Shown here in pieces: positions 1 to 64,000 of a stretch of 64,000 nt of DNA. The stretch lies in the NCBI RefSeq assembly GCF_014196455.1, contig NZ_JACIDS010000006.1, positions 62,001-126,000 on the forward strand, written 5' to 3'. The DNA comes from Kaistia hirudinis (GTDB taxonomy: Bacteria > Pseudomonadota > Alphaproteobacteria > Rhizobiales > Kaistiaceae). Below the pieces are notes generated by a model, which saw nothing but the letters and a program-made list of their open reading frames with translations, had not been told where the DNA came from and did not search any database. How positions within the stretch are numbered: the first letter of the stretch is position 1; every line of letters starts with the position of its first letter. Position numbers and translations under genes: made by a program.

Positions 1-849
1 GACCAGCTGCTTGCGGGCCTTGTCATCTTCCCAATTGCGGTCGGCCTTCACGATTTCAAGGAGGAGATCGGTCGCGCCCTCCCGATCATCGCGCGCATTG
101 CGCAGAAGGGCGAGATCGAACCGGGCCGCATGATCCTTGGGATTGGCCGCGATGCGCGCTTCGAGCTCCTGCTCCTCGCCGAGCTCGGCGGTCTGCTTCA
201 GGAGTTCGAGCTGCGCCTTGAGGCCGGTGACGAGCGGGTCGGTCGCCGCCTTCTCCGGCAGGTCGGCGATCAACGCCTCGGCCTTGTCCGCTTGGCCCGC
301 CGCGATATGGCAGCGCGCGAGGCCGACCAGCGCCGGCAGGTTCTCCGGCTCGGCGGCGAGGATGGCGGCATAGATCTGCGCAGCGTCCGCCGCGGCGCCC
401 GAAGCGACGAGGGCTTCCGCCTCGGCCAGCGCCGCCTCGATCTCGCCGCCGCCGCCGGGGCCGGCCAGCTTCTCGATGAAGGCCTTGACCTGGCCTTCCG
501 GCAGCGCGCCCATGAAGCCATCGACCGGACGGCCGTCGACGAAGGCGATCACGGCCGGGATCGACTGGATGCCGAGCTGGCCCGCCACCTGCGGATGGTC
601 GTCGATGTTCATCTTGACGAGGCGCACCGCGCCCTTGGCGGCCTTGACCTGCTTTTCGATGATGGGCGTCAGCTGCCGGCAGGGACCGCACCAGGGCGCC
701 CAGAAATCGACCAGAACCGGCTGCCGGCGCGATTCCTCCAGCACGTCCTTGGCGAAGGCCTGCGTCGTCGTCTCGCGGATCAGATCCTCGCCGCCGCCTG
801 CGGCCGGCAGATCGAACGAATTTCCAAAACTGTAGCTGGGCTGGTTCAT
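1..849 (-). CDS. cnoX: Thioredoxin-fold co-chaperone with TPR-like C-terminus (CnoX/YbbN type), 3' end outside window
   Basis: The minus-strand frame opens at ATG 849 (MNQPSYSFG) and runs off the left edge. A thioredoxin fold comes first, with active site WAPWCGPC (Cys54 and Cys57). It is followed by an Ala/Leu-rich region made of TPR-like helical pairs. Thioredoxin plus TPR is the CnoX/YbbN architecture, a cytoplasmic holdase that protects proteins from oxidation and hands them to GroEL or DnaK. E. coli YbbN has lost the CxxC, but this copy keeps CGPC, as alphaproteobacterial members do, so redox activity is likely. The last residues are missing here. Confidence 0.88.
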   Translation of the reverse strand, partial: MNQPSYSFGNSFDLPAAGGGEDLIRETTTQAFAKDVLEESRRQPVLVDFWAPWCGPCRQLTPIIEKQVKAAKGAVRLVKMNIDDHPQVAGQLGIQSIPAVIAFVDGRPVDGFMGALPEGQVKAFIEKLAGPGGGGEIEAALAEAEALVASGAAADAAQIYAAILAAEPENLPALVGLARCHIAAGQADKAEALIADLPEKAATDPLVTGLKAQLELLKQTAELGEEQELEARIAANPKDHAARFDLALLRNARDDREGATDLLLEIVKADRNWEDDKARKQLV

Positions 850-936
850 CGGTGTGGCCTTGGTGCGTCCGCCTCGTGCGCTGCCAGCCGTCGCGGCCGG
901 CGCGTTCGACGCCAAGATGGCGCTTCGGCTCGCGAT

Positions 937-1455
937 TTACAAATCCGCGGGCTCCGCACCCTCCGAAAAATCGACGAGGAGCGGATCATGTCCGGTGGCG
1001 GCGAAGAAGCGCAGCAGGTCGGCCCCGGCGATCGTCGTCGTCGCCGTATTGACGAGCGGATGGAAATTGGCGGCATCCGCCGCGGCAAAGCGCGCGTCCA
1101 GCACGAGTTGCACGCTGGGCGGGCGGTCATTGATGAGGGCGAAGGGCGTCACGGACCCCGGCGTGACGCCGAGCACGGCGAGTAGCCGCTCGGCCGAGCC
1201 GAAGGAGAGGCGGCCCCGCGCGCCGATCCGCTCATGCAGCCGCTTCAGATCGATCGCGGCGCCCTCCTCGGCGACGACGAGAAAGAGCGCATCCTTCTTA
1301 TCCTTGAGGAACAGGTTCTTGGCATTGAGCCCCGGCAGCACGCCGCGAAGCCGGCGGCTCTCCTCGACGGTGAACAGCGGCGGATGCTCTGTCGTCTGCG
1401 TGGCGATGCCGAGGCCGGCAAGAAAGGCGAAGAGGTCAGGCGCGGTGGCCGGCAT
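937..1455 (-). CDS. ProX/YbaK-family aminoacyl-tRNA editing (deacylase) protein
   Basis: 172 aa from ATG 1455 (MPATAPDLF), with a GGAG ribosome-binding site just upstream. The open frame extends to 1617, but that stretch is Arg/Ala-rich and looks like non-coding translation. The sequence matches the stand-alone prolyl-tRNA-synthetase-associated editing domain (ProXp-ala/PrdX type): the motif around KNLFLKDKK, a VTPFALIND segment and the FHPLVNTATTTI segment near the C-terminus. Members hydrolyse mischarged Ala-tRNA(Pro) or similar in the cytoplasm. It is followed by the thioredoxin gene on the same strand. Family placement is firm; the exact substrate is not. Confidence 0.85.
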   Translation of the reverse strand: MPATAPDLFAFLAGLGIATQTTEHPPLFTVEESRRLRGVLPGLNAKNLFLKDKKDALFLVVAEEGAAIDLKRLHERIGARGRLSFGSAERLLAVLGVTPGSVTPFALINDRPPSVQLVLDARFAAADAANFHPLVNTATTTIAGADLLRFFAATGHDPLLVDFSEGAEPADL

Positions 1456-1831
1456 GGCAGGGCTCCGGAAGGGTCGCCATCTGATAGCGCCACCGCGCCG
1501 CGCGGCCAAGCGCGGGCGGCCGGTCGACAGCTGAGGCGGCGGTAGCGCGGCCACGATGCACGCCCTGGCCGCGCGTGCGGTGCTCATGCCCCAAGACCGA
1601 GCCTGGTGTGCTGGCAATCCCGAGAGCTTACCGCTACGGGCGGTCAGGCCAGATCGATGGACCTTGCCTCGGTCTATCCTCGGAACGAAGCGCCGCCACA
1701 GCCTGGGCGGCGGCGATCAGGAATGCCCTCAAGCAACCCGCGGGACCGCGAGGCCGCCAAAAAGTGGATGACGGCCCAAAGGGTCCCCGCCGACACCTAT
1801 CCACAGGCCTTGGCGAAACGACAAAAGCCTG

Positions 1832-1860
1832 TTGCATTCCCCCGATCCTTGCGCCATAAG
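1832..1860 (+). promoter_or_regulatory. Likely sigma-70-type promoter of tRNA-Gly
   Basis: TTGCAT (1832-1837) and CATAAG (1855-1860) are separated by 17 bp, about 30 bp before the tRNA. Otherwise the 435 bp between the ProX-like gene and the tRNA show no convincing coding sequence. Confidence 0.45.
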
Positions 1861-1890
1861 GTGCGCCGTCCGGCAGCGCCGGGCACGGAT

Positions 1891-1965
1891 GCGGGTGTAG
1901 CTCAGGGGTAGAGCATAACCTTGCCAAGGTTAGGGTCGAGGGTTCGAATCCCTTCGCCCGCTCCA
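1891..1965 (+). tRNA. tRNA-Gly (anticodon GCC)
   Basis: The full cloverleaf is visible. Acceptor arms are GCGGGTG and CGCCCGC. The D arm carries AGCTCAGGGGTAGAGC, the anticodon loop is TTGCCAA within a TAACC/GGTTA stem, and the T arm holds GGTTCGAATCC. The discriminator T is followed by an encoded CCA (1963-1965). Its 3' half is duplicated at 38089, so this gene is the integration site of a genomic island. The island left the tRNA intact. Confidence 0.97.
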
Positions 1966-2023
1966 ATTTTCCGGCACCCACCGGAATGCGAAAAAGCCGC
2001 GGATCTCCGCGGCTTTTTGCGTT
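1920..2023 (+). repeat. attL: tRNA-Gly 3' half plus terminator, 104-bp direct repeat copy 1
   Basis: Identical over 104 bp to 38089-38192 by base-by-base comparison. It starts in the anticodon stem and extends 58 bp past the encoded CCA, through the terminator hairpin. The copy next to the functional tRNA is attL. Tyrosine integrases commonly recombine in the anticodon or T-loop part of a tRNA gene. Confidence 0.93.
1991..2018 (+). terminator. Rho-independent terminator of tRNA-Gly
   Basis: Arms AAAAAGCCGCGGA and TCCGCGGCTTTTT form a 13-bp perfect inverted repeat with a minimal loop and end in a T run. Confidence 0.85.
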
Positions 2024-2072
2024 GTGGGGCTTTGCGAGATCGACGATTTTCGAGTTCGACTCCAACCGCTCC

Positions 2073-2100
2073 GGTAACCCGCGGTCACCGCTCGGTTACC
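2073..2100 (+). promoter_or_regulatory. Putative integrase arm sites at island left end (three phased GGTnACC heptamers)
   Basis: GGTAACC (2073), GGTCACC (2083) and GGTTACC (2094) lie 10 and 11 bp apart, on one face of the helix, 50 bp inside attL. The same GGTCACC motif is found at the same 60-bp offset after the second repeat (38252) and in pairs 11 bp apart at 32701 and 37927. Arm-type integrase or excisionase binding is inferred from position and phasing. The rest of 2024-2406 shows no gene. Confidence 0.55.
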
Positions 2101-2406
2101 AGTCTGGCCAGCCCTAGGGAAAGGGATTGGGACGGCCGAAGAGTGCGACGAGATACAAGGTAGTGCGGCCCGACGCGCTTGCGTCCACTTCTGACCAAAC
2201 GCGGCCCCTGTAAGCATCCGCTTCCGGGTAGGCTAGTTGTGCGGTTCAAGCGTCCGAAATGGGACCTTCAGCGGGGTGGTAGTTAAATTCTGCAGAACGG
2301 GCAATGGGCTCCGGCCTTATGTTCCCACGGAGCAGGATCAGCTATTGGTCCGCAACCTATTTCCTTCGCAATGACGTCGATTTCTCTCGATCGACGCCTC
2401 GAAAAT

Positions 2407-4164
2407 TCACCGGTCGAGCAACGATTGCAACTGACCATTGAAGTGCTTCAACCCGTCAATTACGCCGTTAAATACGTGGTCCAGGGCGCGCCCATAACCT
2501 TGGTTCACTGCGGCGGTGTCGAACCCTAGAAATTCAAGCCCCTTGAGGACGCCGCCCGCATCATGCGCATCGGCGATACGAAGTTCGTTGTTGACGAACA
2601 GGGCTGCAAGGGCGGTGTTGCGAGTGGTCAAGTCGACGGGCGCTGGATTCGACGCGAAGGCATCCACCTTCTCGCCGTTAGCATTCAACTTCTCCAGCAC
2701 GTTCAAAAGCGCTTGCAGCAGCTTCAAGCTACCGAAATCCTTGATGTTGTTGCGAGCATGACCGGATTTCGCAAGCAGATCGCGGAGGAGTCCATTGGGG
2801 ACGCGCTGCCATAGCTCGTGGATGCTCTTGCATCGAGACAAGAAGGCCTGCTCGGTCATGGACAGCGGCGCGACCTGGGCCAGACGGGAGAGTGCGGGGT
2901 AGTGCAGCCAGCCGTTTCGGCGAAGCTCGTCGCGGGAGAAACCGACGATATCCTCCGCGTTCGACCGGATGCCCAGGGTGCCGCCAAGGGTGGAGAGCCC
3001 ATCCCCGAGGTCGAGAAGCTGAGCCAGGAACATGCCGGTCTTGGCGACGATGTGCTCCTCGGTCTGATCGAAGGCTTGGACCTGTTCAGCGCTCAGCGCG
3101 AAACCGTGCGCATGGACGATCTCGCGGTCCGGCTTGGGCTTGTACAGCTCGCGCAGCGGCACACGAATCAGGTTGCGACCGACTCTGACGCAGGCGGTGA
3201 AGCTCCACTGGCCAAGGTATGACGGACTGCAGTGCCACTGCCCGTGAACGTTCACTGGCGCAGTCTCGAAGAATCCGCTCTGCTCGTACTTCTCAAGGAA
3301 TCGATCGTCTAAATAGACCGTTTCCACATTCACCAGCGCGTTCGCCCTGTCGTTGGTCATCGGCCCGTCGACGCCCGGCCATGCAAGTCCATCTGCCGTT
3401 TGCACCGGGCACAGATCCGGCGTCACTGCCGCCACCGAGGCCCATACTTGGACGAGCAGGGCGCCCTTGAATTCCCGGATGTCCAACTGGTACCAACCAC
3501 CCGCGGGCGCGAGATAAACGTGGGATTGGCCACCCATGATGCTTCGCAGCTCCGGATTGTCAGGCACCAGCGCTTCATAGAAGAACACCCGCACGCCGTG
3601 CATTCCTCTCATCCAAAGGTAACGCCGCAGGTATTCGTTCGACATCGTCCAGCGGACATCGCGTTGGGCCGAAAAGTAGTATTGCGTCGACGTCTCGCCT
3701 TCGGCGACGCCGAATTCCGGAAGTGACAGATCGTCATAGACGATACGCTGCTGCTCGCCGCCCAGGACGCGAGGCGATAGCCCCAGTGACATCCAGACCT
3801 TCTCGGCCAACGCATAGCCGTAGAAGGACCCGTTTCCCCATGAGGCGACGATGTAGTCGTGGCCGGAAATCGAAGGGGTGAACGCTGGCAAGCCGCCTTG
3901 ATGATCTACGGCTGGCACCGAGAAGGAAGCAACGCCGTGCGCCGTTTCATCCGCAACTCCCAATGCGGAGAGGGCAGTTTCGGGCACGGCGGCCATGATC
4001 ATATGCATGCATTCCCGATTGGGGCCGTGATGATCCCTTTCCCAGCGTGTCGAAATTTCGACCCTCAGTGCCGGGTCGTCGCCGACCGGTGCCAGCAGCC
4101 CTCGAAGCTGTGGAGGCAGGATCGCTTCGGGAATAGGAAACTGGTTTAGGTAGTCGATGGTCAC
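2407..4164 (-). CDS. Unrecognised 585-aa island protein divergent from the SPARTA operon
   Basis: The start is GTG 4164, preceded by a GGGGGG ribosome-binding stretch 7 nt upstream. The protein is soluble, with no signal peptide or membrane segment. The first ~340 residues are mixed alpha/beta and rich in Trp, Tyr and Gly. The last ~180 are helical, with Leu-rich runs. Near the C-terminus the sequence NNELRIADAH has an R-x4-H pattern (Arg529-His534) that resembles the HEPN nuclease motif; this is only a motif-level hint. It shares a ~400-bp intergenic region with the TIR-APAZ gene and lies in the cargo zone next to attL. A defence or regulatory role is inferred from context alone. Confidence 0.8.
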   Translation of the reverse strand: MTIDYLNQFPIPEAILPPQLRGLLAPVGDDPALRVEISTRWERDHHGPNRECMHMIMAAVPETALSALGVADETAHGVASFSVPAVDHQGGLPAFTPSISGHDYIVASWGNGSFYGYALAEKVWMSLGLSPRVLGGEQQRIVYDDLSLPEFGVAEGETSTQYYFSAQRDVRWTMSNEYLRRYLWMRGMHGVRVFFYEALVPDNPELRSIMGGQSHVYLAPAGGWYQLDIREFKGALLVQVWASVAAVTPDLCPVQTADGLAWPGVDGPMTNDRANALVNVETVYLDDRFLEKYEQSGFFETAPVNVHGQWHCSPSYLGQWSFTACVRVGRNLIRVPLRELYKPKPDREIVHAHGFALSAEQVQAFDQTEEHIVAKTGMFLAQLLDLGDGLSTLGGTLGIRSNAEDIVGFSRDELRRNGWLHYPALSRLAQVAPLSMTEQAFLSRCKSIHELWQRVPNGLLRDLLAKSGHARNNIKDFGSLKLLQALLNVLEKLNANGEKVDAFASNPAPVDLTTRNTALAALFVNNELRIADAHDAGGVLKGLEFLGFDTAAVNQGYGRALDHVFNGVIDGLKHFNGQLQSLLDR

Positions 4165-4580
4165 GTCGCACCCCCCAATGTCAAACGGTCAAGTTCCGCT
4201 CTTCACACATCTGCCGGCATCGTCGCGTGCACCCCTTCAATCCGTCGTCAATCTTCTAGCGAGGAGTGTCACTGACCTTCGTCTCCCATCTGGCATCGGG
4301 GTGTGCGCGATGAAGACGAACATCTGCTAGTTGGCAACGGGGCAATTTTTGATGTTGACGCGGTGGTGTCCCAGAGTCGTTGATGACTTTTTCACTCGTT
4401 AGGAGCGCCGTAGCGATTTGCCACCGGTCTGAGAACATCTCGCAGGCGCGACAGAGGGCGCGGCGATCGACATCGTATCCAATCAGTAAACGCTTAGCTA
4501 TCCGTTCGCGAATCGTGCCCGCGATCAACACGGAAGGTTAGGCTAAGCTTTGCCCAATCTCCCGCAAAGTGATTCGCTCG
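4165..4580. other. Divergent intergenic region between the 585-aa gene and TIR-APAZ
   Basis: About 415 bp with lower GC than its flanks. It must contain two outward promoters, but no convincing -35/-10 pair or dyad could be singled out. A 91-codon minus-strand frame at 4256-4531 starts with GTG and resembles nothing known; it is not called a gene. Confidence 0.4.
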
Positions 4581-5972
4581 ATGGCTCGTGACACCATCTT
4601 CATCTGCCACGCAACACCCGACGACAATGATTTCGTCCGGTGGTTGGGCGCGCGTCTGACAGGCCATGGTTATAAGGTCTGGGCGGATATGTTCGGCCTG
4701 AAGGGTGGCACGCCCTTCTGGAACACCATCGAGGATGCGCTACGCGAGCACGCCTGCAAGGTGCTTTACGTCGCCTCCAGAGCCAGCGTCGATCCCAAAC
4801 GTCAGGGCGTGCGCAATGAGCTGTCGGTAGCGGATGCCGTGCGCAAGTCGCTGGGCGATCCGGCCTTCATCATCCCGGTGCGGCTGGACGACGTAGCGTT
4901 CAGCGACTTTCCCATTCTCGTCCACCAGCTCAATGCGCTGGACTTCAGCCAGGGATGGGGGAAGTGCTTGATCGAGATGCTGGACACGCTGGAGAGCGCC
5001 AACGTGCCCCGGATGGATCGTGATCAGACCGCCGAGTTCGAGCGCTGGCGCCAGGATGCGGTGAAGACGGCGGCTTTGGTCAACGACGAACCCGAACCGG
5101 TCCTCACCAGCCTGTCGCCTATCAACACCTTGCCGGCCGAGGTTCGCTACCTGAAGCACAACGCCGACGCGGAGGCGATCACCCAAGTGCTTCGCGCGAG
5201 CGGCATCCCGTTCGCGCCGTTCTACCAACTCGTCATCACCTTTACGGGGTTGGACGAGATCAACGCTGCCTTGCCGACGCCGATGGCGGCCGAGCTTCGC
5301 GCGCGCACCCCATTGCAGACCTTCCTGTCGGGCGAAGTCGCCGATGTGACGACGCCTCGTCGGGCGGATGCCTTGAATATCGCCACCGCGCTCCTACGCC
5401 AGCATGTCGAACGGCATCTGACGCAGCGCGGCTTGAAGGCACTTCCGCAGCGCGGGTCGAGCGCCTTCTACTTCCCCGACGGCTTGGTGCTGAACAACAA
5501 GGTGCCATACACGGCGGCGTCCGGACGACGAACCAACAAGAACGTCGTCGGTCGCAGCGAGCGCAACAAGATCTATTGGCACCTCGCCATGAAGGTCAGC
5601 GTAGCTCTTGGGCCACCGGCCTTTGTCCGCTTCAAGCCCTACGTCGCCTTCTCAGACGATGGTCAGGCGGCGATCGCCGACCCGAAGCGCACCTCGCCGA
5701 TTCGTCGCCGGTTTTGCAAGAACTGGTGGAACCAGCACTGGCGTCAGCTTCAGGAGGCATTCGCGGTCTGGTTGGCAGAGGGTCGGGCCGAGACCGTTAT
5801 CGCGCTGGGTGCATCTCAGCATCTAGTTCTCGCCGGTCGGCTCCTCCAGCTCACTGCTGAGCGCCACATCGTCGGCGACCTCCAGTTTCAGGACGAGGCC
5901 GAAGAGCCCGGCGAGCCCGATGACGACGATGACGACTTTGTCGTCGAGGCCTTGGATGAGGGCGAAGAATGA
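4581..5972 (+). CDS. TIR-APAZ protein, effector subunit of a SPARTA short-Argonaute system
   Basis: 463 aa from ATG 4581; an in-frame GTG 12 bp upstream is possible. Residues ~1-140 form a TIR domain: RDTIFICHATPDD for strand A and box 1, and GYKVWADMFGLKGG for the BB-loop region. Glu80, in RQGVRNEL, is the likely NADase glutamate. Residues ~170-440 match an APAZ region, the stand-in for the N and PAZ domains that short Argonautes lack. The C-terminus is strongly acidic, with a run of Asp/Glu. SPARTA family members use guide-directed target binding to assemble TIR domains that degrade NAD(P)+ and kill or arrest the cell. The stop overlaps the pAgo start in ATGA, so the two are translationally coupled. 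Family assignment is by sequence pattern and gene pairing. Confidence 0.88.
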   Translation: MARDTIFICHATPDDNDFVRWLGARLTGHGYKVWADMFGLKGGTPFWNTIEDALREHACKVLYVASRASVDPKRQGVRNELSVADAVRKSLGDPAFIIPVRLDDVAFSDFPILVHQLNALDFSQGWGKCLIEMLDTLESANVPRMDRDQTAEFERWRQDAVKTAALVNDEPEPVLTSLSPINTLPAEVRYLKHNADAEAITQVLRASGIPFAPFYQLVITFTGLDEINAALPTPMAAELRARTPLQTFLSGEVADVTTPRRADALNIATALLRQHVERHLTQRGLKALPQRGSSAFYFPDGLVLNNKVPYTAASGRRTNKNVVGRSERNKIYWHLAMKVSVALGPPAFVRFKPYVAFSDDGQAAIADPKRTSPIRRRFCKNWWNQHWRQLQEAFAVWLAEGRAETVIALGASQHLVLAGRLLQLTAERHIVGDLQFQDEAEEPGEPDDDDDDFVVEALDEGEE

Positions 5973-7501
5973 CTGAGTGGACCCTCATTCATGTAGATGA
6001 GCCGATGCTGAGCTTTGGCTTCAACCAGCAGACGGAGCATCCAAAGGACGGCCTGTTTCTCTATGGCCCGCCTGTGTCAAACCAGAACCCCGCCCGCATG
6101 GATGTGGGGGTGATCGGCACGCCGGACGGCATCCGGCGGTATGAGACTTGGATTAAGACCTTGTCGTCGACCATCGCTGCGCCTGCAGCAGGTCGCGAGG
6201 AAAACAAGACCATGTGGCCGGGGTTCGAGGCCACTTTCGGCGTGCCCTGGCCCGCGAAGCCGTTCGCTACGATTACCATCGACGGCGATCTGCTTAGCCG
6301 CCGCATCCGAAACGGCGACCGTCACCAAGGAATATTCAGGGCCGTAGACGTCTACGGCGACGCGCTGCGCAAGTACCTCCGCGAACAGGAGGCGCGGCCT
6401 CAGTTTTGGTTCGCGGTCGTGCCGGAAGAGGTTTTCCGCTACGGCCGGCCTAAATCGATAATCCCCCGCGATCAGCGCGATCAGCGCGATCAGCGCGAGC
6501 GGGCCAGCGGTCCCATTGGCCGTAGGGCCGCCAAGTCCATCCTCTCCCGAGGTTCGATGTTCGTGGAGGAGATGGAGGCTGCAGCACTCTACGAATACGA
6601 ACTGAACTTCCATAACCAGCTCAAGGCTCGGCTGCTCGACACAGGTCAGGTGCTACAGGTCGTCCGCGAGACGACCCTGACGCCGGATGAGTTCGAGAAA
6701 GGCACGCGGCGTTCTTTGCAGGACCCAGCGTCCGTCGCGTGGAATCTCGCCACCACCAGCTTCTACAAAGCCGGCGGGCGGCCTTGGCGCGTGGCCGATG
6801 TTCGCGAAGGCGTCTGCTACGTCGGCCTCGTGTTCAAGCACATCGAGAATGCCAGGGGCCGCGACAACGCCTGCTGCGGCGCTCAGATGTTCCTCAACTC
6901 GGGTGAAGGCGTCGTGTTTAAGGGCGCAGTTGGCCCTTGGTATTCCGAGACGGATCGCAGCTTCCATCTCAGCCGGGAGAAGGCCGCCGAGCTGATGGGC
7001 ATGGTGATCGCGTCATATGAGGACATCCACGGCCAACCGCCGGACGAGCTCTTCATCCATGGCAAGACATGGTTCGAGAAGGGTGAATGGGAGGGTTTCC
7101 AGTCCACTGTGCCGCCGCAGACCAGACTCGTTGGTATCCGCATTCGGCGCCAGAACGAGCTGAAACTATTTCGATATGGCAGTCGTCCAGTGCTGCGGGG
7201 CACCGCAATCTTGGCGTCTGAGCGTCGGGCCTATCTATGGACGACCGGATTTACGCCGCGCCTCAACACTTATCCGGGCCGCGAGGTTCCGAACCCCATC
7301 ACCGTCGATATCGTCAATGGCGAGGCTGACATTCGTCAGGTGCTTCGGGACCTGATGGCGCTGACCAAGCTGAACTTCAACAACGCTGGATTCTCCGATG
7401 GCCTTCCGGTGACCCTGCGGTTTGCAGACCTTACAGGCGAGATTCTGACTGCGGGGCCGACCAACGTGGCGGCGCCACTGCCGTTTCGCTTCTATATCTG
7501 A
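5969..7501 (+). CDS. Short prokaryotic Argonaute (MID-PIWI, catalytically inactive), SPARTA subunit
   Basis: 510 aa, the usual length of short pAgos (about 500). It lacks N and PAZ domains. The MID part lies at roughly residues 100-260 and the PIWI part from ~275 onward. The first PIWI strand reads VCYVGLVF (282-289), with no Asp where slicers have one. The later strand reads ELFIHGKTWF (360-369), also without the catalytic Asp, so cleavage activity is not expected. In characterised SPARTA systems the pAgo loads a guide RNA, senses complementary DNA and activates the partner TIR. A DQR tandem repeat (residues 167-175) lies in the MID region. It overlaps TIR-APAZ by 4 bp. Confidence 0.88.
   Translation: MTEWTLIHVDEPMLSFGFNQQTEHPKDGLFLYGPPVSNQNPARMDVGVIGTPDGIRRYETWIKTLSSTIAAPAAGREENKTMWPGFEATFGVPWPAKPFATITIDGDLLSRRIRNGDRHQGIFRAVDVYGDALRKYLREQEARPQFWFAVVPEEVFRYGRPKSIIPRDQRDQRDQRERASGPIGRRAAKSILSRGSMFVEEMEAAALYEYELNFHNQLKARLLDTGQVLQVVRETTLTPDEFEKGTRRSLQDPASVAWNLATTSFYKAGGRPWRVADVREGVCYVGLVFKHIENARGRDNACCGAQMFLNSGEGVVFKGAVGPWYSETDRSFHLSREKAAELMGMVIASYEDIHGQPPDELFIHGKTWFEKGEWEGFQSTVPPQTRLVGIRIRRQNELKLFRYGSRPVLRGTAILASERRAYLWTTGFTPRLNTYPGREVPNPITVDIVNGEADIRQVLRDLMALTKLNFNNAGFSDGLPVTLRFADLTGEILTAGPTNVAAPLPFRFYI
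6467..6493 (+). repeat. Three tandem 9-bp repeats inside the short-Argonaute gene
   Basis: The unit CGCGATCAG occurs three times in a row and encodes Arg-Asp-Gln units. Because 9 is a multiple of 3, copy-number change would lengthen or shorten the loop without frameshifting. Confidence 0.8.
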
Positions 7502-7712
7502 CGCTGAAGCGCCTCTCAACCGCTACCGGCAAAGCTGCCTATAGGGGCGAGGGCGCTCCGACAGACGGCCTGTTAGGCTCGCCGAGTCGGATGGGGCAAG
7601 CGAACTGGAGCCGGCCTAGCCGGCACCGACGCGCACCGATGGTACTGAACGTCCGGTTCCCTGCAAGGCGCCAATTTCTGCTCTTGGCGCATAGGCGGCG
7701 TTGATGCCACGG

Positions 7713-7946
7713 TCAAAATTCCTGAGCGCGTCGCATCAACTCGTACGGATCGGCCGCGATAGCGTGCGCGATCTCGACGAACTCTGCTGCATCGAGCCGT
7801 CGCTCGCCAAGCTCCACCTTTGAGATGAATGTCTGCCGCTGGCCGATCCGCCGCCCCAGCTCTTCCTGCGTCACGCCCGCATCCTTCCGCGCCTGCACGA
7901 GGAGTTCGACCATTCTGCGATAGAGATCGGATCGGATGGATGTCAC
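7713..7946 (-). CDS. XRE-family helix-turn-helix regulator
   Basis: 77 aa if it starts at GTG 7946 (VTSIRSDLYRRM); the frame is open to GTG 7985. A complete Cro/C1-type HTH is visible: GVTQEELGRRIGQRQTFIS followed by KVELGERRLDAAEFVEIA. The family binds operator DNA as a dimer. It faces the 236-aa gene at 8060 across a short intergenic region with a dyad, so local autoregulation is plausible. It may be an antitoxin-like or control protein for its neighbour, which is inferred only from the arrangement. Confidence 0.82.
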   Translation of the reverse strand: MTSIRSDLYRRMVELLVQARKDAGVTQEELGRRIGQRQTFISKVELGERRLDAAEFVEIAHAIAADPYELMRRAQEF

Positions 7947-7997
7947 GGAGAGGCGCCGGGGCGTTGACCAGCGCTTCAGAGACACCCGAAATTTGAG

Positions 7998-8014
7998 TAC
8001 CCCAAAATCGGGTA
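7998..8014. promoter_or_regulatory. Possible XRE operator dyad
   Basis: TACCC (7998-8002) and GGGTA (8010-8014) form an inverted repeat around an AT-rich 7-bp centre, between the divergent XRE gene and the 236-aa gene. Binding is inferred. Confidence 0.35.
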
Positions 8015-8059
8015 TTACGACATGCTTCCCGCCGAACGCGAGACGATTCGGGGGCGGGC

Positions 8060-8770
8060 ATGCGGCATCAGTTCTTCGGCGACGTGAACGACTATCGGAA
8101 GTACGCGCTGCTGCGGGCGCTGGCGGCCGGCGGCGCGAACCGGATCGGCGTGTGCTGGATGTTGACGCCCGACGACGGGCACCATGGCGGCAAGGTCGGC
8201 TATCTCGACCAGCCGGAGCGATATCGGCACTTCGACCCGGACCTGTTCGATATCCTGAAGCGGGCCAGCGAGCAGCCTGACGACCGCCGGCTGGAGGTCG
8301 TCGAGCGCAGGAGCGCGCTGCCGGGCGGACTTTATTTCAACGACCCGCTACCGGCCCGACCCGAGGCGCGTTCGGCCTATATGCAGGCGTGCCGGGATGC
8401 GTTCACCGAGGCGGATCTCGTGTTCTTCGATCCCGACAATGGCCTTGAGACCAAAGGCATGGCGGTCGGCCGCAAAGCGGCGAGCCTCTATCTCTTCCTG
8501 GACGAGGTCGCGGCGTTCTATCAGGCCGGCAAATCAGTGCTGATCTACCAGCACTATCACCGCACCGGCTCGCGCGACGAGCAGGTGGAAGGCCATCTCG
8601 CACGCCTCCGCTCCATCGCGCCGGACGCAGAGCAGTGGACGTTCCGCACGAGCTTCGTGGTGTTCCTGCTGATGCTGCACCCGGACAGCCGGCCGAACCT
8701 GCGTCAGGCGGTGGAGGCCGCCGCGTCGAGCTTCGATCCCGCCTTCATCGCTGGGCAGCGCGTCGCCTGA
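8060..8770 (+). CDS. Conserved hypothetical protein (236 aa) with VFFDPDNGLE motif
   Basis: It starts at ATG 8060 with QFFGDVNDYRKYALLR, a conserved N-terminal signature of an uncharacterised bacterial family often found in islands. Central LVFFDPDNGLE (acidic, after a hydrophobic strand) and later SVLIYQHYHR look like active-site strands of a Rossmann-like or methyltransferase-like fold, but no cofactor motif is certain. There is no signal peptide or membrane segment. It is divergent from the XRE regulator. The function is unknown to me. A role in defence or modification would be a guess from location. Confidence 0.8.
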   Translation: MRHQFFGDVNDYRKYALLRALAAGGANRIGVCWMLTPDDGHHGGKVGYLDQPERYRHFDPDLFDILKRASEQPDDRRLEVVERRSALPGGLYFNDPLPARPEARSAYMQACRDAFTEADLVFFDPDNGLETKGMAVGRKAASLYLFLDEVAAFYQAGKSVLIYQHYHRTGSRDEQVEGHLARLRSIAPDAEQWTFRTSFVVFLLMLHPDSRPNLRQAVEAAASSFDPAFIAGQRVA

Positions 8771-8850
8771 GCACGCGCGATGGCGCGGATAATTGTGGCG
8801 GATATGGCCGCCATGTTTCCATATCTCCGTTCAATTAGGAAGCAATCACA

Positions 8851-9150
8851 ATGCGTTACAGGAACGTCGCGGCGATGACTGTCGTCTTGGGCATGCTGGC
8901 GGGCTGCCAGACGGTGGAGGAGGCGGGCGAGGCCGAGGCGCAGACCGTCTGCGCGCAGGGCGGCTACGGGCCGGGCCGGCCCTATCATGACTATTGCGTC
9001 CGCTCGCTGAAGCCGATGGCGATGCAGCTGGAGCAGCAGCGCCGCTCGGCGATGATCAGCAATGGCGCGGCCGCGATCGCAGCGGGCATCGACCCGAAGA
9101 CGCCCAAGGTGACCTGCATCCAGCAGGGTGCCGTGACGCGCTGCTATTAG
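8851..9150 (+). CDS. Small predicted lipoprotein (99 aa)
   Basis: AGGAAG lies 8 nt before ATG 8851. The N-terminus MRYRNVAAMTVVLGMLAGC is a type II signal peptide with lipobox LAGC (Cys19 lipidated). The mature part has four further cysteines, two near its start and two at the C-terminus (VTCIQQGAVTRCY), which suggests disulfides in the periplasm. No family is recognised. Confidence 0.75.
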   Translation: MRYRNVAAMTVVLGMLAGCQTVEEAGEAEAQTVCAQGGYGPGRPYHDYCVRSLKPMAMQLEQQRRSAMISNGAAAIAAGIDPKTPKVTCIQQGAVTRCY

Positions 9151-9376
9151 GTAGAGCTCCCCGGAATAGGCCCGATGGTCTTCCGGGTCCCCCGGACACT
9201 GACAGCGACTTCAACAAGGGGGGAGGAAGTAAGTGCAGCGCCGGGGGCGCTGCCTGCCGCGGCCGCGGCAGGCGCGGCGGCTGGCCGGGAACCGTACGCG
9301 CGCTGGCGCCGCGGGGGCGGCGGCTATGTCCCTACCGGCCGGGGTGCGCACGCGTCCCTGCGGTTGGGAGCGGCGT

Positions 9377-9613
9377 TCAGCCGGCGCCGATCTCGACGCT
9401 CGGCCGACTGTCGCGGATGACGTGATCCATCGACTCGCAGAGGCCATAGGCCTCGAGCGCCCACTCGATCTCGTCGCGGTCGATCTGGGTCCGCGCTTCG
9501 GCCTCGGCGAGCGTCATCAGCGCGGCGGCGCCGGTGGCAAGGTCCTCGACGAGCAGATAGGCGTCGGCCGAGGGTGTCACGGGCATATCGAGCAGATCAG
9601 GCAGGTCGGTCAT
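9377..9613 (-). CDS. Small acidic hypothetical protein (78 aa)
   Basis: The start is ATG 9613 (MTDLPDLLDM), with AAGGG 9 nt upstream; longer frames reach back to 9721 without a ribosome-binding site. It is acidic and Ala/Glu-rich, with a predicted helical middle (TLAEAEARTQIDRDEIEWALEAY, abbreviated by positions 35-57). It lies just downstream of the integrase in the same direction. The function is unknown. It may simply be a small regulatory or filler gene of the element. Confidence 0.5.
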   Translation of the reverse strand: MTDLPDLLDMPVTPSADAYLLVEDLATGAAALMTLAEAEARTQIDRDEIEWALEAYGLCESMDHVIRDSRPSVEIGAG

Positions 9614-9778
9614 GCGGGCCATCCCTTGTTCCGGTTCGAAAAATCGAAACACGGCGGACGGCGCGGCACAATTTATCGCGTGATCCCAGAGGCTTGGCCG
9701 ATATGCGGTGCGCTGCCGCATTGGATCGAGCCGGCGGAACGCGTGGCCCGGACCGTGTCCGCGTCCGGCGGACCGGCG

Positions 9779-11026
9779 CTACGAGCCCGTGCCAGCCTGC
9801 GCGAACGCCCGATCAAGGGCAGCAACAGCCGCCTCGCCGCCGCGGACGGCCTGGGTGTAGTGCGACAGCGTCACGGCCGGGCTGGCATGGCCGGCGAGCT
9901 TCGCGACGAGGCCGACCTCGATCCCCTCGGCCTGCAGCGTCGAGATGAAGGCATGGCGTGCCGAGTGCGGCGTCACATAGGGCAGGCCGAGCCGCTCGAA
10001 GACCGGCTCCCAGTAGCGACGGCGGAAGTTTTGGTAGGCCAGCGGCCCGCCGCCGCCGATGCGCGGCTTCGGCCAGGGCTGCAGCCGGCCGGGGCCTGGG
10101 AAGACGCGATGCAGTTCCTTGCCCCTCCGCGGGCAGCGCACGCGCCATTCGAGCAGCATCGCCCGCAGCATGGCGGACATCGGCACCTCCCGCGTGCCGG
10201 CCTCCGTCTTGGTCATCTCCGTGAGCGAGCCGTCCCGCTCCTGGACGCGACAGATCCGGATGACGTTGCGGTCGAAGTCGACCTCAGACCACAGCAGGCC
10301 CAGTTGCTCGGATGGCCGTGTGCCCGCAAGGAAGGGGAAGGCATAGTAGAGGCCTTCCGGATCGGTCTGCGCCTCGGCGAGGAGGGCGCGGATATGCTCG
10401 GGCGACAGGATCGCCTTCTTGACCTTCGCCCGCCGCCGGACGAGCCCGGACGGCATCGCCGGAGCGCGGATGCGGAAATCCTCCTCGGCCAGCGCCAGGA
10501 CGGACTGGAGATGCGCCTTGGCGCGATTGGCGGTGTAGGCACCGCACTGATTCGTGACAGTGCGATGCCAGGGGCGGATATGCGCCGTCGTCAAATCCGA
10601 TAACCGGACCAATCCCAGCAGCGGCAGGAACTTCGACCCCTTCGGCGCGACGCCGGTCTTGGCATAGTCGGTGCGCTCGCGCGTCGTGCCCTCGAGCAGG
10701 GGGCCGACGATCGCCTTGCAGATCGCGGCATAGCTCGCATGGGTCGACGCCTTGACCTTGCCCTCGCGGTCGGCGAGCCAGTGCGCGACGGCCTCGGCCA
10801 CGGTCGGCGCCGAGCGCGGATCGACATACGACCCCTCGACGAACTGGCGCACCAAGCCATCCCGGCTCGCCTCGGCCGCCTTCTTGGTGTCGAAGGCGCG
10901 GCGAACGCGACGGCCGGACAGCGGATCGCGGTAATTGACGTACCACTGCTTGTACGCAGCGAGGTCGCCATTGGTCAGGCGCCGCTTCCGCGTGGTCGTC
11001 GTGATCGATACATTCGGGAGCTTCAT
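9779..11026 (-). CDS. int: Tyrosine recombinase (phage/satellite-type integrase)
   Basis: 415 aa from ATG 11026. An N-terminal arm-binding region (~1-70) is followed by a SAM-like core-binding domain (~75-195) and the catalytic domain. All signature residues are present: Arg237 (GTRPSEQ), Lys273, His354 and Arg357 (TPHSARHAF), His380 (AGHAS) and Tyr390 (SHYTQ). It would catalyse attP x attB recombination, here most likely at tRNA-Gly. It sits 7.7 kb from attL, with cargo genes in between, rather than directly at the att site. No obvious damage is visible, so it is probably functional. Confidence 0.95.
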   Translation of the reverse strand: MKLPNVSITTTTRKRRLTNGDLAAYKQWYVNYRDPLSGRRVRRAFDTKKAAEASRDGLVRQFVEGSYVDPRSAPTVAEAVAHWLADREGKVKASTHASYAAICKAIVGPLLEGTTRERTDYAKTGVAPKGSKFLPLLGLVRLSDLTTAHIRPWHRTVTNQCGAYTANRAKAHLQSVLALAEEDFRIRAPAMPSGLVRRRAKVKKAILSPEHIRALLAEAQTDPEGLYYAFPFLAGTRPSEQLGLLWSEVDFDRNVIRICRVQERDGSLTEMTKTEAGTREVPMSAMLRAMLLEWRVRCPRRGKELHRVFPGPGRLQPWPKPRIGGGGPLAYQNFRRRYWEPVFERLGLPYVTPHSARHAFISTLQAEGIEVGLVAKLAGHASPAVTLSHYTQAVRGGEAAVAALDRAFAQAGTGS

Positions 11027-11276
11027 GACGGAATTCCGAAGAAGACTATGACTCGAAACGAAATCACGCTCGGGTCACGCGCACAATTTATCCAAAGGCC
11101 GAAGAACAGCCTCGAAGACCGCAGACAGTTGCCCGGCGTGTGACCAAGACCACCCGACATCATTCCGGCCCGCCGTCCGCCGCGCCGCGAATACTTCCGG
11201 ATACCATCCTCGCGGAGGTTGAAATCGCGGCGAGGAGGCGGCGCAGGCTGGGCGGTGGCAGTGGCGGCGGTGGCAT

Positions 11277-11315
11277 GGCCGCGCCCGCCGGCGCGGCCCG
11301 CCGGCGGGCGCGGCC
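11277..11315. other. Long GC-rich hairpin between integrase and primase genes
   Basis: Perfect 15-bp arms (11277-11291 and 11301-11315) around a 9-nt loop lie in the 384-bp gap between the primase stop and the integrase start. There is no T run on either side, so a factor-independent terminator is not clear. It could be a processing site or a single-strand initiation structure. Nothing else is seen in 11027-11410. Confidence 0.6.
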
Positions 11316-11410
11316 CCACGGCCGACCCAGAATGGCTCCCGGACTGGCCCCACACCGCCGGCACACTGAGGGACCCGCCACCGGTGCCACCGCCACCCGC
11401 CCGTTCTCGG

Positions 11411-13567
11411 TCAGAACGGCTGCATTCCTGCCGGAGACGGCATCTCTCCGGGGTCCAGTTCTTTGGCCCGCTTGTACCCGCGCACGGTCTGGCCGCCGAC
11501 CTTGAACTTGTCGGTCTCCCAGCCGAGGTCCCGCATCAGCGGAGCAAGACGCTTGCCATGAGCTTGCGTTTGCTGGCCGGCCGATATGTCGAGGTGCGTG
11601 AGAGCCTCCGCGGTTGTGATGCGGTAGACATCGCCGTGCAGCGAACCTCTGACCCATACGAGCACGGCGTGCCACGGTTCGGCTTCCATCCTCTCCGCCT
11701 GCTCCTTCGCGGCTGCCGACCACAGGTCGCGGGGCAGCTCAATCGATTCGTCTGCCGCCTCTCGATGGCTGGCCTCGGCGAGAAGTTGGTCCCGGTCGCG
11801 TTGCAAGGCGGGCAGATCTATTCTGGTCGTCCGAACGGGCCAGAACCGACGATTGCCCGTGGTGTCGCGGAGATAGGTCTGATCGTTCGTCGTTCCGATG
11901 AAGATGAGCTGCCTAGGCCGTGTATCCCGGAAGCGCGCGTAGACCATACGGCCATGATCTTCCTGCCGGGACGCGAAGGCCTTAGTCCTATTGACTTCGG
12001 CGCGATTGAGCGAACCGAGCTCGCCGAGCTCATAGATCCAGATGCCCTCCATGAGCTCCATCTGCGTCTTCGGGTCGGCGGCGAGAATGTCCTGGTCGGA
12101 ATGAAAGCCATCACCCGCGAGAATACGGATGGCCGTTGATTTGCCGCTTCCCTGCGGACCCTCCAACACCAGGATTGCGTCGAATTTCACGCCTGGCTGG
12201 CGGACACGGCGAACGGCGGCTATCAGCACGATCCGTCCGAACGCCACAGTGAGTGGTGTGTCTTCGGCGCCCAGATATTCTGTGAGCCAGCGATCCAGCC
12301 GCGGTTTGCCGTCCCACTTGAGCGCATCAAGCATTTCTCGGATCGGGTGAGCCGTGTGTTCGAGGCAGAGCTGATTGACGGCGTCACGAACGTTGTCGGC
12401 CCGAGGATCAAAGTCGAAAGCATCGATGATCATTCCGCGAAGCGCCGATACGGCGTCGTCGCTGAGTTGGCCCTGGAGCTCCTGCAACGCTTGGCCGTTC
12501 ACCGTCTTCCGATGTCGAAAGATGTCATTCGCAAACGACAGATCCATGCGGCGCAGCGCCGTTATGGCGTTGCGCATTGTGGCCCGCGGCCGACCCTTTG
12601 AGTCCGGATCCGGCCACCCAGTTGAGGCTGCCGCGAGCGCCGCTCGTGCTTGTCTCAAGGCGTAGACAGTCGGGTTCTTCTTGTCCCGGATGGACGCTGA
12701 GATACCCAGGGACGGATTTATGAGGACGCCAGCGATCTGCTCGTCTGAGCATCCTGCCTTGGCCATCGCTACCGCGACCATGAAGACCGCTTCGCTGCGC
12801 GATTTGAAGCGTTTTCCGGGCTCAGTCCGAGGCCGCTCCAGATCATCGCCGATGCGAATGATGCTTCGGACCTCTTCCGTCACGCTCTCGGGAAGGTCCT
12901 CGATGCCAAGCGGTACGATGACGGAGCCTGATGTTGCCACCTTCTTTTCGTCAGGCAGCTTCTCGACCGGAAAGGTGTCGAGATCGTAGATCCGGCTCCA
13001 ATCGGCGAACACTAGCCGGGCGAGCGTCGGAACCCGTCCATTGGCACGTTTCTTGGCGTTCGGCATATTGATCGTGCCGGGCAAGCGCATGATGCGATCG
13101 ATGTTGTGGCAGTTGTCGCCTCCTAGACGCGAGGCGATGGCGAGATTGCTCGCTTCGACGCGCGCATGGTCTGCCGTTGGAGTCTTAAGCCGCCAAAACG
13201 ACTGAAATCCACCGCCAGAGAAAAGCGTCGCCGTCGGCGGCGGATCGAACTGGAGGATGGGGGTGTCGTCCGCCGTGTTGTCCACATCGGTATGCAGGTG
13301 CGTCGCCTCCGCGACATCCTCTTTCTTGGCCTTCGGACCCTTGAAGCCGGTCCTCAGCCGATTGACGTGGAAATAGAGATTGTCCTTGCCTTGGCGGGCG
13401 TCGATCCAAGGGGGCATCTGGCTCACATCGCCGATGGTGAACGAAGCGCCCTCGACTTTGCCGCTATCTGGGTTGATCGCGACCAAGTGCCAGGGGCCAC
13501 CCGGCTGCATGTGCTGAAGGAAGTCGACCGCCTCAGCCGTCCGCGGAATGGGGAGCTCGCTCATCAC
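11411..13567 (-). CDS. Primase-helicase with VapE-type AAA domain
   Basis: 718 aa. The N-terminal ~200 residues resemble RepB-type/archaeo-eukaryotic primase-polymerases: ATHLHTDVDN (Asp94, Asp96) followed by SGGGFQSFW and NIDRIMRLPGTIN. The C-terminal half is a virulence-associated E (VapE) helicase-like domain with Walker A EGPQGSGKST (470-477 for the P-loop) and a Walker B-like WIYELGEL. Such proteins replicate phage satellites and integrative islands from their own origin. It overlaps the upstream AlpA-like gene by 4 bp (ATGA), so the two are co-translated. Its presence points to a satellite-type element rather than a bare resistance island. Confidence 0.88.
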   Translation of the reverse strand: MMSELPIPRTAEAVDFLQHMQPGGPWHLVAINPDSGKVEGASFTIGDVSQMPPWIDARQGKDNLYFHVNRLRTGFKGPKAKKEDVAEATHLHTDVDNTADDTPILQFDPPPTATLFSGGGFQSFWRLKTPTADHARVEASNLAIASRLGGDNCHNIDRIMRLPGTINMPNAKKRANGRVPTLARLVFADWSRIYDLDTFPVEKLPDEKKVATSGSVIVPLGIEDLPESVTEEVRSIIRIGDDLERPRTEPGKRFKSRSEAVFMVAVAMAKAGCSDEQIAGVLINPSLGISASIRDKKNPTVYALRQARAALAAASTGWPDPDSKGRPRATMRNAITALRRMDLSFANDIFRHRKTVNGQALQELQGQLSDDAVSALRGMIIDAFDFDPRADNVRDAVNQLCLEHTAHPIREMLDALKWDGKPRLDRWLTEYLGAEDTPLTVAFGRIVLIAAVRRVRQPGVKFDAILVLEGPQGSGKSTAIRILAGDGFHSDQDILAADPKTQMELMEGIWIYELGELGSLNRAEVNRTKAFASRQEDHGRMVYARFRDTRPRQLIFIGTTNDQTYLRDTTGNRRFWPVRTTRIDLPALQRDRDQLLAEASHREAADESIELPRDLWSAAAKEQAERMEAEPWHAVLVWVRGSLHGDVYRITTAEALTHLDISAGQQTQAHGKRLAPLMRDLGWETDKFKVGGQTVRGYKRAKELDPGEMPSPAGMQPF

Positions 13568-13779
13568 AGGCCTCCCTGCCGCGACGCGTCGATCACGGCT
13601 ACGACCTCGGAGACCCGCACGAGGCGGCGCGAGTTGAAGATCGTATAGGTCGGAATGAGACCGCGCTTCGCAGCGCGATTGAGCTTGAAGTAGGGGAGGC
13701 CGAGCAGTTCGGCCGCCTCCTGGATCGTCTTCAGGGGTTCTGTTGAAAGCGCCGCAGCGCTCGTCTCTTTCGGTGTCAT
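13564..13779 (-). CDS. AlpA-type helix-turn-helix regulator/excisionase
   Basis: 71 aa. It contains a MerR-like winged helix: TIQEAAELLGLPYFKLNRAA, then a short wing with IFNSRRLVRVSEV. Small proteins of this class act as excisionases or activators of integrase and replication genes in islands such as CP4-57 and P4-like satellites. It directly precedes and overlaps the primase-helicase gene by 4 bp. Confidence 0.85.
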   Translation of the reverse strand: MTPKETSAAALSTEPLKTIQEAAELLGLPYFKLNRAAKRGLIPTYTIFNSRRLVRVSEVVAVIDASRQGGL

Positions 13780-13849
13780 CTGTGCCGCTCCGTTGTTGGG
13801 CGGCTCTGACTAATATCCAGATTATCGGCGCGCGAAACAGCCCAGAGGG

Positions 13850-14593
13850 CTAACGCGGACCGCTTTGGACCTCATGGAATTCCAAAGGCGGCAATTCCTG
13901 TTCGACGCAATTCGCCCGAGCCTCAAGAGACGTGCCCGGCATCTGACCCTTCCCATATGTCGACTTGAGGGTTCCGTTGTCCTTAAGCAGGTCGGCAAAC
14001 CAATCGGGCGGATAGCCCGGGCCATAGCCGCCAGCATCGCGGAATTGCTTCGCGAGGTCTTCGACGACGCGCTCGGCTTCTTTGCGCATCCTTCCGGCGG
14101 CGGTCTCTCGCGCCAGGATTCGAGCAACCCAAGCTCGCTTGTCGTCAACGGACATCTCTGCGGCACGCTTGGCGGCCCCGCGGTTCTGCGCCATCCCATC
14201 GGAATCATCGAAGACGAGCGAGGCGAGATATCCGTGGCAGAATTGCAGTTTTCCCCACTCATGCACGAAAGCCTGTGTGAGCTCCCGCGAATCGATCATC
14301 CGTCGGACGATCGGGAGTACGGCGCGACCCAAGTCGTAACAATATTGCCTCTGCTCGTAGTCCTCAGAGGTGTTGCGATAGGCAATAACCTGAACGGAGT
14401 TCTTTCTATAGGCGATGACTTCCATCGCCTCCGTTCGCGGGCTGCCGTTCTCGTCGACGCCATAGATCGCATCCTCGCGGGTTTCGAGGGGATAGTCTTC
14501 CAGGACGTGACGGGCGAACTCGAAGTTGGCCTCGACCATCTCCCAGAAGTGAGCCTCGCTCTCCGGGGCCTTCAGCACGTCGTCGTTATACAT
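13850..14593 (-). CDS. Hypothetical island protein (247 aa)
   Basis: The start is ATG 14593 (MYNDDVLKAPESE), preceded by GGAAGG; the frame is open to 14890 but that part is compositionally non-coding. The protein is soluble, charged and largely helical. A WGKLQFCHGYLASL segment lies near the middle, and the C-terminus (GYGPGYPPDWFADLL) is followed by a basic tail. Nothing identifies a family. It is the first gene of the AlpA/primase transcription unit and probably belongs to the replication or maintenance module. Confidence 0.7.
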   Translation of the reverse strand: MYNDDVLKAPESEAHFWEMVEANFEFARHVLEDYPLETREDAIYGVDENGSPRTEAMEVIAYRKNSVQVIAYRNTSEDYEQRQYCYDLGRAVLPIVRRMIDSRELTQAFVHEWGKLQFCHGYLASLVFDDSDGMAQNRGAAKRAAEMSVDDKRAWVARILARETAAGRMRKEAERVVEDLAKQFRDAGGYGPGYPPDWFADLLKDNGTLKSTYGKGQMPGTSLEARANCVEQELPPLEFHEVQSGPR

Positions 14594-14931
14594 TTCGCCC
14601 GCCTTCCTCTTGGTCGGCGGGATAGTGGCAGCCCGAAAGGCTGTGGCGCCACCCCGCATACCCCGCGCCCGTGTACCTACACCACCCTGACCGCCGGTTA
14701 GGGTACGGAGGACGGTGGGAAGCGCCGTGGTACGCGCGTATGGGGATAGACAATATCGGCGAAGATCGAAATCGGACGGTCCAAGCGCACCACTCGGCTC
14801 AGGGGGCACCGCCCCCCAGCTAGCGCGATCTGTACAAGCTGTGAAGCATCCGGCCCGATCGGGCGGGTAGTTCGAGCGTGCGGCGTGCATCGCGCGTGCT
14901 CGTCAGCGGACGATAGCCAGACGACCTCGTC
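14594..14931. other. Boundary between satellite module and nar operon
   Basis: 338 bp between the start of the 247-aa gene and the 3' end of the nar run. No gene, att copy, tRNA fragment or convincing terminator is visible. It is presumably the upstream region of the replication module. Confidence 0.5.
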
Positions 14932-15510
14932 TCAGGACCTGTCCCTTTGGCTCTCGGAAGGAAGCCGGCTGAACAGTACCTGCCGCATGCGTTCGTTGCC
15001 GATGACGCGCATCACGTTCTTGAACGCGAAGAAAGGCAGCAGCGATACGAAGAGGATGACGGCGACGATCACGAGGCCGAGCGGGCCGCCGCCGCCGAAC
15101 GAGATTATATCGCCATGGGTGCCGGTGCCGCGCACGATGCTGACGACAAGCCGTTCAAGAATGTGAAAGCCGAGGAACAGCAGCGTGCAGAGCGCTGCCT
15201 CGAACAAGATGGTCAGCATGGCGGGGCGCCCCCTCAGCCAGCGTGCGAAATCCAGATTCTCGCTCACCAGCATGACCTTGGCGAGCACCAGCGCGTTTAC
15301 GACGGCGAAGCCTTGCAGCACCAGGCTGTCGCCTCGTTCCCGCTCGATGATTGCCTGATTGAGCACGAACAGCCCGAACAGGACCCAGAGGTAGAGGAAC
15401 AGCACGAGGAAGAGGCGGGACTCGCCGATCAGCCGCTCGCGGATCGAAGGGCGCTTTCTTGCAATTTGCTGTGCTGAGCCGTCGTTCGTCGGGTCATATT
15501 CGTCAGTCAT
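14932..15510 (-). CDS. Four-TM membrane protein (192 aa), last gene of the nar run
   Basis: Four hydrophobic segments (about residues 31-53, 64-82, 98-118 and 137-160) are followed by a basic C-terminus. Its start overlaps the DUF202 gene stop by 4 bp, so the two form a coupled pair. No catalytic motif is present. Pairs of small inner-membrane proteins like this are common but uncharacterised. A role in the nitrate respiration programme is inferred only from operon membership. Confidence 0.78.
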   Translation of the reverse strand: MTDEYDPTNDGSAQQIARKRPSIRERLIGESRLFLVLFLYLWVLFGLFVLNQAIIERERGDSLVLQGFAVVNALVLAKVMLVSENLDFARWLRGRPAMLTILFEAALCTLLFLGFHILERLVVSIVRGTGTHGDIISFGGGGPLGLVIVAVILFVSLLPFFAFKNVMRVIGNERMRQVLFSRLPSESQRDRS

Positions 15511-15929
15511 GTGCGTACCGGCATGTGAATGAGGACCAGGGCCGCCACGCCCAGCAGCCCGATGACGGCCGCGAGAATTCGGGCATGGGAGCGAGTCGGC
15601 GCGGGATAGCCGAGGAACGGCGGATATTGGGAGCGGAGCGACGCGATCGCGCTCCGGTGCTCAAGTACGGCGAGGAACAGGGCGATTAACCCGGTGACCA
15701 CCATGAACGAGCCGAACATGTGTGGGACCGTCGATCGGACGGCGCCCGGCTCGTCCGCGCGCGTGATGCGGAAGAACTGCTGGATGCTGAAGCCGAAGGT
15801 GATCAGAGCCGTGGCCGTTCGCACCCAGGAGAGCATCGTGCGCTCATAGGCGAGACGGGTTCGATCGAGAGCGAGCTTTCCCGAGACATCGGCGCGGGCT
15901 GGGCCGGATGCCTGCATATCGGCTTCCAT
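15507..15929 (-). CDS. DUF202-family (YidH-like) inner-membrane protein
   Basis: 140 aa from ATG 15929, chosen because GGAAAG sits 6 nt upstream; ATG 15950 lacks a ribosome-binding site. The family signature LALDRTRLAYERTMLSWVRT is clear and is followed by three membrane helices. DUF202 members are small inner-membrane proteins of unknown biochemical role; some related domains (VTC) bind polyphosphate. It overlaps the following 192-aa gene by 4 bp. Confidence 0.88.
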   Translation of the reverse strand: MEADMQASGPARADVSGKLALDRTRLAYERTMLSWVRTATALITFGFSIQQFFRITRADEPGAVRSTVPHMFGSFMVVTGLIALFLAVLEHRSAIASLRSQYPPFLGYPAPTRSHARILAAVIGLLGVAALVLIHMPVRT

Positions 15930-15964
15930 GATCGGCTTTCCATGCGGCATCGGGACAGATGCCG

Positions 15965-16609
15965 TCAGCCCTGACCGTCCAGCTTCGCCAGTTCCTCGGC
16001 GAGGATCGGGACAGCCAGATTGCAGGCGGCGACGCCGAAGGCGACGCAGACCTTCAGCACTTCCATGATCTCGGCGACGCTCGCGCCAGCCACGAGCGCG
16101 CTCTTGATGTGGCGCCGCGTTCCCGGTGCATACATGTGGGTGAAGGACGCGTCGAAGGCGATGCTGAGAAGTTCGATCTCTTTGGAACTGAACACGCCGG
16201 AGCCATAGATGCCGGCCGCGGTCGTCATGAACTGGTCCGTCCATTGCGGGTCGAGCGCGAAGAAGGGGTCCCAAGCCTGGTTCCATTGGCCCATCGCCTT
16301 CATCCGGTCGCAGGCCGGGGTTGGAACTGTCGACTTGGCCTTCGAGGCAACAGCTTCGGTGCCGGCCTCCTCGATCAGGATCGGCGCACCGAGGCTGCAG
16401 GAATGGATCGACATGATCGTGCCCATCCGGATGACGGCCAGGATCTCGTCTCGATTGGCACCAGTCGCGAGCGCCGCGCGAATATGCTTGCGCACCCCGG
16501 CGCGGTCGAGATTGGTGCAGGCCGTGCAGATGGCGACTGAGACCAGTTCGACGAGGGGTTTAGTCCTGTTGCCGCGTGCGCAGGAGCAACGGTCCATAGA
16601 TGACGACAA
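15965..16609 (-). CDS. Carboxymuconolactone-decarboxylase/AhpD-like protein, apparently N-terminally shortened
   Basis: Two CMD repeats are visible: residues ~17-75 (VSVAICTACTNLDRAGV ... IHSCSLGAPIL) and ~140-205 (IAFDASFTHMYAPGTRRHI ... AACNLAVPIL). Family proteins of this two-repeat type usually carry about 60 extra residues before the first repeat. Here the first 16 residues are odd (Cys/Arg-rich) and overlap the end of nnrS by 50 bp. This suggests the 5' end was lost in a rearrangement. AhpD-like members act in peroxide or thiol chemistry, with Cys pairs as redox centres. The role next to nnrS is unknown. Confidence 0.75.
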   Translation of the reverse strand: MSSSMDRCSCARGNRTKPLVELVSVAICTACTNLDRAGVRKHIRAALATGANRDEILAVIRMGTIMSIHSCSLGAPILIEEAGTEAVASKAKSTVPTPACDRMKAMGQWNQAWDPFFALDPQWTDQFMTTAAGIYGSGVFSSKEIELLSIAFDASFTHMYAPGTRRHIKSALVAGASVAEIMEVLKVCVAFGVAACNLAVPILAEELAKLDGQG

Positions 16610-17750
16610 ATCCTGAAAAGGCGACGGCCCAGGCCGCTGCGGCCGCCTCGATCAGCGGCATCGTCATCGCTGGCAGGAAACCCGCCGCCACGCGCAGGAG
16701 CGTCGCCGCCGCGACCGCGAGATAGACCCATCGCGTGGCTCCCGATGCCACGAGCGGCCGGCCCGTATGGCCGAGCGTCGCCCGCGTCATCACGGCCAGC
16801 GTCATGATTCCGATGGCGCCGACCGCCCAGACGTGGAGCATTGCCGCTGGCGAGACGAGGTCGGGTCGGATGACAGCTGCCGCCATGAAGAGAAAGCCGA
16901 GCGCCGCACAGAGAAATCCGGCGTGGAGCACGAGCACGAGCGCGTCCGAGCGGACCGAGATGCTGCGCCAGCGGGAAAGGCGCCAGAGATTGCCGAGACC
17001 GCCGGCGATGAGAAGGCCGCCGGTCACGCCTTCCGCAGGCAGGACGATCCATGCGGCAAGCCCGACGGCCGAAAGCAGCATGAGGGCCACATCGACGCGG
17101 CCGAACGGGACGGGAAGCGCGGTGGCGCCGTGCTTCGCCAGCCAGTTGCGCGTGAAGCTCGGCACGATCCGCCCGCCGATCAGCAGGATCAGGAAGATGA
17201 TGACCGCAAGCCCGGCGCGCGTTGCAACCGGTGCCGCGCCCGTCATCGCCGCCTCGGCGTGGAAGGCGGCGTTGGCAAGCGCCAGTACGGCGACGACGAG
17301 GACTACCTTCACGTTGCGCCCATTGCGCCCGGCGAGGACCTCGCGTCCGGCGACGCCGGCGAAGACCACGAGGAACGATATGTCGATCAGGGCGGCCGCG
17401 CGCCATCCGATCGGCGCCGAGGCGAACACCGCGACGCGCCCGGCGATCCAGAGGAGAGCGAGCCCTGCCAGCGGCCAGCCGGCAACGGGAAGCCGGCCGG
17501 TCCAGTTCGGCACGGCCGTGAGCAGGAATCCCGCGACCACGGCGGCGCCATAGCCGAAGATCATCTCGTGCCCGTGCCAATCCACCGGAGCAAAGACGGT
17601 TGGCACGTCCATCTCGCCGCTGAAGACGAACGGCCAGATCGCGATCGCAAGCACGGCCCAGACCACTGCGAGAAGGAAGAACGGGCGGAAGCCGGCACTG
17701 AGCACGGCCGGTCCGTTCCAGTTCCGTCGAGCTTCGGCCGTGCGTGCCAT
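16560..17750 (-). CDS. nnrS: NnrS-family heme/copper membrane protein, nitrosative stress
   Basis: 396 aa from ATG 17750 (MARTAEARRNW), preceded by AAGGA; a GTG 45 bp upstream is less likely. About twelve membrane helices are present. The family motif VDWHGHEMIFGYGAAVVAGFL (positions ~56-76) and WTGRLPVAGW follow the first helix. NnrS proteins bind heme and copper, protect against nitric oxide, and are induced in denitrifiers by NO-responsive Crp/Fnr regulators. Its place in the nar run fits detoxification of NO made during nitrate or nitrite reduction. Confidence 0.93.
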   Translation of the reverse strand: MARTAEARRNWNGPAVLSAGFRPFFLLAVVWAVLAIAIWPFVFSGEMDVPTVFAPVDWHGHEMIFGYGAAVVAGFLLTAVPNWTGRLPVAGWPLAGLALLWIAGRVAVFASAPIGWRAAALIDISFLVVFAGVAGREVLAGRNGRNVKVVLVVAVLALANAAFHAEAAMTGAAPVATRAGLAVIIFLILLIGGRIVPSFTRNWLAKHGATALPVPFGRVDVALMLLSAVGLAAWIVLPAEGVTGGLLIAGGLGNLWRLSRWRSISVRSDALVLVLHAGFLCAALGFLFMAAAVIRPDLVSPAAMLHVWAVGAIGIMTLAVMTRATLGHTGRPLVASGATRWVYLAVAAATLLRVAAGFLPAMTMPLIEAAAAAWAVAFSGFVVIYGPLLLRTRQQD

Positions 17751-17772
17751 GATCGCGTCGGAATCCTTGCTT

Positions 17773-18234
17773 TCAGAACAGGCCGTGCGCGCCACCGACG
17801 GCGCCGAGCAGTGTCATCGCAGCGGCCAGCAGCAGGACACCGTGCATGCGAGCGAGCCGCTTCAGCGCGGCATCGGGATGTCGGCGAGCGGACGCCGCAA
17901 CCCGCCCTTCGACGAGTGGCTCCACGACGAAGAGCAGCAGCATGAAGAAAAGCCACAGCGCGAGCATGGCGCCCATCTACCAGGAGGCCGGGTCGTGGAG
18001 GCGGTCCCATGCCTCCATCCGCCAGGTCATCCAGAAGCCGCTCGCGCCGACGAGAAGCACGGAGAGGCGGACCTGGCCGGAGAAGCGGCGCTCCGCGGCC
18101 TCGAAGAGAGCGACGCCGTCCGCTCCGCGCCGGCGGGCGAGCGGCAGGATGACCAGCGTCACGAAGGCGAGACCGCCGATCCAGTGCACGACGCCGAGCA
18201 CGTGAAGGATGCGTGCTATGACGAGATCGTCCAT
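17773..18234 (-). pseudogene. Four-TM membrane protein gene split by one in-frame TAG
   Basis: The frame from ATG 18234 (MDDLVIARILHVLG) reads 85 residues to DPASW, then TAG (17977-17979), and continues in the same frame with MGAMLALWLF to 17773. Together the halves make one 153-residue, four-helix membrane protein; neither half alone is a complete bundle. Related proteins have Trp-Trp at this point, so the likely lesion is TGG to TAG. The start overlaps the DUF2478 stop by 1 nt (TGATG). Restart at the ATG right after the stop could still give the C-terminal half. Confidence 0.75.
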
Positions 18235-18767
18235 CAGCAGGCCTCCTGCGCCAGCGCTTCGTCGAGCAGGCCCGGATGCAGGTGCGCGATGGGCACAAGA
18301 CGGGCCAGATCGGCGGCATAGGTGCGAAAGGGCTGGAGATTGATCGCCGGAACGCCGATCATCACCGGAATGCCCCGCTCCAGCGCAGCCTCGATCAGGC
18401 CGCGAACGCCGCCGCCCTCGCATTCCACCTTGCCGAACTTGCTCAGCACCACCAGGGCGGTGCCATCGGTCAGCCCGGCCTCGGCAGCGGCGCAGGCGCG
18501 CAGGAGGAGATCGACGTCGAGCGCGCAGCCGCGGGCCGCCTCGCCGCGGTGCTCGGAGATCGGGTGCAGTCGTCCGGTGGCAAGATCGCGAAGCACCATG
18601 TCGCATTTGCGTCGTCCCGGTCGCGCGATGCTCTGCTGGACCACGCCGGCGAGGCGAACACCCCGCGCTGCGAGGTTCCTGACTGCCTCGTCGAGGAGGG
18701 CCTCGAAGGCCGCCCCGTCGGCATAGACGATCGCCGTGATCGGCCTGTGTGCGTCATCCGCCATCAT
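18234..18767 (-). CDS. DUF2478 protein (molybdenum-operon associated, nucleotide-binding-like)
   Basis: 177 aa from ATG 18767, with AGGAGG 5 nt upstream. The pattern ITAIVYADG at the start, then SRS-like DVDLLLRAC and ALVVLSKFGKVECEGGG, matches DUF2478, an NTPase-like family encoded beside molybdate transport and molybdopterin genes. It probably helps molybdenum or Mo-cofactor handling in the cytoplasm. It follows moaA by 9 bp in the same run. Confidence 0.85.
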   Translation of the reverse strand: MMADDAHRPITAIVYADGAAFEALLDEAVRNLAARGVRLAGVVQQSIARPGRRKCDMVLRDLATGRLHPISEHRGEAARGCALDVDLLLRACAAAEAGLTDGTALVVLSKFGKVECEGGGVRGLIEAALERGIPVMIGVPAINLQPFRTYAADLARLVPIAHLHPGLLDEALAQEAC

Positions 18768-18776
18768 GCGGGCCTC

Positions 18777-19772
18777 CTATCCGCCGAGTGCCGACATGTG
18801 GCGTGCGAGCGCCGGCCGGCCGCGCTCGATCCGGAAATCATGGCCGCGTGGCTTCGTGCGGATCGCGCCGTCGATCGCGGCGTGCAGTGCCTCGTCCGCC
18901 TCGGAGCCACGGAGGGCTGCGCGGAGGTCAGTGCGATCCTCCCGGCCGAGGCAGGTGTAGAGCGTGCCGGTGGCGCTGACGCGCACGCGGTTGCAGCTTT
19001 CGCAAAAGCTGTGGCTCATCGGCGTGATGAAGCCGATCCGGCCGCCGGTCTCGCGGATGCGCGCATAGCGGGCCGGCCCACCGCTGCGTTCCGCTGTGTC
19101 AGCCAGCGTCCAGCGGCTCTCGATGATGCGGCGCAGCGTCGTCAGCGGCAGATACTGGTCGGTCCGGTCGGCGCCGACATCGCCGAGCGGCATAGTCTCG
19201 ATCAGGGTCAGGTCCATGTCGTTGCCATGCGCGAAGGCGATGAGATCGTGGATCTCCGTCTCCGTGATCCCCTTGAGCGCCACGGTGTTGAGCTTGACGC
19301 GCAGCCCCGCCTCCCGGGCCGCGCGAAGCCCGTCCATGACGACGCCAAGCGTGCCGCGGCGCGTGATGGTGCGGAAGCGGGACGGATCGAGCGTGTCGAG
19401 CGAGACGTTGACGCGCCGCACCCCGGATGCCGCCAGAGCCTCGGCATGGGTCGCAAGCAGCGTGCCGTTGGTGGTGAGCGTCAGCTCCTGCAGCCGCCCA
19501 TCGGCAAGGTGGCGCGACAGGCTGCCGAACAGCGTCATGATGCCCTTGCGCACCAGCGGCTCGCCGCCGGTGATACGGATCTTGGTGACGCCGCGCGCGA
19601 CGAAGGCGGCGGCGAGGCGATCGAGCTCCTCGAGGCTGAGCAGATCGCGGCGCGGCACGAAGGTCATGTCCTCGGACATGCAATAGACGCAGCGCAGGTC
19701 GCAGCGATCTGTCACCGATAGCCGGAGATAGGTGATGCGGCGGCCGAAGCCGTCGGTGAGCGCACAGCTCAT
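18777..19772 (-). CDS. moaA: GTP 3',8-cyclase MoaA
   Basis: 331 aa, the usual length. The radical-SAM cluster CDLRCVYC is present (Cys24, Cys28, Cys31), preceded by YLRLSVTDR. The C-terminal second 4Fe-4S site is formed by FCESCNRVR and YTCLG, and the protein ends in Gly-Gly, which is essential in MoaA. It converts GTP to 3',8-cyclo-7,8-dihydro-GTP, the first step of molybdopterin synthesis. It overlaps moeA by 4 bp. This is an operon-embedded copy serving NarG cofactor supply. Confidence 0.96.
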
Positions 19773-21031
19773 CGTCCGTATCCCCCTGATGTTCCCGGAG
19801 CGTCAAAGGGGAGCACCTCGACCAGCGCGCCCGACATGAGGGTTGCGAGCGGGGGCACGACCGCCACGGCATCGGCGGCGGCGAGCGGCGCGAGGCGATG
19901 GGAGCCCTCCGGCCCGGCCTGCTCCGCGATTAGCCGTCCCTGGCGATGGGAGAGGCGGACCGGCACCAGCGCAGTGCGCCGGTCGGCCCGCGCGTCCTGG
20001 GCGAAGGCCGCCGCCGCGAAGAGCGGTGCGGCGGGTGGTCGGCCCTCGAGCACATCGATCATCGGCCGCAGGAAGGCGAGCGCGCCGCAGGCGACGGCTT
20101 GGGGATTGCCGGGGAGGCCGACGAAGATCGCTGCGCCGATCCGGCCGAGCGCCATCGGCTTGCCGGGCTTCATGGCGACCTTGACCATATCGAGCGTGCC
20201 GCCGCTATCGGCGACGGCATCGCGGACATGATCGCGCCCGCCCACCGACATTCCGGCCGTGGTGACGACGAGATCGCAAACGCGCGCGGCGCTTGCGAGA
20301 TTCGCCGCGATCGCTGCCCGATCGTCCGGAACGGTCACGAGCTCGATTTCGGTGCCGGGGCTGCCCAGCAGCGCGGCGAGCATCGGACCGTTGGAATCGT
20401 GGATCGTGCCGCCGGAAAGCGTCGAGCCTGCGGGACGCAGTTCCGATCCCGTCGTCAGAACGGCGATGCGGATCGGCGCCGCGACGCACACCGCGCCGAT
20501 GCCGAGCGCCGCGAGCAGACCGATCTGCGCCCAGCCGAGGCGGTCGCCGGGATGGGCGAGCATTGCGCCGACCGGAACATCCTCGCCGGCACGCCTTATA
20601 TGGCTGCCGGGCGTCAGGCCGGGCTCAAACAGGATCCGCCCGCCGATCCGCCGCGTCGCCTCGATCATCACGACGGTGTCGGCGCCTTCGGGAAGCGCGC
20701 CGCCGGTCATCACGCCATGGGCCGTGCCGGGCGCGAGCCTCGCCGGTGGGTCGCCCGCCTCCGTGGTTCCGCAGAGGGGCAAAGCAGCAGGAGGGCCGCC
20801 GCCGTCGCCGAGACGGATCGCATAGCCGTCCATCGCCGCCTGGTCGAAAGGCGGCAACGCATGCGCCGCGACGACGGGGCGAGCCAGAATGCGCCCCGTG
20901 GCGGCCGCGAGCGGGACGATCTCGTGCCGTGCCGTCGGCCAGACCATGGCGCGCGCCAACGCGCGGGCCGCGTCGAAGCCGGTGAGCACGTCATGCGGGC
21001 GATGGCAGCAGTCGGGGGCCGGCATGCTCAT
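19769..21031 (-). CDS. moeA: Molybdopterin molybdenumtransferase MoeA
   Basis: 420 aa from ATG 21031 ([14 protein letters not shown]), which overlaps the preceding stop by 4 bp. Key motifs are [31 protein letters not shown], the [13 protein letters not shown] loop and [22 protein letters not shown]. The enzyme inserts molybdenum into adenylated molybdopterin in the cytoplasm. Co-transcription with narGHJI and moaA gives the island part of its own Mo-cofactor supply; moaBCDE and mog are not in the window and must come from elsewhere. Confidence 0.95.
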
Positions 21032-21315
21032 GACGCCACCGAGGCGGGAGGGAGGGATCGCTCCAGAATGGCGCGCATCGCGGCGAGGCCGGGGTCGGTC
21101 GCGCGGCCCATGATCCCGACGAGCTGCAGCCATTCCTCGTCCGAGGCTGTGTCGAGGAACCCGCGTACGGCCGACGCGACCACCTCAGAGGGCGCCCTGC
21201 CGTCGGCAGCAGCGGCAGAGTCCAGGCGGTTCTGCAAGGCCGGCGCCTCCAGCGCCGACACGAGGCGCTCGGAAACCCCGGGCTCGTCCAGCGAGGCGAT
21301 CAATCGTCCGAGCAT
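21028..21315 (-). CDS. Small helical protein of the nar operon (95 aa)
   Basis: The start is ATG 21315, with GAGG upstream; it overlaps moeA by 4 bp. It is Ala/Leu-rich and helical, with a clear hydrophobic pattern and the motif RGFLDTASDEEWLQLVGIMGRATDPG. It has no signal peptide or membrane helix. Similar small proteins occur after narI in some alphaproteobacterial nar clusters, but I do not recognise a named family. A chaperone or assembly role is a guess. Confidence 0.65.
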   Translation of the reverse strand: MLGRLIASLDEPGVSERLVSALEAPALQNRLDSAAAADGRAPSEVVASAVRGFLDTASDEEWLQLVGIMGRATDPGLAAMRAILERSLPPASVAS

Positions 21316-21322
21316 GATGACC

Positions 21323-22225
21323 TCACTGGACCAGAGGCGAGGCAGCGCCATCCATGGCGATGCCGCGAATATCGGCACGGCCCACCAGGATCGCGATGTA
21401 TTGCACCGTCGCCTGACGCCGCACATGCGCGTCGAGATAGGCTGCGATCGCGTCACGCACCGCCTCGAACGGCAGGACGCGTCCTTCGACACGGCGATTG
21501 AGCCGGATAAGATGCACGCCATAGCGCGTCTCGACCGGTTCCGAGATCGCTCCGGGCGCCAGGCCGACGAGCGCGACCTCGAACTCCGCCGTCGTGTCCC
21601 CGGGGCCGATCTGGCCGAGGCTGCCGCCGAGCGCGGCAGATGGACAATCGGAATGCGCGCGGGCAAGCGTCGCGAAGTCGTCGTGCCCGGCAAGGATCTG
21701 CGCCCGCAGCGACGTCGCGGTCTGGCGGGCCGCGGCGAAGCCGGCGGCATCGTCGCGGCGGGCGGCGAGGAGGATGTGATCGGCCTCGAACAGCGGCGCG
21801 TTGCTGAAGCGCTGGCGGTTGTTGCCGTAGAAACGGCGCAGCGTCGCCTCGTCGGCTTCGGGAACGGTGATCTCGCGCTCCGTCAGCCCGCGGATCAACG
21901 CTTCCTCCCGAGTCTCGATACGCCCCTCGGCATCCGTTGCCGGTGCGGCCGCGAGTTCGAGGCGAGCCGCCTCCTGCAGCAGGAGTTCGCGGACGACGAG
22001 CGCGCGGGTCGCGGCGCGCCAGCCCTCGCCGGGATTGGGGGCCGGGAAGTTCTGCACCTCGGTGGCGATCGCCTTGCGGCTGATCGGCACGCCGTTCACG
22101 CTGACCGCCGGCATGGCGACCCGCTCCGGCGACGGCGCGGTCGGGACGGGGGCCGGGGCGTGCTCGTGCGGATGCTGGTCGGCGTGGCTGCTCGCAGCAG
22201 CATGGTCGATGACAAGTGTCGCCAT
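21323..22225 (-). CDS. Parvulin-type peptidyl-prolyl cis-trans isomerase of the nar operon
   Basis: 300 aa from ATG 22225, with GGGAGA upstream. The N-terminus is His-rich (HADQHPHEH), followed by a SurA/NifM-like helical domain and a PpiC rotamase domain (~residues 165-265). The latter has ADHILLAARRDD, LARAHSDCPSA, LGGSLGQIGPGD and RYGVHLIRL. No signal peptide is seen, so it is probably cytoplasmic. PpiC-type genes downstream of narGHJI are known in several denitrifiers and are thought to assist maturation of the reductase. It sits 2 bp after narI. Confidence 0.88.
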   Translation of the reverse strand: MATLVIDHAAASSHADQHPHEHAPAPVPTAPSPERVAMPAVSVNGVPISRKAIATEVQNFPAPNPGEGWRAATRALVVRELLLQEAARLELAAAPATDAEGRIETREEALIRGLTEREITVPEADEATLRRFYGNNRQRFSNAPLFEADHILLAARRDDAAGFAAARQTATSLRAQILAGHDDFATLARAHSDCPSAALGGSLGQIGPGDTTAEFEVALVGLAPGAISEPVETRYGVHLIRLNRRVEGRVLPFEAVRDAIAAYLDAHVRRQATVQYIAILVGRADIRGIAMDGAASPLVQ

Positions 22226-22227
22226 GG

Positions 22228-23004
22228 TCACTCTCCCTGCCGGCGCGTGGTACGCGCCGGTCCGGCCTGAACGGCGGGGCGGGCAGCGGGGAACGAGGCG
22301 CGGCGCTTGGCCGGGTCGGCAAAGCGCGTGCGCACGACCTGATAGCCGGGCCGGCCGAGATACCAGACCGGCGCGCTCCAGATGTGGACGAGGCGCGTGA
22401 ACGGGAAGACGAGGAAGATCGTCATACCGAGAAGCAGATGCGCCTTGAACACGGGACTGACGTCGGCGACGTAGGCCGATGCCTCGGGCTGCAATGTCAG
22501 GATACCCTGCGCCCAGTTCATGAACTTCACCATCTCGTGGCCGTCCATGTGGCCGAGCGAGACGAAGATGGTGGAGAGGCCGAGGGTAAGCTGCACCCAC
22601 AGGAGCAGCAGGATGGCGATATCGCCGAAGCTCGACGTCGCGCGGATGCGCGGATCGAACAGGCGGCGATGCGCGAGCATCGCGATGCCGATGAAGCAGG
22701 CGATGCCGGCGATGCCGCCAACCGTGATGGCAAGGCCCTGCTTGAAGCTGTGGCTGATGCCGAGCGCATCGAACACCCAGATCGGCGTGAGCAGGCCGAC
22801 GAAATGGCCGCCGAAGATCACGAGAATGCCGACATGGAAGAGGTTCGAGCCCCAGCGCAACTGGCGCCGGCGTAGCAATTGCGACGAGCCCGTCTTCCAT
22901 GTGTACTGCTCGCGGTCGAAGCGGATGAGGCTGCCGAGCAGGAAGACCGTGAGGCAGAGATAGGGATACCAGCCGAAGAGAAGGTGATTGAGATAGGCGG
23001 ACAT
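22228..23004 (-). CDS. narI: Respiratory nitrate reductase gamma subunit NarI
   Basis: 258 aa, five membrane helices, slightly longer than usual because of a basic C-terminal tail. The heme-b ligand histidines lie in FHVGILVIFGGHFVGL and in the region HLLLGMTIFLVFPFTRLVHIW. It anchors NarGH to the inner membrane and oxidises quinol, releasing protons to the periplasm. It follows narJ by 11 bp. Confidence 0.96.
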   Translation of the reverse strand: MSAYLNHLLFGWYPYLCLTVFLLGSLIRFDREQYTWKTGSSQLLRRRQLRWGSNLFHVGILVIFGGHFVGLLTPIWVFDALGISHSFKQGLAITVGGIAGIACFIGIAMLAHRRLFDPRIRATSSFGDIAILLLLWVQLTLGLSTIFVSLGHMDGHEMVKFMNWAQGILTLQPEASAYVADVSPVFKAHLLLGMTIFLVFPFTRLVHIWSAPVWYLGRPGYQVVRTRFADPAKRRASFPAARPAVQAGPARTTRRQGE

Positions 23005-23015
23005 CGATCGATCTC

Positions 23016-23711
23016 CTATGCCTGCGATGCGCCACGCCGGACATCGCGGCTGCCGGCACGCATCTGCGTTCTGAGTCTGTCGACGGAGCATCCACCAGCA
23101 TCGCCGGGACCGAAGGCGACGGCGGTTTCCTCCCATTCGGCGTCGAGCGCGGCGAGGTCGCCGTCCCGGTCTTCGGGAACAACTTCGCCGGCAAACTGAA
23201 TGCTGCTGCCGGCCAGCGCGGCCACCGCCGCCATCACGGCTGCATAGCCGGCATCGCGCGGCGCCAACCTCTCGCCCAGCGCCTCGAGGATCGGCAGCGT
23301 GTTGGCGAGTTCCTTCCGCGCCTCGCCTTCGGGGCGTGTCGACAGATATTCGAGGAAGAGCGGCAGATAATCGGGCAGCTCCCCGGTCGAAAGCACCATG
23401 CCGCCCCGCTCATAGAGCGCCGCGAGGTCGACCATCGCCTGGCCGCGGTCCCGGCTCTCGCCGTGGACATGCTCGAACAGATGCAGCGAGAGATGCCGGC
23501 CGCGATCGAAGAGTTCGACATAGCGCTCCTGCACCTCGATGGGATCGCCGGCGGCGAGCGCATCGAGGAACGGCCAGAGCGCATCGAGCCGGCGACGCGG
23601 GACGAGTCCCTCTGCCGTCAGGACGTGTCGGATCTCGGGCACGGCCGCTTGCAGCACCGGCGAAGGATAGGAGAGCAGCGCCGAGAGCGTCTTGAAGGTG
23701 GTCGCCATCAT
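23016..23711 (-). CDS. narJ: Nitrate reductase assembly chaperone NarJ
   Basis: 231 aa from ATG 23711, overlapping the narH stop by 4 bp. It is an all-helical TorD/NarJ-type chaperone with the typical ERYVELFDRGRHLSLHLFEHVHGESRDRG stretch (about residues 62-90). The acidic C-terminal part is also usual. It binds apo-NarG and assists Mo-cofactor insertion and membrane attachment; it is not part of the final enzyme. Confidence 0.95.
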   Translation of the reverse strand: MMATTFKTLSALLSYPSPVLQAAVPEIRHVLTAEGLVPRRRLDALWPFLDALAAGDPIEVQERYVELFDRGRHLSLHLFEHVHGESRDRGQAMVDLAALYERGGMVLSTGELPDYLPLFLEYLSTRPEGEARKELANTLPILEALGERLAPRDAGYAAVMAAVAALAGSSIQFAGEVVPEDRDGDLAALDAEWEETAVAFGPGDAGGCSVDRLRTQMRAGSRDVRRGASQA

Positions 23712-25234
23712 GCGATCTCCATCGGATTGCGAGCCTTGCCCGTCTTGTTCGTCGCGAAGAGATTGAGGTCGGTCTCGCCGCCCGAGCAGCCATTGCCGAA
23801 GGAGAAGCCGCAGGAGCCGCGTTCCTCGTAGGCGTCCTCGCTCCATTCGCGATGCGCGGTCGGGATGACGAAGCGATCTTCGTAATTGGCGATCGCCATC
23901 ACCTGGTACATCTCCTCGATCGCCCCGCCGGTGAGGCCGACCTTCTCGGCGATGCGCGGATCGAGACGGCCATCGACGGTCTTCGCCCGCATATAGGCGC
24001 GCATGGCGAGCATGCGTTCGAGCGCGAGCGCCACCGGCTCCTCCTTGCCGGCGGTGAGCATGTTGGCGAGGTAGCGCAGCGGAATGCGCAGCGAGCGCAC
24101 ATCCGGCATGTCGCCATCAATGCCCATGCGGCCGGAGGCGGCGGCCGACTGGATCGGCGACAGCGGCGGCACGTACCAGACCATCGGCAGCGTGCGGTAT
24201 TCGGGATGGAGCGGGAAGGCGACCTTCCACTCCATCGCCATCTTCCAGACCGGCGAATGGCGCGCCGCCTCGATCCAGCTTTCCGGCACGCCGTCGGCGC
24301 GCGCCTGCGCGATCACCGCCGGGTCGTTCGGATCGAGAAACAGCGAGAGCTGCTCTTCATAGAGGTCCTGTTCGTCCGCCGTCGCCGCGGCCGCCTCGAT
24401 CCTGTCGGCATCGTAGAGGATCACGCCGAGATAGCGGATGCGGCCGACGCAGGTCTCCGAGCATACGGTCGGCTGGCCGGCCTCAATGCGCGGATAGCAG
24501 AAGATGCACTTCTCCGACTTTCCCGAAGACCAGTTGTAGTAGATCTTCTTGTAGGGACAGCCCGAGACGCACATGCGCCAGCCGCGGCACTTGTCCTGAT
24601 CGATGAGGACGATGCCGTCCTCCTCGCGCTTGTAGATCGCGCCCGACGGGCAGACCGCGACACAGGCCGGGTTCAGGCAGTGCTCGCAGAGCCGCGGCAG
24701 GTACATCATGAAGGTGTTCTCGAACTCGCCGTAGATCTCCTTCTGGACGCCTTCGAAATTGACGTCCTTCGAACGCTTCTCGAACTCGCCGCCGAGGATC
24801 TCCTCCCAGTTCGGGCCCCATCCGATCTTCTCGATCCGCTCCCCCGTGATGAGCGAGCGCGGCCGTGCCGTCGGGAAGGCCTTTGATTCCTTGGCGGTTT
24901 GAAGATGTTCGTAGTCGAAGGTGAAGGGCTCGTAATAGTCGTCGATCTCGGGGAGATCCGGATTGGCGAAGATATTGGCGAGCACCCGCCATTTGGCGCC
25001 GATCCGCGGCTCGATGCGGCCGCTCTTCTTGCGCCGCCAGCCGCCGTTCCACTTCGTCTGGTTCTCCCATTCGCGGGGATAGCCAACGCCGGGCTTGGTC
25101 TCCACATTGTTGAACCAGGCGTATTCGACGCCCTCGCGATTGGTCCAAACGTTCTTGCACGTCACCGAACAGGTGTGGCACCCGATGCACTTGTCGAGGT
25201 TCAGCACCATTCCGATCTGGGCGCGGATCTTCAT
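23708..25234 (-). CDS. narH: Respiratory nitrate reductase beta subunit NarH
   Basis: 508 aa, the standard length. Four cysteine clusters are visible, beginning with CIGCHTCSVTCKNVW near the N-terminus, then CEHCLNPACVAVCPSGAIY, CRGWRMCVSGCPYKK and CIFCYPRIEAGQPTVC. The Trp in the CRGWRMC cluster is the hallmark of the 3Fe-4S centre. It relays electrons from NarI to NarG on the cytoplasmic face. It overlaps both narG and narJ by 4 bp. Confidence 0.97.
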   Translation of the reverse strand: MKIRAQIGMVLNLDKCIGCHTCSVTCKNVWTNREGVEYAWFNNVETKPGVGYPREWENQTKWNGGWRRKKSGRIEPRIGAKWRVLANIFANPDLPEIDDYYEPFTFDYEHLQTAKESKAFPTARPRSLITGERIEKIGWGPNWEEILGGEFEKRSKDVNFEGVQKEIYGEFENTFMMYLPRLCEHCLNPACVAVCPSGAIYKREEDGIVLIDQDKCRGWRMCVSGCPYKKIYYNWSSGKSEKCIFCYPRIEAGQPTVCSETCVGRIRYLGVILYDADRIEAAAATADEQDLYEEQLSLFLDPNDPAVIAQARADGVPESWIEAARHSPVWKMAMEWKVAFPLHPEYRTLPMVWYVPPLSPIQSAAASGRMGIDGDMPDVRSLRIPLRYLANMLTAGKEEPVALALERMLAMRAYMRAKTVDGRLDPRIAEKVGLTGGAIEEMYQVMAIANYEDRFVIPTAHREWSEDAYEERGSCGFSFGNGCSGGETDLNLFATNKTGKARNPMEIA

Positions 25235-28200
25235 TCTGCTGCCTCCTTGTGGGCGAGGGCGTCAGCGGGTTTTTCGAGCCAGTCGACCTCATTCATCTTG
25301 CGGACCACGATGAATTCATCGCGGTTCGAGCCCACGGTCCCGTAATAGTTGAAGCCGTAGGACTGCTGCGCATAGCCGCCGATCATGTGGGTCGGCTTCA
25401 GGATGGTGCGCGTGACCGAGTTATGGATGCCGCCCCGGTTGCCGGTCATCTCGGAACCGGGCGTGTTTATGATCTTCTCCTGCGCGTGATACATCATCAT
25501 CATGCCGGGCTTGACGCGCTGGGAGACGACGGCGCGGGCCGTCAGCGCGCCATTGGCGTTGAAGACCTCGACCCAGTCATTGTCGACGATGCCGGCGCTC
25601 CGCGCGTCCGTCTCGGAGATCCAGACGACCGGGCCGCCACGATTGAGCGTCAGCATCAGCAGATTGTCGGTATAGGTCGAGTGGATGCCCCATTTCTGGT
25701 GCGGGGTGATGAAGTTGAGCACGATCTCCGTGTTGCCGTTCGGCCTTGCTCCCTTGACGGCAGGGATCGTCTTCAGATCGACGGGCGGCTTCCAGGTGAC
25801 GAAGCCCTCGCCGAAGGCCCGCATCCACAAATGATCCTGGTAGAGCTGCTGGCGGCCCGTGAGGGTGCGCCACGGGATCAGTTCGTGCACATTCGTATAG
25901 CCGGCGCTGTAGCAGACCTTCTCGCTCTCGATGCCGGACCAGGTCGGCGAGGAGATGATCTTGCGCGGCTGGGCCTGGATGTCGCGGAAGCGGATCTTCT
26001 CGTCTTCCTTCGCGCGGGCGAGATGAGCGTGCTCGCGCCCGGTCGCCTTCGACAGCGCCTCCCATGCCTTGACCGCGACTTCACCATTCGTCTCCGGCGC
26101 GAGCATGAGGATCACCTCGGTCGCATCGATGTCCGTCTCGATCTTCGGTAGGCCTTTCGCCGGCCCGTCGCGGTGCACGCCGTTGAGCGCGCTGAGCGCC
26201 TCGACCTCGTGCCCCGTCTTCCAGGCGATGCCCTTGCCGCCATTGCCGATCTCGGTCATCAGCGGGCCGAGCGCCGTGAACCGGGCGTGGATCTGCGAAT
26301 AGTCGCGCGTGACGACATTGACCGCGGGCATGGTGCGGCCGGGGATGGGGAGGGTCTCGCCGCGCTTCCAATCCGCGACATCGAAGGGCTGGGCCATCTC
26401 GCCGGGCGTGTCGTGCTGGATCGGCGTGAGCACGACGTCCTCCTCGACGCCGAGCACCTCCGGCGCGATCTCGGAAAAGCGCTTCGCGAGCTCCTTGTAG
26501 ATCTCCCAATCCGAGCGCGCTTCCCAGGCCGGATCCACCGCCGCCGAGAGCGGATGGATGAAGGGATGCATGTCGGAGGTGTTGAGGTCGTTCTTCTCGT
26601 ACCAGGTCGCGGTCGGCAGCACGATGTCGGAATAGACGCAGGTCGTGGACATGCGGAAATCGAGCGTGACGAGCAGGTCGAGCTTTCCCTCCGGCGCCTC
26701 CTCGTGCCAGACGATTTCGGTGTTGCGCACGGCGCCGTCGGCGCCGAGATCCTTGCCCATGACGCCATGCGTGGTGCCGAGCAGGTGCTTCAGGAAGTAT
26801 TCGTGGCCCTTTCCGGATGAGCCGAGCAGGTTGGAGCGCCACACGAACATGTTGCGCGGCCAGTTCGCCGGATCGTCCGGGTCGTGACACGAGAGCCCCA
26901 GTTCGCCGGATTTCAGCGCCTTGGCGACATAGTCCTTCGGCTCGATCCCGGCGTCGCGGGCGCGGGCCGCGAGGTCGAGCGGGTTCTGCTTCAGCTGCGG
27001 CGCGGAAGGCAGCCAGCCCATGCGCTCGGCACGGACGTTGAAGTCGATGAAGCTCGCCTTCCAGTCGCCCTCCGGCGCGGTCGGCGACAGGATCTCGGCC
27101 GCCGTCACCGTCTCGTAGCGCCACTGGTCGGTATGGGCATAGAAGAACGAGGTCGCGTTCTGGTGCCGCGGCGGACGCGACCAGTCGAGCCCGAAGGCGA
27201 GCGGCGTCCAGCCGGTCTGCGGCCTCAGCTTCTCCTGCCCGACATAGTGCGACCAGCCGCCGCCCGACTTGCCGACGGCGCCACAGAACACCAGGAGGTT
27301 GATCACCCCCCGGTAGCCCATATCCATGTGGTACCAGTGGTTCATGCCCGCGCCGATGATGATCATCGAGCGGCCGTCGGTCTTCTCGGCATTGGTCGCG
27401 AATTCGCGCGCCACGGTGATGATGGCGTCGCGCTTGACGCCCGTGATCCGCTCCGCCCAGGCCGGGGTGAAGGGGACGTCCTCGTCGTAGGACGAGGCGA
27501 CATTGTCGCCGCCGAAGCCGCGGTCGAGGCCGTAATTGGCCATCATGAGATCATAGACCGTGGCGACGGTCGCCGTGCCGCCCTCGGCGGTCGCGATGGT
27601 CATGACCGGCACGTTGCGGGTCAGGATCTCCGGGTGGTCCGTCGCGACGAAATGCTCGCTGGCCCGGCGGCCGAAATAGGGGAAGTCGACGGCCGCGACC
27701 TCGTCGCCGGCGAGGGAGAGCTTCAGGCGCGTGTCCCGCCCCGCTCCGTCCTTCTCCTCGAGGTTCCACTTGCCGCTCTCGCCCCAGCGATAACCGACGG
27801 AGCCGAGCGGGGCGACGAGCGCGCCGCTCGCCTCGTCGATCGCGACCGTCTTCCATTCGGGATTGTTGATCTCGCCGAGCGAACCCGCGATCTCGGACGC
27901 GCGCAGCAGGCGCTCGGGCACCAGGCGGCCGTCGCGCTGGGTGAGGCGGACGAGGAACGGCATATCCGTGAAACGGCGCAGATAATCGTCGAAATAGGGG
28001 ACCTGCCGTTCGAGGTGATACTCGCGCAGGATCACGTGGCCCATGGCCAGCGCCAGCGCGGCGTCCGTGCCCTGCTTCGGGTTCAGCCAGATATCGGCGA
28101 ACTTGGTCGCCTCGGCATAGTCCGGGCTGACGACGGCGCTCTTCGTGCCCTTGTAGCGGACCTCGGTATAGAAATGCGCATCGGGCGTGCGCGTCTGCGG

Positions 28201-28968
28201 GACGTTGGAACCCCAGAGGATGATGAAGCCGGCATTGTACCAGTCGGCGCTCTCCGGAACGTCGGTCTGCTCGCCCCAGGTCTGCGGGCTCGCCGGCGGC
28301 AGGTCGCAGTACCAGTCATAGAAGGAGAGGCAGACGCCGCCGATCAGCGAGAGGTAGCGCGCCCCGGCGGCATAGGAGACCATGGACATCGCCGGGATCG
28401 GCGAGAAGCCGATGACGCGGTCGGGACCGTGCTTGCGGATCGTATAGGCATTGGCGGCGGCGATGATCTCGTTCGCCTCGTCCCATGTCGCACGCACGAA
28501 GCCGCCGTGGCCGCGGATGGAGGTGTAGGATTTGCGCTTGCCTTCGTCCTCGACGATCGAGGCCCAGGCGGCGACGGGCGGCAGGCTCGCTCGCGCGGCA
28601 CGCCACAGGCGCAGCAGGCGGCTACGGATCATCGGATATTTCACCCGCGCGCCGGAATAGAGATACCAGCTGTAGGACGCGCCGCGCGAGCAGCCGCGTG
28701 GTTCATGGTTCGGAAGGTCGGGCCGCGTGCGGGGATAGTCGGTCTGCTGCGTCTCCCAGGTGACGATCCCGCCCTTGACGTAGATCTTCCACGAGCAGGA
28801 GCCGGTGCAGTTCACGCCATGGGTGGAGCGCACGATCTTGTCGTGCTGCCAGCGCTTGCGATAGCCGTCCTCCCAGGAGCGGTCCTCGGCGGTGACGACG
28901 CCGTGGCCGTCCGAGAACGTGTCGATGTTCTTGCGAAAGAAGGTCAGGCGGTCGAGGAAATGCGACAT
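25231..28968 (-). CDS. narG: Respiratory nitrate reductase alpha subunit NarG
   Basis: 1245 aa, full length. The N-terminal FS0 cluster has His as first ligand (HGVNCTGSCSW, with the fourth Cys in PRGCSRG), typical of membrane-bound nitrate reductases rather than NapA. The molybdopterin domain follows, with NYDLCD-like YNAGFIILWGSNVPQTRTPD and the C-terminal cofactor-binding part. It reduces nitrate to nitrite in the cytoplasm using bis-MGD. It is the second gene of the run, 28 bp after narK. Confidence 0.97.
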   Translation of the reverse strand: MSHFLDRLTFFRKNIDTFSDGHGVVTAEDRSWEDGYRKRWQHDKIVRSTHGVNCTGSCSWKIYVKGGIVTWETQQTDYPRTRPDLPNHEPRGCSRGASYSWYLYSGARVKYPMIRSRLLRLWRAARASLPPVAAWASIVEDEGKRKSYTSIRGHGGFVRATWDEANEIIAAANAYTIRKHGPDRVIGFSPIPAMSMVSYAAGARYLSLIGGVCLSFYDWYCDLPPASPQTWGEQTDVPESADWYNAGFIILWGSNVPQTRTPDAHFYTEVRYKGTKSAVVSPDYAEATKFADIWLNPKQGTDAALALAMGHVILREYHLERQVPYFDDYLRRFTDMPFLVRLTQRDGRLVPERLLRASEIAGSLGEINNPEWKTVAIDEASGALVAPLGSVGYRWGESGKWNLEEKDGAGRDTRLKLSLAGDEVAAVDFPYFGRRASEHFVATDHPEILTRNVPVMTIATAEGGTATVATVYDLMMANYGLDRGFGGDNVASSYDEDVPFTPAWAERITGVKRDAIITVAREFATNAEKTDGRSMIIIGAGMNHWYHMDMGYRGVINLLVFCGAVGKSGGGWSHYVGQEKLRPQTGWTPLAFGLDWSRPPRHQNATSFFYAHTDQWRYETVTAAEILSPTAPEGDWKASFIDFNVRAERMGWLPSAPQLKQNPLDLAARARDAGIEPKDYVAKALKSGELGLSCHDPDDPANWPRNMFVWRSNLLGSSGKGHEYFLKHLLGTTHGVMGKDLGADGAVRNTEIVWHEEAPEGKLDLLVTLDFRMSTTCVYSDIVLPTATWYEKNDLNTSDMHPFIHPLSAAVDPAWEARSDWEIYKELAKRFSEIAPEVLGVEEDVVLTPIQHDTPGEMAQPFDVADWKRGETLPIPGRTMPAVNVVTRDYSQIHARFTALGPLMTEIGNGGKGIAWKTGHEVEALSALNGVHRDGPAKGLPKIETDIDATEVILMLAPETNGEVAVKAWEALSKATGREHAHLARAKEDEKIRFRDIQAQPRKIISSPTWSGIESEKVCYSAGYTNVHELIPWRTLTGRQQLYQDHLWMRAFGEGFVTWKPPVDLKTIPAVKGARPNGNTEIVLNFITPHQKWGIHSTYTDNLLMLTLNRGGPVVWISETDARSAGIVDNDWVEVFNANGALTARAVVSQRVKPGMMMMYHAQEKIINTPGSEMTGNRGGIHNSVTRTILKPTHMIGGYAQQSYGFNYYGTVGSNRDEFIVVRKMNEVDWLEKPADALAHKEAAE

Positions 28969-28996
28969 GGGTGTGGTCCCTTGTTTCGCGAATGGA

Positions 28997-31738
28997 TCAG
29001 GCTGTCCGGGCCGGGCGCATGACGGCGCCGCGGCGGGCCCGCTCGACGTCGTGCAGCAGGCCGCCCTTGCGGGCGTAGACGAGCCAGGTGATGGCGAGGC
29101 AGCTCACATAGAAGGCGAGGAAACCCCAGAGCGCGGCCTCGGCGCCGCCCGTGAGCGCGATCGAGGTGCCGAAGCCCTTGGGGATGAAGAAGGCGCCGAA
29201 GGCAGCGATCGCCGAGGTGAAGCCCGTGATGGCGGCGGCTTCCTTGTCGGCCTGCCGGCGGCGCGCCTCGGCGTCGGCACCCGGCATCAGCCGATCCATC
29301 TCTTTCGCGCAGATCGCCGGGATCATCTGGAAGGTCGAGGCATTTCCGACGCCCGTCGCGAAGAACAGCAGCAGGAAGGCGCCGAAGAAGCCCCAGAACG
29401 CGCCCGGCTGGTCCTTGATGCCGATGAACCAGAGCACGCCGCCGCAGCCGGCCATCATCAGGACGAAGACGAACAGCGTGACGCGCGCCCCACCATAGCG
29501 ATCGGCGAGCCAGCCGGTTCCCGAACGGGAGAGCGCGCCGATGAGCGGCCCGAGAAAGGCCAGCGACAACGCGTTGACCTCGGGGAACAGCATCTTGGCG
29601 AGCAAAGGGAAGCCGGCGGAGAAGCCGATGAACGAGCCGAAGGTGCCGGTGTAGAGCCAGCACATGATCCAGTTGTGCCGGCGCTGGAAGATCACCGCCT
29701 GCTCGGCGAAGGACGCCTTTGCTGAGGCAATGTCGTTCATGCCGAACCAGGAGGCGAAGGCAGAGAGCACGATGAACGGCACGAAGACGAAGCCGGCATT
29801 CTGCAGCCATAGCGGCGTTTCGCCCGCCGCGCCCTTCGCCATTGTCGGATCGCCGCCGAGAGCGCCGAACACGCCGGCCGTGATCACGAGCGGCACGACG
29901 AACTGGACGACGCTGACGCCGAGATTGCCGAGCCCGGCATTGAGGGCCAGCGCGTTGCCCTTCTCCGCCTTCGGAAAGAAGAACGAGATATTGGCCATGG
30001 AGGACGCGAAATTGCCGCCGCCGAAGCCGCAGAGCAGCGCGAGGATCAGCAGGACGACATAGGGCGTGTCCGGATTCTGCACCGCATAGCCGATCCCGAC
30101 GGCCGGGATGACCAGCGACCAGGTGGTGAGCGTGGTCCACAGGCGGCCGCCGAAGATCGGCACCATGAAGGAATAGAAGATGCGCAGCACCGCGCCGGAG
30201 ATGCCCGGCAGTGCGGCGAGCAGGAAGAGCTGGTCGGTCGAGAGCGCGAAGCCGACGAGCGGCAGCTTGGCGACGACCACCGACCAGACCTGCCAGACCG
30301 CGAAGGACAGCAGCAGCGCGGGGATGGAGAGGAACAGGTTGCGGCGCGCGATGGGCCGGCCGACGGTCTTCCAGAAGACGGGGTCCTCGGGCCGCCAGTC
30401 GGTCAGGACGGACGTGCCCGTCTTGGGCACGGCGACGGGCGCCGGCATGTCCTGCATCTCGGGGAAGGGCGGCAGCTTTGCGAGCGCCGCGCCGGCCGCG
30501 TTCTTCTCCATCTGCGCGATGGCGATGCGCATCCAGATGAGCGAGACGCTCACGAGGACGAAGAGCGCCATGAAGCAGCTCGTCCAGAGGCCGGTGAGAT
30601 CGAGCAGGATGCCGAACAGGATCGGCAGGACGAAGCCGCCGAGCCCGCCGATCATGCCGACGAGGCCGCCGACCGAGCCGACATGGTTCGGATAATAGAC
30701 GGGGATGTGCTTGTAGACGGCCGCCTTGCCGAGGGCCATGAAGAAGCCCAGCACGAAGATTGCGACGATGAAGCCGGGAAGCCCCATGGCGAGGCGGAAG
30801 GCGTAGTCGCCGCCCGCTCCGTGCACGACATAGTCGGTCGGCGGATAGGAGAGGACGAACGTCGCCACGATGCCGACAAGGAACGTCCAGGTCAGCACGC
30901 GCCGGGCACCATAGGTGTCGGAGAGATGCCCGCCATAGGCACGGAACAGGCTCGCGGGCACCGAGAAGAATGCGGCGATCATGCCCGCTATCTTGATGTC
31001 CAGCCCGTAGACGTTGATCAGATATTGCGGCAGCCACAGCGCCAGCGCGACGAAGGCGCCGAAGACGAAGAAATAGTACAGCGAGAAGCGCCAGACCTGG
31101 ACGTTCTTCAGCGGTTCGAGCTCAAGCCAGGCGCTCTTCGGCGGCTCACCGCGGCGCTTCTGTTCCGCATGCACCGGATCGTCGCGCGTGGTGAGATAGA
31201 AGATGACGGCCATGGCGGCGAGGGCGATGGCCCAGACCTGCGCGACGGTCTGCCAACCGAAGGCGACCAGCACGAAGGGCGCGAGGAATTTCGTCACCGC
31301 CGAGCCGACATTGCCGGCTCCGAAGATACCGAGCGCGAGTCCCTGCTTCTCCGGCGGGTAGAAGCGGGACACATAGGCGACGCCGACGGAGAAAGAACCG
31401 CCGGCGATGCCCACGCCGAGCGCTGCGAGCAGCATCTGCGGATAGGTCGTGGCGTAGGCGAGCAGGAAGGTCGCGACCGCGGCCGCCAGCATGGTCGCCG
31501 CGAAGATGAGGCGCCCGCCATGGCGGTCTGCCAGGATGCCGAGGGGGACGCGCAGCAGCGAGCCGGCCAGGATCGGCGTCCCGACCAGGAGGCCGAACTG
31601 CGTCTCGGTCAGGCCGAGATCGGACCGTATGCGGATACCGATGATCGCGAAGATCGTCCATACTGCGAAGCACGCCGTGAAGCCGGCCGTGCTCATGCCG
31701 AGGATCCGCCCGGCATCGGGATGTGAGGTCGTCGCCAT
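28997..31738 (-). CDS. narK: NarK1-NarK2 fused nitrate/nitrite transporter
   Basis: 913 aa with about 24 membrane helices, i.e. two complete MFS units in one chain. The first half (to ~residue 410) is a NarK1-type nitrate symporter. The second (from ~residue 455, LFLSIPALLLSFAVWQVWSV) is a NarK2-type nitrate/nitrite antiporter. MFS signature loops occur in both (GILADRHGGR; GWLADRYGGAR). Such fusions are known from Paracoccus and relatives. It is the first gene of the nar run, downstream of Fnr-type boxes. Confidence 0.95.
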   Translation of the reverse strand: MATTSHPDAGRILGMSTAGFTACFAVWTIFAIIGIRIRSDLGLTETQFGLLVGTPILAGSLLRVPLGILADRHGGRLIFAATMLAAAVATFLLAYATTYPQMLLAALGVGIAGGSFSVGVAYVSRFYPPEKQGLALGIFGAGNVGSAVTKFLAPFVLVAFGWQTVAQVWAIALAAMAVIFYLTTRDDPVHAEQKRRGEPPKSAWLELEPLKNVQVWRFSLYYFFVFGAFVALALWLPQYLINVYGLDIKIAGMIAAFFSVPASLFRAYGGHLSDTYGARRVLTWTFLVGIVATFVLSYPPTDYVVHGAGGDYAFRLAMGLPGFIVAIFVLGFFMALGKAAVYKHIPVYYPNHVGSVGGLVGMIGGLGGFVLPILFGILLDLTGLWTSCFMALFVLVSVSLIWMRIAIAQMEKNAAGAALAKLPPFPEMQDMPAPVAVPKTGTSVLTDWRPEDPVFWKTVGRPIARRNLFLSIPALLLSFAVWQVWSVVVAKLPLVGFALSTDQLFLLAALPGISGAVLRIFYSFMVPIFGGRLWTTLTTWSLVIPAVGIGYAVQNPDTPYVVLLILALLCGFGGGNFASSMANISFFFPKAEKGNALALNAGLGNLGVSVVQFVVPLVITAGVFGALGGDPTMAKGAAGETPLWLQNAGFVFVPFIVLSAFASWFGMNDIASAKASFAEQAVIFQRRHNWIMCWLYTGTFGSFIGFSAGFPLLAKMLFPEVNALSLAFLGPLIGALSRSGTGWLADRYGGARVTLFVFVLMMAGCGGVLWFIGIKDQPGAFWGFFGAFLLLFFATGVGNASTFQMIPAICAKEMDRLMPGADAEARRRQADKEAAAITGFTSAIAAFGAFFIPKGFGTSIALTGGAEAALWGFLAFYVSCLAITWLVYARKGGLLHDVERARRGAVMRPARTA

Positions 31739-31842
31739 TCGTCGGAACTCTCTTGCGATCGGAGCGCTCGGGCCTAGGCGGCGAAACTGTGCCGCGCTCG
31801 GTCCAGCCCTAGGCAGGCTGAGCCACGGAACGGGTCGGTGTT

Positions 31843-31900
31843 TTGATTGATGTCAATTTATGACGTGATTTTTATCACGCGTATAGGTGATATAAGTCAC
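31843..31900. promoter_or_regulatory. Three Fnr/Crp-type dyads, 22 bp apart, in the narK-narR intergenic region
   Basis: Box 1 (31843-31856) reads TTGATTGATGTCAA, 9 of 10 positions of an Fnr site. Box 2 (31864-31879) is the perfect dyad CGTGATTTTTATCACG. Box 3 (31887-31900) is GTGATATAAGTCAC. Their centres are exactly 22 bp apart, about two helical turns, so all lie on one side of the DNA. They sit ~105 bp from narK and within 80 bp of narR, consistent with control of both by Fnr-, Dnr- or NarR-type proteins. Confidence 0.78.
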
Positions 31901-31918
31901 GAAAAAGGAAGGCTGGGA

Positions 31919-32653
31919 GTGCACGATACGATCACGACGGTAGCCGAGGCCGAGACGCTGCCGATCTTCGCCCGACTGTCACCCGAGCGGCGGCAGGACC
32001 TGCTCGCGAATGCCATCCTGCACAGTGTCCCGCCGGGTGCCGTGCTGTTCGAGCAGGGCGAGGTGCCGAATTTCCAGCTGATCGTGATCGCCGGCTCCGC
32101 GCAGCTCCTCGGGCGGTCCGCCGCCGGCCGCGAGGTGCTGATCGAAACCGTGCGGGCGCCCGACCTGATCATCCCAGCAGCCGTGGTCAGCGGCGCGCCC
32201 TATCTGATGCAGGCGCGCGTGCCCGAGCCCTCGCGCTTCCTTCTTGTCCAGGCGGATGCCTTCCGCAGCGCGGTCGCCGCGGATCCGGGGTTGGCCCACG
32301 CGGTGATCGGCTCGCTCGCGACGCAGTTCCGTCGGATGGTTCGGCAGGTCAAGAACCTGAAGCTCCGCTCCACGACGGAGCGCGTCGGCTGCTATGTGCT
32401 CGCGCTCCGGGCACGGCAGGGAACGCCCGACCGGGCCGTGCTTCCATATGAGAAGACGCTGATCGCCTCCGAACTGGGCATGACGCGCGAATCCTTCTCC
32501 CGGACGCTCGCGAGTCTCGAGCAATCGGGACTCCAGGTGGAAGGCCAGACGATCCTCATCCGCGACGCGGCGAATCTCGCCGCAGTCTGCCATCCGGATC
32601 CACTGATCGACGACGATTTGTTCGGACGTGCATTGGAGTACGCCAACCAGTAA
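31919..32653 (+). CDS. narR: Crp/Fnr-family regulator (NarR-like)
   Basis: 244 aa from GTG 31919, chosen because AAGGAAGG lies 6 nt upstream and the earlier in-frame codons fall in operator DNA. It has an N-terminal cyclic-nucleotide-type beta barrel, a dimerisation helix (AQ-like LATQFRRMVRQVKNLK) and a C-terminal HTH (IASELGMTRESFSRTLASL) with the Fnr-type E-SR recognition pattern. The N-terminal cysteines of Fnr are absent, so it does not bind an O2-sensing Fe-S cluster; NarR of Paracoccus is like this and responds to nitrate/nitrite. It is divergent from narK and likely the operon's activator. Confidence 0.85.
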   Translation: MHDTITTVAEAETLPIFARLSPERRQDLLANAILHSVPPGAVLFEQGEVPNFQLIVIAGSAQLLGRSAAGREVLIETVRAPDLIIPAAVVSGAPYLMQARVPEPSRFLLVQADAFRSAVAADPGLAHAVIGSLATQFRRMVRQVKNLKLRSTTERVGCYVLALRARQGTPDRAVLPYEKTLIASELGMTRESFSRTLASLEQSGLQVEGQTILIRDAANLAAVCHPDPLIDDDLFGRALEYANQ

Positions 32654-32699
32654 GTGCCTTCAGACGCGCCAACTGAGATCGGGCATATCCCCGCCTCGC

Positions 32700-32730
32700 C
32701 GGTCACGATCGGGTCACCGCTTGAAATTCC
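32700..32730 (+). repeat. Island right-end-like segment, copy 1
   Basis: 31 bp that match 37926-37956 at 28 positions. It holds GGTCACG (32701) and GGTCACC (32712), 11 bp apart, followed by GAAATTCC. It lies between narR and a tRNA remnant. It looks like the right end of one inserted element. Confidence 0.6.
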
Positions 32731-32767
32731 CACATGGCGCAACTCCCTACGTTGAATTTCGGCCCCA

Positions 32768-32782
32768 TCGCCCGCTCCAATT
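32768..32782 (+). repeat. tRNA-Gly 3'-end remnant (att scar)
   Basis: TCGCCCGCTCCAATT is identical to the end of tRNA-Gly including the CCA and following bases; the rest of the tRNA is gone. It marks an internal, decayed integration junction, supported by the right-end-like repeat 38 bp upstream and integrase debris just downstream. Confidence 0.6.
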
Positions 32783-32820
32783 CCACGAGCATCGACAAAG
32801 GCTTGACGGCCTACCGCTGA

Positions 32821-33027
32821 CTACGCGTTCCCCAGGTTCTCCATCGCGTTCCCCATGCTGTTTACGACTCGTTCTTCGCCCGGCGATGCGCGGTCCGAAG
32901 TATCGCGATCTTGTCGCTCTTGCCGCGCCCCGCGGTTATAGCGCGACGTCGTCGAAGCCTGAGAATGGCCGACGGCGCCGCGTATATCGTCGAGCGGCGC
33001 CCCGGCATCCTCGGCTTCCGTGACAGC
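32821..33027 (-). pseudogene. Tyrosine-integrase C-terminal remnant
   Basis: The frame encodes DAGAPLDDIRGAVGHSQAST followed by TSRYNRG. This is the H-x8-Y active-site end of a tyrosine recombinase, with a short tail to the stop at 32821. All upstream catalytic parts are missing. It is distinct from the intact integrase at 9779-11026 and sits next to the decayed att scar, so it probably belonged to an older element. Confidence 0.6.
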
Positions 33028-33053
33028 GCCTGCGCGCGTCCACGATCCGGACC

Positions 33054-33194
33054 GAATCGGGATTGCCGGCCATCGCTGCGATCGCCCTTCGCCGCCTCCA
33101 CGGCCTCGGTCATCTCCGATTCGAGAGCCTCCCGCAGGACGGCTCTGACGACATCGCACAGCCCATCGGGGTGCTGCGAGAAAGGCTCCTTCAC
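33054..33194 (-). pseudogene. IS256-type transposase N-terminal remnant
   Basis: From GTG 33194 the frame reads FSQHPDGLCDVVRAVLREAL, then ESEMTEAVEAAKGDR, like the start of IS256/ISRm3-type transposases. It then loses similarity and runs into the integrase remnant. No catalytic DDE part or terminal inverted repeats are left. The gap 33195-33394 shows nothing further. Confidence 0.5.
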
Positions 33195-33394
33195 GGCCGC
33201 TACCCCCGGCTAGGTCTCGCGCCTGGTCATGGCGAGGCTCCGACTGGAGTGAGCGACGTGCCGAACATCACCAGCCGGACATGGCCAACCCCGGATCTTG
33301 CAGAACTCCCTGAACACGCTCTGTAGCCGCTGGCGTTGTCGGCATTGGCGCTGCGGCAGAGGGCGCCAAACAGGCGAGGCTCAGGCCGAAGGGA

Positions 33395-34324
33395 CTACGA
33401 TGTCGTGTGGTCCCGGAAATAGTCTCGTTCGGCTATCTTGGCGTGGCTTCGGAACGCCAGGGCTGCGTCGGGAAGCCTGCGTCCGCGAGCGGACATGAGC
33501 CCTTGCCGGATCGTCAGCCAGGGTGGGTGGAACGGCAGTTCGACCAGCTGACCTGATGCGAGTTGCGGGTCGCACAATCCGGGCGGCATGACGCACACCG
33601 CATCCGAGACCGTGACGACATCGATCATCGAGCGCGGCGTTGCCGATTCGATTGTCGGGAGGAAAAACCGTCCATCGTCCGACAGATTGCCGAGCCGGCT
33701 GCCCGTCGGCATGAAACGGCTGACGCGGCCCGGGAGGCGCGGTGCTGCGAAGCTGAACTCCGCAAAATCTTCGATTGTCAGCGCGCCGCGTCCCGCGAGC
33801 TTGTGCCCGGGGCGAACGAAGGCGGCACCCTGGCGTTCCGGAAACCGCTCCACGACGACGTCCGGACGCTGTTCCGCCTCGCTGCATTCGCCGATCGCCA
33901 GATGACATTCGCCGTCGAGGACCGCGTCGACGAGTTTCCACCAGTCGATCTCTCTCATGCTGATCGATATGTCCGGAAGCGCCTCGGTGAAGGCGGCGAT
34001 CGCCGAGGGCACCCAGGACTGCGATGCGAAGGCCCCGGCACAAAGGCGAAGCTCCCCATTCGATCTGTGCCGGATCCGGGCGACGCCGGCCCGGAAGTCG
34101 TCATGTGCCCCGAGCAGTCTTTCAGCTTCGCGCAGGATGAGTTCGCCCTCGTGCGTGATTGTCACGCCCTGGCGATCCCGCTCGAAAAGGGCACAACCGA
34201 GGTCCTCCTCCAGGGTCTGGATTCGCCGTGACAATTGCGACTGGCTGACCCCGAGGATCAGCGCGGCGCGGCGAAAATTGCCATGTCTGGCCACCGCCTG
34301 CGCGTATCGCAGCGCGTCGTACAA
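33395..34324 (-). CDS. LysR-family transcriptional regulator
   Basis: 309 aa from TTG 34324, with AGGAGGG 6 nt upstream; no ATG fits. The N-terminal winged HTH reads ALRYAQAVARHGNFRRAALI, then LGVSQSQLSRRIQTLEEDLG, followed by a typical effector-binding domain. It is divergent from the first DUF1254-type gene, with 375 bp between, the classic arrangement for control of the neighbour. The effector is unknown. Confidence 0.9.
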   Translation of the reverse strand: MYDALRYAQAVARHGNFRRAALILGVSQSQLSRRIQTLEEDLGCALFERDRQGVTITHEGELILREAERLLGAHDDFRAGVARIRHRSNGELRLCAGAFASQSWVPSAIAAFTEALPDISISMREIDWWKLVDAVLDGECHLAIGECSEAEQRPDVVVERFPERQGAAFVRPGHKLAGRGALTIEDFAEFSFAAPRLPGRVSRFMPTGSRLGNLSDDGRFFLPTIESATPRSMIDVVTVSDAVCVMPPGLCDPQLASGQLVELPFHPPWLTIRQGLMSARGRRLPDAALAFRSHAKIAERDYFRDHTTS

Positions 34325-34699
34325 TGCCGACCCTCCTGATGCAGTTTTCGGATCACGAAGCTACTCGAAATGCATCAGCCTCACAATTACGACTGCGGAA
34401 CGTTCGGTGCTCCGGACGGCGCGCTTCGCGCGGCATGCGGGGATCGAACGCGGTAACCTACAAAAGCCCAAACGAGGATCGCCGACCTGCAGCGACCGTG
34501 TGCTCGCGATGGTGCCGCTGGCGCATGTTAGGCGCCGCGGGCCAAGACCGTCCTCGCTTCTTGTGAAGGCGGTTGGGATGGCGCGAGAATGCGAGACTTC
34601 ACGGCGCCGGGAGACGGCGAGGATGGGCGTCGGTTTCCGCATTCGTCGCAGATCACACATCCCTGATCCCGCTTCACAAGAAACTGCCGAGGAGATCCA
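34325..34699. other. LysR/DUF1254 divergent intergenic region
   Basis: 375 bp with no credible gene. It should hold the LysR operator and two promoters, but no specific T-N11-A box stands out over background. Confidence 0.4.
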
Positions 34700-36166
34700 A
34701 TGACACGCACCCGCCAGCTTCTCACTGCCGCCATGCTCACGACCGCGGTCGGCACGGGCTCGATGGCTTATGCGCAACAGGCGACGACGCCTGTGGTGTT
34801 CTCCGAGCTGTCAGCGCCATCGGCGGACGTCACGCCACAGCCTGAGTATATCAAGGCGCTTGCGCGCTCCGCCTATGTATGGGGCTGGCCAATGGTCAAC
34901 CAGATGAACAGGCGCGCCAAGATCACCCTGGCCCCGCAACCGGGCCTGCTGGGCGGTATCATACCCGTCGCTCCGCAGGGCCAGATCGGGATGCTGCACG
35001 ACTATATTGCGCCCGATGAGCGCTTCGTCGTCTGCCCGAATCAGGACGTTGTCTACGGCCTCGGCTTCTTCGACCTCGACAAGGAGCCGTCGGTTATTCA
35101 GGTTCCCGACTTCGGCGACCGGTTCTGGGTCTATGCGCTCTATGATCAGCGGACCGATCAATTTGGCGAGTTGGGCAAGCCGTACGCTACCAAGCCGGGC
35201 TTCTACCTGATGGTCGGCCCGAACTGGAACGGTGAGGTGCCCGAGGGGATCACCGGTGTCGTGCGCTCTTCGACATCGCTCGCCAACGCCGTCCCACGCA
35301 TCTTCCAGAACGATACCGACGAGGACCGCGCGGCGATCCAGTCGGTCATCAATCAAGTGGTTGCCTATCCGCTGTCGCAGTTCGACGGCAAGATGAAGAC
35401 CATCGAATGGAACAAGCTCGAGGATATTCCGAACCCGGAAAAGCAAGGTGATCAGGAGACCGGCTGGATCGTTCCCGAGAAATTCTTCGACCAGTTTCCG
35501 GCAATGCTCGACATGGTACCGCCGCTTCCCGGCGAGGAGGCCATGTACGCCCAATTCCGCTGGTTGATCGGCCTTGCAGCGAAGAACCCTGACGTCAAGA
35601 AACTGATCGCCGAGGAGGCGGTCGCTACCGAAAAGGAAGTGATCGCGCCGTTCTTCCAGTGGAAGCACAATGGCAAGCCTGCCGGTAGCGGCTGGCACCG
35701 GTCCGTCAACAATGCCCAGTGGGGGGTGGACTACTACGACCGGACGGGCACCGCGAAATCGAACATGTTCGACAACCGGCCGAACGAAACTCAGTATTTC
35801 TATACGGATCTCGATTCGTCGGGCACGCAGCTCGAGGGGTCGAAGAACTACAAGATCACCTTCGCGGCCGGTGAGACCCCGCCCGTCAACGGCTTCTGGT
35901 CGCTGACGCTCTATAACGAGCACCACTTCTTCCACCCGAACAATCTGAAACGCTATTCGCTCGGGACGAAAAACACGACGCTCAAGCTCAACGACGACGG
36001 TTCACTCTCTCTCTATGCCGGTGCGAAATCTCCGGGCTCCGAGAAGGAGAGCAACTGGCTCCCGGCCCCGGAAGGTACGTTCTCGCTTTATATCCGGGCC
36101 TATTGGGGCAAGGAGGCGATCCTGGACGGCTCCTGGCAGCCGCCGAAGATCGAGCTCATCCAGTAA
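34700..36166 (+). CDS. Exported DUF1254/DUF1214-domain protein, copy 1
   Basis: 488 aa from ATG 34700, with AGGAGA upstream. The Sec signal peptide is cleaved after AYA ([20 protein letters not shown], then SMAYA). The DUF1254 domain (~residues 55-190) has [14 protein letters not shown] and [15 protein letters not shown]. The DUF1214 domain (~360-470) has [17 protein letters not shown] and ends near [12 protein letters not shown]. These paired domains form a beta-rich periplasmic protein of unknown function, often several copies per genome. It is followed by a second, divergent copy in the same direction. Confidence 0.9.
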
Positions 36167-36291
36167 GCCGACCAAAAGACTGGCGACCGGCATGCTGCTG
36201 TCGCGAGGTCATCGCGCGACACTGCTCATCCGGTCGTTCCGTCTCCTGCCCTCCAGCACCCGCGATGCCATCCTGGCAAGAGGTCGCTCAC

Positions 36292-37827
36292 ATGATCCGC
36301 AACATCCTTCTTTCATCGGTCGCGACGGTCGCCATGGCTCTTGGCGCCATCAGCCCCGCCACGGCGCAGCAGGCACGATTCGACGAACTCGCCAAACTCC
36401 CCTTCGACTTCAACAGGCCGACGCCGGAGACGGCCAGGACACTGAAGCAGAACTTCGATTTTCAGCAGGCCACGCAGGCCTATCTCTGGGCGATGCCGCT
36501 CATCAACACGCTCGGCATGAAGTTCGGCTCGGACAAGGTGTTCGGCACCGGCTACAACGTGCTGCCGATCTGGAAACAGCGTCTCGACCCGAAGACGCTT
36601 GTGACGACGCCGAACTCCGATGTGCTCTACGCCATGAGCTATATCGACATGGGCGAGACCGGTCCGATCGTGCTGGAGGCCCCGCCCGGATTGCAGGGCA
36701 TCCTGCTCGATTTCTGGCAGCGGCCGATCCCTGTCGATGGCGGCACGTATTTCGGCGATGTCGGTCTACCCGGGCCTGATCAAGGCAAGGGCGGCAAGTT
36801 CCTCGTCCTGCCTCCGGGATATGACGGCACGGTGCCGGATGGCTACTACGTCTATCGCTCGGGCACCAACAACCTCTTCGTGTTCCTGCGTGGCTTCTAC
36901 GACGACCCCAACAACCTGACGCCGGCTGTCGAGCATCTGGAAAAGACCAGGATCTATCCGCTCGAGCTGGCGGAGGCGGAGCGGAAGGCGATGCAGTTTC
37001 CGGACGCTTCGGGCGTGCCGGCGAACATGCTGCCCCGCACCGACGTCGAAGCGTTCGAGCAGCTCAAATGGCTCGTCGATAAGGAGGGCCGGAATCTCGC
37101 CGGGCCGGACGGGCTGGGTATTCTCGCGAGCGTCGGTCTCGTCGCCGGCAAGCCCTTCGAGCCGAACGCCGAGAGGCGCGCTTTGCTGAAGGCCGCGGCG
37201 AAGACCGCTTACGACATGAGCCGCACGGTCGGCTTCCTGCCGGGCCTTGATGGCGTCGATTACCGCGTCTGGAAGGACCGGCAGTGGGTCAATCCGGTGA
37301 ACAATGTCTCCGAGCCAGGAGCGAAGAAGTCGCTCGAGCTCGACTTCCGCAACAAGGCGGGCGGCTACTATGCCTTCGAGCCGCGCGTCTGGTTCTTCAC
37401 AAACTACTATTCGATCAGCCCGGGCATGGTCTCGCAGATCCCGGGACGCGGCGCGGCCTATGCGATCAGCTTCAACGATGCCGCGGGAACTCCGCCCGTC
37501 GGCGACGCTTCTTACAAACTCACCCTACCGGCCGATATTCCCGCGGAAATGTTCTGGTCGGTGACGCTCTATGAGGCGACGAACGGCTCCGGCCTCGCGA
37601 CGGAGCAGCGGCGATTCCCCTCGCTCGGCTCGCGCGACAAGCCCGTGCAGAATGCCGATGGCTCGACCGACCTCTACTTCGGCCCCAAGGCGCCGGAGGG
37701 CAAGGAAGCGAACTGGCTGCCGACCGCGCCGGAACGTGGCTTCTTCGCTATCCTGCGACTTTATGGGCCGACAGAGGCGGCGATCGACTACAGCTGGAAG
37801 CCGGGAGATCTCGAAGAGATCCGCTGA
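36292..37827 (+). CDS. Exported DUF1254/DUF1214-domain protein, copy 2
   Basis: 511 aa from ATG 36292, with AAGAGG upstream. The signal peptide ends at SPATA-QQ. DUF1254 part: AYLWAMPLINTLGMKFGSD and TTPNSDVLYAMSYIDMG. DUF1214 part: EMFWSVTLYEATNGSG and a closing YSWKPGDLEEI. It shares the fold signatures of copy 1 but little overall identity, so the pair is an old duplication rather than a recent one. A possible joint role under the divergent LysR is inferred. It ends 100 bp before the island's right-end repeat. Confidence 0.9.
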   Translation: MIRNILLSSVATVAMALGAISPATAQQARFDELAKLPFDFNRPTPETARTLKQNFDFQQATQAYLWAMPLINTLGMKFGSDKVFGTGYNVLPIWKQRLDPKTLVTTPNSDVLYAMSYIDMGETGPIVLEAPPGLQGILLDFWQRPIPVDGGTYFGDVGLPGPDQGKGGKFLVLPPGYDGTVPDGYYVYRSGTNNLFVFLRGFYDDPNNLTPAVEHLEKTRIYPLELAEAERKAMQFPDASGVPANMLPRTDVEAFEQLKWLVDKEGRNLAGPDGLGILASVGLVAGKPFEPNAERRALLKAAAKTAYDMSRTVGFLPGLDGVDYRVWKDRQWVNPVNNVSEPGAKKSLELDFRNKAGGYYAFEPRVWFFTNYYSISPGMVSQIPGRGAAYAISFNDAAGTPPVGDASYKLTLPADIPAEMFWSVTLYEATNGSGLATEQRRFPSLGSRDKPVQNADGSTDLYFGPKAPEGKEANWLPTAPERGFFAILRLYGPTEAAIDYSWKPGDLEEIR

Positions 37828-37925
37828 GGCGGTCCGCCGCGGCCAATCTGAGGAGGAGGGGCCTCGTTGTCTATCTGCGCGATCCCATCCCGCCCGGCCG
37901 ATCCCGGTGATTGCAGTTGCGACGT

Positions 37926-37956
37926 CGGTCACCGTCGGGTCACCGCTCGAAATTCC
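37926..37956 (+). repeat. Island right-end segment, copy 2, with paired GGTCACC sites
   Basis: 31 bp matching 32700-32730 at 28 positions. GGTCACC occurs at 37927 and 37938, 11 bp apart, followed by GAAATTCC. It is ~130 bp inside attR and is probably the right-arm integrase binding region. Confidence 0.6.
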
Positions 37957-38088
37957 GCCGGATTTCGTCCAGGTTCGACGGCCTCCAGCTCCGTCGGATC
38001 GTCCTGCATTTGAAGTCGATCGTACTCCAGGTCACCCTCTCAAATCGAAGCGAAGCGTACAATCTTAGATTGACGTTGTCATTTGTCG

Positions 38089-38192
38089 CTTGCCAAGGTT
38101 AGGGTCGAGGGTTCGAATCCCTTCGCCCGCTCCAATTTTCCGGCACCCACCGGAATGCGAAAAAGCCGCGGATCTCCGCGGCTTTTTGCGTT
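38089..38192 (+). repeat. attR: 104-bp direct repeat copy 2 (tRNA-Gly 3' half)
   Basis: Perfect copy of 1920-2023. The tRNA 5' half is absent, so no tRNA is made from here. It marks the right junction of the island. Confidence 0.93.
38160..38187 (+). terminator. Duplicated tRNA-Gly terminator hairpin in attR
   Basis: Identical to 1991-2018. It lies after the DUF1254-type genes and could serve as their terminator. Confidence 0.75.
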
Positions 38193-38613
38193 TTTGGGCT
38201 GTGCTGTTTCCGCGGACCTCGCATGTGATTCCAACTGCTCGCTTGACCGCCGGTCACCGCTCGGTCGCCGGGTCTCGAAGAGCGCTTGGGCGAGATCGTA
38301 GTGGCTGATGCGCGCAGCGGGAGATAGGCGGGCGTGCCCTGAGGTGCGCCCCGTTCTCCTGCCGGCCCGCGGTCCTCGGCCGGTATCGGCGCGGAAACAC
38401 AACGCGGTTGGTTTCGCCTCGATGTATTGCCGCGCGAACCTTGGGGCATTGGGTTGCGAGACTCGCGCGCGCGATCCGGGCAGCGGGGTTCGCCCCCGGG
38501 GTCGCGAGCCGACGCCGCACGCGCTTCCCTTGAGGTCGATTGTGTCGGGCGGCCGCTACAGGAATTCTCCGTTCGGGAGGATTCACCGCGTGACAAAATG
38601 GGAAAAGTGCCTT
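38193..38613. other. Region after attR with left-end-like sequence
   Basis: No gene is seen. The first ~75 bp resemble 2024-2100: TTCCAACTGCTC against TCCAACCGCTCC, and GGTCACCGCTCGGT at the same 60-bp offset (38252). This suggests the left end of another, older element or a shared backbone flank. Confidence 0.5.
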
Positions 38614-38638
38614 AACTGGATTGGTTAGTGGTCCAGTT
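38614..38638. promoter_or_regulatory. Inverted repeat over the GntR start, likely autoregulatory operator
   Basis: Arms AACTGGA (38614-38620) and TCCAGTT (38632-38638) are perfect inverted repeats around 11 bp. CCAGTTG is shared with the operators at 40612 and 48057, which supports recognition by the same regulator. Confidence 0.5.
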
Positions 38639-39406
38639 GTCGGTGCTCAATTGACGGTCCCTCTCTCCCCTCTGCGCGAGTCCATCCACAAGCAAACAGC
38701 CAAGGAGTTGATACGTGACAAGCTCGTCGCGCTCATCGCGTCGGGCATCCTGCAGATGGGCGACGAAATTCCGAGCGAGCGCGAGCTTGCGAGCATGTTG
38801 TCGGTCAGTCGCGAGACTGTCAGGGGGGCGATCCAGAGACTGGCCGGCGAGGGCATCGTCCAGGTTTCGCAGGGTGCCCGCACCCGTGTGGCCAAGGTCG
38901 ACGTGAACATCGCGGCACGTCGGATCGGCATCGCCAACCCTTCGGCCATCAACGGATATGACCTCGAAGCCGTGCATGGCGCCCGCCTTCTGGTGGAGGG
39001 GGCAACGGTCCGTGACGCCGCTTTGCGAATGAGCGAAGCCGATATCGGACGTCTGAAGGACTCGCTCGAGGTGCAGCGTGCCTCGAAGGATGATCCGGTT
39101 CGCTTCCTGATATGCGACAGGGAATTTCATCTGACGATCTACTATGCCTCGAGCAACCGACTGCTCGCTGATTTCGTCGTCGACCTCTACACATACATGC
39201 TCGATCACCGAAGAGCGGCGATGGGCAAGCCGGGCGCGATTGCGCAGAGTCTTCTCGATCACGAGGCCATCGTATCGGCGCTCAGCAATCGAGACCCGGA
39301 CGGCGTCGCCCGTGCATTCCACCAGCACATTGTCAGAATTTACGACACGACAGTCGCGCTGAGTGCCGGCGAACCGCACGTCAAATCCCCCGCAAACGGC
39401 AGTTGA
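38621..39406 (+). CDS. FadR-type GntR-family regulator of the denD/ABC locus
   Basis: Up to 261 aa. The TTG at 38621 or the in-frame TTG at 38651 could be the start; neither has a clear ribosome-binding site, and the first lies inside a dyad. The winged HTH spans about residues 20-90 (IRDKLVALIASGILQMGDEI, then PSERELASMLSVSRETVRGA). The FCD domain follows, with metal or ligand residues in DREFHLTIYYAS and DHEAIVSAL / FHQHIVR. FCD regulators bind small carboxylic acids, fitting sugar-acid catabolism. It is followed 20 bp later by denD. Confidence 0.9.
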   Translation: MVSGPVVGAQLTVPLSPLRESIHKQTAKELIRDKLVALIASGILQMGDEIPSERELASMLSVSRETVRGAIQRLAGEGIVQVSQGARTRVAKVDVNIAARRIGIANPSAINGYDLEAVHGARLLVEGATVRDAALRMSEADIGRLKDSLEVQRASKDDPVRFLICDREFHLTIYYASSNRLLADFVVDLYTYMLDHRRAAMGKPGAIAQSLLDHEAIVSALSNRDPDGVARAFHQHIVRIYDTTVALSAGEPHVKSPANGS

Positions 39407-39426
39407 GCCAGGAACAAGGTCGAGCC

Positions 39427-40413
39427 ATGCGTGTCCTCATCATTGGCGCTGCGGGAATGCTTGGGCGCAAGCTTGCCACCGCTCTCGTAAAGGCAGGTTC
39501 GCTGAACGGGCGCCCGATCAGCGGTCTCGTTCTGGCGGATGTGATCGAACCGGACGCCGTCGCCTTTTCCGGCGAGGTCGAGACCCTCGACGCCGATATT
39601 TCCGAGCCAGGCAAAGCCGAAGCGCTCGTGGCGAGACGGCCCGATGTGATCTTCCATCTGGCAGCAATCGTTTCGGGCGAGGCCGAGGCGAATTTCGAGA
39701 AGGGCTATCGCGTCAATCTCGACGGTACGCGCGCGCTGTTCGAAGCGATCCGCAAGGCCGGCGAGACGGAACCCTATGCGCCGAAGCTGGTGTTCACGTC
39801 GTCGATCGTCGTTTATGGCGAGCCTCTGCCCGAGTATATCGATGACGACTATGTCGTGGCGCCCTTGACGTCCTATGGCGCCCAGAAGTCGATCTGCGAG
39901 ACGTTGCTGGCAGATTATTCACGCCGCGGCTTCTTCGACGGCATCGGAATCCGGTTGCCGACGATATCGATCCGGCCCGGCAAGCCCAATCGAGCGGCGT
40001 CCGGCTTCTTCTCCAGCATATTGAGGGAGCCGCTGATCGGCGAGCCCGCCATATTGCCGGTTTCGGACGATGTCAGACACTGGTTCGCGAGTCCTCGGGC
40101 TGCGATAGCCTTCATGATTCACGCCGCGAACCTCGATACACGGCTGCTGGGCGCCCGCCGGGCCGTGACGATGCCGGGACTATGCGCCACCGTCGGGGAC
40201 CAGATCGATGCGCTGCGCCGCATAGCCGGCGAGGATGCGACGAAGCTGATACGGCGCCAATACGATCCCGCGGTCGCCGACATCATTGCGGGCTGGCCGC
40301 GCTGCTTTCGCGCGGAGCGCGCGGAGCAACTGGGCTTCAAGGCGGAGGCTGACTTCGACGAGATCATCCGCGTTCACCTCGAGGACGAACTCGCGATCCC
40401 GGCTTCCAACTGA
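39427..40413 (+). CDS. denD: D-erythronate dehydrogenase DenD
   Basis: 328 aa from ATG 39427, with AAGG 8 nt upstream. NAD-binding motif GAAGMLGRKL is at the N-terminus (extended SDR), and active-site SSIVVYGE followed by TSYGAQKSICE gives the Ser and YxxxK. The overall sequence matches the DenD group of the NAD-dependent epimerase/dehydratase family. It oxidises D-erythronate at C2 to 2-oxo-tetronate, which OtnI, OtnK and OtnC (51410, 52190, 48613) can carry to dihydroxyacetone phosphate. It follows the GntR gene and precedes an ABC importer. Confidence 0.85.
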   Translation: MRVLIIGAAGMLGRKLATALVKAGSLNGRPISGLVLADVIEPDAVAFSGEVETLDADISEPGKAEALVARRPDVIFHLAAIVSGEAEANFEKGYRVNLDGTRALFEAIRKAGETEPYAPKLVFTSSIVVYGEPLPEYIDDDYVVAPLTSYGAQKSICETLLADYSRRGFFDGIGIRLPTISIRPGKPNRAASGFFSSILREPLIGEPAILPVSDDVRHWFASPRAAIAFMIHAANLDTRLLGARRAVTMPGLCATVGDQIDALRRIAGEDATKLIRRQYDPAVADIIAGWPRCFRAERAEQLGFKAEADFDEIIRVHLEDELAIPASN

Positions 40414-40611
40414 GCCGCCTGCATGACCCAACGGCACCAGGGCGGAGGACTTGCCGGCACAAGGGGTGCTGACGATACGCACCGTGACGCCGGTTCCGGT
40501 GCGGAGAATGCCCCATGCGCTTCCGGTCGCTCTTCGGCCGCGGATCGCGGCCTCGGGTTCGATGAGATTTCGGTCCTCGGTCGGGCGTAAAAATAGACTG
40601 GCCTGCTGGCG

Positions 40612-40627
40612 GTACCAGTTGACAAGT
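40612..40627 (+). promoter_or_regulatory. Shared 16-bp operator upstream of the ABC importer
   Basis: GTACCAGTTGACAAGT is identical to the reverse complement of 48057-48072. GTTGAC here pairs with GTCGAC 8 bp further on as an imperfect dyad. It lies 213 bp before the binding-protein start in a 426-bp gap (40414-40839) without other recognisable features. It probably binds the FadR-type GntR protein encoded at 38621. Confidence 0.65.
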
Positions 40628-40839
40628 TGATGTCGACACTTCAGTTTGACTTGAACGCCAGATTGCGGATCGAAGCGCGCGCGATCGGAGCGAAAAGCGG
40701 AGGGAAGCGCGCTTCCGAACGGCGAATACAGCCCGCATCTCGATGGGTTGGGTTCCGCTGCGTAGCTGCGGCTACGAGCGGCCGGCGGTTGGAGGATCGC
40801 CGATCGACAGCATGTCATTACATCAGGGAGGAGACTGAG

Positions 40840-41952
40840 TTGAAAACGCGTATGGCAGTATTGGCACTGGCGCTGTTCGGCACCGTGGCGTTGTCGCCCG
40901 TGGCCTCGGCTGCGGAGCTTTCGGTTCCAGCATTCTCGACGGACGAGATCAAGAGCACCGGTCCCAACGGCGAAGCTGCCGTCTCGGCGACGAAGCTGTC
41001 GCTGACCGACGAGGAATTGAAGAAGCTGAAGGATGGGCACTTCAAGGTGGCCATGGCCTTCCACATGCTCTCCAACGAGATGAACAACACCGAGCTCGCG
41101 GCGCTGAAGGACACGTTCGAGAAGCTCGGCGTCGAGGTCGTCGGCGTGACCGACGCGCAGATGAAGGTCGAGACGCAGGTCGCGAACATCGAGAGCCTGA
41201 TGGCGCTCCATCCCGACGCGATCCTCAGCACGCCCATCGATCCGGTATCCACGGAGGCCAGCTACCGGGCCGCGGCCAAGGCCGGGGCGAAGATCGTGTT
41301 CATCGAGAACATCGCCGCCAATTTCAAGCCGGGCGTCGACTATGTCAGCGCCGTCGCGGCCGATAATTTCGGCAACGGCATGGCCGCCGCCGACATCATG
41401 GCGGAAGCGATCGGCGGCAAGGGCGAGGTCGGTGTCGTCTTCTTCGACGCCAATTTCTTCGTGACGACCCAGCGCTCCGACGGCTTCAAGTACCGGATCC
41501 AGAACGCCTACCCGGACATCAAGATCGTCGCCGAAGCCGGCTTCACGGACCAGAATCGGGTCAGCGAGGTTGCGGACGGCATGCTCGCCAATCATCCGAA
41601 CCTTGCCGGCGTCTTCGCCGTCTGGGACGTTCCCGCGGAGGGCGTGATGGCGTCCGCCAAGTCGGCGGGACGGAACGATCTGGTCATCACCACGATCGAT
41701 CTCGGTGCCAATGTGGCCCGCATCATCGCCGAAGACGGCATGATCAAGGGACTGGGTGCGCAGCGGCCTTATGACCAGGGCGTGGCGATCGCCATGGCGA
41801 CGGCATACGGACTGATCGGCAAGCCCGCACCGGCCTTCATCGCGGTCCCGGCGCTGCCGGTTGTCCGCGGCAACCTGCTCGAGGCTTGGAAAGAGGCTTA
41901 CCACAAGGATGCTCCGAAGGAGCTGGCCGACCTGGTGGCGAAGAAGCAATAG
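40840..41952 (+). CDS. Sugar ABC transporter periplasmic binding protein (RbsB/peripla_BP_4 type)
   Basis: 370 aa from TTG 40840, with GGGAGGAG 6 nt upstream; ATG 40852 would shorten the basic n-region. The signal peptide ends at ASA-AE. The fold is a type I periplasmic binding protein, with FKVAMAFHMLSNEMNN opening domain 1 and IDPVSTEASYRAA in the ligand cleft. It presents a sugar or sugar acid to the permease encoded at 43699. The link to denD suggests erythronate-like acids, which is inferred from context. A strong hairpin follows the gene. Confidence 0.9.
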   Translation: MKTRMAVLALALFGTVALSPVASAAELSVPAFSTDEIKSTGPNGEAAVSATKLSLTDEELKKLKDGHFKVAMAFHMLSNEMNNTELAALKDTFEKLGVEVVGVTDAQMKVETQVANIESLMALHPDAILSTPIDPVSTEASYRAAAKAGAKIVFIENIAANFKPGVDYVSAVAADNFGNGMAAADIMAEAIGGKGEVGVVFFDANFFVTTQRSDGFKYRIQNAYPDIKIVAEAGFTDQNRVSEVADGMLANHPNLAGVFAVWDVPAEGVMASAKSAGRNDLVITTIDLGANVARIIAEDGMIKGLGAQRPYDQGVAIAMATAYGLIGKPAPAFIAVPALPVVRGNLLEAWKEAYHKDAPKELADLVAKKQ

Positions 41953-41967
41953 ACCACGCCGGCAATC

Positions 41968-42004
41968 GGCTGTCAGGCGGGGCAGTTCACCCCGCCTGAC
42001 AGCC
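41968..42004 (+). other. Intercistronic hairpin after the binding-protein gene
   Basis: Perfect 15-bp arms with a 7-nt loop and no T run. Such stems after a binding-protein gene usually stabilise the upstream transcript and give it higher expression than the ATPase and permease. The other bases up to 42177 show nothing. Confidence 0.7.
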
Positions 42005-42177
42005 GAGAAGCCATGCCTGAGGCAAGCGTGTACCATCGCCGGGAGATCACTCCCGGCGCTGCACTCAGGCCTGATCGGCGCCGGCGGCGATGGATGGCGT
42101 GATCCGTGCTCATGCGACGCGGTGCCGTTCCCAGCATCATGACGAAATCGAATGTCCATTGACCAGGAGACTGACGC

Positions 42178-43689
<1,512 letters not shown>

Positions 43690-43698
43690 GTCTGTCTC

Positions 43699-44661
43699 AT
43701 GCATAATCTTCTCACTCGCTTCGATCTGGCGAAAAATATCGTCTATATCGCGTTCTTCATCGCGATCATATTCTTCGCAATCACGCTCGGAGACAGATTC
43801 TATTCGATAACCAATATCCTGAATATAACGCGACAAACCGCGATGATATCGATCATGGCGGTGACGATGACGTTCGTTATCTCGACCGGCCAGATCGATC
43901 TGTCGATCGGCTCGATCGCGGCGCTGGCGTCCCTGATTGTCGCGCTGATGCTGCAATCGACGGAAAACATAGCGCTTTCCGTGTTTGTCGGCCTCGGCTT
44001 CGGGATGGTCACCGGCGCGTTGAACGGCATTCTCATCACTGCCTTGGGCGTTCCCGCATTCCTCGTGACGCTGGGCATGATGGGCATCATCAAGGGGCTC
44101 GCGATGTGGATCACCGCCACGACCGCGATCCCCATCAGGGTCGACGACTACAACACGATCTTTGGTCTCGGGACCGTGTTCGGCATTCCGATTCTCTTCG
44201 TGTGGACCCTCGTCGCACTGGCGATCGGCCTGTTCGTCATGAACTACACGACCTTCGGCAAGAAGGCGCTGGCCGTGGGCGGCAACGAGGTCGCCGCGCG
44301 ATACAGCGGCGTGAATGTCAGGAACATCAAGATCATTGCGATGACCATGTCCGGCTTCACGGCGGCGTTCGCCGGCATTCTCTATTCCGGACGAATGCAG
44401 GCGGGTCGCTTCACGTTCGGCGAAGGCGATGAGCTGACAGTGATTGCCGCAGTCATCCTCGGTGGAACCAGCCTCTTTGGGGGGACTGCCAATGTGTTTG
44501 GGGCCGTGGTCGGCTCGTTGCTGATCGGCATCATCAACAATGGCCTGATCCTTGGCGGACTGACGGTCAGCCAGCAGATGATGGTTCGTGGCGTCATCGT
44601 CATTCTGGCGACCGCGCTCGGGACGAGAGGCCGCTTCTTCCGAAAGAAGACTCCGAGCTGA
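43699..44661 (+). CDS. Sugar ABC transporter permease (RbsC type)
   Basis: 320 aa with 8-10 membrane helices. The family motif GQIDLSIGSIAALASL and the cytoplasmic GGNEVAARYSGVNV coupling region are visible, with a second conserved AAVILGGTSLFGG. It forms the channel with the ATPase encoded 9 bp upstream. Its first ~130 bp are notably AT-rich compared with neighbours. No strong ribosome-binding site precedes the ATG, so coupling to the ATPase gene is likely. Confidence 0.94.
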   Translation: MHNLLTRFDLAKNIVYIAFFIAIIFFAITLGDRFYSITNILNITRQTAMISIMAVTMTFVISTGQIDLSIGSIAALASLIVALMLQSTENIALSVFVGLGFGMVTGALNGILITALGVPAFLVTLGMMGIIKGLAMWITATTAIPIRVDDYNTIFGLGTVFGIPILFVWTLVALAIGLFVMNYTTFGKKALAVGGNEVAARYSGVNVRNIKIIAMTMSGFTAAFAGILYSGRMQAGRFTFGEGDELTVIAAVILGGTSLFGGTANVFGAVVGSLLIGIINNGLILGGLTVSQQMMVRGVIVILATALGTRGRFFRKKTPS

Positions 44662-45092
44662 CAACCCGGGTTCGCCCGGTCAGCATGACGGGTCCGTCGG
44701 GGGCGATCCTTCGCTTCCGGCAGGCGCTCCGGGATGGTCGAGCATCGCGACGAGTCCCGCTCCTGCAGCACGAGCCATGAGTGGATCACCCCGGCCGATG
44801 GGATGCGGAACCCATGCTCGCGCCGTTCGAACCTGGCGACGCGTCCCGATCCCCATGCATTTCGCCGTTCGTGATGCCATGGCGTCGACACAGACCAGAC
44901 GTGAAGCCGATGCTTGAAAGCTGACGGCAGGCCTCGTCGCGTCGGGTCGCCGAGGACGATGTCTATCGGATGGGCACGACCTCGGGCCGATGGCCGACGC
45001 GAGCCGGCTGCCCCGAGCGCGGCCCGCAAGTTGGACTGTTCCGGTCCGATCGCCGCGGCCTGGAGGGCGAGACTGGCGGCCATCTACCAAGC

Positions 45093-45129
45093 AAATCGGG
45101 GTCGACGGCTGTGCCGTCGACCCCGATTT
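45093..45129. terminator. Bidirectional terminator between convergent operons
   Basis: A perfect 16-bp stem (arms starting AAATCGGGG and ending CCCCGATTT) with a 5-nt loop. A/T ends flank both sides, so it can serve the ABC operon and the FAD-oxidoreductase gene. The rest of the 532-bp gap 44662-45193 has no gene. Confidence 0.75.
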
Positions 45130-45193
45130 CGTTGTGCGGCGCGTCTGCGGATCGCTCCAGGCGCTGATCCACCATGCGCGCTCCCGACGCGCG

Positions 45194-46570
45194 CTACTGT
45201 GCCGGGATGGTCTCGGTTGCCTCGTCTAACGTGCCGAGCACGGCGCCCTTGGCCCGCAGCTTCGCCTGAATATCGGCAACCGGCACCTTGGCGACCTCGA
45301 TGCCGTCTCGCGCGGCGATCGTTGCGGCATAGGCTGCCGCCTCTCCGGTCATCGTGCAGGCGGGCACATTGCGTGTCGAACCGTAGGCGACTTCATCAAC
45401 CGAAATGCAGCGACCCGCCATGATCAGGTTGCCGGTATGCGCCGGCAGCATGCACCGGAAGGGAATCCCGTAGCCCTCGCCGACATTGTCCATGATCGCG
45501 CGACTGCCCCCGGGCTCGTGCACGTCGACCGGCGAGTTGCAAAGCCCGATCGCATCGGCGAAGCGCGCCTGGCCGCGCACATCGGCTTCCGTCAGCACAT
45601 ATTGGCCGAGGATGCGCCGGGTCTCGCGCACGCCGAGCTTCGGCGCGACCTCGAGGAAGATTGCCTTGTCGAAGCCGTCGACATAACGCTGCAGAAAGTC
45701 GAAGGCACAATAGGCCTGCTTGCGGATCTCGATCTCGGCACGGCTGAGATCCCGATCGTCGAGACCGTTGCCCTGAAAGCGCGTGACGTTGACGCTGATC
45801 TCGCCGGGGATGAGCCCGGTCTTCATGGTGATGTGGTCTTTCGGGATGATCCAGTTGAAGCCTTCCTTCCGGGCCTCCTCGATCCGCCGCGTGAAGCCCG
45901 TCAGCAGGACGGCCATCACATAGTCCTCGTTGCGATCACCGGCTTCCTTGGGATGGACCAGTTCCCACATGTCGTCGCTGTGCTTGCGGCAGTCCGCCAC
46001 CAGGGCGGGCACATCGACGTTGAGCAGGCGGAAATAGGACGTGATCGGCTGGGTCAGGCCATCCTTCTTTCGTCCGAGCATGAACTCGGCGCCGGCAAGC
46101 GCGGCGACATCGCCGTCGCCCGACGCATCGATGAAGACCTTGCCGAGCACGAGGCTTGTGCCCGATTTCGTCTGGATCGTCAGGCCTTCGAGCTTCTCGC
46201 CATCCATGACGACGCCCGTCACCATCGCCCGCAGCAGCACTTCAACGTCCGCTTCCTCGACCATCTCGATGATGACGCGCTGCATCACCTCGGCGTCGAA
46301 GGTGCCGGTGTACTTTCCCCAGTAGGATTCGCGGATACGCCCATCGGCGCCCTTGTAGCCGACGCAGCGGTCGATCATTTCCTGAAAGACGCCGCCATTG
46401 ATCAATCCGGTCGGCTTGGTCAGCCGGCCGCCCGTGATCAGGCCGCCAAGAAAGCCCGTTCCCTCGAGCAGCAATGTCCGGGCGCCCTCGCGCGCCGCCC
46501 GGATGGCGGCGACAATTCCGGAGGAGCCGGCTCCGATAACTACGACGTCGTACGATCCGAATAGATTCAT
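45194..46570 (-). CDS. FAD-dependent oxidoreductase (PF12831 type)
   Basis: 458 aa from ATG 46570, with AAGGGA 6 nt upstream. The N-terminal Rossmann motif is VVVIGAGSSGIVAAIRAARE. The IDASGDGDVAALAGAEF segment and the C-terminal HTGNLIMAGRCISVDEVAYGS are typical of the 'FAD-dependent oxidoreductase' family often placed in sugar or sugar-acid operons. It follows the LVIVD gene by 49 bp. The substrate is unknown. The shared operator ties it to the denD/ABC locus, so it may act on the same imported compound. Confidence 0.85.
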   Translation of the reverse strand: MNLFGSYDVVVIGAGSSGIVAAIRAAREGARTLLLEGTGFLGGLITGGRLTKPTGLINGGVFQEMIDRCVGYKGADGRIRESYWGKYTGTFDAEVMQRVIIEMVEEADVEVLLRAMVTGVVMDGEKLEGLTIQTKSGTSLVLGKVFIDASGDGDVAALAGAEFMLGRKKDGLTQPITSYFRLLNVDVPALVADCRKHSDDMWELVHPKEAGDRNEDYVMAVLLTGFTRRIEEARKEGFNWIIPKDHITMKTGLIPGEISVNVTRFQGNGLDDRDLSRAEIEIRKQAYCAFDFLQRYVDGFDKAIFLEVAPKLGVRETRRILGQYVLTEADVRGQARFADAIGLCNSPVDVHEPGGSRAIMDNVGEGYGIPFRCMLPAHTGNLIMAGRCISVDEVAYGSTRNVPACTMTGEAAAYAATIAARDGIEVAKVPVADIQAKLRAKGAVLGTLDEATETIPAQ

Positions 46571-46619
46571 CGTCATTCCCTTGGCAGTCCGGTGCTCTGA
46601 TATGTTTGTGGGGCGACGA

Positions 46620-47870
46620 TCAGCCGCCAAACTCCATCACGGAGAGGCCGGCGTTGTAATCGGTCACATAGATCAGGCCGCTCTGCTCGACGAATATGTC
46701 GCAGCTCTGGATGATCTTCTTCTTGCCGGGTCTCTTATCCATGAGCTCCGTCGGCGCGGCCGGGATCAGCGCGCCGACTTCCTTCGGCGAATAGGCGTTG
46801 GAAATATCGTGGACCCGCACGCCTGCGTTCTGCCAGGTCGAGAAGATGATGCTGGAACTCTGGAACGTCCCCGGCCTGTTCTCATGGATGTTGTGGGGAC
46901 CGTAATGCGCGCCGCGATAGCGATAATCGGCCTCGGCCGGCTCGGGCAGCGTGGCGATCGAGATCGGGTTTGCTGGGACCCGAACATCGAAGATCCAAAT
47001 GTTCTTGCGCCCGTCCTCGTAGTCGTCGAGCACGGCCTCGTCGAGGACGACCAACAGATCACGGTCAGCCAGAGGCAGACAATTGTGGGTTCCGCCCTGA
47101 AAAGGAGGCGACCAATTGTGATGCTTGATCAGCTTCGGCTTGGACCGATCGGCGACATCCATCACCACCAGCCCGGCGTCTCGCCATGCGCCATAGGCGA
47201 TGTCGCCGTCGACGAGCGCATGGTGGAGGCCGAACTTGCTGCTGGCCGGCCAGCTTGGCGTCTCGCCCGCCGCGAGGTTCATGCCCGGCAGCCAGTAGCG
47301 GCCGGCCTCCCGGGGGTTCGCGGGATCGGACATATCGACTGTCATGAAGATGAAGTCGCTGAAACCGTCGAGCAGCGCGGAGACATAGGCCCAGCGGCCG
47401 CCCGTGTACCAGATCCGGTGAATACCGCCCGAGACGGGCATGAAGCCGATGCGGCGCGGGCTGTCTCCCTTGGATATGTCGTATACGGCCATGCCCGCGT
47501 CCCAGTCGCGGGCGGATTTCGGGGCCGCAGTGCCGAGGGCAGCGCCGGCGGACGCCTTGTAGTAGCTCGCCTCATCGGCAAAGGCGGCGTCGGCGAAGAC
47601 ATCCTTGCCGTGGATGACCAGGAGCAGGTTGTCGTGAACCTGCAGATGCACATTCCATGTGTTGGGCGGCGCCTGAACATAGGTGCAGAAGCGGATGTTC
47701 TTCGGATCCCTGACGTCGAGGACCGTGAAGCCCCGGCTGAACAGATGTCCGATATAGGCATAGCCGTTCTGGACCATGACCTGGATGCCGTCGCGGCGAC
47801 CGCCCTGATCCGAATGGCCGATGAGGCGCATGTTGCGCACATATTCTGGAGAGGGAAGAGTGTTGGTCAC
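46620..47870 (-). CDS. LVIVD-repeat beta-propeller protein
   Basis: 416 aa from GTG 47870; earlier codons fall in the divergent promoter and do not look coding. Repeated FTVLDVRDP, MAVYDISK, MTVDMSDP, GLVVMDVADRS, IWIFDVR and VRVHDISN units mark a beta-propeller of the LVIVD type. No signal peptide is seen. Histidines are spaced through the blades (HSDQGG, VHLQVHDN, HRIWYTGG, HHALVDGD, GTHNCLP, NIHENRPG) and could bind a metal, as in selenium-binding-like propellers. It is co-directional with the FAD enzyme. Confidence 0.82.
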   Translation of the reverse strand: MTNTLPSPEYVRNMRLIGHSDQGGRRDGIQVMVQNGYAYIGHLFSRGFTVLDVRDPKNIRFCTYVQAPPNTWNVHLQVHDNLLLVIHGKDVFADAAFADEASYYKASAGAALGTAAPKSARDWDAGMAVYDISKGDSPRRIGFMPVSGGIHRIWYTGGRWAYVSALLDGFSDFIFMTVDMSDPANPREAGRYWLPGMNLAAGETPSWPASSKFGLHHALVDGDIAYGAWRDAGLVVMDVADRSKPKLIKHHNWSPPFQGGTHNCLPLADRDLLVVLDEAVLDDYEDGRKNIWIFDVRVPANPISIATLPEPAEADYRYRGAHYGPHNIHENRPGTFQSSSIIFSTWQNAGVRVHDISNAYSPKEVGALIPAAPTELMDKRPGKKKIIQSCDIFVEQSGLIYVTDYNAGLSVMEFGG

Positions 47871-48056
47871 GTGCCTGCTGCTCCGACATGGCGATGCGAA
47901 ATCGTAAGGGCGGAAACGGGACACAGCCGTGCACGCGCCATTGCGCACGTGCTTGCGGCCCCTTTGGCCGCAATCAAAACCCGCGACCCCCTTTCGGCTC
48001 CATCCCCCTCGTCACCCGATCGCGCGACGATGCGAGCACACTAGTGGTTGACTTGC

Positions 48057-48072
48057 ACTTGTCAACTGGTAC
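48057..48072 (-). promoter_or_regulatory. Shared 16-bp operator in the LVIVD/GlcG divergent promoter
   Basis: Reverse-complement copy of the 40612 site. Here GTTGAC and GTCAAC form a 6-bp dyad with an 8-bp centre (about 48047-48066). It sits between the divergent LVIVD and GlcG-like genes and could control both. Confidence 0.65.
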
Positions 48073-48107
48073 TAACAGCGGACCAGCTTTGCCCGGGGGA
48101 TAGTCCT

Positions 48108-48530
48108 ATGAGCGCCAACGATCTTCTCCTTCTTCGCCCCCGCCTGACGATTGCGGCGGCGAAGGCCATTGCCGCCGCCGCAGAAGCTGCCGCACTGGAG
48201 CGGCAGGTGAGGCTCGTCATCGCGATCGTCGATGAAGGAGGCCATCTGATGCTGCTCCATCGCGACGACGACGCCCAGGTCGGCAGTGTCGAGATCGCGA
48301 CGCTGAAGGCACGTACGGCGGTTCTGTTTCGCCGGCAAACAAAAGCCTTCCAGGATGTCGTCGAGGGCGAGGGCCGCCTTGCGCTCCTGTGCATCCCCAA
48401 TGGAATACCTCTGGATGGCGGCGTGTTGCTGAAGTCCGGCGACGTGATCATCGGCGCGATCGGAGTGAGCGGCGCATCCGATGAAATCGACGGCGATATC
48501 GGGCGGATCGGCGCTGCGTTGCTGGGCTGA
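48108..48530 (+). CDS. GlcG/HbpS-family protein
   Basis: 140 aa from ATG 48108, with GGGGGA upstream. The helical start LTIAAAKAIAAAAEAAAL and IVDEGGHLMLLHRDD, then GGVLLKSGDVIIGAIGVSG, fit the GlcG/HbpS family exactly. Members are small cytoplasmic or secreted proteins of uncertain function: HbpS binds heme, and PduO-C and GlcG accompany diol or glycolate catabolism. It is divergent from the LVIVD/FAD genes and convergent with otnC. Confidence 0.88.
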   Translation: MSANDLLLLRPRLTIAAAKAIAAAAEAAALERQVRLVIAIVDEGGHLMLLHRDDDAQVGSVEIATLKARTAVLFRRQTKAFQDVVEGEGRLALLCIPNGIPLDGGVLLKSGDVIIGAIGVSGASDEIDGDIGRIGAALLG

Positions 48531-48612
48531 GCCGCCCACGCCGCGGATCGGCCGGATGTTCCGGCACCTATGGCGCGGCTCGCCCGATGCGGCGCGCCAT
48601 TCCGCTCGCCCC

Positions 48613-49296
48613 TCAGGCGGACGGCTCCTCGTGGTCGTGATGCTCGTGACCGGCCGGCAGTGTCAGCCCGAAGGTCTTCACGAGGTCATCGACCTGATCC
48701 GGCGTCAGATAGCGCGGGTTCAAATTGCGCAGCAGCAAATAGAGCCGCGCCGTTTCCTCAAGTTCCTCCGTCGCGAACACGGCCGCCTCGAGGCTGTCGC
48801 CTGCGACGACCGGACCGTGATTGGCGAGCAGGATCGACGAATACTGCCCCGACAGGCCCCTGATGGCATCGGCGACGGCCGGATCACCAGGACGATAATA
48901 GGGTATGAGCGCGGTCTGTCCGGCGCGCATCAGGTAATAGGGCGTCATCGGCGGCAGCGCCGCGCGCGGATCGATCTCCGGCAGCATGGTCAGCGCCACG
49001 GCGTGCGTCGAGTGGAGATGGACGATGGCGCGCGCGCCGGGGCGCGTCTCGTAGACCGCCGAATGGAGCGGGATCTCCTTGGTCGGCCGGTCACCGGAAA
49101 CGAGGTTGCCTTTGCCGTCGAGACGCGTGATCCGGGCGGGGTCGAGAAAGCCGAGCGACGCATTGGTCGGCGTCACCAGCCAGCCGCCATCATCGAGCCG
49201 GATCGAAATATTGCCCGACGAGCCCGGCGTCAGGCCGCGCTCGAACAGCGAGCGGCCGAAACGGCAGATATCTTCTCTGAGGCTGTTTTCGGACAT
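48613..49296 (-). CDS. otnC: 3-oxo-tetronate 4-phosphate decarboxylase OtnC (class II aldolase family)
   Basis: 227 aa. The class II aldolase/adducin fold shows phosphate-binding PGSSGNIS, zinc-ligand HLHSTHA and ANHGPVV. The C-terminus is His-rich (HEHHDHEE). It decarboxylates 3-oxo-tetronate 4-phosphate to dihydroxyacetone phosphate, the last step of erythronate/threonate catabolism. It follows the LacI gene by 12 bp on the same strand, while the other enzymes of the pathway lie divergent beyond the LacI operators. Confidence 0.88.
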   Translation of the reverse strand: MSENSLREDICRFGRSLFERGLTPGSSGNISIRLDDGGWLVTPTNASLGFLDPARITRLDGKGNLVSGDRPTKEIPLHSAVYETRPGARAIVHLHSTHAVALTMLPEIDPRAALPPMTPYYLMRAGQTALIPYYRPGDPAVADAIRGLSGQYSSILLANHGPVVAGDSLEAAVFATEELEETARLYLLLRNLNPRYLTPDQVDDLVKTFGLTLPAGHEHHDHEEPSA

Positions 49297-49308
49297 GCAA
49301 TCCTCTCT

Positions 49309-50304
49309 TCAGACAGTCGCGCCCTCGACGAGGCGGAAGCCGCAATCGACGGTCTGCGGCGGGGCATCGTCGAGGACGAGTTGGGCTGCGATCCGGCCGA
49401 TCTCGTCGCGCGGTGTCTCGATCGTCGTCAGCGGCTGTGGCGTGTGCCGGGCGATGTCGAGGCCGTTGAAACCCATGATCGCGAGTTGGCCGGGAACGGC
49501 GATCCCAGCCTCGAGGCAATGGAAATAGCCGCCGAGCGCCATGTCGTCGTTCGAGAAATACACGGCGTCGAGCTGCGGCTGCCGCGCCATCAGCGCCGCG
49601 AGACCGATGCGGCCTTCTCCGACCGAGGAGCGAACGGCCCGGATATCCTCGCTGGCCGGCGCCAGCCCGGCTTCGGCAAGGGTCTCACGAAATCCGGCAA
49701 GGCGCTTGCCGGCGCGCGTGTCCTGGCCGATGTCGTGACCGACATAGCCGATGCGTCGATAGCCGCGCTGGACCATATGCAAGGCGCTGACCCGTCCGGC
49801 GGTGCGGTTCGAGAAGCCCACCGCCAGGTCCTGCGGCGTTCCGTCGATGTCGAGCAGCTCGGCGATCCGGCAGCCGGCCGCCCGAAGCATCCTGCGCGTG
49901 CCCTCGGCATGTTCGAGGCCGGCGAGCATGACAGCCGCCGGCCGCCAGGCGAGCATCGCCGCGACGAGCGCTTCCTCGCGCGACGGTTCATATTCGGAGA
50001 CGGCGAAGACCGCCTGCCGCCGGCCCGCCTCCAGCGTCTGCGCGACGCCGCGCAGCACGTCGGCGAAGACGATATTGCTCAGCGACGGCACGACGATCGC
50101 CACCAGCGGCGAGCCGGTCGAGGCCAGAGCTCCGGCGATCCGGTTCGGCACATAGCCGAGCGTCTCGACGGCGGCCATGACTCGCGCCCGGGTCTTTTCC
50201 GAGAAAGAGCCGTGATCCCGCAGCACGCGCGACACGGTGCTCTCGCCGACGCCGGCCGCCTCCGCGACGTCCAGCAGCGTGATCGACGTGCTCCTCTGCT
50301 CCAT
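49309..50304 (-). CDS. LacI-family regulator of tetronate catabolism
   Basis: 331 aa. The N-terminal HTH with hinge reads ITLLDVAEAAGVGESTVSRV. A periplasmic-binding-protein-like effector domain follows, with FSNDDMALGGYFHCLEAGI near the C-terminal half. The DNA-binding domain is of the kind that recognises central-CG palindromes, in line with the three TGGCAGCGCTGCCA sites directly upstream. The effector is probably threonate, erythronate or a product, inferred from the neighbours. Confidence 0.92.
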   Translation of the reverse strand: MEQRSTSITLLDVAEAAGVGESTVSRVLRDHGSFSEKTRARVMAAVETLGYVPNRIAGALASTGSPLVAIVVPSLSNIVFADVLRGVAQTLEAGRRQAVFAVSEYEPSREEALVAAMLAWRPAAVMLAGLEHAEGTRRMLRAAGCRIAELLDIDGTPQDLAVGFSNRTAGRVSALHMVQRGYRRIGYVGHDIGQDTRAGKRLAGFRETLAEAGLAPASEDIRAVRSSVGEGRIGLAALMARQPQLDAVYFSNDDMALGGYFHCLEAGIAVPGQLAIMGFNGLDIARHTPQPLTTIETPRDEIGRIAAQLVLDDAPPQTVDCGFRLVEGATV

Positions 50305-50368
50305 GACCGTCCCCGGGCGCCTCTCTCAGCTTCAATCTCCCCGGCGCGAACGGAAAATGCAACCAATA

Positions 50369-50437
50369 TTGGCAGCGCTGCCAAATCGGTATTGGCAGCG
50401 CTGCCAACGTCACCTATGACAAATGGCAGCGCTGCCA
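50369..50437. promoter_or_regulatory. Three perfect LacI-type palindromic operators
   Basis: TTGGCAGCGCTGCCAA occurs at 50369-50384 and 50392-50407, and TGGCAGCGCTGCCA at 50424-50437. Centres are 23 and 31 bp apart, in the 153-bp gap between divergent lacI and ltnD. The even length and central CG are typical LacI/PurR-class half-site geometry. They would let one repressor close both promoters. Confidence 0.88.
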
Positions 50438-50457
50438 TCGCGATCCTGGAGCTCATC

Positions 50458-51405
50458 TTGTCATCAGGGGTATCCGAACTGGCTTCCTCCGTCGCCCATC
50501 GATCTGCATCCCGGGTCGCCATCATCGGGCTGGGCTCGATGGGCATGGGCATCGCCAACGCGCTGCACCGAGCGGATCTCGACGTCGTCGGTTTCGACGT
50601 ATCAGCCGAGGCGAGGGCTCGCTTCGTCGAACAGGGCGGCCGAGGCGCGGCGTCCGCGGCCGACGCTGCTGAGGGCGCGGATATCGTCGTGTCGGTGGTT
50701 GTCAGTGGCGCACAGACCGAGGCGATGCTGTTCGGAGCCGGCGGCCTGGCGGATGTCATGAAGGCGGGCGCCGTGTTCGTCTCCTCCGCCACGATGGACC
50801 CCGCCGTTGCACGCGGCCTGGCGGCACGCCTCGAGGCCAGATCGGTCCATTATCTCGACGCGCCGATTTCCGGCGGCGCGGCGCGGGCCGCGGCAGGGGC
50901 GTTGACGGTGATGGCTTCCGGATCGCCGGAGGCTTTCATGCGGGCGCGCCCCGCACTCGACGCGATGGCGGCCAAGGTTCATGAACTCGGGGATGCCGCT
51001 GGCCTCGGCGCATCCTTCAAGATGATCAACCAGCTCCTGGCCGGCATTCATATCGCCGCCGCCAGCGAGGCCATCGCTCTGGCGGCGAAACTGGGCCTCG
51101 ATCTCGACAAGGTCTACGAGGTCATCACCGCCTCCGCCGGCAATTCCTGGATGTTCGAGAACCGCATTCCGCATGTGCTTTCCGGCGACTATGCCCCGCA
51201 CAGCGCCGTCGAGATCTTCGTGAAGGATCTCGGCATCGTCCAGGACATGGCGCGCGGCACGCGCTATCCGGCACCGCTCGGCGCCGCCGCGCTGCAGATG
51301 TATCTCGCCGCCTCCGGACTTGGCATGGGACGGGAGGACGATGCCTCGCTCGCCCGTGTCTACGCCCTGTTGTCCGGCGCGGTGCTGCCCACGAAGGAGA
51401 GCTGA
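50458..51405 (+). CDS. ltnD: L-threonate dehydrogenase LtnD (beta-hydroxyacid dehydrogenase family)
   Basis: 315 aa from TTG 50458, with GGAG 6 nt upstream; an in-frame ATG at 50416 would put the third operator inside the gene. It has NAD motif IIGLGSMGMG, substrate-binding DAPISGGAARAAAGAL, catalytic-Lys region FKMINQLLAGIH, and SAGNSWMFENR. This set matches the LtnD group, which oxidises L-threonate at C2 for OtnI. It is the first gene of ltnD-otnI-otnK. D-threonate or erythronate remain alternative substrates. Confidence 0.87.
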   Translation: MSSGVSELASSVAHRSASRVAIIGLGSMGMGIANALHRADLDVVGFDVSAEARARFVEQGGRGAASAADAAEGADIVVSVVVSGAQTEAMLFGAGGLADVMKAGAVFVSSATMDPAVARGLAARLEARSVHYLDAPISGGAARAAAGALTVMASGSPEAFMRARPALDAMAAKVHELGDAAGLGASFKMINQLLAGIHIAAASEAIALAAKLGLDLDKVYEVITASAGNSWMFENRIPHVLSGDYAPHSAVEIFVKDLGIVQDMARGTRYPAPLGAAALQMYLAASGLGMGREDDASLARVYALLSGAVLPTKES

Positions 51406-51409
51406 TCCC

Positions 51410-52186
51410 GTGCCTGTCTTCGCCGCCAACCTTTCCATGATGTTCACAGAATGGTCGTTTCTCGACCGCTTCGATGCTGCGGCGGATGCCGGGTTTCGCG
51501 CCGTGGAGTATCTCTTCCCTTATGAGCATGCGCCGGAAGCGATTGCAGGAAAGCTCGCCCGAAACGGTCTGACGCAGGCGCTGTTCAACGCGCCGCCGGG
51601 CAATTGGTCCGCCGGCGAGCGAGGTCTCGCGGCGCTTGCCGGCCGTTTCCAGGAATTCGACGCCGGCCTCTCCCGCGCGCTGCTCTATGCGGAGGCGACG
51701 GGCGTCAAGCGTGTCCATGTCATGGCCGGGATCGCCGACCGGGCCGATGCCGAGGCCGACGCGCGCTATCGCGCTGCGCTTCACCACGCCGCCGAGCGCT
51801 TCGCCGCGCAGGGGCTCGATCTGGTCATCGAGCCCATCAACCAGCGCAACATGCCCGGCTATTTCCTGAACGATTTCGCCTATGCCGCCGGGCTGATCGG
51901 CGCGCTCGGGCTTCCCAATCTCAAGCTGCAGTTCGACCTCTATCACTGCCAGATCATTCATGGCGACGTGACGATGCGGCTGCGGGCATTGCTGCCGATC
52001 ATCGGCCATGTGCAGGTCGCGAGCGTTCCCTCGCGGAACGAGCCTGACGGCGAGGAGCTCAATTTCCCGTATCTGTTCGGTGAACTCGACCGCCTCGGCT
52101 ACGAGGGCTTCGTCGGCTGCGAATATAATCCGCGCGGAAAGACGCTGGACGGCCTCGGCTGGTTCAAGCCGTTCGAAGGACGCTGA
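51410..52186 (+). CDS. otnI: 2-oxo-tetronate isomerase OtnI (hydroxypyruvate-isomerase family)
   Basis: 258 aa from GTG 51410, with AAGGAG upstream. It is a TIM barrel of the AP-endonuclease-2/Hyi type. The opening ANLSMMFTEWSFLDRF, EPINQRNMPGYFL, QFDLYHCQIIHGD and VGCEYNPRGKTLDGLGW carry the metal ligands (Glu, Asp, His, Glu). It interconverts 2-oxo- and 3-oxo-tetronate. It sits 4 bp after ltnD and 3 bp before otnK. Confidence 0.9.
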   Translation: MPVFAANLSMMFTEWSFLDRFDAAADAGFRAVEYLFPYEHAPEAIAGKLARNGLTQALFNAPPGNWSAGERGLAALAGRFQEFDAGLSRALLYAEATGVKRVHVMAGIADRADAEADARYRAALHHAAERFAAQGLDLVIEPINQRNMPGYFLNDFAYAAGLIGALGLPNLKLQFDLYHCQIIHGDVTMRLRALLPIIGHVQVASVPSRNEPDGEELNFPYLFGELDRLGYEGFVGCEYNPRGKTLDGLGWFKPFEGR

Positions 52187-52189
52187 ACC

Positions 52190-53458
52190 ATGGCTCTTCT
52201 TCTCGGTTGCATCGCGGACGATTACACCGGCGCGTCCGATCTCGCCAACACCCTGACGCGAAACGGCCTGCGTACGGTCCAGACCATCGGGATCCCCGAC
52301 GCGTCGCTGCCCCTGCCGGATGTCGACGCCGTGGTCGTGTCGCTGAAGATCCGCTCGGTCGTGGCATCCGAGGCCATTGCAGCCGCGCTTGCGGCCGAGG
52401 CGTGGATCCGGCAGCGCGGCGCGCGCCATGTCCTCTACAAGATCTGCTCGACATTCGATTCGACCGATGCCGGCAATATCGGGCCGGTGACCGAAGCGCT
52501 GGTCGCGGCGGCGGGGAGCGACATCGCGCTGGTCACCCCGGCCTTCCCCGAAACCGGCCGCACGGTCTATCGCGGTCACCTCTTCGTCAACGGCCAGCCG
52601 CTCGACGAGAGCCCGCTCAAGGATCATCCGCTGAATCCGATGCATGACGCCGATCTCGTCCGGGTGCTGCAGCGCCAGTCGAAAGGCGGAGTCGGGCTGG
52701 TCGATCTCGAGACGATCGCCGATGGCGAGGCGGCCATCGCCGCGCGTCTTGCCGCCCTGGCGGCGGAAGGAAACACGGCGGCCATCGCCGACGCCGTCTT
52801 CGAGCGCGATCTCGTGTTGCTCGGGTCCGTCGCGGCGCGGTTCTCCGTCTCGACCGGCGCGTCGGGGCTGGGGCTCGGCCTTGCGCGGGCGCTCCGACCG
52901 GCCGACCGAGCCTCCGCGACGGCCGATGCGCTTGCCCCCGTGGGCGGCTATGCAGCCGTCATCGCCGGCAGCTGTTCGCGGGCCACGCTCGAACAGATCG
53001 ATCGTGCGGAGAGGTCGATGCCGGTGCTGCGGCTCGACCCGGAGGCGCTGATCGACGGCGAGACCGAGATTGCGAAGGCAATCGCCTTTGCCGACGCGCA
53101 TGTCGCTGACGGTCCCTTGGTCATCGCCGCCAGTGCACCGCCCGATGCCGTTGCCGCGCTGCAGGCGCGCCATGGCCGGGAGGCGTCGGGTCATGCCATA
53201 GAGCGGGCGACCTCGGCCATTGCGGCGGCATTGGTCGAGCGCGGCGTCCGCAGGCTCGTTGTCGCCGGCGGGGAAACGTCTGGCGCGGCAGTCGACCGCC
53301 TCGGCATACCCGCCTTTCTGATCGGTCCCGAGATCGCGCCAGGCGTCCCCGTCCTGCAGACGGTCGGCGACGCGCATGGCGGTCTGATCATGGCGCTGAA
53401 GTCCGGCAATTTCGGCGGCAAGGACTTCTTCGAGCAAGCGCTCGCCGCCATGCGCTGA
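52190..53458 (+). CDS. otnK: 3-oxo-tetronate kinase OtnK (DUF1537/four-carbon acid sugar kinase)
   Basis: 422 aa, standard length. The N-terminal domain starts GCIADDYTGASDLANTL, followed by YKICSTFDSTDAGNIGP and TPAFPETGRTVYRGHLFV. The C-terminal nucleotide-binding domain includes VVAGGETSGAAV and the closing MALKSGNFGGKDFF. It phosphorylates 3-oxo-tetronate at C4 for OtnC. It is the last gene of the ltnD-otnI-otnK unit. Confidence 0.93.
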   Translation: MALLLGCIADDYTGASDLANTLTRNGLRTVQTIGIPDASLPLPDVDAVVVSLKIRSVVASEAIAAALAAEAWIRQRGARHVLYKICSTFDSTDAGNIGPVTEALVAAAGSDIALVTPAFPETGRTVYRGHLFVNGQPLDESPLKDHPLNPMHDADLVRVLQRQSKGGVGLVDLETIADGEAAIAARLAALAAEGNTAAIADAVFERDLVLLGSVAARFSVSTGASGLGLGLARALRPADRASATADALAPVGGYAAVIAGSCSRATLEQIDRAERSMPVLRLDPEALIDGETEIAKAIAFADAHVADGPLVIAASAPPDAVAALQARHGREASGHAIERATSAIAAALVERGVRRLVVAGGETSGAAVDRLGIPAFLIGPEIAPGVPVLQTVGDAHGGLIMALKSGNFGGKDFFEQALAAMR

Positions 53459-53527
53459 GGCTCGCCCGACTGCCGGATGGTCGAGGCGTGGAGGAGACCC
53501 GGAAAAGCCGCCGGCCGTCTGGGTTCC

Positions 53528-54775
53528 CTAGCCGGCCAGGCGGATCGTCAGGCGCGCCAGCGCCTCGATGCCGTGTTCCACATCCCTAGCGTCGACGGCT
53601 TCGGCGGGGTCGTGGCTGATGCCGCCGGCGCAGCGCAGGAACAGCATGGCGATCGGTGTGATCGTGCTCATGGCGATGCCGTCATGGCCGGCGCCGCTGG
53701 CGAGGAGCTGTCGCGGCAGGCCCATCTCGGCCAATGTCGCGGCGGCCGCTTCGATCAAATGCGGCGCGCAGGCGACGGCCGCCGTTTCGCTGGTGACGGT
53801 CCAGGCGAGGGCGACCCGGTGCGCCGCCGCGATCGTCTCGAAAGCCGCGCGGATCTCGCCGAGCAGCGCGGCGCGGTCGGCGTCGGCCGCCGACCGGACG
53901 TCGATCGAGAACTGCACCCGGCCCGGAATGACGTTGACCGCGTCCGGTGCGACGCGGAGATGCCCGACCGTGCCGACGCAGCGGCTCGTCCTGGCGAGGC
54001 GGTTGACGGCGAGCACGCATTCCGACGCGGCGACCAGCGCGTCGCGGCGGAGCGCCATGGGTACGGTACCGGCATGGCCGGCGGCACCGTCGATCGTGAC
54101 CAGCAGCCGCGTCGCCCCGGCGATGGCCGTGACGACGCCGAGCGGTGTCTCCGCGGCTTCGAGCTGCGGACCCTGCTCGATATGGAGCTCCAGATAGGCG
54201 GCCGGTGGCGACCCGGCGCGGCTGGCGGTGCCGACGGTGTCCGGATCGAGGCCGAACGCCCGGACGGCCGCCTCCGCCCCGACGCCTTCGGCATCGACCC
54301 GGCTGCGCCAATCGGTGGGCAGGCGGCCGGCGACCGCCCAACTGCCGAGGATCGTCCCGCCGTAGCGCGTGCCCTCCTCATCCGCGAAGGCGATGATTTC
54401 GACCGCGTGCGAGAGCCGTGTGCCCCGCGCGGCGAGGCGCTCGACGACGGCCAGCGCGGCGATCACGCCGAGCGCGCCGTCATAGCGCCCGCCATTGCGG
54501 ACCGTATCGAGATGGGAGCCGAGCAGGATCGCCCGGGCGTCCGGCCGCTCGCCCTCATAGCGCCCGACCACATTGCCGGCGGCGTCGATCCGCGCCTCCA
54601 TGCCGGCCGCGCGCATCCAGCCGAGCAGTTCCGCATTGGCAGCCTTGAGCGCCGGCGAGAAGGCGAGCCGCGTGATGCGGCCCGGCTCGTCGGTGAAAGC
54701 GGCGAGGCGGTCGAGCCGCGCCATCGCCAAACTGGCCTCGGCGCGCGCGGCCTCGCCCTGCTCAGAACCGGACAT
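53528..54775 (-). CDS. allC: Allantoate amidohydrolase-type M20 amidase (AllC/carbamoylase)
   Basis: 415 aa from ATG 54775. The dinuclear metal site of the M20 family is complete: GSHLDTVRNGGRYDGALG, FADEEGTRYGGTILGS, LHIEQGP and the C-terminal GAGHDG. AllC hydrolyses allantoate to ureidoglycine, and near relatives are N-carbamoyl-amino-acid amidases, so the hydantoinase in the operon leaves both options open. The presence of allE favours allantoate. It overlaps allE by 14 bp and is the last gene of the ureide operon. Confidence 0.85.
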   Translation of the reverse strand: MSGSEQGEAARAEASLAMARLDRLAAFTDEPGRITRLAFSPALKAANAELLGWMRAAGMEARIDAAGNVVGRYEGERPDARAILLGSHLDTVRNGGRYDGALGVIAALAVVERLAARGTRLSHAVEIIAFADEEGTRYGGTILGSWAVAGRLPTDWRSRVDAEGVGAEAAVRAFGLDPDTVGTASRAGSPPAAYLELHIEQGPQLEAAETPLGVVTAIAGATRLLVTIDGAAGHAGTVPMALRRDALVAASECVLAVNRLARTSRCVGTVGHLRVAPDAVNVIPGRVQFSIDVRSAADADRAALLGEIRAAFETIAAAHRVALAWTVTSETAAVACAPHLIEAAAATLAEMGLPRQLLASGAGHDGIAMSTITPIAMLFLRCAGGISHDPAEAVDARDVEHGIEALARLTIRLAG

Positions 54776-55559
54776 CACGGTTGACGTCCTTGTAGAGCAG
54801 ATAGGCGGAGGGCTCCCAGCCGGTGGGATAGAAGAGCTGCGGGCAATAGGGGCCCATCCAGATGAAGTCGCCGGCCCAGACCTCGTGCCAGTCCTCGCCG
54901 AGGAGATACATGCCCTGCCCTTCGAGCATGACGAGACCATGCTCGTTGATATGGGTCTCGACATCCGGGAAATAGGTGCCCGGCGCGAAGGAGAGGATGT
55001 TCATCTCCATGTCGAAACGCATATCGCCATAGGGCAGGAGATGCTGCCAGCCGCGCCCCTCGGTGCCGTTGCGATTGACCACCGGCACCTCGGCGCGGCG
55101 CGAGACGATCGGCTCGGGTGCGCCAAAGCCGTCGGCCGGTTCATAGGGCCGTTTGAGCCCGTTCACCGCCGCCGCCTTGCCATCCGCGCTCGCCAGCGAA
55201 AAGCGGACACCCGGCGGCACATAGGCGAAGCCTTCGCGCTCGAGTCTGGCCGGCGGCAAGCCCTCGATCGCGAGATCGACGGCGCCGGACATGACGAAGA
55301 GGAAGCGTTCGAGCGCATCGGCGATCGGCGCGCGCGTGCCGCCGCCGGGCTCGATCTCGATCAGCGCCTGCGCGAAGCGGGCGCCGAGCTGCGGCGCCGC
55401 CTGGAAGCGGATCGTCGTCTTCTCCCAATTGGGGAGATAGCTGTCCATGACGCCCTCGGGCGGCATGATGGCGTAGTTCGATTTGACCACGCCGCGATTA
55501 TGGCCGAAGGCGCCGGGGCGGATACGGCCGGGCTTCACCGGTATGTCGCGCGGATGCAA
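54762..55559 (-). CDS. allE: (S)-ureidoglycine aminohydrolase AllE (bicupin)
   Basis: 265 aa from TTG 55559, with GAGGAG 7 nt upstream. It has two cupin domains. The C-terminal one has the conserved FDMEMNILSFAPG, VETHINEHGLVMLEGQGMY and YKDVNRDV ending seen in AllE/YlbA, including the Mn ligands Glu and His. It releases ammonia from (S)-ureidoglycine to give ureidoglycolate. Together with AllC it is diagnostic of ureide breakdown. No ureidoglycolate lyase is found in the window. Confidence 0.9.
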   Translation of the reverse strand: MHPRDIPVKPGRIRPGAFGHNRGVVKSNYAIMPPEGVMDSYLPNWEKTTIRFQAAPQLGARFAQALIEIEPGGGTRAPIADALERFLFVMSGAVDLAIEGLPPARLEREGFAYVPPGVRFSLASADGKAAAVNGLKRPYEPADGFGAPEPIVSRRAEVPVVNRNGTEGRGWQHLLPYGDMRFDMEMNILSFAPGTYFPDVETHINEHGLVMLEGQGMYLLGEDWHEVWAGDFIWMGPYCPQLFYPTGWEPSAYLLYKDVNRDVRF

Positions 55560-55570
55560 GGGCGTTCTCC

Positions 55571-55945
55571 TCAGCCTTCCGCCGGAAAGGCGGCGGTCAC
55601 GATGATCTCGACGAGATCGCCCTCCGGCATGATCGACTGCACGAAGGAGCGCACGGGTCCATAGCCGGCCGGCATCCACTCCGACCACACCGCGTCGAAC
55701 TCGGGCTTGCGATCATGATCGGTGACGACGATCTCGGCCTTGACGATGCGGGTGCGGTCGAGGCCGTGATCGGCGAGGTAGCCGTCGATCACGGCGAGCG
55801 CGTCGGCCGTCTGTCCCGGCAGGTCGAGGGAGAGGTCGCGCGCGGTGGCGACGCACCACAGGAAGCCGCCGCCGGGAAAGCGATAGGTCGCGACGCGGCT
55901 CTTTGCCGGCATCACCTCGACGGGCCGGCGGGTGATGTCGCTCAT
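55571..55945 (-). CDS. RidA/YjgF-family enamine or imine deaminase
   Basis: 124 aa with the RidA trimer fold. The N-terminal basic strand and the C-terminal MPEGDLVEIIVTAAFP segment are typical; the usual binding Arg lies near the middle (GYGPVRSFVQ). RidA relatives hydrolyse reactive imines or act as aminoacrylate peracid-type hydrolases in pyrimidine pathways. Here it could protect or help the ureide reactions. Its start overlaps the hydantoinase stop by 4 bp. Confidence 0.87.
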   Translation of the reverse strand: MSDITRRPVEVMPAKSRVATYRFPGGGFLWCVATARDLSLDLPGQTADALAVIDGYLADHGLDRTRIVKAEIVVTDHDRKPEFDAVWSEWMPAGYGPVRSFVQSIMPEGDLVEIIVTAAFPAEG

Positions 55946-57405
55946 CGCGTTGCTCCCGGCCGGTCATAGGCGGCGGCGTCGAAGCCATTGGCGAGACGGC
56001 CGAGCGGGCGGGCCAGCTCATAGGGGCCGCGCGCCAGGAAGCGGCCGGATCCCTCGGCCGCCACCATCTCACCGTCCTGCATGACGATCTCGCCGCGCCG
56101 GAGCGTCATCACCGGCCAGCCGGTGACCTCGCGCCCTTCATAGGGGGTGTAGTCCACGCCATGCTGCAGCAGCGCATTGGTGATCGTCTGGGTCTTCGTC
56201 GCATCCCAGAGCACGATATCGGCGTCGGCGCCCGGCTGGATCGCGCCCTTGCACCCGCCGAGGCCATAGAGCCGCGCCGGATTGGTCGCCGCGAGGCCGA
56301 CAAAGGTCGGCAGGTCGATCCGGCCCTTCACGACGCCTTCGGAGAAGAGCAGCGGCATGCGCGCGCCGACGCCCGGGACGCCGTTCGGAATATCGCGGAA
56401 CGAGGCGTTCGGGCCGTTCTGGTCCTTGGCGTGATGACCGGTCGTGTTGAAGGCGCTGTCGTCCGAGGAGACGACGTCGAGCACGCCCTGGCGCATCATC
56501 GCCCAGAGACCGTCATGATCGGCTTCGTCGCGCGGCGCCGGGCTGCACATGAACTTCGCGCCCTCGAAGCCGGGCCGATCCATATCGGCGGCGGTGAGCG
56601 CGAAATATTGCGGGCAGGTCTCGCCCCAGACCTTGAGCCCGCGCCGCTTCGCCCGCGCGATCTCCTCCGCCACTTCGGCGCAGGAGACATGGAAGATCTG
56701 GATCGGGGTATCGACCAGCTCCGCCAGCGCGATGGCGCGGTAGGTCGCCTCGCGCTCGACCACCTTCGGCCGCGACCAGGCGTGATATTTCGGCGCGGTC
56801 AGGCCCGCGGCGAGCAGCGCCTCGGTCAGCCAGCCGATCGCGTCATAATTCTCGCAATGGACCGCCACCATCGCCCCTTCCCGCCGTGCGGCGGCGAGCA
56901 CGCGCAGGAACTGCCCGTCGTCGAGCCGGATCGCGTCATAGGTCAGGAACACCTTGAACGAGCGGATGCCGGCGGCAACGATCGCCGGCAGCTCCGCCAG
57001 AACCTCGTCGGTCGGGTCCGCGAGGATCTGGTGGAAGGAATAGTCGATGATCGACCGCTGTCCGCGCTTCAGCGTCTCGGCGAGGATGTCGCGGATCGGC
57101 TCGCCCTTGAAATGCGAGACGAAGGAGATCGCCGTCGTCGTTCCGCCGAGCACGGCGGAGCGGCTGCCGGTCACGAAGTCCTGCGCGCCATAGCCCATGC
57201 TCATCTCGACCTGGTCGAGATGGCAATGCGTGTCGACGCCGCCGGGCATGACGAGGAGGCCACCGGCGTCGATCGTCCGGGCGCCGGCGAGATTTTCGCC
57301 AATGGCGGCGATCTGGCCATTGTGGACGGCGACATCGGCACGAAAGACATCGGTCGCGGTGGCGACCGTGCCGCCGCGAATGACGAGATCGAATTCGGCG
57401 CTCAT
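55942..57405 (-). CDS. Dihydropyrimidinase/hydantoinase-family cyclic amidohydrolase
   Basis: 487 aa. All metal-site residues of the family are present: DTHCHLD (HxH), the carboxylated Lys in FKVFLTYDAI, VHCEN, IFHVSCAE and VSSDDSAF (Asp). It opens cyclic ureides such as hydantoins, dihydropyrimidines or allantoin in the cytoplasm. With AllC and AllE, an allantoinase-like role is attractive, but the sequence looks more like D-hydantoinase than classical AllB. It overlaps tenA and ridA by 4 bp each. Confidence 0.88.
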   Translation of the reverse strand: MSAEFDLVIRGGTVATATDVFRADVAVHNGQIAAIGENLAGARTIDAGGLLVMPGGVDTHCHLDQVEMSMGYGAQDFVTGSRSAVLGGTTTAISFVSHFKGEPIRDILAETLKRGQRSIIDYSFHQILADPTDEVLAELPAIVAAGIRSFKVFLTYDAIRLDDGQFLRVLAAARREGAMVAVHCENYDAIGWLTEALLAAGLTAPKYHAWSRPKVVEREATYRAIALAELVDTPIQIFHVSCAEVAEEIARAKRRGLKVWGETCPQYFALTAADMDRPGFEGAKFMCSPAPRDEADHDGLWAMMRQGVLDVVSSDDSAFNTTGHHAKDQNGPNASFRDIPNGVPGVGARMPLLFSEGVVKGRIDLPTFVGLAATNPARLYGLGGCKGAIQPGADADIVLWDATKTQTITNALLQHGVDYTPYEGREVTGWPVMTLRRGEIVMQDGEMVAAEGSGRFLARGPYELARPLGRLANGFDAAAYDRPGATR

Positions 57406-58070
57406 GCCTCGCTCCTCTCGAAGGGGGCCGAATGGAACGCGATCTCGAGTTCGAGCGCCTCGCGGAAGCGGGCGCCGAGGCGGTCGCGGTCAGCCGGATC
57501 GGCCGCATCGATCTGCCGCCGCAGCCAGTCGGCCTGCGCCAGGAATTCCGGCTCGGCGTGGAGATCCACCCAGCGCTTCAGGATCGGGTTGCTGATCGTC
57601 CGCCCGGCCGCGCGGCTGCACCAGGTCGCGTACATCCATTCCGCCGCCAGCATGATCGCGACGCCGTCGAGATAGGAGCCGTCGCGGGCGATCGCCAGCA
57701 TGCCGTCGCGGAAGGCGAAAACCGAGGCCGGCAAAGGCTTTGCGCGATCTTCCGCGGTGACGCCGAGTGCCTCGAAGGTCTTCTCGAAATAGCCGATCTG
57801 GTCGGTCGCGAGCGCCTGCAGCACGCCGGCCAGCCAGCGCCGTTCGGCAAGGCCCGGCGCCTTCACCAGCATATGCCCGAAGATCAGCATCGCGGTTTCG
57901 ACGAAGTCGCATTCATAGACGAGATAGGCCTTGAACGCCGCGTCGCTCAGCGTGTCGGCCTCGATCTCGGTCACGAAGCGGTGGGCCTGCATCGCGTCCC
58001 ACACGTCGAGATGGGCGGCGCGGATCTGCTCGGAGAGCGGGATCAACTTCTTGTTTCCATTGGCGTTCAT
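57402..58070 (-). CDS. TenA/thiaminase-II-family protein without the usual catalytic cysteine
   Basis: 222 aa from ATG 58070 (MNANGNKKLIP). It is an all-helical TenA fold with YLVYECDFVETAMLIFGHML and AIMLAAEWMYATWC. In classical TenA the segment corresponding to LAAEW carries the active Cys. Here it carries Ala-Ala-Glu, as in the TenA_E subgroup that uses a glutamate. TenA enzymes hydrolyse aminopyrimidine derivatives from degraded thiamine. A ring-nitrogen compound as substrate would suit this operon, but no specific reaction can be claimed. Confidence 0.85.
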   Translation of the reverse strand: MNANGNKKLIPLSEQIRAAHLDVWDAMQAHRFVTEIEADTLSDAAFKAYLVYECDFVETAMLIFGHMLVKAPGLAERRWLAGVLQALATDQIGYFEKTFEALGVTAEDRAKPLPASVFAFRDGMLAIARDGSYLDGVAIMLAAEWMYATWCSRAAGRTISNPILKRWVDLHAEPEFLAQADWLRRQIDAADPADRDRLGARFREALELEIAFHSAPFERSEA

Positions 58071-58918
58071 GCTGCGCGCTCCGCGCGGATCGTCTCGACC
58101 CGCTCCATGAAGGCGGCGACGCGCCGCTCCTCGACCTCGTTCCACCACACGCCATCCCGCTTCAGGGTGCTCGCGACGATGACGCCGTCGAGCAGCGGCA
58201 GCATGGCGCCGATATTGTCCGGCGTGACGCCGCTGCCGACGAGCAGCGGCAGGCCGGTCGCCGCCCGCATCTCGCGGATCTCGTCGAGAGAAGCCGCGTC
58301 GCCGGTACGCTGGCCGGTGCAGATCACCGCATCGGCATCGAAGAACTCGACGTCGCGGACCAGTTCCGACACGGAGCGGTCGGCGACGATCGCATGCGCG
58401 CCATGCTTCACATGCGCATCGGCGAAGATCGCGATGTCGTCGGCGTCGATCGCCGCCCGGTAGCGTAGCACCGTCGCCGCTTCGCCCTCGATGATGCCCT
58501 CATTGGCCACATAGGCATTCGCCCATTGATTGACGCGGACGAAGGCGGCGCCCGTGGTCTTGGCGATGGCGAGCGCCGGGATCGCGGCATTGGCGAGAAC
58601 GTTGATGCCGACCGGCACGTCCAGCTTCTGCCGGATGCGATCCGTGATGACGGCGAGACCGGCCGAGATTTCGTGGCCGATGCGATCCGGCTTCAGAAAC
58701 GGAATATCGCCGTGGTTCTCGATGATCAGGCCGTCAACGCCGCCCTGAACATAGTTCACAGCATCCTGTACTGCACGATCGATAGTATCGATGAAATCGG
58801 AGTGACGATATCGCGGCGTACCAGGCATGGGCGGGCAATGCACGACACCAATGATTACTTTTGATTTTCCAAATATATTGTTGATGACATTCTGATCTTT
58901 ATGAGATATTGCCGCCAT
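58067..58918 (-). CDS. BtpA/SgcQ-family TIM-barrel protein
   Basis: 283 aa. The family signature VIIGVVHCPPMPGTPRY is at strand 1, followed by GVDGLIIENHGDIPF, VGINVLANAAIPALAIA, FVRVNQWANAYV and DAVICTGQRTGDAAS. The SgcQ branch occurs with sugar kinases and is suspected to act on nucleosides or sugar phosphates. The first ~20 codons are strikingly AT-rich and may overlap promoter DNA; a start further in would remove strand 1 and is unlikely. It is the first gene of the six-gene ureide operon. Confidence 0.86.
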   Translation of the reverse strand: MAAISHKDQNVINNIFGKSKVIIGVVHCPPMPGTPRYRHSDFIDTIDRAVQDAVNYVQGGVDGLIIENHGDIPFLKPDRIGHEISAGLAVITDRIRQKLDVPVGINVLANAAIPALAIAKTTGAAFVRVNQWANAYVANEGIIEGEAATVLRYRAAIDADDIAIFADAHVKHGAHAIVADRSVSELVRDVEFFDADAVICTGQRTGDAASLDEIREMRAATGLPLLVGSGVTPDNIGAMLPLLDGVIVASTLKRDGVWWNEVEERRVAAFMERVETIRAERAA

Positions 58919-58944
58919 ATGGCTCGCTCCGTACGGAATTTTCT
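58851..58944. promoter_or_regulatory. AT-rich divergent control region at the btpA/pfkB start
   Basis: The 94 bp are far more AT-rich than anything around. The annotated starts of the two divergent genes are only 26 bp apart, so promoters must overlap the first codons of one of them. No single -10/-35 pair is certain. Confidence 0.45.
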
Positions 58945-59841
58945 ATGTTTCTAGTGCTCGGCAATGCAACGATCGACGAGTCCATGGCTGTCGAAGCCTG
59001 GCCTGCTCCCGGCCAGACGGTCGTCGTCGGCACGCCGGCCCGCGACATCGGCGGCAAGGGCGCCAACCAGGCGCTGGTGCTCGCGCGCACCGGCGCGCCG
59101 GTGCGCTTCGTCGCGCCGATCGGCCGCGATGCGGAGGGAGACTGGGTTGCCTCCCGCCACGCTGAAGCCGGGCTGGACACGAGCAGCCTCATCCGCGTCG
59201 ATGCGCCGACGGACCGCTCGCTGATCTTCGTGGCGCGCGATGGCGAGAACGCCATCGCATCGACGGTGGCAGCGGCACGATCGATCGATCCTGACGCCGC
59301 CCGCGCGGCTCTCGCAGGTCTCGGCGCCGGCGATACCATGCTGCTCCAGGGCAATCTGACGGGTGAGGCGACCATGGCAGCGCTCGAAGAGGCGCGTGCC
59401 CGCGGCGTCGCGACCGTGCTCAATCCCTCGCCCATGCAGGCGGGCTTCCCGGCCATGCTGCCGCTCGTCGACCTGCTCGTGCTCAATGAGAGCGAGGGCG
59501 TGCAGCTCGGCGGCAGCGGCGAGCCGGAGACGATCGCAGCCGCGCTTGCGGCGCGGAGCGGCGGCATCGTCGTGCTGACGCTCGGCGGGCGCGGCGCGAT
59601 CGTGCGCGGACCGGATGTGCGGGCGGTCGTGCCGGCGCGGACGGTGCCGGTCGTCGATACGACAGGGGCCGGCGACACCTTTGCCGGCGTCCTGATCGGG
59701 GCGCTATGGCACAGGCGGCTGCCGGTGGCGGCTGCCGTCGCAGCCGCCAGCGTCGCGGCGTCGCTCACCGTCCAGCGCAAGGGCACGCTGGCCGCCTTTC
59801 CGAGCCGCGCCGAGGTCGAGGCCATCTTCGCGGCCAACTGA
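58945..59841 (+). CDS. PfkB-family sugar kinase (ribokinase-like)
   Basis: 298 aa from ATG 58945. PfkB signature 1 is DIGGKGANQALVLARTG (GGKGANQ at 36-42). The catalytic base is in DTTGAGDTFAG (Asp244), and NPSP follows the LNPSPM strand, as in ribokinases. It would phosphorylate ribose or another pentose or nucleoside released in the cytoplasm. It is divergent from btpA and convergent with the phosphotriesterase-like gene. Confidence 0.92.
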   Translation: MFLVLGNATIDESMAVEAWPAPGQTVVVGTPARDIGGKGANQALVLARTGAPVRFVAPIGRDAEGDWVASRHAEAGLDTSSLIRVDAPTDRSLIFVARDGENAIASTVAAARSIDPDAARAALAGLGAGDTMLLQGNLTGEATMAALEEARARGVATVLNPSPMQAGFPAMLPLVDLLVLNESEGVQLGGSGEPETIAAALAARSGGIVVLTLGGRGAIVRGPDVRAVVPARTVPVVDTTGAGDTFAGVLIGALWHRRLPVAAAVAAASVAASLTVQRKGTLAAFPSRAEVEAIFAAN

Positions 59842-59871
59842 GCCGCTGCTGCCTGCGCACTGCCGGTCATC

Positions 59872-60936
59872 TCACGCGCCTGCGAAGAACACGCGGCGGG
59901 GATTGTCGACCATCAGCGCCTGGACCTGCGGATCCGTGACGCCGTGGCGCTTCAGGCGCGGCAGGAAGTGCTTCTGGATATAGGCGTAACCGAAGCCACC
60001 ATAATTCGTCAGCATGATCTTCAGGAACACGTCCTGCGAGACGAGGACGCGATCGCCGAAGCCGGCATCGATCAACGCCTTGATGCCGCGGGCATTCTCG
60101 TCGTCGGACGGGCACTGGACGCCCTGGTCGGCGTACCAGAAATCCATGCCGACCATGTCGTATTCGAGAAAGGCGCCGCGCGCTGCCAGACCGAGCTGAT
60201 AGTCGGTGTCGTACCAGGACGGGTTCATGTGGCAGAGCACGGTATGGCTGATATCGCCGCCCTCCTCCTCCACCATGTCGAGCACCTCGCCGGCGCGCCG
60301 GAACCAGCCCGGCAGGTGGACCATCAGCGGCAGCCCGGTGCGCTTCTGCGCGATCGCGGCACCACGCAACGATTTGCGCTCATTCTCGGTGAAATCGGCC
60401 GAGACGCCGATCTCGCCGATGATGCCGACCTTGGCGCCCGTGCCATCGACCCCCTCCAGCGCCTCGCCGACGATGCGGTCGGCGATGTCCGTCTTGCTCA
60501 TGCCGGAGACTTCCGGCGGCATGGAGGTCTCGAGATAGAAGCCGGCGCCCATGACGATGTTGAGGCCGGCGCCCTGCGATATGCGCTGCAGCGCCTTCGG
60601 GTCACGGCCGATCGTGCCGCAGGTCGGGTCGACGACCGTCCGGCCGCCCAGCGCGGCGACCGGCTTCAACTCCTCGATCGCCAGGCGCTCGTCGTTCAGC
60701 TTCACATTGTCGAGATTGACGAACGGATCCATCCGCAACTCGCCGATCAGGTCGATCGTCACCGGGCTGTCGGCGAGGAAGCGGCGCTCCTTCTCTTTCG
60801 GCTTGTGCCACCAGCAGGTGCAGTCGTTGAGGATATGCTCATGCATCAGCGTGACGCCGAGATCCTCGGCCGCGATCGGGCCGAGGACGGTCATCACCTT
60901 GCCGGAGCCGACATGCGTTTCGGATAGCTCGCTCAT
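59872..60936 (-). CDS. Phosphotriesterase-family (PTE/PHP) amidohydrolase
   Basis: 354 aa. Metal ligands are visible: LMHEHI (HxH), MVHLPGW, LCHMNP and SQDVF (Asp). The bridging carboxylate is in IIGEIGVS, where the position is Glu as in the PHP branch rather than a carboxylated Lys. Such enzymes act on lactones, phospho-sugars or carboxylates rather than on organophosphates. It is the last gene of the lacI-sbp-ATPase-permease unit, so it probably processes the imported compound. Confidence 0.86.
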   Translation of the reverse strand: MSELSETHVGSGKVMTVLGPIAAEDLGVTLMHEHILNDCTCWWHKPKEKERRFLADSPVTIDLIGELRMDPFVNLDNVKLNDERLAIEELKPVAALGGRTVVDPTCGTIGRDPKALQRISQGAGLNIVMGAGFYLETSMPPEVSGMSKTDIADRIVGEALEGVDGTGAKVGIIGEIGVSADFTENERKSLRGAAIAQKRTGLPLMVHLPGWFRRAGEVLDMVEEEGGDISHTVLCHMNPSWYDTDYQLGLAARGAFLEYDMVGMDFWYADQGVQCPSDDENARGIKALIDAGFGDRVLVSQDVFLKIMLTNYGGFGYAYIQKHFLPRLKRHGVTDPQVQALMVDNPRRVFFAGA

Positions 60937-60948
60937 CGACGTCCCTCC

Positions 60949-61941
60949 CTAGCGCCGGCGCACGCTGCCGACATGGTCGAAAATGCGCGTATTGAGCCAG
61001 ATCGCCGTCAGAATGATCGCGCCCGTCACGATCTGGGTGAAGAAGGCATCGATATGGGCGAGGATCAGGCCATTCGAGATCACCGAGATGGTCAGCGCGC
61101 CGAGCACCGTGCCGACGATCGTGCCGCGCCCGCCCGCGAGCGAGGTGCCGCCGAGAACCACGGCCGCGATCACGTCGAGTTCGGTGCCGACCGCGGCGTT
61201 GGATGAGCCCGAACCGAGCCGGGCCGCCACGACGAGCGCCGCGAGCGCCGACAGCACGCCGCTCCAGACATAAACCGAACAGATGACGCGCTGCGCCGGC
61301 ATGCCGACGCGCCGAGCCGCCTCCGCATTGGCGCCGACCGCGCAGACGCGCCGGCCATAGACCATGGTGTTCAGCACGATATAGCCGGCGATCGCCACGA
61401 GAATGCCGAGGATCGCCGGATTGGGGATGCCGAACACGGTTCCGCGGCCGATCGAAAGAAACAGGCTCGGCGGAATGAGGATCGAGAAGCCTCCTGTCAG
61501 CACGAGCGCGACGCCGCGGATCGCCGAGAGGCCGGCCAGCGTCACGATGAAGGCCGGTATCTTCTGATAGGCGATGAAATAGCCCTGAAAGACGCCGATG
61601 CCGGCCCCGAGGGCGAGCATCATCGGCGAGACGACCCACCAGTCCCAGCCGGCGCGCAGCAGCAGCGCCGCGGCGGCGTTGACGAGGGCGATGATCGAGC
61701 CGACCGAAAGGTCGATGCCGCCCGTGGTGATCACGAAGGTCATGGCCACGGCGACGATCAGCGTCGGCGACGCCTGGCGCAGGAGATTGAGCAGATTGCC
61801 GGTCGAGAAGAAGACCGGGTTGATCGCGCCGAAGAACAGGCAGCAGCCGAGCAGGAAGGCCGCGATCGACAGCACATGGGCATGCGTCTGCAGGAAGTCG
61901 GAAAGCTTCGAGCCCTGCTGGCGTTCGGTATAGGCAGTCAT
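60949..61941 (-). CDS. Sugar ABC transporter permease (RbsC/FrcC type)
   Basis: 330 aa, about 9-10 membrane helices. It carries TTGGIDLSVGSIIALVNAAA and VCAVGANAEAARRVGM, the coupling region of ribose-class permeases, and AAVVLGGTSLAGG. It overlaps the ATPase gene by 4 bp. Confidence 0.94.
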   Translation of the reverse strand: MTAYTERQQGSKLSDFLQTHAHVLSIAAFLLGCCLFFGAINPVFFSTGNLLNLLRQASPTLIVAVAMTFVITTGGIDLSVGSIIALVNAAAALLLRAGWDWWVVSPMMLALGAGIGVFQGYFIAYQKIPAFIVTLAGLSAIRGVALVLTGGFSILIPPSLFLSIGRGTVFGIPNPAILGILVAIAGYIVLNTMVYGRRVCAVGANAEAARRVGMPAQRVICSVYVWSGVLSALAALVVAARLGSGSSNAAVGTELDVIAAVVLGGTSLAGGRGTIVGTVLGALTISVISNGLILAHIDAFFTQIVTGAIILTAIWLNTRIFDHVGSVRRR

Positions 61942-62735
61942 GAGCGGTGGCCCTCTCCCACGATCAAGCGAACGATGTCCTCGAGGCTCGTCTCCTGGAT
62001 CGATCGCTCCGCCACCTTCGTGCCCTCATACATCACCGCGATGCGGTCGCAGACGCGGAAGAGATCCTGCAGGCGGTGGGTGATGAGCACGACGGCGACG
62101 CCCTTGGCCTTCAGACGGCGGATCAGCGCGAGCACAGCCTCGACCTCGGCGACGGCGAGCGCCGATGTCGGCTCGTCGAGAATGAGCACCCGTGGATTGA
62201 ACGACGCCGAGCGCGCGATCGCGATCGACTGGCGCTGGCCGCCGGAAAGCTGGGCGACCTTGGCCGTGACATTGGGAATGCGGATCTCGAGATGCGCCAG
62301 CATCTCCCGCGCGCCCTGCTGCATCGCGCCCTTGTCGAGAAAGGGACCGCGGCGCAGTTCGCGGCCGAGAAAGAGATTGCCGGCGACGTCGATCGTGTCG
62401 CAGAGCGCGAGGTCCTGATAGACCATCTCGATGCCGCGCTCGCGCGCCTCGGCGGGGCCGGAATACTCCACCCGCTCGCCGTCGATCTCGATCGTGCCCT
62501 CATCGGCGATATAGGTGCCGGCGAGGATCTTCGTGAAGGTCGACTTGCCCGCCGCATTGTCGCCGACGAGGCCGAGGCATTCGCCGGGCCACAGGTCGAG
62601 ATCGACGCCGCGCAGCGCCTGGTTCGAGCCGAAGGTCTTGCGGATGCCCCGCACGCGCATGCGCGGCACGGCGCCTGCGGCGTGAGGCGGAGAGGAGGCG
62701 GCCTCAGCCGCCTCCAGAGGGGATGCCCCCGTCAT
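61938..62735 (-). CDS. Sugar ABC transporter ATPase, single domain (FrcA type)
   Basis: 265 aa with one nucleotide-binding domain: Walker A GDNAAGKS, Q-loop MVYQDLALCD, signature LSGGQRQSI, and Walker B VLILDEPTSAL. Unlike the RbsA-type protein at 42178 it lacks a second domain, the FrcA arrangement known from rhizobial fructose/ribose importers. It overlaps both neighbours by 4 bp. Confidence 0.94.
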   Translation of the reverse strand: MTGASPLEAAEAASSPPHAAGAVPRMRVRGIRKTFGSNQALRGVDLDLWPGECLGLVGDNAAGKSTFTKILAGTYIADEGTIEIDGERVEYSGPAEARERGIEMVYQDLALCDTIDVAGNLFLGRELRRGPFLDKGAMQQGAREMLAHLEIRIPNVTAKVAQLSGGQRQSIAIARSASFNPRVLILDEPTSALAVAEVEAVLALIRRLKAKGVAVVLITHRLQDLFRVCDRIAVMYEGTKVAERSIQETSLEDIVRLIVGEGHRS

Positions 62736-63667
62736 TTGAACGCGGCCCGGAACTGGTCGACGTTCTCCTTGGTGACGATCGTGACCGGCACCTTGATCTG
62801 CTTGTCGACCGTGCCGCCGCCCGCGAGCGTGGCAAGGGCCTCGATCGCCTTCTGGCCTTCCTGGAAGGGGTCCTGCTGCACGACGGCGACGACGAAGCCT
62901 TCATCGATGCCCTGGATCGCCTGCGCCGAGAGATCCCAGCCGAAGATCTTGACCGTACCGGTCTGGCCCTGGCTCTGCGCAGCGGCGACCGCACCGACGA
63001 GAGCCGGCTCGCCCGTTGCGTAGAGCGTCTGCATGCCGGGATTGCCGGTGAAGAGGTTTTCGGCGGCGGCGAGCGCCTGGTCCTGGATGTTGCGGCCGTC
63101 GACGACGCCGACCTGGGTCGCGACGCCCGACGGATTGACGACGTCGTCGAAGCCCTTCTGGCGGAGGTTCTGCAGGTCGGAATTGAGCGCGCCGACCACG
63201 CCCAGCGTCGCCTTGCCGGAGAGGTTCTTCTTCACATAGTCGACATAGGCCTCGCCGATGAGCTTGCCGGCGGCATAGTTGTCGACCGAGATCTGCGCGG
63301 CCTGCGGACCTTCCGGCAGGATGCCGTCAACGGCGATGACGGGAATGCCGGCGGCGGCAGCGGCCTTCACGGCCGGCATGATGCCGTTCTGGTCGACCGA
63401 GACGATGACGATGCCGTCGACCTTCTGCTGGATATAGGTGTCGAAGGCGCTGTCCTGGGCCTGCGCCGAGTTGTTCGCATCGAACACCAGCAGCTTGTCG
63501 CCCGCCGCATCGGCCGCCTTCTGGGCGCCGTTGGTGATGTCGGTGAAGAAGGAGACCTGCTGATTGTACTGGATCAGCGCGAAGGTCTTGTCCTTCGCGA
63601 GCGCGCCCGACGCGACGCCGGCTGCGAGCAGCGTGGCGAGCGACAGCTTCCATGCGAGTTTCTTCAT
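62732..63667 (-). CDS. Sugar ABC transporter periplasmic binding protein (RbsB type)
   Basis: 311 aa. The signal peptide ends at GALA-KD. It is a type I binding protein with KTFALIQYNQQVSFFTDI opening domain 1 and VSVDQNGIMPAVKAAAAAGI, typical of ribose/galactose binders. The ligand is unknown. The neighbours suggest a pentoside or ureide-riboside. It overlaps the LacI gene stop and the ATPase start by 4 bp each. Confidence 0.93.
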   Translation of the reverse strand: MKKLAWKLSLATLLAAGVASGALAKDKTFALIQYNQQVSFFTDITNGAQKAADAAGDKLLVFDANNSAQAQDSAFDTYIQQKVDGIVIVSVDQNGIMPAVKAAAAAGIPVIAVDGILPEGPQAAQISVDNYAAGKLIGEAYVDYVKKNLSGKATLGVVGALNSDLQNLRQKGFDDVVNPSGVATQVGVVDGRNIQDQALAAAENLFTGNPGMQTLYATGEPALVGAVAAAQSQGQTGTVKIFGWDLSAQAIQGIDEGFVVAVVQQDPFQEGQKAIEALATLAGGGTVDKQIKVPVTIVTKENVDQFRAAFK

Positions 63668-64000
63668 GATATCCGTTCCTTCTGGTTGGTGGGGATTGTC
63701 GCTTTTCTTCTTGTTGTCGTTCCGGCGGTCCGGCTCTTCGACGGGGGCCGGCCGGTCGATTCCCGCAGGATCAGTTCGACGGGAAGGTGCTCGACGACCT
63801 TGCCGACCTCCTCGCCGGCAAGTCCGCGAACCATGAGGTCGACGGCGCGGCGGCCCATCGCGTCGACGGGCTGGCGGATGGACGTCAGCGGCGGATCGAA
63901 GAGGACGAAGGGCGCGATGTCGTCGAACCCGATGACGGAGAGCTCGCCCGGAATGCGCACGCCCGCGCGGCGGAAGATCTCGAGCGCGCCGAGCATGATC
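63664..64000 (-). CDS. LacI-family regulator, C-terminal part (5' end outside window)
   Basis: The frame reads off the right edge. The visible ~110 residues carry the C-terminal effector-domain signature IPGELSVIGFDDIAPFVLFD, then PPLTSIRQPVDAMGRRAVDL, and a long basic tail (SKSRTAGTTTRRKA) beyond the usual end. It is the first gene of the lacI-sbp-ATPase-permease-PTE unit, a common autoregulated layout. Confidence 0.9.
   Translation of the reverse strand, partial: IMLGALEIFRRAGVRIPGELSVIGFDDIAPFVLFDPPLTSIRQPVDAMGRRAVDLMVRGLAGEEVGKVVEHLPVELILRESTGRPPSKSRTAGTTTRRKATIPTNQKERIS

What the first reader, a model, noticed from the sequence alone, without database searches (positions are those of the whole stretch)
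40612..48072. Identical 16-bp operator links the ABC importer with the FAD/LVIVD/GlcG locus
GTACCAGTTGACAAGT occurs upstream of the binding protein and, inverted, in the LVIVD/GlcG divergent promoter. CCAGTTG also occurs in the dyad at the GntR start. A single FadR-type regulator probably controls import, DenD and the three unknown genes as one regulon.
Basis: partly seen in the sequence, partly recalled or inferred. Interest (0 to 1): 0.6.

Follow-up and report, generated by a model that had tools for sequence, protein, structure and literature searches.

The report
Shared repressor site for tetronate genes
Three promoters in this bacterium carry the same likely regulator binding site, which ties a sugar importer and a sugar-acid enzyme to three genes of unknown job, and the two halves of the site lie unusually far apart for this regulator family.

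Summary
The 16-mer is real: two exact copies, both here, in the 5.26-Mb assembly; the next best places have 3 mismatches. It is not the operator itself but its right part. Orthologous loci (18 from other genomes plus one same-genus relative) show an inverted repeat, ACTGG-N13-CCAGT, present three times in the window: C (38615-38637, gntR-denD), A (40597-40619, importer) and B (48065-48087 minus, LVIVD-FAD, divergent from glcG). In these 20 loci all 41 such sites lie at the gntR start (20) or an importer/LVIVD promoter (21). A matrix built from 17 of the other loci ranks C, B, A as the top three positions of the window. Site form largely follows the GntR tree. Sites overlap -35 or -10 boxes, as expected of a repressor. 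New: half-sites 17 bp apart (GT-N11-AC) against 2-3 nt typical of FadR-subfamily sites (PMC4494728). FAD, LVIVD and GlcG genes accompany this GntR in 14, 15 and 18 of 20 loci, giving three obscure families a D-erythronate-type context. LVIVD models as a beta-propeller nearest a phosphotriesterase.

The parts
38590..38618 (+). gntR-denD promoter: GTGACA (-35) - N17 - TAACTG (-10); the -10 overlaps the left operator arm
   Evidence: same GTGACA-N17-TAACTGG arrangement in 20 of 20 orthologous loci
38615..38637 (+). operator C, ACTGG-N13-CCAGT, at the gntR start
   Evidence: E 0.002 in the whole genome; top position of the window
38651..39406 (+). GntR regulator, FCD (FadR) subfamily; start placed at TTG 38651 by eye against the ATG starts of orthologs
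   Evidence: PF00392 and PF07729 above cut-off; start from upstream sequences
39427..40413 (+). DenD, D-erythronate dehydrogenase, probably in one operon with gntR
   Evidence: NF043036 376.8 bits, cut-off 325
40597..40627 (+). operator A (23-bp dyad 40597-40619 plus outer half-site ACAAGT 40622-40627); holds the 16-mer 40612-40627 and the -35 TTGACA 40619-40624
   Evidence: not reported by model R1
40840..41952 (+). periplasmic sugar-binding protein of the importer
   Evidence: PF13407
42178..43689 (+). importer ATPase (ribose/xylose/arabinose type)
   Evidence: PF00005, two stretches; best NCBIfam hits below their cut-offs
43699..44661 (+). importer permease
   Evidence: PF02653
45194..46570 (-). 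FAD-dependent oxidoreductase of unknown substrate
   Evidence: PF12831 362.6 bits
46620..47870 (-). LVIVD-repeat beta-propeller protein, followed by the FAD gene; start GTG 47870 by comparison with orthologs
   Evidence: PF08309 46.7 bits, cut-off 20.2; AF2 model mean pLDDT 73.8
48038..48065 (-). likely LVIVD-FAD promoter: TTGACA (48065-48060) - N16 - TAGTGT (48043-48038)
   Evidence: sister importer promoters read TTGACA-N17-TAGCGT in 15 of 15 loci
48057..48087 (-). operator B (dyad 48065-48087 plus outer half-site ACAAGT 48057-48062), between LVIVD and glcG
   Evidence: (E 0.17)
48108..48530 (+). GlcG/HbpS-like protein
   Evidence: PF03928 104.2 bits

Best explanation
The FCD-type GntR encoded at 38651-39406 is an autoregulated repressor of one local regulon. 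It reads half-sites ACTGG(T/A)C placed as an inverted repeat 17 bp apart centre to centre. Copies of this operator sit on the -10 of gntR-denD (C), on the -35 of the importer (A) and on the -35 of LVIVD-FAD next to divergent glcG (B), so bound regulator would keep RNA polymerase off. A sugar acid of the erythronate kind, bound at the FCD metal site, would release it. The importer and the FAD, LVIVD and GlcG proteins then probably serve uptake and first conversion of a compound that ends as D-erythronate, which DenD and the Otn enzymes would turn into glycolytic carbon. Shown by sequence: the sites, their conservation, their place on promoter-like elements, the gene linkage. Inferred: that this GntR binds them, repression, the effector and the enzyme steps. 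The likeliest division of labour, with weak support only, is an FAD oxidation followed by a metal-dependent propeller hydrolase (lactone opening).
For: Sites: rare in the genome; model R1, from 32 sites of 17 other loci, reports in the own genome up to E 10 only C and B (the tool scored 150 of 786 first-look candidates); a matrix from the same sites ranks C 34.1, B 21.5, A 12.9 as the top three of the 64-kb window, the next being 7.9. Conservation: 41 dyads in 20 loci, at gntR or importer/LVIVD promoters; in L079-L096 69 strand-wise hits (35 sites) against about 2.2 expected from base composition; in the 20 loci spacing N13 gives 79 strand-wise hits, no other spacing from 0 to 30 more than 12. 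Site and regulator: in a tree of 82 GntRs the dyad without inner pair is in 20 of 20 of the window's clade, while 50 of the other 62 carry a nested form; the recognition helix is nearly invariant in both. Against LacI as binder: no LacI hit in L079-L096, which keep the sites. Promoters: TTGACA-N17-TAGCGT in 15 of 15, GTGACA-N17-TAACTGG in 20 of 20. Function: DenD and OtnK above their equivalog cut-offs; D156, H160, H204, H226 of the FCD domain invariant in 82 of 82.
Against: Site A is weak: model R1 did not report it in the genome at E<=10 or in the window at E<=1 (the G004 copy of A reached E 0.47), and it scores 12.9 in the matrix. The site form does not follow the tree perfectly: five further rows (L097 beside the window's clade; L124, L135, L149, L153 elsewhere) also have the dyad without inner pair, and 7 rows show the inner pair only by my patterns. 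No binding, expression or effector data exist. The -10 of promoter A (CAGTTT) is poor. The otnC/ltnD/otnI/otnK genes of the window have no such site and sit beside a LacI gene. L091 and L093 keep the gntR site without FAD/LVIVD/GlcG hits in the stretch held, L091 also without DenD. Repression rather than activation rests on position only.
Confidence: 0.8

Rival explanations
1. The shared 16-mer is mainly a duplicated strong promoter element (a -35 TTGACA with flanks) and carries no operator.
For: The 16-mer holds TTGACA, with a promoter-like -10 at the right distance in 15 of 15 sister importer promoters (17 bp) and in B (16 bp).
Against: The left arm, upstream of the -35, is invariant (ACTGG in 32 of 32 sites of the alignment, which were chosen by a pattern requiring it), and the gntR sites carry the same dyad on the -10 instead of the -35.
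Confidence: 0.07
2. Another regulator, for example the LacI protein at 49309-50304, binds the sites.
For: LacI lies next to the class II aldolase gene and resembles gluconate-type LacI regulators, below their cut-offs.
Against: L079-L096 have the sites but no LacI hit in the stretch held; the site form largely follows the GntR tree.
Confidence: 0.05
3. The GntR binds classical FadR-type pairs (half-sites 9 bp apart), and the N13 pairing is only what is left of a nested four-box site.
For: Importer and LVIVD sites keep an inner box at the classical distance (<=1 mismatch to CTGG in 12 of 21, six of them from the window and its two nearest relatives) and an outer box CAAG or the like (<=1 mismatch in 18 of 21); upstream of the other 62 GntRs (50-62% identical) the best four-box fit has <=3 mismatches over 16 letters in 50 of 62 (best position within about 330 bases each).
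Against: The 20 gntR sites of the window's clade have no inner box (0 of 20 with <=1 mismatch); three of its four columns have 0.19-0.35 bits and the fourth is an invariant A where the box has G; the 2-fold axis with the best pairing is the N13 one in both site classes (57% of pairs; next best 48% in importer sites at the classical axis and 46% in gntR sites at another axis).
Confidence: 0.2

Closest known systems
FadR-subfamily (FCD) GntR regulators such as DgoR, LldR, PdhR, GlcC
   Same: Domain make-up; regulons of oxidised substrates; half-site of the TKGT/ACMA kind (PMC4494728, passages read); DgoR binds a sugar acid through a metal in its FCD domain and acts on inverted repeats over its promoter (PMC7674646, passages read).
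   Different: GT-AC distance 11 nt in the window's dyads against 3 nt (some groups 2 nt) in the survey PMC4494728.
'Additional boxes' 7-12 nt from the centre of GntR-family sites (PMC4494728, section 17 read)
   Same: The outer boxes of the nested form sit about that far out.
   Different: Here, in the gntR sites, one outer box and the opposite inner box are the whole site; in the survey the boxes are weaker extras of unknown function.
[quoted passage not shown]
   Same: DenD/Otn pathway for D-erythronate and L-threonate.
   Different: DeoR-type regulator and an mfs gene; no FAD/LVIVD/GlcG genes named in the passages read.
NanR of E. coli (best solved-structure hit of the GntR, 6on4)
   Same: Same FCD group, best NCBIfam hit (141.7 bits).
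   Different: Below the NanR cut-off of 260; NanR reads direct repeats TGGTATAW (PMC4494728).
Haloalkylphosphorus hydrolase (phosphotriesterase) of Sphingobium TCM1, 5hrm
   Same: Best fold match of the LVIVD model (Foldseek E 1.6e-15; VIA Z 31.5, rmsd 3.5, 356 aligned, 20% identity) and weak whole-sequence profile match (E 6.5e-4, no single stretch significant).
   Different: Metal ligands not compared; many unrelated propellers score Z 29-31 too; no substrate known.

Membership tests
FadR (FCD) subfamily of GntR regulators | GntR winged-helix domain and FCD domain | tested here: met
   PF00392 64.2 bits (cut-off 27), PF07729 85.8 bits (cut-off 24.3)
FadR (FCD) subfamily of GntR regulators | Asp/His metal-ligand set in the FCD domain | tested here: inconclusive
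   D156, H160, H204, H226 invariant in 82 of 82 rows; that they are the ligands is recalled and was not superposed on a structure
FadR (FCD) subfamily of GntR regulators | Operator TKGT-N2..3-ACMA (typical of the subfamily, not what defines it; some members are known to differ) | tested here: not met
   gntR sites of the clade have the half-sites at GT-N11-AC and no inner box in 20 of 20; importer sites hold a degenerate inner box
NanR | NF003011 score above cut-off | tested here: not met
   141.7 against 260 bits
DenD, D-erythronate dehydrogenase | NF043036 score above cut-off | tested here: met
   376.8 against 325 bits
DenD, D-erythronate dehydrogenase | Oxidation of D-erythronate | not testable with these tools
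   needs enzyme assay
LVIVD-repeat proteins | PF08309 above cut-off | tested here: met
   46.7 against 20.2 bits
Sphingobium-type phosphotriesterase / metal-dependent propeller hydrolase | Propeller fold with matching metal ligands | tested here: inconclusive
   fold match; several invariant histidines in 13 orthologs; ligands not superposed
HbpS/GlcG family | PF03928 above cut-off | tested here: met
   104.2 against 25 bits

The most novel reading that the evidence does not exclude
This GntR clade uses a different quaternary arrangement on DNA from the described FadR-type regulators: its basic unit is a pair of FadR-type half-sites 17 bp apart, on roughly opposite faces of the helix, and doubling that unit with an 8-bp shift yields the nested four-box palindromes of related rhizobial regulators. 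That would explain the unexplained 'additional boxes' of GntR-family sites as halves of interleaved dimers. The regulon would at the same time define an unrecognised FAD-LVIVD-GlcG entry branch into D-erythronate catabolism.
Probability: 0.4. Interest if true: 0.6.

Novelty: new variant of a known kind. Interest (0 to 1): 0.45.

Why it matters
It turns a lone repeated word into a three-promoter regulon kept in many Rhizobiales species, ties three protein families without known role to a sugar-acid pathway and so tells what substrates to try. It also offers a comparative case, two groups of regulators with nearly the same recognition helix but different site architecture, for the open question what the extra boxes beside GntR-family operators do.

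Tried and rejected
A second shared element (GTTGAC-N8-GTYRAC, giving CTGG-N13-CCAGTTGWC-N9-TYRAC, which matched the three places exactly and five others only with 3 mismatches) was my first idea of the operator. It is not conserved in orthologs and I dropped it; in B its outer part may be the -35 of glcG (not tested).

A homology search with the binding protein gave, besides the G004 ortholog, mostly other sugar-binding paralogs. The 46-52%-identical importer loci (L040-L045) gave no hit with model R1 (E<=1). Of 19 LVIVD loci from related genomes 17 score below 10 in the matrix; the exceptions are L047, which is the G004 ortholog itself, and L062 (17.5), where by its coordinates the hit falls inside the LVIVD coding region.

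In 61 genomes (own included) model R1 (E<=0.1, stricter filters) hit only the own genome, G004 and one stretch of G035; none of the 13 window proteins matches in the 3 kb held around that stretch, so it is taken as chance. Two of the 22 rows labelled gntR (L085:6874, L088:6982) are hits of the loosened pattern away from gntR and were dropped, which leaves 20.

In one search the site B line printed with my wrong start (48064) is meaningless; the top list of the same call gives B at 48065.

The structure model of the FAD protein was poor (mean pLDDT 46) and was not used. The propeller-lactonase paper PMC12362111 (passages read) concerns a six-bladed propeller coordinating calcium and was not taken as evidence for LVIVD. 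Paper searches on LVIVD, on LVIVD with FAD/DUF336/GlcG terms, on erythronate, threonate, GntR and Rhizobium, and on FCD, GntR, inverted repeat, erythronate, sugar acid and operator listed no paper whose title or abstract start describes this regulon; the library lacks most subscription journals.
Full report
Observation. The word GTACCAGTTGACAAGT lies at 40612-40627 (+) and 48057-48072 (-); no other place in the window matches within 3 mismatches, and in the 5,259,388-base assembly the four other matches all have 3. A same-genus genome, G004, has the 13 window proteins compared in the same order at 82-88% DNA identity of the aligned blocks and keeps both copies exactly. Of 61 genomes searched, own included, only these two have the 13-mer CCAGTTGACAAGT, two copies each, all four at these places.

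Genes. Pfam and NCBIfam give: GntR with FCD domain; DenD (NF043036 above cut-off); a ribose-type importer (PF13407, PF00005, PF02653); an FAD_oxidored protein (PF12831); an LVIVD-repeat protein (PF08309); a HbpS/GlcG-like protein (PF03928); then a class II aldolase, a LacI regulator, an NAD-binding hydroxyacid-dehydrogenase-type protein and 3-oxo-tetronate kinase OtnK (NF043035, 538.6 bits, cut-off 350). The names otnC, ltnD and otnI used here for the aldolase, the dehydrogenase and the ORF at 51413-52186 are recalled from the known pathway, not given by a call. Comparison of upstream regions with orthologs puts the GntR start at TTG 38651.

What the operator is. A scan of 84,980 species genomes with the GntR protein found 139 stretches encoding a relative, of which the best 80 were kept as L079-L158. 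L079-L096 (64-88% identity) with the window and L039 of G004 form one group of 20 loci. In them RCTGG-N13-CCAGT occurs at 41 places (79 strand-wise hits): 20 at the gntR start and 21 in front of an importer or LVIVD gene; other spacings from N0 to N30 give at most 12 strand-wise hits. In L079-L096 alone there are 35 places and 69 strand-wise hits against about 2.2 expected from base composition. In the whole window the three places are the only ones.

Independent test. Model R1 was built from 32 sites of 17 loci (L080-L096), without the window, G004 and L079. In the window's genome, up to E 10, it reported only C (both strands, E 0.002 and 0.048) and B (E 0.17), 150 of 786 first-look candidates being scored; A was not reported, nor in the window at E<=1, although the G004 copy of A reached E 0.47. 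A symmetrised matrix from the same sites puts C (34.1), B (21.5) and A (12.9) first, second and third of the 64-kb window, with 7.9 next; of 1,197,598 background positions in the other 62 loci (GntR upstream regions left out) one reaches 12.9, a second dyad in L135 (31.7) which may be real, and the next has 12.4. In the upstream regions of those 62 GntRs the best score is 12.9 or more in 48 and 11 or more in 57. In 20 genomes reached through L079-L097 and L135 (17 of which gave sites to the model) every match listed at E<=0.1 lies on one contig per genome; 19 of 20 have a match, L097's genome none (150 candidates scored per genome). So the regulon looks local to this locus.

Which protein binds. 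The dyad is at the gntR start in 20 of 20 loci. In a tree of 82 GntRs, labelled by patterns of mine, the window's clade (20 of 20) has the N13 dyad without an inner classical pair; of the other 62, 50 have both an inner N5 pair and an N13 pair, as in ACTGATCTGCTGGACCAACCAGTGGATCAGT, which contains two N13 pairs shifted by 8 bp around the N5 pair; 5 have the N13 dyad only (L097 next to the window's clade, L124, L135, L149, L153 elsewhere); 7 show the inner pair only. The labels need 6 changes on the tree in all against 27.9 in shuffles, but near-copies help that, and long branches make some places unsure. The recognition helix is nearly invariant in both groups; after the winged-helix domain the window's clade has two extra residues (20 of 20 against 0 of 62). 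No LacI hit lies in L079-L096, which argues against LacI as the binder.

Mechanism. In 15 of 15 sister importer promoters the right arm runs into TTGACA-N17-TAGCGT; in 20 of 20 gntR promoters the left arm is part of GTGACA-N17-TAACTGG. B has TTGACA-N16-TAGTGT, A has TTGACA with a poor -10. Binding at either place should block RNA polymerase, so repression is the likely mode (inferred). In 11 of the 18 loci L079-L096 (L080-L083, L086, L087, L090, L092, L094-L096) importer genes, LVIVD and FAD lie on one strand and gntR, denD and glcG (most with otnK, aldolase and otnI between) on the other, facing away (L080 annotated in detail: ATPase, permease, binding protein, LVIVD, FAD). In the window's lineage the importer is a different one (binding proteins of window and L080 24-26% identical), the genes are split into more units, and both the importer and LVIVD-FAD units carry an operator. 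FAD is present in 14, LVIVD in 15, GlcG in 18 and DenD in 19 of the 20 loci; some loci are cut by contig ends or by the 10-kb flank. None of the 62 other GntR loci has FAD, LVIVD or GlcG at the thresholds used, within the stretch held.

Geometry. The survey PMC4494728 (passages, and section 17) gives 3 nt, in some groups 2 nt, between GT and AC for FadR-subfamily sites, names a few deviating members, and describes weaker extra boxes of unknown function 7-12 nt from the centre. Here the gntR sites have 11 nt between GT and AC and no inner box (0 of 20 within one mismatch; an outer right box within one mismatch in 2 of 20), while importer and LVIVD sites keep a degenerate inner box (12 of 21) and an outer box like CAAG (18 of 21) that is part of the -35 region as well. 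The best 2-fold axis is the N13 centre in both classes (57% of pairs complementary); the classical axis 4 bp away reaches 48% in importer and 36% in gntR sites, and another axis 46% in gntR sites.

The unknown proteins. The LVIVD model (mean pLDDT 73.8, pTM 0.82) is rich in strands and matches beta-propellers; its best match is the Sphingobium TCM1 phosphotriesterase (Foldseek E 1.6e-15; VIA Z 31.5), in VIA only just ahead of many WD40 propellers, so the propeller fold is well supported and the enzyme kinship likely but not shown; a profile search gives the same protein at E 6.5e-4 without a significant single stretch. Several histidines are invariant in 13 orthologs. GlcG's best solved-structure hit is named EfgA or glycolate utilization protein. 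The FAD protein has only general flavoprotein matches, and its model failed. A lactone-forming FAD oxidation followed by hydrolysis in the propeller is my guess for the entry branch; nothing here tests it.

Verdict. Observation confirmed; the regulon reading supported by comparative genomics; operator redefined; binding untested. Interest 0.45: a solid regulon prediction with an unusual site geometry.

Noticed in passing
G000:C4:392976-394229 (L038, L046): A second LVIVD gene, 65% identical, beside another ABC importer (ATPase and permease 36% and 30% identical to the window's); no dyad there (best matrix score 1.2). Relatives of about 60-65% identity occur in 11 of 13 other genomes of the genus and 58-63% ones in some of the family.
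   Followed up: partly
48613-53458: The class II aldolase, LacI, dehydrogenase, otnI-type and OtnK genes lie next door without the dyad and may answer to LacI, whereas in sister loci such as L080 OtnK, aldolase and otnI genes follow gntR-denD on the same strand.
   Followed up: partly
L079:11931-13138: The importer's binding-protein gene is split into two overlapping frames in this metagenome-assembled genome; either an assembly error or a broken gene.
   Followed up: no
L135:9922 and 11879: A more distant GntR (53%) has two strong dyads about 2 kb apart, one before its own start and one after DenD, so the same site geometry may govern another operon there.
   Followed up: no
GntR residues 85-86 (counted from TTG 38651): Two extra residues after the winged-helix domain in 20 of 20 of this clade and none of the 62 others; could bear on half-site spacing, although the five other dyad-only regulators lack them.
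   Followed up: partly
25231-31738: A NarG-like protein (recalled resemblance, not searched) next to a 913-residue double-length MFS-like protein that resembles fused NarK nitrate transporters, with a Crp-like regulator at 31847.
   Followed up: no
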